Virus record (IMG/VR): IMGVR_UViG_3300010883_000676 | Coordinates: 1-20,351 of that record | Direction: 5' to 3' (one strand) | DNA length: 20,351 nt | DNA from: a virus | Part shown: positions 1 through 20,351 of the stretch, piece by piece | Layout of the letters: each line of letters begins with the position of its first letter | Numbering within the stretch: the stretch's first letter is position 1 | The notes under the pieces: model-generated | Seen by the model: only the letters and a program-made list of their open reading frames with translations | What the model was told of the DNA's origin: nothing | Database searches by the model: none | Position numbers and translations under genes: made by a program

Positions 1-24
1 TAGGCTTCTTTTATTTCAGCTGCA

Positions 25-783
25 TTAGCCAATTGTAAAGCCGTAGCCTACACCGCCGCCAATTTGTAAGACTAAATCTGCTTTGAGTGATTCTATTTCA
101 GCTTGTGCTTCTGCTTTAAGTGATTCGCCATTTAGAGTTGATCCACCTTGTGGGCCGGCAATAGTAGCAAATTTAGATCTTGCTTCGCCAAGCATATACT
201 TACAGCTGGCTAGTGTATAATCTTTGATCCACTGTACCGCTTGGTAATCTTTAAGTAGCTCAGTGTCTGGACGATAGTTATAACAAAACATCATTACAGA
301 TTCGTCCGATCTTGGTCTTTGTAATATAGTTAATTTCTTTGTAGTATTGTTCCATTGGAATTCAATAAAAGAACCAAACATACGTCCAACTAGTTCTTGG
401 TATTGACTAAAGATATCGTATGTTGCTAGTCCGCCCATGTTAGAACTTGATAGCAAGTATGTGTTGGTATATGCCATATTGAACGGTTCAAATGTAGTAC
501 CGCCGTCTCCGCCGCCTGAACGTGACCCTATACTTCTACGGAATAACTTACGTACTTCCATAATTTCAGGTGCTAGTATATATTCGTTCTGATCAGGTAC
601 TAGCTCTAGAAAGATATACGATTCTTCTACAGCATTATCTGATCGTTGTCGATATGTAGTTAATGCTTTTGTTAATCCTGTTTCGTAATGAATAGGATCA
701 AGTTCAACATCGATCATACCGCCGCCTAGCATACTATGCACGTAATCGAATACTTCTTGTTTTTGTGTTGCTAAATCTGACAT
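25..783 (-). CDS. gp13: T4 gp13-like neck protein
   Basis: Likely head-to-tail neck protein of about 252 residues, forming part of the collar that seals the filled capsid. The assignment rests on the family signature of T4-like neck proteins: a helical N-terminus (KQEVFDYVHSMLGGG, IDVELDP), a beta core with RKLFRRSIGSRSGGGDGG, and a C-terminal helix region reading DYTLASCKYMLGEARSKF followed by AGPQGGSTLNGESLKAEAQ. The reading frame is open back to a TTG at 798, but GGAG at 793-796 lies 9 bases before the ATG at 783, so I place the start there. A T4-type late promoter motif lies just upstream. The gene is transcribed away from the gp14- and gp15-like genes, whereas T4 encodes 13, 14 and 15 in one direction. 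After the stop, the ATG overlapping it (25-23) runs only four codons, so the next gene begins outside the window. The structural-protein call is firm; the gp13 equivalence is from memory of the family. Confidence 0.75.
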   Translation of the reverse strand: MSDLATQKQEVFDYVHSMLGGGMIDVELDPIHYETGLTKALTTYRQRSDNAVEESYIFLELVPDQNEYILAPEIMEVRKLFRRSIGSRSGGGDGGTTFEPFNMAYTNTYLLSSSNMGGLATYDIFSQYQELVGRMFGSFIEFQWNNTTKKLTILQRPRSDESVMMFCYNYRPDTELLKDYQAVQWIKDYTLASCKYMLGEARSKFATIAGPQGGSTLNGESLKAEAQAEIESLKADLVLQIGGGVGYGFTIG

Positions 784-800
784 ATAATTGTTCTCCAATA

Positions 801-810
801 GTATTTATCG
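801..810 (-). promoter_or_regulatory. T4-type late promoter for gp13-like gene
   Basis: On the minus strand this reads CGATAAATAC, followed by TATTGGAG. It matches the T4 late consensus TATAAATA (recognised by a gp55-type sigma with the sliding clamp) in seven of eight positions. If spaced as in T4, transcription starts near 796, giving a leader of about 13 bases that just contains the GGAG ribosome-binding site before ATG 783. Confidence 0.65.
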
Positions 811-825
811 TTCGGAGGCAACATT

Positions 826-834
826 CGATAAATA
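826..834 (+). promoter_or_regulatory. T4-type late promoter motif abutting gp14-like start
   Basis: CGATAAATA on the plus strand mirrors the minus-strand motif 16 bases away and would serve the rightward gp14-gp15 block. With T4 spacing the transcript would begin at about 840, the A of the conserved ATG, leaving no leader. A GGAGG at 814-818 lies upstream of the motif and would not be in such a transcript. The motif is clear, but its use is uncertain. Confidence 0.45.
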
Positions 835-839
835 TGTGT

Positions 840-1979
840 ATGCCAAGATTAAGTTTATATAAACCCGAACGGGGTGCAGATTACAGATTTTTAGATAAGC
901 AAGTCCTTGAAATGTTTACCATTGGAGGGACAGACTTATTTGTTCATAAGTATATAGGCCCTAAGAACACATCAGCAGAAGAAGCTACTGTTGATCAACC
1001 TCGCTATGATGTAATTAAAGAAACAAACATACAAGATATGTTGTTTATGGAAAACAGAGATCGCAAGTATGATCCAGACATTTTTTCCATAAGAGGAATT
1101 TATAATGTACAAGATATAGACTTTGATTTAAGTCAGTTTGGGTTATTCCTAAGCAATGATACATTGTTTATGACTGTACACATTAATAGTAGTGTTGAAA
1201 CTATAGGCCGTAAATTGATGGCTGGCGATGTTATTGAGTTACCCCATCTTAAAGATGAACATGCACTTAATGACTATAGCATAGCACTTAAACGCTTTTA
1301 TGTTATTGAAGATATTAATAGAGCAGCAGAAGGATTTTCGCCTACATGGTATCCGCACTTATACAGACTTAAATTAAAGCAAATATACGATTCACAAGAA
1401 TACAAAGATATATTAGACTTGCCGGCAGACGAACATGCTCCAGGTGGAGATACTCTACGTGATGTAATGTCAACGTATGAAAAGGAAATGCAAATTAACA
1501 ATGCTGTAGTAGCACAAGCAGAAGCTGATGCGCCTAAAGCAGGATTTGATGTTGCACACTATTATAGTTTAGATTCTAATGCTGACGGTAGCATTGACCT
1601 TAAAAATGTTAATGCTGACGGCGATATACAAGCTAAGCCGGTTAGATCAGGTTATCAAGGTTACTTAGTTGGGCAAGAAAATGCACCTAACGGAGCAACA
1701 TTTGGTCACGGTATATCTTTTCCAACTGATAAAGCTGTTGGTGACTACTTTTTAAGAACCGATTTTTTACCAAAACGTCTTTTCCAATATGACGGTACTA
1801 GATGGATTAAAGTTGAAGGTGATGTAAGAATGACATTATCAAATACTAATACCGAAAGTACACAAAAAGGAACGTTTATCAACAATACAAATACTAACTC
1901 AATTGCAGGTGAAACTGTTACAGAACGTAGTAGTCTAAGTAAAGCACTAAGACCTAAGAAACCAGAGGCGGATATCTAA
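840..1979 (+). CDS. gp14: T4 gp14-like neck protein, C-terminally extended
   Basis: Neck protein of 379 residues that with gp13 completes the head-tail junction. The N-terminus MPRLSLYKPERGADYRFLD and the core YDPDIFSIRGIYNVQDIDF, LFLSNDTLFM, GRKLMAGDVIELPH and WYPHLYRLKLK are typical of cyanophage-type gp14. T4 gp14 is about 256 residues; the extra 120 here include an acidic/glycine linker and a small module ending RLFQYDGTRWIKVEGDVR, then a Ser/Asn/Thr-rich tail. I chose ATG 840 because the family begins MPRLSLYKP; an in-frame ATG at 834 would add two residues. The frame is open to a GTG at 765, but that overlaps the gp13-like gene and is unlikely. GGAGG at 814-818 is 21 bases from ATG 840, too far for a normal ribosome-binding site. 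The stop codon directly abuts the next start (TAAATG). Confidence 0.8.
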   Translation: MPRLSLYKPERGADYRFLDKQVLEMFTIGGTDLFVHKYIGPKNTSAEEATVDQPRYDVIKETNIQDMLFMENRDRKYDPDIFSIRGIYNVQDIDFDLSQFGLFLSNDTLFMTVHINSSVETIGRKLMAGDVIELPHLKDEHALNDYSIALKRFYVIEDINRAAEGFSPTWYPHLYRLKLKQIYDSQEYKDILDLPADEHAPGGDTLRDVMSTYEKEMQINNAVVAQAEADAPKAGFDVAHYYSLDSNADGSIDLKNVNADGDIQAKPVRSGYQGYLVGQENAPNGATFGHGISFPTDKAVGDYFLRTDFLPKRLFQYDGTRWIKVEGDVRMTLSNTNTESTQKGTFINNTNTNSIAGETVTERSSLSKALRPKKPEADI

Positions 1980-3422
1980 ATGCAGCATTTTTATGATGGT
2001 CAAATAAGACGATATGTAACTCAAATGGTTAGGTTAATGAGTAACTTTAGTTACAAAGATTCTGAAAGTAATCTTGTTACTGTACCAGTTATGTACGGCG
2101 ACATTACTAGACAAGTTGGTAGTATCCTAAGAGATAACAGTGAGAACAAAGTACCAAGTGTGCCTAGAATGGGTGTTTACATTCAAGGACTAGAAACTGA
2201 TAGCTCTAGGATATCAGATTCAAGTTTTATTAGTAAACAACATATTAGAGAGCAAAAGTATAATGCTGTAACTGAATCATACGAAGGCATTCAAGGTAAA
2301 AACTATACAGTAGAGCGGTTGCACCCTACTCCGTACATACTAAATTGTAATGTTGATTTATGGACATCAAATACTGATCAAAAATTACAACTAATGGAAC
2401 AAATACTAGTGTTGTTTAATCCTACATTAGAAATACAAACAACAGATAATTATATTGACTGGACTAGTCTTACAACAGTAAGCATTACTAGTATTAATTT
2501 TAGTAGTAGAACTATTCCAGTAGGCACAGACAGCGAAATAGATGTAGCATCTATCAGCTTCGCAGTACCAATATATATTAGTCCGCCAGTTAAAGTTAAA
2601 AAACTTGGTGTTATAACAAACATTATTGCTAGTATACATAATGAAAGTGCAGGCACTATTGAAGCTGATTTATCTACCCCACAACTTTCAGCATGGGACG
2701 ACTCAATAGTAGTCGGGCGTGTTGATCGTGACGGTAATGAAATATATGAAACTAGTAATGCTACAAATGTTGCAACAGTTACATATGAAAATCAAGGTAT
2801 ATATGTTGAAGGAAATAATATTAAACTTATATACAAAGGTAAAGTTGGTACAGTTGATTGGAGAACATTGTTTGAAGCAATGCCGGGATCATACGAACCA
2901 GGCATATCACAAATACATCTTAGACGTTTAGACTATCAAGATGTAGAGTATGCTATAGTTGGTACATTTAGTACAAACCCAATTGACGAAACTCAGATAG
3001 TTGTTAACTGGGATGCTGACTCACTTCCTGATAATACAGTACTAACTGGTCCTGTAGGCGATAGAAGTAATGTAGACTATATTATAGATCCAGCTACAAC
3101 AGGAACAACTGCATTAAACTTAGGATCAACTACTCCAAGAGTTTTAATATTAAATCCAATTGGTAATTCAACAAATACAGACGGTCCTGATGCGTGGAAA
3201 AACACTAACGGCACTGACTTTGTTGCACAAGCTAATGACATAATTGAATGGGACGGAACTAAGTGGCATGTTGTATTTGATGCCTCAGCAAATGATAGCT
3301 CAACAGACGTAGTATACATTACTAATCTTACAACTTCTAAACAATACCGCTGGAATAACACAGAATGGTTACTTTCTGTAGACGGTGAGTATCCAAGAGG
3401 AACCTGGAGGCTGGCACTTTAA
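1980..3422 (+). CDS. gp15: T4 gp15-like tail terminator / sheath stabiliser, extended
   Basis: Tail completion protein of 480 residues that caps the tail tube and sheath and joins them to the neck. The N-terminal 220 residues follow T4 gp15: FYDGQIRRYVTQMVRLMSNF at the start, VPVMYGDITRQ, RMGVYIQGLE, then LHPTPYILNCNVDLWTSN with QLMEQILVLFNPTLEIQ, and AVPIYISPPVKVKKLG. T4 gp15 has about 272 residues; here residues 225-480 are an extra region ending in a small beta module with IIEWDGTKWHVVFDA and QYRWNNTEWLLSVDG, resembling the gp14 C-terminal module (FQYDGTRWIKV). ATG 1980 follows the gp14-like stop with no gap, and AGAGG near 1964 may serve as ribosome-binding site, so the two are probably translated together. 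Confidence 0.8.
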   Translation: MQHFYDGQIRRYVTQMVRLMSNFSYKDSESNLVTVPVMYGDITRQVGSILRDNSENKVPSVPRMGVYIQGLETDSSRISDSSFISKQHIREQKYNAVTESYEGIQGKNYTVERLHPTPYILNCNVDLWTSNTDQKLQLMEQILVLFNPTLEIQTTDNYIDWTSLTTVSITSINFSSRTIPVGTDSEIDVASISFAVPIYISPPVKVKKLGVITNIIASIHNESAGTIEADLSTPQLSAWDDSIVVGRVDRDGNEIYETSNATNVATVTYENQGIYVEGNNIKLIYKGKVGTVDWRTLFEAMPGSYEPGISQIHLRRLDYQDVEYAIVGTFSTNPIDETQIVVNWDADSLPDNTVLTGPVGDRSNVDYIIDPATTGTTALNLGSTTPRVLILNPIGNSTNTDGPDAWKNTNGTDFVAQANDIIEWDGTKWHVVFDASANDSSTDVVYITNLTTSKQYRWNNTEWLLSVDGEYPRGTWRLAL

Positions 3423-3436
3423 AGATAATTATTTGT

Positions 3437-3874
3437 ATGAGCAAAAAAATTATCTGTAGTGGTGCAATCTTTTATACCCTAGAAACTAAACGCTTCCTAT
3501 TTGTACGTAGGGCTAATACCAAACGAGATAATGTTTGGGGATTAGTTGGCGGAACGACTGAAGATAAAGAAACACCGTGGGAAGGGTTACAAAGAGAAAT
3601 TAAAGAAGAAATTGGTAACATTCCTGAAATTAAAAAAACTATTCCACTGGAAACATTCGTAAGTAATGATGCAGGATTCTTGTTTCACACGTACTTGTGC
3701 GTAATCGAAAAAGAGTTTCTTCCAATACTTAATAGAGAACACGACGGATACGCCTGGGTTAGTTTTAATAAATGGCCTAAGCCTTTACACTTTGGATTAA
3801 AAAATACGCTCGAAAGTAAAATTAACATACGAAAGTTAGAAACACTCTTTGAAGTGATTAACTTAATTAATTAG
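3437..3874 (+). CDS. Nudix hydrolase
   Basis: A 145-residue member of the Nudix family, which cleaves nucleoside diphosphates linked to another moiety in a Mg2+-dependent reaction. The Nudix box occupies residues 39-61: G39, E45, then REIKEEIG at 53-60. This fits the GX5EX7REUXEEXGU pattern except that the last hydrophobic position is N61, with I62 next. The upstream strand ICSGAIFYTLETKRFLFVRR and VWGLVGG are typical of the fold. The substrate cannot be told from sequence; possibilities are oxidised nucleotides, NADH, sugar nucleotides or capped RNA. It lies 14 bases after the gp15-like gene with no clear Shine-Dalgarno sequence (only AAAGAT), so it probably rides on the structural transcript. 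Confidence 0.88.
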   Translation: MSKKIICSGAIFYTLETKRFLFVRRANTKRDNVWGLVGGTTEDKETPWEGLQREIKEEIGNIPEIKKTIPLETFVSNDAGFLFHTYLCVIEKEFLPILNREHDGYAWVSFNKWPKPLHFGLKNTLESKINIRKLETLFEVINLIN

Positions 3875-3882
3875 GTATTAAA

Positions 3883-4269
3883 ATGAACGATAATGTAACA
3901 AAGACAGAATTTGGATACGAAGTTTTATGGGCCAATACTGAACACTATAGTAGTCGAATACTAGTGTTTGATCATATTGGATCTAAGACTAACATGAGCT
4001 TTACTAAAGAAACTACTAAGTCTTGGTTTGTTAATGCTGGTGAACTTAGAATAAGATGGATTGATACTAACACCGGCAAGTTATACGAAAATACATTACG
4101 TGAGGGTTCTGTATTCCATGTAACTCCGCTAATGCCAGTTAGTTTAGAATGTCTGTATGCCGGAAGTGCTATTGCTGAAACAGCAACAAAACATATTCCT
4201 GAAGATGTTTATCATATAATTCCTGCAGATAATATCAAGGCAAGCGACGATGAACAATCTGAAGTTTAG
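3883..4269 (+). CDS. Cupin-fold protein lacking metal ligands
   Basis: A 128-residue single-domain beta-barrel protein of the RmlC-like cupin type, similar to small cupins often carried by marine T4-like phages. Visible fold markers are FGYEVLWANTEHYSSRILVF, then SWFVNAGELRIRW in the first cupin motif region and EGSVFHVTPLMPVSLECL in the second. The His/Glu metal ligands of both canonical motifs are absent: HxH is replaced by residues in TNMSFTKE, and the motif-2 His by Ser. It may therefore bind a sugar or sugar nucleotide without a metal, or be structural. It starts 8 bases after the Nudix stop with TAGGT ahead of it, and its last 20 bases overlap the next gene. The fold assignment is fairly firm; the function is unknown. 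Confidence 0.6.
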   Translation: MNDNVTKTEFGYEVLWANTEHYSSRILVFDHIGSKTNMSFTKETTKSWFVNAGELRIRWIDTNTGKLYENTLREGSVFHVTPLMPVSLECLYAGSAIAETATKHIPEDVYHIIPADNIKASDDEQSEV

Positions 4270-4504
4270 TGATCTACCACAGTACCAAAAAGATTTAAAA
4301 TACTTTACTGCAAAACTGTCAACTATAACTAACCCTAGTCTTAAAACAGAGTGCAATAATTTACTTAAACAAATGTCAGAACATGCATTGTTAATAGATG
4401 CAAGTCATGATTTTGATCCAAGGTTAATTGAAGAAAACAGAATTAAAATTATTGAGATACGCAAGCAATTAACTAGCGTAGTTAACGATTTACAACGAAC
4501 TTAA
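4250..4504 (+). CDS. Small helical protein, unknown
   Basis: An 84-residue predicted all-helical, highly charged protein, with amphipathic stretches KDLKYFTAKLSTI and IEENRIKIIEIRKQLTSVV. I recognise no family. It starts inside the end of the cupin gene (20-base overlap, different frame), with AAGG at 4237-4240 nine bases before ATG 4250, a good translational signal that argues for a real gene. It is the last gene of the rightward block, and its final 15 bases overlap the end of the oppositely transcribed fibre gene. Its size and position suggest a small accessory or chaperone-like protein, but this is a guess. Confidence 0.6.
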   Translation: MNNLKFSDLPQYQKDLKYFTAKLSTITNPSLKTECNNLLKQMSEHALLIDASHDFDPRLIEENRIKIIEIRKQLTSVVNDLQRT

Positions 4505-6085
4505 TCTTTTAACAGTAAATGCTCCAACCATTGCCGAATGTAGTGTACATTGATATGCAAATGTTCCACTAGTAGTTTCAGGTATTCTCCAATACAATGT
4601 TCCAGTATCTTTACCTTGTGCATCACTATCAGCACTTACTGTTCCATCAATACCAACGTGTAATAAATTTGTAGTAAGATTGTTTAAAGTACCATCTTGT
4701 ATTACAAACGGATGTCCGCCTGTACCCAATAAGTCAAATCCGTATGTATGTCCAGATATAAGGTATACTGTTGGGTTATTGCCTGCATAATGTGGTTCAA
4801 AATTATATGCTAAGTTGCCAACATTATCTACTTGAAATGTTGTTGCTGTACCTTCAAATATTCTATCAACAGTTAAAAAGTTTGCATCATTAACATCAGT
4901 TAACGCAGCAAATGTAGTAACACCCGAAGCTCCGTTATATGCAATAGAAACTGAATCAGTTGACGAGTCTGTCGTTACTGTTATTCCGGTGCCACCAGCA
5001 ATAGTTAATGTATCCGTTGTTGTATCTGCGCCTATTGTTTGCTGACCAGCAACAGCAACATTACTAAATGCATTTTGATTAACTTCACCAGATGATGCAG
5101 CAACGTCTTGGAAGCTAAATCCGCCTACTCCGTTAGTTGTTAGTACTTGGTTTACAGTTCCGTCAGTGATACTTAAATCTGTTAACGTAGTTGGAATACT
5201 TGCAGATGTAGCTGCATCAGTAATTCCGTATCCTGATAACGTTGTTGGTTTAGATGTTAAATTACTAAATGCGCCAGCAAAGCTATCAGTAATGCCGTAA
5301 CCTGCTAGTGTAGTTGGCTTGCCTGTTAAACTAGCAAATGTCTGTGCAGGAATACTTGTAAGGAATGTGCTTGTATCAGGTGGAGTGTATCTAAAAACAC
5401 CGGTAGTGTTATCGTAAGTAATTGCTCCGTCACCACTTGCCGCTAGTTCATTGCCTATGCTTAGACCAGTTAGTGAAAGAACACTAGGTGTATTTGATAA
5501 GTTGTTATAGTTTAAGTAATATGATCCATCTTGTCCGTCAAGAGTATCTGCATCAGTACCGCCACCACCTGTAGTAGCATCAGTTCCAGGAGCCCATTTA
5601 GCACCGTCCCATTTTAATACACTACCTGTACTTGGGGGTGATGTTGTTGTGTCAACATCTGACAAAAAGTCTACAGTAAATGCTGCTAAGTTAATTTCTA
5701 TGTTATCAGTATCTGTAGCGTTCTGGGTAGTTATATGTGTACCACCTAAAATATCTACATTACTTGTAGCAGACGCTGCTGTTAATGTACCATCGTCTGT
5801 GCCTATAGTTGCAAACAAGTTTGGATTAGATGCTGCACCAGTGTAATTAAGAGTAACTGTTTTGCCAGCAACACTAGAAGTAATGTCAGTGCCGCCTGCG
5901 ATTGTTATTGTATCAGTTGCAATAGTTGCTGTTGCACTTCCTGAATCGCCGGCTACTGTTTTAAATAATGCAACACCATCTGCACCGTCAGCGATGTTCC
6001 AAACTGACCCGTCCCACTTCCAAGTGGTTGTTCCGTCTGTGTACGTGTCGTCTATGTTAGCTGATACTGGAAAATTTAAAGCCAT
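4490..6085 (-). CDS. Modular fibre protein with C-terminal cupredoxin-like domain
   Basis: A 531-residue virion fibre-type protein. Residues 1-30 form an attachment-like module (LNFPVSANIDDTYTDG, WKWDGSVWNI). Low-complexity Thr/Asp/Gly beta repeats follow. Residues 250-290 hold two copies of a phage-fibre repeat, L-T-G/S-KPTTL-A/S-GYGITD. Residues 335-386 repeat a module also found in the 7693-9006 fibre. Residues about 427-524 look like a cupredoxin: GHPFVIQ with H458, then TLYWRIP and YQCTLHSAMVG, giving C513, H516 and M519, an apparent type-1 copper set with C-x2-H-x2-M spacing. ATG 6085 has AAGGA upstream and a late promoter motif at 6101-6112. The 3' end overlaps the convergent gene. It could bind copper at the virion surface, or use the fold only for adhesion. 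Confidence 0.75.
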   Translation of the reverse strand: MALNFPVSANIDDTYTDGTTTWKWDGSVWNIADGADGVALFKTVAGDSGSATATIATDTITIAGGTDITSSVAGKTVTLNYTGAASNPNLFATIGTDDGTLTAASATSNVDILGGTHITTQNATDTDNIEINLAAFTVDFLSDVDTTTSPPSTGSVLKWDGAKWAPGTDATTGGGGTDADTLDGQDGSYYLNYNNLSNTPSVLSLTGLSIGNELAASGDGAITYDNTTGVFRYTPPDTSTFLTSIPAQTFASLTGKPTTLAGYGITDSFAGAFSNLTSKPTTLSGYGITDAATSASIPTTLTDLSITDGTVNQVLTTNGVGGFSFQDVAASSGEVNQNAFSNVAVAGQQTIGADTTTDTLTIAGGTGITVTTDSSTDSVSIAYNGASGVTTFAALTDVNDANFLTVDRIFEGTATTFQVDNVGNLAYNFEPHYAGNNPTVYLISGHTYGFDLLGTGGHPFVIQDGTLNNLTTNLLHVGIDGTVSADSDAQGKDTGTLYWRIPETTSGTFAYQCTLHSAMVGAFTVKRLSSL

Positions 6086-6100
6086 TGTATAGTTCCTTTT

Positions 6101-6112
6101 GTATATTTATCG
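6101..6112 (-). promoter_or_regulatory. T4-type late promoter for cupredoxin-like fibre gene
   Basis: The minus strand reads CGATAAATATAC, matching the late consensus in seven of eight positions. The TAA stop codon of the upstream protease gene (6109-6107) lies inside the motif. Predicted start is near 6098, just ahead of the AAGGA ribosome-binding site for ATG 6085, the same compact layout as at 801-810. Confidence 0.6.
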
Positions 6113-7693
6113 TAATGTCGGTCCAACATTCCGTATGGTTAGTGGACCTGTAAAACTCATTGGGTTGTACGATGCAAACTTAGAAAATAGTATGTTTGGT
6201 TCTGAACCCATTAAGCTCTGATTAAGATTCTCATAATCAGTAGATGAGCTAGTATTGTATACTACACTTTTTGCTTCGTTAATAATATCAGCTTTCATTG
6301 GCCCTGGGCGTTTAGTAGGAACTGATTGCAACTTTAATGCAATAAGTCCTGCTACTTGTGGTGCTGCCATAGACGTTCCGCTAATATTCATAATTTTAAA
6401 ATTTGCATCATCTGGGTAATCAATTGTAGTATATGATGCATCACCTATATTACTTGCCGCACTAACTACTCCACCGCCCGGTGCCCAAATATTTACTCCT
6501 GGACCTCTAGTAGAACTAGTTGCAGTCTTGTCATAAAACTGACCGCCTGATGATTGTACACTACTGTCTATATTACCTACCATTAATGCATTTTCACTAA
6601 ATGGCGAACTGCCTCTATGATAGTTATAAGTTACCCCGCCAAAGACAGTAGTATTATTGTAGTCGGCTCCGTTTATTACATCAGCCTTCATAGGAGTATT
6701 ACCAGCGGCAATAACAACATGAATACCTGCATCTATCATATCTTCAATTTCAGCATCAACTGATCCTACACGAATTGGTATTCTAACTCCTGCAGCAATA
6801 ACTGCTGTTGGAATTCCAACAGCTGCCCAAAGAACATATCTGTCAGTGTAAGTAGACCCCCAAGTCCAAGCTGTTCCTCTATAGTTTCCGCTTGTTGGGT
6901 TGCCGCCTTGGTCTACTCCGTATCCCCAACTCATATTAACTACTGTAGGACGAGAACCTGCTTTAGCAGCGTGCCATAACCTAATCGAGTCAAAGGAAGA
7001 AGCAAGAGGAATACCAGTACTATCAGTACCTGTTAGTGTTTCTAATCCTTCTAATTTTTGAGAATATATTCTTGCGCCTTTTGCCCACCCGTAAGTTTTA
7101 CCAGCGGCAATACCAGCAACGTGTGTTCCGTGGCCGTCTGCATCTCTATAATGATTTGCACTCTGTGTTCCGGATATTCCACTTGCTGTGTACCAATTTA
7201 TTTGTTGTACTCTACTATTGCCAGCAGCATCATTAAATTCTGGATGGTCTGCTTGTATACCCGAGTCTTGTATAACTACATCAACACCGGTGCCGTCAAG
7301 AGCATAATCGTAATCTCCAGTTAGTGTAGTTTGAAAGCCAAACGCAGAGTTGTCAGTAGCTGTACATCGTCTTAGTCCCCAATTTACATAGTCACTACTA
7401 AGATTTGAGCCTCTATAAAATGTTCCTGTTTGTCTAGAATTAAGACCTATGCTAATATCGTCTCTTTGATCAGCGGGTATTTCTACACAAAATACTCTTG
7501 GATCTTCAGATAGTGCTGTTGCTTCGTCATCAGTTAACATCCAGTGTGTCATACGCTTAGAGCCAATACGAGCATTTGCTACATCTACACTTCTATTTGG
7601 TATGGGACCGCTTCCTGAGGATGCTGATAACTCAGCATCAAACTCTTCTAAATTTATTCCACGGTTAACAACAACAACATACTCTTTTTCCAT
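6107..7693 (-). CDS. Subtilisin-like serine protease (S8 family)
   Basis: A 528-residue protease with a complete subtilase active site: D143 in QDSG, H188 in DGHGTHVAG, oxyanion N332 in IAAGN, and S441 in SGTSMAAPQVAG. Residues 1-75 resemble an I9-type propeptide, with EYVVVVNRG near the start and DDEATALSEDPRVFCVE at its end; such propeptides fold the enzyme and are removed by self-cleavage. The catalytic domain spans about 130-460, and a C-terminal tail ends in a fibre-like PMSFTGPLTIRN segment. No signal peptide is seen, so it probably stays in the infected cell or on the particle. Its ATG overlaps the stop of the upstream fibre gene (TAATG), which implies coupled translation. It may mature fibre proteins or act on the host surface as part of the virion. 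The family call is firm; the role is inferred. Confidence 0.92.
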   Translation of the reverse strand: MEKEYVVVVNRGINLEEFDAELSASSGSGPIPNRSVDVANARIGSKRMTHWMLTDDEATALSEDPRVFCVEIPADQRDDISIGLNSRQTGTFYRGSNLSSDYVNWGLRRCTATDNSAFGFQTTLTGDYDYALDGTGVDVVIQDSGIQADHPEFNDAAGNSRVQQINWYTASGISGTQSANHYRDADGHGTHVAGIAAGKTYGWAKGARIYSQKLEGLETLTGTDSTGIPLASSFDSIRLWHAAKAGSRPTVVNMSWGYGVDQGGNPTSGNYRGTAWTWGSTYTDRYVLWAAVGIPTAVIAAGVRIPIRVGSVDAEIEDMIDAGIHVVIAAGNTPMKADVINGADYNNTTVFGGVTYNYHRGSSPFSENALMVGNIDSSVQSSGGQFYDKTATSSTRGPGVNIWAPGGGVVSAASNIGDASYTTIDYPDDANFKIMNISGTSMAAPQVAGLIALKLQSVPTKRPGPMKADIINEAKSVVYNTSSSTDYENLNQSLMGSEPNILFSKFASYNPMSFTGPLTIRNVGPTLR

Positions 7694-9006
7694 TATGCAA
7701 TCTCATACACAAACAGTAATAATGTGCCTATGTTAACTGCCGCTGAGTTATCTGCTCTATATAAATTAATATCTATGTGAGTAGTTGATCTTTCAATAAC
7801 TGTATGTACGCCAATTGTTGTAGTAAAGTCTTGATACGTTGCCATTACTTGATAATCAGTTGCGGCCGAATATGCCGTTGTAAATGTTAGTCTATAATTT
7901 CCTGATGATTGCTGAGTGACGCTTGAAAATCCAGTTAGTGTAAATGTCGGAGTTGCCGCAAGTGCTAAAAAGCCGCCAAACTTTGGAGTAGGTATACCGT
8001 TTGCTATCACGCCGTCGGGTGCTGTTAATGTTATTGAACTAGCACTAGTAAATGTCGGTGCTCCACTGCCTGCATTAATGTATGCATCTGCTGTTATGTC
8101 GCCTACTGTTATATCATTAGTAGTTGTTGCACCTCTTCCAGTTACACTATTTAATGTATCTGTTTCTGCATAACTTGTTAGGTAAGTACTATCATTAGTC
8201 CATTGGCTAATGTTACCAGTTTTATTAGTTAACGCGGCTGCTGAACTAGCTGTTATAAAGTCACTAATTGCAGGCGGAGTATATGTAAATACTCCTGTAG
8301 TATTATCGTATGCTAATGATGGCGTAGCATTTGCACTTCCTGTAGTAATAGATAAATCTGTTAAAGCAATTCCGCCACCGCCGCCACCGCCTGACGATGC
8401 AAATGTAATAGTATCTGTTGCATCATTAGTTGTGATTGTCATTCCTGAACCTGCTACTAATGTAACAGTATCAGTTGTAGAGTCTGCAGCTATTGTTGTT
8501 TGTCCACCAACAGCAAAATTTGAAAAAGCGTTTTGATTATTGTCACCACTGCCAGTACTAATACCAACTATGGGCTGTATCCATTGAGAACTGTCTACGT
8601 CTGTAATATAAACATACAACGCTCCAGTATTACTGTTTAACCAGATGTTACCTTGACTTGGTGTACTAGGAGCAGATTCTGACACATCAATGCTTGCCCC
8701 GGCTGACGCTGTTATGCCTGCTTGAGTTGCCTTTGCTAAAAATGTACTATCAGTAATATTAGTTAAGTCAAGTTTTGCTAAACCTGCGGTAGATGCTTTT
8801 GTTAATATAGCAGCATCAGTTACGTTTGCTAAGTCTGCGGTTACAAGCTCGTATCCACCTGCCAGTGCGCCACTGTACACTCTTAATGAATTTGTTGTTT
8901 TGTTGAAAAAGACTTCTCCACTAGATCCAACGTTTCTATCTAAGAAATCGTCAGGTCTAGGAATTATTCTAATTCTATCAACAACCGGTGATTGGTTTGA
9001 TGCCAT
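7693..9006 (-). CDS. Modular tail-fibre-type structural protein
   Basis: A 437-residue fibre-type protein. The N-terminus (VDRIRIIPRPDDFLDRNVGS, GEVFFNKTTNSLRVYSG) is a typical marine-phage fibre attachment motif. Residues 59-95 contain two near repeats (LANVTDAAILTKAST, LTNITDSTFLAKAT). Residues 115-150 form a small QGNIWLNSNTGALYVY module. Residues 157-203 (QNAFSNFAVGGQTTI and following) match the 4490-6085 fibre. A run of seven glycines at 206-212 acts as a hinge, followed by LAYDNTTGVFTYTPP. The C-terminal 90 residues are a beta domain (FTLTGFSSV to LLLFVYEIA) that may be the receptor-contacting tip. A strong AAAGGAG and a late promoter motif precede ATG 9006. Its stop overlaps the protease start. 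Confidence 0.75.
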   Translation of the reverse strand: MASNQSPVVDRIRIIPRPDDFLDRNVGSSGEVFFNKTTNSLRVYSGALAGGYELVTADLANVTDAAILTKASTAGLAKLDLTNITDSTFLAKATQAGITASAGASIDVSESAPSTPSQGNIWLNSNTGALYVYITDVDSSQWIQPIVGISTGSGDNNQNAFSNFAVGGQTTIAADSTTDTVTLVAGSGMTITTNDATDTITFASSGGGGGGGIALTDLSITTGSANATPSLAYDNTTGVFTYTPPAISDFITASSAAALTNKTGNISQWTNDSTYLTSYAETDTLNSVTGRGATTTNDITVGDITADAYINAGSGAPTFTSASSITLTAPDGVIANGIPTPKFGGFLALAATPTFTLTGFSSVTQQSSGNYRLTFTTAYSAATDYQVMATYQDFTTTIGVHTVIERSTTHIDINLYRADNSAAVNIGTLLLFVYEIA

Positions 9007-9027
9007 TATAAAACTCCTTTATATAGA

Positions 9028-9036
9028 GTATTTATC
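9028..9036 (-). promoter_or_regulatory. T4-type late promoter for fibre-protease genes
   Basis: The minus strand reads GATAAATAC, 22 bases upstream of ATG 9006, with AAAGGAG in between. It lies just after the end of the halogenase operon (stop at 9045) and resets expression from the sigma-70-driven cassette to late structural genes. Confidence 0.65.
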
Positions 9037-9044
9037 TGCATACA

Positions 9045-9491
9045 CTAGGTTCGTTCATTACGTTCATCTAACTCTGGGTCAGAGTCGTCTTCAATTGGCG
9101 TGTTTAGAACATCGTATATATTGCCAGTCGGCATAACAAACTCTTGTATGCAATCAACATGCATCAGTCTAGGCTCATATCCTGGCATTACAAGGAAACT
9201 AATATGATGAATTTCTTCCTTTGGACCTTTTTTATATTCTTCGATAGATACCGGCTCTTCTATTAAAGGAGCACGATGACTATTTCGTGTTGCAACAAGA
9301 TGTTGCTTTTCTCCATCATCGTCTATATACACAATAATAACATCATCATACTCTAATAACTTAGTAAGCATAGCTTGTGTTCGTAAACGGTCACGTTGAA
9401 ACTTTCGCATTGTATACGAGTCTTTAACTTTTTTAGGATGAACTTTAAATATTGTCATCCCGTTATCTGTGGCAAATTCTTCAATAGCCAT
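9045..9491 (-). CDS. Unknown protein, last gene of the tailoring operon
   Basis: A 148-residue soluble, acidic protein that I do not recognise. The N-terminal half is basic and helical (HPKKVKDSYTMRKFQRDRLR), followed by a beta-strand pair around VIIVYIDDDGEKQHLVATR. A middle region contains HHISFLVMPGYEPRLMHVDC, and the last 15 residues are very acidic (DDSDPELDE). Its ATG overlaps the stop of the 66-residue gene upstream (TAATG), so it is translationally coupled to the halogenase operon. No catalytic motif is apparent. Its position suggests an accessory role in the cassette, but it could equally be an independent phage gene carried at the end of the transcript. Confidence 0.7.
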   Translation of the reverse strand: MAIEEFATDNGMTIFKVHPKKVKDSYTMRKFQRDRLRTQAMLTKLLEYDDVIIVYIDDDGEKQHLVATRNSHRAPLIEEPVSIEEYKKGPKEEIHHISFLVMPGYEPRLMHVDCIQEFVMPTGNIYDVLNTPIEDDSDPELDERNERT

Positions 9492-9691
9492 TATTTTTTC
9501 TCCATTAGTGTTGCTAGTTTTTTAATCTTATCACTAGCATAAGTTTTACAATAGCGTGGAGCAAACATATGTACTATTAAAGCAATTTCTGCTTTTTTAA
9601 GTTCTACTAATAAGTTAAACGCGAACTTAAAATGTTGCCATCTTGACATACCTGCTTCTTCCATATGTATTTTACATTCTTTACTAAACAT
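9491..9691 (-). CDS. Small unknown protein in tailoring operon
   Basis: A 66-residue, basic, mostly helical protein with one Trp (residue 18, in MSRWQHFKF) and two Cys. I chose ATG 9691 because it overlaps the upstream stop as TGATG; an in-frame TTG at 9694 would add one residue. The stop in turn overlaps the next start as TAATG. No family is recognised. The middle segment (FAFNLLVELKKAEIALIVHMF) is amphipathic or weakly hydrophobic and not clearly a membrane helix. It may be a small partner or adaptor of the enzymes. It could also be a peptide substrate, but no leader/core division is visible. Confidence 0.65.
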   Translation of the reverse strand: MFSKECKIHMEEAGMSRWQHFKFAFNLLVELKKAEIALIVHMFAPRYCKTYASDKIKKLATLMEKK

Positions 9692-10431
9692 CAACGACCC
9701 TTTCCAAAGTGCTTATTGTATATATCCTGTACTAAGTTACGTCGAATCTTAAATGTAAAATTCATAATAAATCTTTTCTTTTTAAGCCAAAGCTCGTCGT
9801 GCTTATTTTTATCTCGTACTACTAACTCAAATTGCTGTTCAGATATTGGTATAAGTTGTGCTAACGGTGTGCCTGCCTTTAATAGGTATTCACCTTTAGG
9901 AATATTATAAAATGCTTGAACATTAAGCTCAGTACTTACACTAGGATCTAATATTCCGATACTACTATCAAGTTCAAAACTATCTGGATACGCAATTGGT
10001 ATCATAAGAAACTTAACACCTTTTGGTGCAATTACATTCCAAGGAGTATTAAACTTAATCAATGGGGTCATGCTCCATGGTCTAACTGGCATTAATGTTT
10101 CAACTCCGGTTTCTTGTTTACTAAGAATCTCTTTACCTTCTGCTAAATCATGCATATCAGAAGTAGGAACTGTGAATTTAAAATCTTTACCATCGCCCAT
10201 TGTTTCAATTAACACATCATGCCACATTGGTACAATATATCCGTGTCTGTTTAAGTCAAAGATTCCAGGGCATTGTGCAATGTGATCCATTCTTCCTTTT
10301 GCAGTTTTAGAAGCGTTTTTAAAATCGCCCATTGCTCGTTTTTGCCAATTTGTAATAAATTTACTTGCTGGTATAATCGGACATGCTTCTGCTACTCCGG
10401 CAATTTCTGAGAAGAATTCTATTTTTTTCAT
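9691..10431 (-). CDS. DUF6065-like protein
   Basis: A 246-residue soluble protein that resembles the uncharacterised DUF6065 family. The markers are CPGIFDLNRHGYIVPMWHDV, then the aromatic block RPWSMTPLIKFNTPWNV, GVKFLMIPIAYPD and, near the end, YLLKAGTPLAQLIPI. The fold looks mainly beta, and the conserved Trp/Pro/His surface suggests ligand binding, but no reaction is known to me. It overlaps the 2OG oxygenase start by ATGA upstream and the 66-residue gene by TGATG downstream, so it is part of the halogenase operon. The C-terminus is strongly basic (KKKRFIMNFTFKIRRN). The family call is from memory of the motif order and was not searched. Confidence 0.6.
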   Translation of the reverse strand: MKKIEFFSEIAGVAEACPIIPASKFITNWQKRAMGDFKNASKTAKGRMDHIAQCPGIFDLNRHGYIVPMWHDVLIETMGDGKDFKFTVPTSDMHDLAEGKEILSKQETGVETLMPVRPWSMTPLIKFNTPWNVIAPKGVKFLMIPIAYPDSFELDSSIGILDPSVSTELNVQAFYNIPKGEYLLKAGTPLAQLIPISEQQFELVVRDKNKHDELWLKKKRFIMNFTFKIRRNLVQDIYNKHFGKGR

Positions 10432-11006
10432 TTCTGTATCCTGATATCAAACGCTATATTAATTCTATTTTTGCTTGCATGTTTATTTGTTTCAACTTCG
10501 TGTGGCATCCAACTAGGCCACATTATTAAATCTTTGTCAGCTGGTGTAAAATAAAAATCTCTAGTAAATGGCGACATACTATCACAATCGCCTAATATGT
10601 TTGCTGGATTAACGAGCCTTAAATCACCAGTTCCTGAGCCTTTTACGTAATATACTCCAGAAAAGATTGCGTCTTTATGACTGTGTAATACATTACGACT
10701 TCCTGGTTTATTTACATTAGACCAATAAGTTAAAATATATTTTTTATCATTAGTCATACCTTTTGCAAACACCGAATCCATGTCACTGTAGTACTCAACA
10801 TTTTCTTTAACTAAATTCATAATTGCGTCTGTTAACCATTCTGTGTTTTTGTACACATGTGACGATCTCCAACAATCTAAATTAGTAGACGAAGTAGTAG
10901 GCTCTGAATCATATTGATTATTAATGTCATCAAGTAATACCGATACTTGCGATTGCGTACCTACATTTTCTTTATGAAAAAAGTATGCGTGTAGAATAGG
11001 CGTCAT
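10428..11006 (-). CDS. 2OG-Fe(II) oxygenase (phage type) B
   Basis: A 192-residue non-haem iron, 2-oxoglutarate-dependent oxygenase of the small phage-type family (2OG-FeII_Oxy_5 in Pfam terms). These enzymes hydroxylate or otherwise oxidise C-H bonds. The double-stranded beta-helix core shows NVLHSHKDAIFSGVYYV (H108, H110, D112), the distal iron ligand H169 in WPSWMPHEVETN, and the 2OG-binding arginine R181 in NRINIAFDI. It is coupled by ATGA overlaps to the halogenase upstream and the DUF6065-like gene downstream. It is only distantly similar to the second oxygenase at 12528-13115, so the two probably act on different positions or substrates. The substrate is unknown. Confidence 0.85.
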   Translation of the reverse strand: MTPILHAYFFHKENVGTQSQVSVLLDDINNQYDSEPTTSSTNLDCWRSSHVYKNTEWLTDAIMNLVKENVEYYSDMDSVFAKGMTNDKKYILTYWSNVNKPGSRNVLHSHKDAIFSGVYYVKGSGTGDLRLVNPANILGDCDSMSPFTRDFYFTPADKDLIMWPSWMPHEVETNKHASKNRINIAFDIRIQK

Positions 11007-12517
11007 CGATTATACCATTCTTTTAAGTAATCGTAATGATTTGGAAACACTTTTTCAGCAAGTTCTACTCTAGCTGTATGTGAGTTGAGAAAATACTCAG
11101 AATATTCTTTTTGTTTATCAGATAGTTTAGACTCTACTCCTTCATATGCTCCGCCTGCATGAAGCATACTAAACCACTGTGTTACACAAAACATGCTGCT
11201 AGGTGTTAAGTGTAAGAATCTTTTAGGGTGTGGTAAAAATGCGTCAAGTATTTCTTTAACAAATCTTGGACGATCTTCTATCTTTTGAGTTCGTATCTCT
11301 TTCCAAAACTCAGTATCGTCTTTAGTACTAAAGTAATAATGTGACCAAACAAACGTAAATATTTCTGCTGACATTTCACCAAAGCCTTGATTCATCATTT
11401 GCCTTGACTGTTCAGACCATATATTATTTTGAGCATTTAATAAGTCTGACAGACTGTGTACTAATGCTGTAGTAAATGTAATTCCTGTTGCTTCTAATGG
11501 TTCTACAAATCCTGCACTAAGTCCTACCCCAATAACATTTTTTATAGCAATTTGTGTATGAGCTCCGCATTTCATTTTTAAGTGTCTAGCAGGAGCAACA
11601 TACTCTCCTAGATGTTTTCTTAATTCTGCTTCGGCATCTTCATCGCTGATGTGTTTACTTGAATACACGTATCCATTGCCTATCCTAGTAAAGATAGGAA
11701 TAGTAAAGCACCAACCTGCGTCCATTGTAGTTGCTTTAGTATAAGGATGACATTCTTTTTGCGGGTCAGTATACTGAGTTTGTATTGTTACAGCTCGATC
11801 TGTTAATAACCCTAAATCATTAAACGATTGCCATTTAGCACCCATTTCTTTTTCAAGTAATAAACTAGCAAATCCAGTACAATCTAAAAATAAATCACCT
11901 GTGTATTTTTCGCCTGCATCATTAATAAGATACTCAATTCCGTTTTCATTTTGTGTTATTTTAGTAATGTTAGTATCAACATATGTTATATCGTTAATAA
12001 TTAATTCTTTGATAATTTTAATAATTTGATGCGCTGAAAAGTGTACTGAACCGAATCCACTTGGTCCCATACCAGGATTAACATCTAAATAATCTTCTAG
12101 CTTTAACGACACATTACCTTTAGCAAGTCTGTAAGCAGGATGCCATTTTGCTAATTCAGCATAAGGCTTGTCTATAAAGTAATCAGACGTAAATAAGTTT
12201 TCTGCAACAAGACTATTTGATGCTGTATCATTGTCAACAAAATAAGGTTCATCATTCCAGCCAACACATTCAACTCCGTACTTAAATGATGCATCAGCGG
12301 CATTCATCCAAACATGTGGAGGTATTCCACAACGCCATAAAAACTCTGCTGTTAGCGGCTGTGTTCCTTCACCAACGCCAATTGGGCCTGCACTTGAATC
12401 TTCAATCAACGTAATATTGCAAGGTGAGTTTAACATATTTCGCAAATATGCCGCTGCTAACCATCCGCTTGTGCCGCCTCCGAATATTACAATGTTGTTT
12501 GCTTTAGTTAGTATCAT
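11003..12517 (-). CDS. Flavin-dependent tryptophan halogenase homologue
   Basis: A 504-residue flavoprotein of the tryptophan halogenase family (PrnA-like). Such enzymes use FADH2, O2 and chloride or bromide to form hypohalous acid, which is passed to a lysine and then to an aromatic substrate. Visible motifs are the FAD-binding GGGTSGW (13-19), GVGEGTQP (48-55), the catalytic lysine K79 in ADASFKYGV, and EPLEATG (339-345) with the conserved glutamate. The usual WxWxIP motif reads WCFTIP (269-274), with Phe for the second Trp. The length matches the family. It needs a flavin reductase, and none is in the window, so the host would supply it. AAGG lies upstream of ATG 12517 and the stop overlaps the next start as ATGA. 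Related genes are annotated in some marine T4-like phages, where substrates are unknown. Confidence 0.9.
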   Translation of the reverse strand: MILTKANNIVIFGGGTSGWLAAAYLRNMLNSPCNITLIEDSSAGPIGVGEGTQPLTAEFLWRCGIPPHVWMNAADASFKYGVECVGWNDEPYFVDNDTASNSLVAENLFTSDYFIDKPYAELAKWHPAYRLAKGNVSLKLEDYLDVNPGMGPSGFGSVHFSAHQIIKIIKELIINDITYVDTNITKITQNENGIEYLINDAGEKYTGDLFLDCTGFASLLLEKEMGAKWQSFNDLGLLTDRAVTIQTQYTDPQKECHPYTKATTMDAGWCFTIPIFTRIGNGYVYSSKHISDEDAEAELRKHLGEYVAPARHLKMKCGAHTQIAIKNVIGVGLSAGFVEPLEATGITFTTALVHSLSDLLNAQNNIWSEQSRQMMNQGFGEMSAEIFTFVWSHYYFSTKDDTEFWKEIRTQKIEDRPRFVKEILDAFLPHPKRFLHLTPSSMFCVTQWFSMLHAGGAYEGVESKLSDKQKEYSEYFLNSHTARVELAEKVFPNHYDYLKEWYNR

Positions 12518-12527
12518 ATTACATGCC

Positions 12528-13115
12528 TTAATTATATAAAAATTCTATGTTAAAAGACAAAGAAACTCTTTCTTTATCTGTTCTGTTAGGTTCTACTTTG
12601 TGCAATAGCCAGTTAGGAAATAGTAGTATCATTCCTTTTTCAGGAGGAATTTTAACAATATTGCTGTACCTATCACATCTATGTGGGAAAGAAATAACAA
12701 AAGGATTAGGACTTTTAAAAGATATCATTCCACACGTTGAATCAGCTTTATGATAGTATACACCACTAAGTGCATTAGGCTGATATCCGTGTTCGTGTAA
12801 CCCAATATTTTGATCTCTACTAAATGTGTTTAACCACGACTCTTGTATTCTCAGATCATGTTTTACATTTTGATCTGCTTCTTTAAGATACTTGCGTGTA
12901 TGATTAAAAATTGCTTGCTGTGTTGCAATTAATTTATGATCCTCTATTGCATTCATTTGTGTGTCTGGTATGAATGTAGTAGGCGCTGTATCGTTGTCAG
13001 GCTGCCAATCATTCTTAAACGCTAATTTAGGAATTACATTATCAATTTCATCACTAACTCTGTGATCATCAATAACATCAATGTATATAGGTGTGCTAAA
13101 AAAGTTATGTATCAT
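12528..13115 (-). CDS. 2OG-Fe(II) oxygenase (phage type) A
   Basis: A 195-residue 2-oxoglutarate/Fe(II) oxygenase of the same broad phage family as the 10428-11006 product. It opens with the characteristic FFSTPIYIDVI strand. The core has NIGLHEHGYQPNALSGVYYH (H107, H109), then KGMILLFPNWLLHKVEPN with distal ligand H172, and ERVSLSFNIEF with R183 for the 2OG carboxylate. The aligned HxH of both paralogues suggests that this pattern supplies the proximal iron ligand in place of a strict HxD. The start overlaps the upstream fusion gene as ATGA, and a 10-base gap precedes the halogenase. The likely role is oxidation of the same substrate class as the halogenase, or of a protein side chain. The substrate cannot be told. 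Confidence 0.85.
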   Translation of the reverse strand: MIHNFFSTPIYIDVIDDHRVSDEIDNVIPKLAFKNDWQPDNDTAPTTFIPDTQMNAIEDHKLIATQQAIFNHTRKYLKEADQNVKHDLRIQESWLNTFSRDQNIGLHEHGYQPNALSGVYYHKADSTCGMISFKSPNPFVISFPHRCDRYSNIVKIPPEKGMILLFPNWLLHKVEPNRTDKERVSLSFNIEFLYN

Positions 13116-14782
13116 GTTCTAACAACCAATATGTAAAGTCCGTTCCACCATTCATTTGGATTCTCTTCTGAGTTTAATAAAATCTTTTCGTATGTTACTA
13201 AGCCTTCGCACTCATTAATTGCTTCTCTTGCGCCTTCAACTACTCCTGCCCAGTTAGCATCATCAAATATAAGAACTACTTCATTTGAAAAAGTATTCCA
13301 GTAATGTTTAACTGCACTTGCTGTACTTTCTGCATCATGCGGGCCATCATAAAAGAACATTTGTATTTGCTTGGTCCAAGGAGTTGTATCAACTGATAGC
13401 ATGTCTGCATTAATAACAGTTAAGTCTCCTGAGCTAGGTTGATACTTTTCAACGTTTGCTTTAAATGCTTCAAAGTTATTTGCTGGAAGATCTTTTCCTG
13501 TTTGCGGTTGTATTTGCTCTATCCAATTGTCAACAGCAATAGCATTTATTGGGTTATCTTTAATAACTGAACACAATGTAGCACCTAAGTACGATCCTAT
13601 TTCTAAATAACTGCCAACACCTTTTGCAATTCCGTTTAATACTGTTTGCACTCTTGGACTTGTTAAGCCAGGGACATCAACTTTTAATTTAGGAACTCCG
13701 CTATCAGCAATAACTGTTGCTACATGTTTAATAATATCACTATGGTCTAAGTCTGATTTTGCTTTGTAAATTTTATCGCAATACTGACATTCCCAGCAAT
13801 CAAACTTACAGTTTTTTATCTTGTCGCGCCAGATGTTAATAGGCTTGTCTTTTAGATTAGTTTCTTCAAGATACGTTTCAAACCCAGCAACAAGAATTTC
13901 GTCACCGTTGTCCCACTTACGAATTATTTCCATAGTTTCGTATAGTCTTGGTATTGCTTCACGGCCGTGCATTTTAAATACATCAATGCCTAAATCATTT
14001 ATAAACTCTTCCCAGTCTTCTCTCCACGGTGGTAGATCTGCTGTCTTTAAATGTACTGACGGATCTAGTACGTCCCACTTAGGACAACTAACTCTACTAA
14101 TAGGATCATTAAAGTATTGCGGTGTTGGATCTTGACGAGTATTATTAAACTCAAAGTGTTCAACCATCATTGGACAGTTACCTAAACACCCTTCATTTGC
14201 TAATAAGCTATACTTAATATCTTTACCTAAGTTCTTTTTAATCCAAACTTTAGCCTCTAATAAACGTAACAGCACATCTCTATTACGCATTAAGTCTCTG
14301 TCAAGATTAATATAGTCGAACCCTGCTTTTGCAAGATTAACTATTTCACTTGGTGTGCTTACATCTCTTAAAATTGTATTTTTAACGTGTATTTCAGGAA
14401 ATGCTTTTTTAATTTGTCCGGTAGCCATCCAATGTGTATGTGGAATAGTTACTGTTTTTACGCCAGCATCGTACAGCGGCTTAAAATTTCTAATTAGTGT
14501 ATCTAAGTTAGATTGTGTTGGAGGTACTGTAGTATTATTAAATGTAGCACTAATAGGAATACCTATTTCTTTTTGAATGTATAATGCTGTATTAATTGCA
14601 TACGCATAGTCTTCGTTGTGCAAGAAAATGTCGCCCATAGCATCTTGTGCAAAGGGCGGTATTCTACTTGTAAAGTATACATCGTATATAAGATGTTTAT
14701 TCTGTTTTAAAAACTCAAAAAACTCTTGAAACTGTTCAGGATTAAGTTTCGGATTTAATGGTACACTGAATATTTTCTGCAT
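13112..14782 (-). CDS. U32-peptidase-like Fe-S domain fused to class I methyltransferase
   Basis: A 556-residue two-domain protein, first gene of the tailoring operon. Residues 1-340 resemble the U32 peptidase/UbiU-UbiV group, a barrel fold that in UbiU/V carries a 4Fe-4S cluster: VYFTSRIPP, YDAGVKTVTIPHTHW, INLDRDL, LLANEGCLGNCPMM (C199, C203), RVSCPKW (C233) and a cysteine cluster C325, C329, C332, C335. No CxxxCxxC radical-SAM motif is present. Residues about 370-556 form an SAM methyltransferase of the Methyltransf_24 type: SYLEIGSYLGATLC (motif I, 392-404), AVDNW, NADML, FFYDGPHD (477-483) and IFDDANW. The ATG at 14782 lies downstream of a sigma-70 promoter with only GTGAG as ribosome-binding site. 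The stop overlaps the oxygenase start as ATGA. The substrate is unknown. Confidence 0.75.
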   Translation of the reverse strand: MQKIFSVPLNPKLNPEQFQEFFEFLKQNKHLIYDVYFTSRIPPFAQDAMGDIFLHNEDYAYAINTALYIQKEIGIPISATFNNTTVPPTQSNLDTLIRNFKPLYDAGVKTVTIPHTHWMATGQIKKAFPEIHVKNTILRDVSTPSEIVNLAKAGFDYINLDRDLMRNRDVLLRLLEAKVWIKKNLGKDIKYSLLANEGCLGNCPMMVEHFEFNNTRQDPTPQYFNDPISRVSCPKWDVLDPSVHLKTADLPPWREDWEEFINDLGIDVFKMHGREAIPRLYETMEIIRKWDNGDEILVAGFETYLEETNLKDKPINIWRDKIKNCKFDCWECQYCDKIYKAKSDLDHSDIIKHVATVIADSGVPKLKVDVPGLTSPRVQTVLNGIAKGVGSYLEIGSYLGATLCSVIKDNPINAIAVDNWIEQIQPQTGKDLPANNFEAFKANVEKYQPSSGDLTVINADMLSVDTTPWTKQIQMFFYDGPHDAESTASAVKHYWNTFSNEVVLIFDDANWAGVVEGAREAINECEGLVTYEKILLNSEENPNEWWNGLYILVVRT

Positions 14783-14793
14783 TTATGTCTCAC

Positions 14794-14824
14794 TAGTATA
14801 GCTATAATTTATACTTAGTATAGC
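14794..14824. repeat. Direct and inverted repeats at the cassette start site (candidate operator)
   Basis: TAGTATAGC occurs at 14794-14802 and again at 14816-14824, 22 bp apart, about two helical turns. The upstream copy contains the -10 element, and the other lies just past the predicted start. In addition, GCTATA (14801-14806) and TATAGC (14819-14824) form an inverted repeat centred near the start site. This would suit a dimeric repressor, but chance in AT-rich DNA is possible. Confidence 0.35.
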
Positions 14825-14845
14825 ATCTAATGCTCTACCTGTCAA
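14817..14845 (-). promoter_or_regulatory. Host sigma-70 promoter of the tailoring operon
   Basis: On the minus strand: TTGACA (14845-14840), a 17-base spacer, then TATACT (14822-14817) preceded by TGC, an extended -10. The -35 is perfect and the -10 matches five of six. Transcription should begin near 14810, giving a leader of about 28 bases before ATG 14782. The promoter starts 18 bases after the stop of the upstream unknown gene. It lacks the late motif and indicates early expression by host RNA polymerase. Confidence 0.8.
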
Positions 14846-14862
14846 CATGAATTATAGTCGTT

Positions 14863-15390
14863 TTAGGCGATGTCCCATTCAACTTTAAAGGTAGGTTTAC
14901 GAGGAGTCATATTAGTTGATGCAAAATTACAATCAAAATAATCATACATTATACGCTGACCTTGATCTAATGTTTCCATTCCGCTTATCATCTGTCTTAA
15001 AGCATTAACGTATCCATTATTAGCGTCTAGATGATTTTGTATATGTAGTTCCATTACTGTCTTCATAAACTGGATACCATTGTTAGTATCTTGTTCGGTT
15101 AAGTCGTAGTAAAACTTAGGACCTTCGGCTGTATGTGTGTCGCCAGTATCCTGAACAATTTGTTCATATACATTTGTCATTTTTGCTACTGGAATTTCAC
15201 CGTCTCTAGCTGTAACAAACTTATACGACTTTGCTACAAACTCACCAACAACCTTACCATGTAACCAATCAACAAATGTTCCGTCAGGTGCTGTACTAAC
15301 TGAATAGTTCCAAAAATCCCCTATGAGTTCCATTCCTGGTTGCCATCGAGGATCGTTACCTGCTATAGTTTCATGTATTATATATATCAT
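14863..15390 (-). CDS. Unknown protein, partner of upstream gene
   Basis: A 175-residue acidic, soluble protein without a recognised family. It has a mixed N-terminal half (FWNYSVSTAPDGTFVDWLHG, GEFVAKSYKF) and a helical middle (QFMKTVMELHIQNHLDANNG and following). It starts inside the end of the 293-residue gene (20-base overlap in another frame), so the pair is translationally coupled and probably acts together. Both follow the fibre cluster and precede the sigma-70-driven operon. A baseplate, fibre-assembly or virion accessory role is possible from position only. Confidence 0.7.
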   Translation of the reverse strand: MIYIIHETIAGNDPRWQPGMELIGDFWNYSVSTAPDGTFVDWLHGKVVGEFVAKSYKFVTARDGEIPVAKMTNVYEQIVQDTGDTHTAEGPKFYYDLTEQDTNNGIQFMKTVMELHIQNHLDANNGYVNALRQMISGMETLDQGQRIMYDYFDCNFASTNMTPRKPTFKVEWDIA

Positions 15391-16252
15391 AGTCGTTATC
15401 GCTTTCGCTGATGCCGCCTGGGTTACTTGCAGCTATTTGTGCTGGATGCTCCGGAGTTGGAATTGTTAAATCTTTATTACCTACTGCTAAGCCTCCAAGT
15501 TTTAACTTTTCGTCTACTTCAAGCTGAAGACTTGATTGTACTTGCTGTAACTGTGCTCCGTAACTAAGAGCAAGCCCTAGAGTTTCGTTTTGTTGCTCAG
15601 GTGCCATACTTAAAATAGCATCCATATTACCTGTGTTTATTCTACCATAAAACACTAAGTCAGCAGCAGATTGTTTTGCTAATCTGTTAGTCCAGTATTC
15701 CGCTTCATAAACATCTTCTTCTTCTGTATTGAGAATGTCCATATAGGTTCTGCCACTACCGTCTGGTAGCATAGCTTCTTCTGATTTCATAAACTCGTCA
15801 ATAAGATCGATAAGATTTTGACGTTCTAAATAGTATTCACGTAATTTCTTTTCAGCTTGTGCTAAGTTTTTAGATTCGTTTGCTGCTTCAATTTGAGCTA
15901 ATCTTTTATCAAATTGATCAGTTGTATTTTCCGCAATCCAAAGATTTCTATCTCTTTCAACTTCCCACTTACTGTTATCGTACAATACTTGTTGTAGGGT
16001 TTCTTCTCTACTTCTCAGTTCTAACATCCACTGACGTAGTTTAGCAAAAGGGGTAATTTGTGTTTGGCCGACAAACCATTTAATTTTAAACTTTGGATTT
16101 GACCACTGCTTGTTGTACGCACTGGAAAGAATATCTTTATCTTTTTCTGATAATTGTGTTACATCTGTAACCAACGGCATTTTTGGTGCATCACCAAAAT
16201 ACTGTTTTTGTCTATCCATTCTACTAGTACTATCTAAACTGTTTTCTGTCAT
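15371..16252 (-). CDS. Unknown coiled-coil-containing protein
   Basis: A 293-residue hydrophilic protein. Residues 70-160 are a long charged helical region (KLRQWMLELRSREETLQQVL, AEKKLREYYLERQNLIDLID), probably coiled coil. The C-terminal third is Gln/Leu-rich (EQQNETLGLALSYGAQLQQV) and ends in a Gly/Ser/Asp tail. I recognise no family. AGGAG lies seven bases before ATG 16252, and a late-type motif sits at 16294-16302, so it is expressed with virion genes. The last 20 bases overlap the next gene. A structural or assembly role (scaffold, fibre chaperone, baseplate) is plausible but unproven. Confidence 0.7.
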   Translation of the reverse strand: MTENSLDSTSRMDRQKQYFGDAPKMPLVTDVTQLSEKDKDILSSAYNKQWSNPKFKIKWFVGQTQITPFAKLRQWMLELRSREETLQQVLYDNSKWEVERDRNLWIAENTTDQFDKRLAQIEAANESKNLAQAEKKLREYYLERQNLIDLIDEFMKSEEAMLPDGSGRTYMDILNTEEEDVYEAEYWTNRLAKQSAADLVFYGRINTGNMDAILSMAPEQQNETLGLALSYGAQLQQVQSSLQLEVDEKLKLGGLAVGNKDLTIPTPEHPAQIAASNPGGISESDNDYDIYNT

Positions 16253-16293
16253 GTATATCTCCTAAAAATAATCTCATGTATTACTTATTACGA

Positions 16294-16302
16294 GTATTTA
16301 AC
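16294..16302 (-). promoter_or_regulatory. T4-type late promoter, weaker match
   Basis: The minus strand reads GTTAAATAC, six of eight to the late consensus. It lies 42 bases upstream of ATG 16252 in the 54-base gap after the fibre gene. It is less certain than the GATAAATA sites. Confidence 0.4.
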
Positions 16303-16306
16303 TAGT

Positions 16307-17398
16307 TTAGCCGCGCCATGCTCCGAAACCTGAACTACGTCCTGCTGGGCCTTTTGGCTCCATAGTAGATCCGCCAGTTGTTTGTGTTTCGCTTGCATAT
16401 ATAAACTTTGCAGATAAATTGTTTTGTAAGCCGTTGTATTGTCCTAACATATACGATTTATCATTACCTAATGTGTAGTTTTCTTCACCACAGTTAGTGT
16501 ATGCTTTGTTCATAAAACTTCCGCTTGTTGTTGTATCTGTAAGATGATTTGTTCTTCTATAAGTATAACCGCCTGCCCAACTACCGTTGTTACCAATATA
16601 CCCGTGTACTAATTTAGAACTAATATTCTTTTGTTGGAAGTGATCGCCTGGTTGTGTTCCTGCTCTTGCAAGTAGTGTTTCGCTTGCAAACGTAAAGTTC
16701 CAGCAATATATTGTACCACTATAACCTTCACCCATGTACCAAGTACCATAATTCTCTGCACTAGTACCCCAAGGACCGCCTGCTGTTGATCCGCCTTGAC
16801 CAGCTGTTGTATTTAACCCAGGTCTTGTCTGCATCATTTCGGTAACAGTGTCAAATCTTTCAACACTTGTTGCGCCACCTCCAGTGATCCAAGTTGATAA
16901 ATGCTCTTTATATACAGCACCCATGTGTCCTCGACTAACACCCATATTTGAACCACCTTGGGTAGTAAATGCTGAATCTGTACGCATACTAAATCCGGTA
17001 GTTATGTTACCACTAGCATTGTGTGCGTTAGTTGTTCCAAAATAGAAAGCTCTGTCTAATCCAACTGCGCCTGACTTATAGTTGCCTGATCTTGCTAGTA
17101 AGTCTCCTAGGTCAACTGATGTGTCATTAGAGTGATCAGTCCTGTTTACATTTCTCCAAACAGCTGAACTTTTATAGCCGCCCATAACATATCCAGCAAC
17201 AACAATTTGTCTAGTATACCACGGTATAGTAAAGTCTTGCCAGTCCGAATTATGTAATGTGGAATAATATTCAATAGTACTAGTATCAGTATTATATCGA
17301 AGTGACCCTTGAGTAGTACCGGAGCGTTGTGCTGAAGTGCCTACGGGTACTCTTAAATATCCGGTGGAGCTCAGTGATGTATTTTTTAACGTTGCCAT
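16307..17398 (-). CDS. Fibre protein with predicted kelch-like beta-propeller, copy 2
   Basis: A 363-residue virion fibre-type protein. Residues 1-47 are an attachment-like module (STGYLRVPVGTSAQR, LRYNTDTSTIEYY) shared with the next two genes on the right. The rest shows a recurring aromatic-x-x-Gly pattern at about 48-residue spacing: YVMGGY (70), YFGT (119), WITGGG (170), YMGEG (221), YIGNNG (267) and YMLGQYNG (316). This suggests a six-bladed beta-propeller. The C-terminal 95 residues (GNNGSW to GFGAW) are the part best conserved with the neighbouring paralogue, including YMLGQYNGLQNNLS. AAAGGAAA lies upstream of ATG 17398, and there are 15 bases after the paralogue's stop. It is probably a receptor-binding or decorating fibre. 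The propeller is inferred from spacing only. Confidence 0.7.
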   Translation of the reverse strand: MATLKNTSLSSTGYLRVPVGTSAQRSGTTQGSLRYNTDTSTIEYYSTLHNSDWQDFTIPWYTRQIVVAGYVMGGYKSSAVWRNVNRTDHSNDTSVDLGDLLARSGNYKSGAVGLDRAFYFGTTNAHNASGNITTGFSMRTDSAFTTQGGSNMGVSRGHMGAVYKEHLSTWITGGGATSVERFDTVTEMMQTRPGLNTTAGQGGSTAGGPWGTSAENYGTWYMGEGYSGTIYCWNFTFASETLLARAGTQPGDHFQQKNISSKLVHGYIGNNGSWAGGYTYRRTNHLTDTTTSGSFMNKAYTNCGEENYTLGNDKSYMLGQYNGLQNNLSAKFIYASETQTTGGSTMEPKGPAGRSSGFGAWRG

Positions 17399-17413
17399 TC
17401 TATATTATTTCCT

Positions 17414-18451
17414 TTAATTGGTCCAAGAGCATACCGCACTACTCATTCCTGCTTTACCTTTAGGCTCACCTGATGCTCCTAACTGGAAGCCTGAGTCTGT
17501 ATTATAATTCCATCTGTGCGAAAGATTGTTTTGTAGTCCGTTGTACTGTCCTAGCATATACTGATGATCTTGTCCCATTGTATAGTTTTCTTCACCACAG
17601 TTTCCAAGTGGTTTGTTTACAGTACCTGATGTACTGTTAGTTATCATATTAGTTTTACGGTATGTATAACCACCTTGATAACTGCCGTTATTACCTGCCC
17701 ATGCATAGTTGTGTTTACTTTGAATTGTCTTTTGCTGATGGTGATTACTTATTGTAGTACCACCTCTAGTTGATATAGTTCTTGTTGCAAACGTAAAGTT
17801 TCTATTATCGTTTGACGTGTAAATAATTCCGTAATTTTCGTGACTAGCACCCCAACAATCTGATGACGTATATGTAGGAGAAAGTGTACCTACAAGTGTT
17901 TTTGTTACCATGTTGTATTCTTCAATGTTAGCATTACCGCCACCTGACGTAAATGCAAATACATCTTCTTGGAATATACCGCCGAATCTAATATGACTAT
18001 ATGCCATATTACGTGAAATATCAGTAGCATTAGTTTCAGTACGCATATTATATGCAATAACATAGTTTGAACTTGCAGCATGTGCGTTAGCTGCTCCAAA
18101 TACATATGCATAGTCTTTACTACATGCGCCCCATTGATAGTTAAACGCTCGTTCAATACTACCGTCACCTAAGTTAATTGTTGTATCTGTTTGTGTGAAA
18201 CACTTGTTAACATTGTTCCAAACAACTGCACTTTTATATCCGCCAAGCACATATGCTGTAGTGATAATTGTTCTATGAGGAAATGCAACACTATTTTGTG
18301 CCCAAGCATACCCATCCCAATATTCTACAATACCTAAGTTGCTGTTTAATCTAACTGCACCTACAGTATTTGCTGGACGCTCTGCGCTAGTACCTATTGG
18401 AAGTCTTAAGTAACCTGTGTCATTAATATTTGTGTTTAGTAAATTTGCCAT
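17414..18451 (-). CDS. Fibre protein with predicted kelch-like beta-propeller, copy 1
   Basis: A 345-residue paralogue of the 16307-17398 product, a tandem duplicate since diverged. Residues 1-48 are the shared attachment module (DTGYLRLPIGTSAERP, VRLNSNLGIVEYW). Blade-like repeats start at YVLGGY (67), YVFGAA (116), FAFTSGGG (166), IIYTS (209), YAWAGNNG (249) and YMLGQYNG (298), with paired strands such as IAYNMRTETNATD, EYNMVTKTLVGT and NFTFATRTISTRG between them, as in kelch blades. NCGEENYTMG and GQYNGLQNNLS match the paralogue. ATG 18451 lies three bases after the upstream stop, with TTGGA as ribosome-binding site inside that gene's last codons. The role is probably host recognition. Confidence 0.7.
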   Translation of the reverse strand: MANLLNTNINDTGYLRLPIGTSAERPANTVGAVRLNSNLGIVEYWDGYAWAQNSVAFPHRTIITTAYVLGGYKSAVVWNNVNKCFTQTDTTINLGDGSIERAFNYQWGACSKDYAYVFGAANAHAASSNYVIAYNMRTETNATDISRNMAYSHIRFGGIFQEDVFAFTSGGGNANIEEYNMVTKTLVGTLSPTYTSSDCWGASHENYGIIYTSNDNRNFTFATRTISTRGGTTISNHHQQKTIQSKHNYAWAGNNGSYQGGYTYRKTNMITNSTSGTVNKPLGNCGEENYTMGQDHQYMLGQYNGLQNNLSHRWNYNTDSGFQLGASGEPKGKAGMSSAVCSWTN

Positions 18452-18454
18452 GTT

Positions 18455-19408
18455 TTATATTCCAAATCTGTGTCTTAGAGAAGCCGTGTTGTTTCTAATT
18501 TCTTCATCGGTGTGTCTGTCAGCATGTGCGGAAAAGAACTTAATATCTCCCCAATTTTGACTAACCGTCGATGGTGTTGTATTACCACTATGATAACCAC
18601 CAATTGATCCAAATCCTCTATTGTATCGTGCGTTTGAATTTGTTATTGTTCCTGTTAAGTATCCGTTAACAAAGAACTTATGAGTAGGATTATCATTGTT
18701 ACTCCAGCTCCATGCATATACGTTAAACATTCTCATAGTATTGCCGCCACTATTATATTGTTTAGCCCCTTGACAAGGCATATCTGTATTTTGATTTGCG
18801 CCGTTATCTATAAAGCCTGAGACGTCGTTGTCATACACGCCAATGTCATAGCCGCCACTTTGAATAATTACATGATGGTCACTGGTGTAAGATCTTGTAA
18901 GTGTTCTCCACTCAGATGTACTAGTTTGTACTCTTGAAACACAATAATATGTTACATCACCTGATAGTGAGATATCTGTAGCATTCTTTGCACATCCATG
19001 ACTGCCATTAAAGTTCATATAACCGTCAACACCGTAACTATTACCAGCATTTGTAGTTGTAGTTCCGTTAATTAGTGAGCCAGTTCCGTTTGAGCCAGCT
19101 ACATATGCCGCTGCTACTATATTAAAGTTATTACCGCTTCCTGATAAGTCAGTCCACACAGTACCACTGCCTGGATATGATTCTGGTAACGTGGCATCTA
19201 ACTGTACAACACACGCTCTTCTCATAAACGCACCTTGGCCTGTTCTAACATCTCCCCAGAACCCTTTGAAATAATATTCAACGTATCCTAGGTCAGTATT
19301 AAAGCGCATATCGCCGTCAGCTGGTGTAGCAGGGCGTTGAGCTGTTGTGCCAGAAGGAAGATTTATATTCCCAGTTGAGTTTATAACCGTGTTTTGTAAA
19401 ATAGCCAC
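18455..19408 (-). CDS. Fibre protein with LamG/concanavalin-like domain
   Basis: A 317-residue fibre-type protein. Residues 1-48 are the same attachment module as the next two genes (STGNINLPSGTTAQRP, MRFNTDLGYVEYY). Residues 68-317 resemble a jelly-roll lectin of the LamG/concanavalin type: LDATLPESYPGSGTVWTDLS, NFNGSHGCAKN, TYYCVSR, HKFFVNGYLTGTI, and a closing IKFFSAHADRHTDEEI. Such domains bind glycans, which fits a receptor-binding tip. The start is a GTG at 19408 (GTGGCTATTTTA) with GGGAG eight bases upstream; no ATG is available nearby. A late-type AAATAAATAG sits before the ribosome-binding site and overlaps the stop of the gene upstream. It is followed directly by the propeller-type fibres, so these three form a graded set of alternative tips. 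Confidence 0.72.
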   Translation of the reverse strand: MAILQNTVINSTGNINLPSGTTAQRPATPADGDMRFNTDLGYVEYYFKGFWGDVRTGQGAFMRRACVVQLDATLPESYPGSGTVWTDLSGSGNNFNIVAAAYVAGSNGTGSLINGTTTTNAGNSYGVDGYMNFNGSHGCAKNATDISLSGDVTYYCVSRVQTSTSEWRTLTRSYTSDHHVIIQSGGYDIGVYDNDVSGFIDNGANQNTDMPCQGAKQYNSGGNTMRMFNVYAWSWSNNDNPTHKFFVNGYLTGTITNSNARYNRGFGSIGGYHSGNTTPSTVSQNWGDIKFFSAHADRHTDEEIRNNTASLRHRFGI

Positions 19409-19420
19409 TAGGCTTACTCC

Positions 19421-19430
19421 CTATTTATTT
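19421..19430 (-). promoter_or_regulatory. Candidate late promoter within end of S74 fibre gene
   Basis: The minus strand reads AAATAAATAG; AATAAATA matches seven of eight late-consensus positions. It covers the last codons and TAG stop of the upstream gene and lies 13 bases before GTG 19408. Because it codes for Asn-Lys-stop, the match may be partly fortuitous. Confidence 0.4.
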
Positions 19431-20332
19431 TTCTTTAGTTCAGCAATTTCATGTGTTAATGTTTTAACAGACTCAATTAAATATGCTGATAGCTTAGTAT
19501 AACTAATACCAAGTGGTTTGCCTGCGTCATCTAATTGTACTAAGTTTGGTAATATGTTGTATACATGTTCTGCAATTAAGCCAGCTTCGTTCTTAGTACT
19601 ACCATCTTTACGATCATATGTAACACCCGATAGTTGTAATATACTTTCTAGTGCGTTAGTAATTGGATTTACGTTTTCTTTAAAAGCAATACTTGAATCC
19701 TCTACAATACTAGTTGCTGTCATTGTACTAAAACTACCATTAGCTCTAGTACTGCCGCCTATTGTTGTACCATCAATATTACCGGCATTACAGTCAATAG
19801 TTCCTACAGTTGTAGTACCACCTAAACTGCTATTAGCAGTTGTAGTAATTGCTGTTGCTGATAACATACCTGTACTAGGTACAAAGGTTAATTTACCTGC
19901 ACTATAGTTAAGTCCTGTTACAGCACCGTCGTTTGCGTCTGCATCATCCATTATAGCAAGGTAATATGTACCTGAATCACCAGTTTGGTTAGAAGTAGTA
20001 ACACCTAAATTTGCAAACGATAGTGTGCCATCTGTTTGACCTACTAATGCTTGTCCGTTTGACGCTGGTACTGCTCCAGGCATTGTTAATGTATAACTGG
20101 CTGCCACAGTTGCTGGTGATTTAATGCCTGCATAATTACTACTATCTGCATCTGCGAATTTTAAAGTTTTTTCAGCATTTAGTTGAATATGTTTAGCAGA
20201 CTTAACTTCGCCTGTTCCGTTTGGATCTAAAACCATATCAACATTAGTTTCAATGGTTGATAAATTATTCACCTTCGCTGTAAATGTACCCAAGACCGGA
20301 CCACCTTGTACACCTGTTGTAATTCTACGCAT
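19421..20332 (-). CDS. Tail-fibre protein with S74 intramolecular chaperone domain
   Basis: A 303-residue fibre-type protein. The N-terminal 100 residues have VLDPNGTGEVKSAKHIQLNA and TLTMPGAVPASNGQALVGQ, typical of phage fibre shafts. Residues 120-205 are Thr/Gly-rich repeats. The C-terminal 90 residues are a Peptidase_S74/ICA domain, which drives trimerisation and then often cleaves itself off: SSIAFKENV (S213, K218), LESILQLSGVTYDRKDG, NEAGLIAEHVYNILPNLV, and ISYTKLSAYLIESVKTL ending in a coiled coil. The usual SDxRxKxNI start of the domain here has Ser and Ala for Asp and Arg, but the Ser-Lys pair is kept. AGGGAG lies seven bases before ATG 20332; any promoter is beyond the window edge. 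Confidence 0.82.
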   Translation of the reverse strand: MRRITTGVQGGPVLGTFTAKVNNLSTIETNVDMVLDPNGTGEVKSAKHIQLNAEKTLKFADADSSNYAGIKSPATVAASYTLTMPGAVPASNGQALVGQTDGTLSFANLGVTTSNQTGDSGTYYLAIMDDADANDGAVTGLNYSAGKLTFVPSTGMLSATAITTTANSSLGGTTTVGTIDCNAGNIDGTTIGGSTRANGSFSTMTATSIVEDSSIAFKENVNPITNALESILQLSGVTYDRKDGSTKNEAGLIAEHVYNILPNLVQLDDAGKPLGISYTKLSAYLIESVKTLTHEIAELKKNK

Positions 20333-20351
20333 TATGTTTCTCCCTTAAACA

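Follow-up and report, generated by a model that had tools for sequence, protein, structure and literature searches.

A conserved gene cassette for a halogenase, oxygenases and a methyltransferase among the tail-fibre genes of a T4-like marine phage

The window analysed here is the whole stretch of 20,351 nucleotides from IMG/VR record IMGVR_UViG_3300010883_000676. The tail-fibre locus of this T4-like marine phage carries seven minus-strand genes, A to G, at positions 9045-14782. Neighbouring genes overlap by 4 nt at A/B (ATGA), C/D and D/E, by TGATG at E/F and by TAATG at F/G, while B and C are spaced by 10 nt. All of these reading frames and couplings amid virion genes, as described in the initial annotation, were found, and the cassette is probably co-transcribed. 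The upstream flank of virion genes consists of P (an S74 chaperone tail fibre), O, N, M, I and H. M and N (16307..18451, minus strand) belong to phrog_1417 and are Gly/Tyr-rich putative fibre proteins. I (15371..16252, minus strand, 293 residues, phrog_1409) is a near-constant companion upstream of A, and the fast-evolving H (14863..15390, minus strand, 175 residues) lies between I and A. The downstream flank consists of J (tail fibre), K (subtilase) and L (baseplate wedge/tail-fibre connector), with the gp15 tail-sheath stabiliser (1980-3422) and an Ad2 neck protein (25-798) further downstream. A cyanophage origin is unsupported, as psbA is absent from 17 related records, and a cyanobacterial host is therefore unproven for this lineage.

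In the gap between H and A, upstream of the cassette, there is a sigma70-type promoter, TTGACA-N17-TATACT with an extended TG (14817..14845, minus strand), and the cassette is possibly driven by this promoter of its own. Late promoters of the T4 type stand before the fibre genes downstream. One of these, GATAAATA (9029..9036, minus strand), is located just before J, and judging from the motif, virion transcription would restart there. The cyanophage late promoter consensus is NATAAATA (PMC2984593). This form is used in the window, from which the exact TATAAATA is absent.

Gene C (11003..12517, minus strand) encodes a flavin-dependent halogenase of the tryptophan type with 504 residues. Residues 8-458 match the Trp_halogenase family PF04820 with an E-value of 7.1e-87 and 292.6 bits (cut-off 21). 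The characteristic motifs are GxGxxG at residues 13-18, Lys79, W-x-[WF]-x-I-P at residues 269-274, with F in the variable position of the window copy, and Glu342. Gly13, Gly15, Gly18 and Lys79 are present in all 76 aligned halogenases and Glu342 in 71 of them. With its catalytic motifs complete, C looks like an authentic halogenase. No flavin reductase was found in the scanned reading frames of the window or in 17 related records; the host could supply FADH2.

Genes B (12528..13115, minus strand, 195 residues, PF13759/TIGR02466) and D (10428..11006, minus strand, 192 residues, PF13759) encode 2OG-Fe(II) oxygenases, identified by Pfam and by motifs. The 2OG-FeII_Oxy_5 matches are E=3e-19 and 69.9 bits for B, and E=9e-16 and 58.5 bits for D, against a cut-off of 27. 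Together with C, they bear out the two oxygenases and the tryptophan-halogenase homologue named in the initial annotation. The ligand motif HxH...H is invariant, in B across 22 relatives together with the Arg, and in D across 66 relatives as His108-x-His110...His169; overall the Arg is conserved at 98-100%. The HxH form, in place of the classical HxD/E, is also present in PDB entries 2rg4 and 3bvc. Such oxygenases are very common in marine phages of this type (PMC3037559).

Gene A (13112..14782, minus strand) encodes a fusion protein of 556 residues, which was examined by Pfam, Foldseek, AlphaFold (model pLDDT 84) and an alignment of 47 sequences. Residues 1 to about 345 form a (beta/alpha)8 barrel, and residues from about 360 to 556 form a class I SAM methyltransferase domain. 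The latter is assigned to Methyltransf_24, which matches all 47 members (window copy 35.2 bits, cut-off 26.3). Foldseek matches include the U32 peptidase 5d88 and O-methyltransferases. The barrel ranks 5d88 eighth (E 3.3e-6, TM by target 0.63), and other barrels score too. A may share this barrel fold with the U32 family of peptidases and Fe-S hydroxylases, and has cysteines after a late barrel strand as that family does; unlike it, A carries an additional CxxxCxxCxxC motif and the fused methyltransferase. Sequence comparison gave no support for membership of U32. PF01136 is not among the families shown for the 47 members at E<=10, hhalign of single sequences against UbiU and UbiV was negative, and profile searches for PDB relatives gave chance-level matches only. 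Of the initial label of a U32-like/methyltransferase fusion, the methyltransferase stands, and U32-like is tentative, being based on the predicted barrel fold only. Seven cysteines of the barrel are invariant in the 47 sequences (Cys199, Cys203, Cys233, Cys325, Cys329, Cys332 and Cys335), and an Fe-S label is plausible on that account. Cellular homologues of A are limited to three MAG contigs, which are possibly phage; PF01136 is absent from the genome of one of these MAGs.

The protein E (9691..10431, minus strand, 246 residues) is a remote homologue of DUF6065 with a putative dUTPase-like fold. The DUF6065 Pfam profile (PF19541) gave no match at E<=10, so this assignment, proposed in the initial annotation, was rejected at the profile level and accepted as remote homology by hhalign only (95-96% against annotated DUF6065 proteins, E 1.9e-8 and 1.6e-9, 202 columns). 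The top Foldseek matches are all dUTPases, with a best E-value of 1.4e-3 and TM by target of at most 0.71 (model pLDDT 72). The dUTPase profile PF00692 matched only one of 13 members, at E=0.23, and the residue at the motif-3-like position Asp162 is D or N. Profile searches for PDB relatives of E gave chance-level matches only. E is homologous to gp43 of cyanophage Syn9, which adjoins VirX1. The two remaining genes are F (9491..9694, minus strand), a DUF6356 protein of 67 residues by Pfam that phmmer found in few relatives, and G (9045..9491, minus strand, 148 residues), which is present in 45 of the 78 related loci. The family of G is unassigned, the identity search giving no convincing match.

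The arrangement is conserved in related phages. In a search for co-occurrence, as proposed in the initial annotation, 78 related IMG/VR loci were compared, and 71 of them have the halogenase no further than three genes downstream from A. The dN/dS values against the two closest relatives are 0.06-0.27 for every gene compared; the cassette genes are under purifying selection. Both findings place the cassette well beyond a chance arrangement. Of 75 related loci, 71 have I ahead of A. A to C stays in place from locus to locus, whereas the fibre genes O, P, J, K and L differ.

A similar set of genes is found in a separate cyanophage lineage, in which a VirX1 halogenase, 2OG oxygenases and an E homologue occur together, in a different order and beside tail-fibre genes. 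In the Syn10/Syn9 cluster (Syn9 gp41-gp53), a flavin halogenase is accompanied, as in the window, by an E homologue and by several 2OG oxygenases, the latter read in Syn9, and the cluster directly follows tail-fibre and tail-fibre-assembly genes. Syn9 gp42 is a full-length match to VirX1 (PDB code 6qgm), and gp43 matches E at 99.9% by hhalign. However, the Syn9 cluster has two halogenases, the order C-C-E-2OG, 31% identity to C, and no A/I module at the site. It also has a late promoter motif upstream, ahead of gp40, the gene immediately preceding the halogenases. VirX1-type halogenases with 2OG oxygenases follow tail-fibre, tail-fibre-assembly or collagen-like genes in Syn9, S-RIM44, P-TIM40, P-RSM6, S-SZBM1 and S-CREM1, and several of these clusters contain an E homologue. 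In S-SRM01 tail-fibre genes lie on one side of the halogenase and the gp37-gp38 adhesin tip on the other, and the halogenase of P-SSM2 adjoins tail-fibre assembly genes. In four cultured phages, S-B64, S-MbCM6, S-H38 and HTVC008M, the halogenase is located away from tail fibres. In the T4-like marine Pelagibacter phage HTVC008M it adjoins a 2OG oxygenase, as in the window, but between terminase subunit genes, and A and E are absent from the stretch examined.

The fusion A has a different distribution. Many cultured cyanophages have A together with I and without any halogenase, and A lacks a halogenase in 7 of 80 IMG/VR loci. In cyanomyoviruses (Syn33_044/045 and relatives) the same fusion, with about 44% identity, stands beside an I homologue within the tail-fibre region, and the next gene is 2OG-like and annotated 'denV'. 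Unlike the window, this module has neither halogenase nor E, and its genes are annotated only as hypothetical proteins. Conversely, A was not seen at the halogenase, E and 2OG site of the cyanophages examined. A is therefore a separate module that was joined in this lineage to the real unit C-D-E. The genes had been read as one modification pathway, a view against which scattering and independent loss in related phages would count. Such scattering was found for A and not for C-D-E; a conserved, coupled cassette under selection and a C-D-E unit in two lineages stand, and the complete set as one pathway is not supported in its original form. The coupled cassette appears to be undescribed so far, though the kind of system is known.

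These features allow us to propose that the cassette is a tailoring set built from two older modules, I-A and C-D-E. From what is known of its family, C would convert FADH2, O2 and halide to hypohalous acid, which Lys79 would steer to an aromatic carbon, the FADH2 coming from the host. B and D would hydroxylate with 2-oxoglutarate and Fe(II). The methyltransferase of A would methylate, and its Cys-rich barrel probably adds a redox or binding step, while E could bind or present the substrate. The putative substrate is a residue such as Trp or Tyr in the phage's own tail-fibre/adhesin apparatus, and the modification might change fibre folding or host-surface binding. Candidate targets are encoded around the cassette, as M/N, I, H or J. 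Since O, P, J, K and L differ between loci, the constant candidates narrow to M/N, I and H.

A virion protein is the leading candidate because of the position of the cassette among tail-fibre genes, although we hold this reading tentatively and short of an even chance. This position and the independent association of VirX1-type halogenases with tail fibres suggest it. The A-I tie, the intact catalytic motifs, and the lack of flavin reductase and precursor-making genes also argue for it; neither kind of gene was found in the scanned reading frames of the window, nor a flavin reductase in 17 related records. The late promoter motif before Syn9 gp40 and the bacterial homologues next to TonB receptors, another surface protein, point the same way. 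These bacterial tryptophan halogenases belong to the same family as C (PF04820, 27-33% identity in examples) and lie directly downstream of TonB receptors in four of five plasmids examined, the survey being based on plasmids; the partners A, D and E were not seen in the five examples. A surface protein gene is directly linked, but these are glycan-uptake loci, and a ligand reading could be made equally well. Against a fibre target, the sigma70-type promoter before A suggests early expression, while fibre genes are late; read-through from a late promoter into the cassette is possible. The four cultured phages with a halogenase away from tail fibres and the variability of O, P, J, K and L also count against it, and adjacency to fibre genes may arise in part because the region tolerates insertions.

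The early-type promoter would fit the making or modification of a small molecule early in infection, such as a halogenated aromatic compound (host metabolite, signal or antibiotic), a role already speculated for cyanophage prnA. Free tryptophan or natural products are the substrates of the best-studied flavin halogenases, and the methyltransferase of A resembles small-molecule O-methyltransferases by Foldseek. VirX1 accepts many small aromatics in vitro; the review covering this chemistry gives no native substrate and no associated pathway (PMC8407142). Another review speculates that the halogenase gives antibiotic protection (PMC2984593). Yet the cassette has no scaffold-building, transport or reductase gene, its embedding among tail fibres persists in several lineages, and a late promoter motif stands ahead of the Syn9 halogenase operon; we regard a small molecule as a reasonable but less favoured target. 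The promoter would also fit modification of a host protein or surface component (receptor, ribosome or RNA polymerase) for cell takeover or superinfection exclusion, and the bacterial relatives are linked to outer-membrane receptors. Some 2OG oxygenases of this broad fold are protein hydroxylases. Such a host target is unlikely, as it leaves the constant company of tail fibres and the I-A pairing unexplained. Slightly less likely again is a collection of independent accessory genes in a hypervariable region, without joint function. A, C and 2OG genes are each found separately elsewhere, and 2OG oxygenases abound in phages of this type (PMC3037559). However, the halogenase, 2OG and E genes are mostly kept or lost jointly (all in 57, none in 7 and some in 14 of 78 related loci), a halogenase is present in each of the 14 phage records with E, and the linkage withstands both an altered order of genes and divergence to about 31% identity.

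Flavin halogenases of viruses were recognised already in the early cyanophage genomes, and VirX1 has been studied as a biocatalyst. The roles published so far are guesses: the halogenase has been proposed to protect against antibiotics, and the oxygenases to act in nitrogen signalling through 2OG. Recurrence with the same partners and next to tail-fibre genes gives these 'orphan' viral halogenases a testable substrate candidate. It is conceivable, though rather doubtful, that T4-like marine phages use several enzymes for post-translational halogenation and hydroxylation, perhaps also methylation, of aromatic or other residues in their own tail-fibre adhesins. The orphan halogenases, VirX1 among them, would then have this as their native role, in parallel to the TonB-linked enzymes. 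A fibre target would amount to a kind of virion chemistry not seen before and would offer a new way to approach marine phage adsorption, while virion proteins free of halogen would indicate a small-molecule or host target.

Two other readings were considered. A RiPP or natural-product cluster is not supported, as Pfam revealed neither a scaffold-building core gene nor a conserved precursor peptide among the scanned reading frames; the sole short gene, F, was found in four loci. For DNA as the target, no family match suggests a DNA-modifying oxygenase. A virion protein, the leading candidate here, was one of several options in the initial annotation.

The seven genes of the cassette, A to G, all lie on the minus strand and are joined by overlaps or a 10-base gap, as the initial annotation described; its placement of them amid virion structural genes is also borne out, with T4-like virion genes on both sides. 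Gene A (13112-14782) codes for 556 amino acid residues with a Methyltransf_24 domain and is followed by B (12528-13115, 2OG-FeII_Oxy_5), C (11003-12517, tryptophan-type halogenase, E=7e-87), D (10428-11006, 2OG-FeII_Oxy_5), E (9691-10431, phrog_7084), F (DUF6356) and G, which has no family match. Upstream of the cassette are the tail fibre P, with an S74 chaperone, and the fibre-like O, N and M; I and H then come before A. Downstream are the tail fibre J, the subtilase K (6107-7693, Peptidase_S8), which belongs to the tail-fibre locus and adjoins the cassette, the baseplate wedge/tail-fibre connector L (4490-6085) and, farther away, neck protein Ad2 and the gp15 tail-sheath stabiliser. S8 peptidases also adjoin DUF6065 genes on Rhizobium and Agrobacterium plasmids (L145, L146). 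Judged by eye only, the C-terminal part of L looks cupredoxin-like (a copper-binding fold; HPF...CTLHSAMVG). The gp15 gene is followed on the plus strand, at 3437-4269, by genes for a Nudix hydrolase and a cupin-like protein.

In the alignment, C retains GxGxxG, the catalytic Lys79 (invariant in 76 sequences), the W-x-[WF]-x-I-P motif and the active-site glutamate, and the solved structures that it matches include tryptophan 5-halogenases, RebH, PrnA and the cyanophage halogenase VirX1. The HxH...H metal site and an arginine are retained in 22 relatives of B and 66 of D. Although it departs from the textbook HxD/E motif, this pattern is a trait of the family, and PDB 2rg4 and 3bvc share it. 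Some related loci (L077, L067, L088, L096) have two or more halogenase genes, among them shorter divergent copies (about 400 residues) and one gene on the opposite strand near the tail genes.

The predicted structure of A (good confidence, pLDDT 84) consists of a (β/α)8 barrel and then a class I methyltransferase, which matches small-molecule O-methyltransferases in structure comparison of the model. The description of A as U32-like may hold for the fold, with the U32-family structure 5d88 among the best barrel matches (TM 0.63 by target), but finds no support in the sequence, where profile search and hhalign gave no U32 link. Seven cysteines invariant in 47 relatives suggest, and do not prove, the Fe-S binding that had been assigned to this domain. 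E is DUF6065-like as a remote homologue (hhalign 95-96%) but not by a Pfam match. Its predicted fold is dUTPase-like (pLDDT 72), and the dUTPase catalytic motifs are apparently absent.

The loci compared were the 80 best of 306 IMG/VR matches to A, 78 of them with downstream sequence. The co-occurrence and order that the initial annotation proposed to look for are conserved: C is at most three genes from A in 71 of the 78 loci, and A is followed by D in 65, E in 61 and G in 45, though the loci are related and were picked by closeness to A, so that these counts are not independent trials. The trio of C, a 2OG oxygenase and E is complete in 57/78, partial in 14 and wholly missing in 7. The common order is [fibres]-I-H-A-(B)-C-D-E-G-[fibres]. 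Comparison with the two nearest relatives gives dN/dS of 0.06-0.27 for the compared cassette genes and their neighbours, with A, C and E conserved at least as well as most of the fibre genes. Pairwise distances are correlated among the genes A, C, D, E, H, I and N (r 0.65-0.89), so the linkage is mostly inherited along with the backbone. A search of 17 related records, several of which are long, found no psbA, so the lineage is probably not one of cyanophages.

Linkage outside the lineage is a stronger argument than counts inside it. In the cyanophage Syn9, tail-fibre and tail-fibre-assembly genes are followed by two halogenases (gp41 and gp42), the E homologue gp43 (hhalign 99.9%) and several 2OG oxygenases; gp42 matches PDB 6qgm (VirX1) over its full length. 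The layout is similar in S-RIM44, P-TIM40, P-RSM6, S-SZBM1 and S-CREM1, and each of the 14 phage records that have an E homologue contains a halogenase as well. Gene order in Syn9 is not that of the window, and identity between C and gp42 is 31%, so the halogenase/2OG/E association has outlived rearrangement. In Syn33 and similar cyanophages, however, A adjoins I and the halogenase is absent at that site. A was found in 123 phage records and I likewise in 123, with an identical breakdown by name, and among the matches listed, A-bearing and halogenase-bearing phages do not overlap. The window lineage thus has an I-A module linked to a C-D-E module; of the single coupled set first proposed, the halogenase/2OG/E association recurs, but A is separable and paired with I. 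Cyanophage genes labelled DNA endonuclease V (phrog_274; L130:18899-20606, L133:14206-14706) weakly match the 2OG profiles PF13640/PF13759, and the label appears to be wrong; one such gene lies directly after A in Syn33.

The published cyanophage late promoter is NATAAATA, with ATAAATA as its core (PMC2984593). In these loci the density of ATAAATA in intergenic gaps is about 50-fold that in coding DNA, and the motif occurs upstream of J in 94%, of L in 72% and of A in 0 of the distinct upstream regions. T4-type late sites NATAAATA precede J (site at 9029-9036), L (site at 6104-6111), O (site at 19422-19429) and the neck gene (site at 802-809). The H-A gap of the window holds TTGACA-17-TATACT (14845-14817) instead. 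Sigma70-type sites of at least 10/12, which like all these promoter calls are consensus matches and not mapped starts, precede A in 25% of relatives versus 2.9% in shuffles, with no comparable excess before any other gene. From these motifs we infer that host sigma70 RNA polymerase can read the cassette and that late transcription resumes at J; the cassette may be an early-type operon inside the late region. In Syn9 a late promoter motif precedes gp40, the gene ahead of the halogenases.

The roles proposed in the literature are antibiotic protection for a phage halogenase (PMC2984593) and, for 2OG oxygenases, drawdown of 2OG for nitrogen signalling or DNA repair (PMC3037559); a review listing VirX1 names no associated pathway (PMC8407142). 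No literature on the coupled cassette or a tail-fibre role was found, which is weak evidence, as most subscription papers and all preprints lay outside the search. Action on a small molecule is retained as a rather doubtful reading, because of the early-type promoter ahead of the cassette and the habitual action of known halogenases on small molecules. No scaffold-building enzyme was found among the window ORFs by Pfam, and no flavin reductase in these ORFs or in 17 related records. Tail-fibre genes are recurrent neighbours in the window lineage, the VirX1 group, S-SRM01 and P-SSM2. In the Synechococcus phage S-SRM01 one halogenase gene (L155:5989-7446) stands alone between long tail-fibre genes and the gp37-gp38 adhesin tip gene, and in P-SSM2 the halogenase adjoins tail-fibre assembly genes; the exceptions, with a halogenase away from tail fibres, are S-B64, S-MbCM6, S-H38 and HTVC008M. 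In four of five bacterial plasmid loci (L139-L143), the halogenase relatives stand directly behind genes for TonB receptors, which are surface proteins, as are phage tail fibres. Together, the tail-fibre company, the TonB neighbours and the lack of scaffold enzyme and flavin reductase tentatively favour the phage's own fibre apparatus as the target; the cassette enzymes would modify M/N, I, H or J. The plasmid tryptophan-halogenase homologues are located directly behind TonB-dependent receptors or within glycan-use loci.
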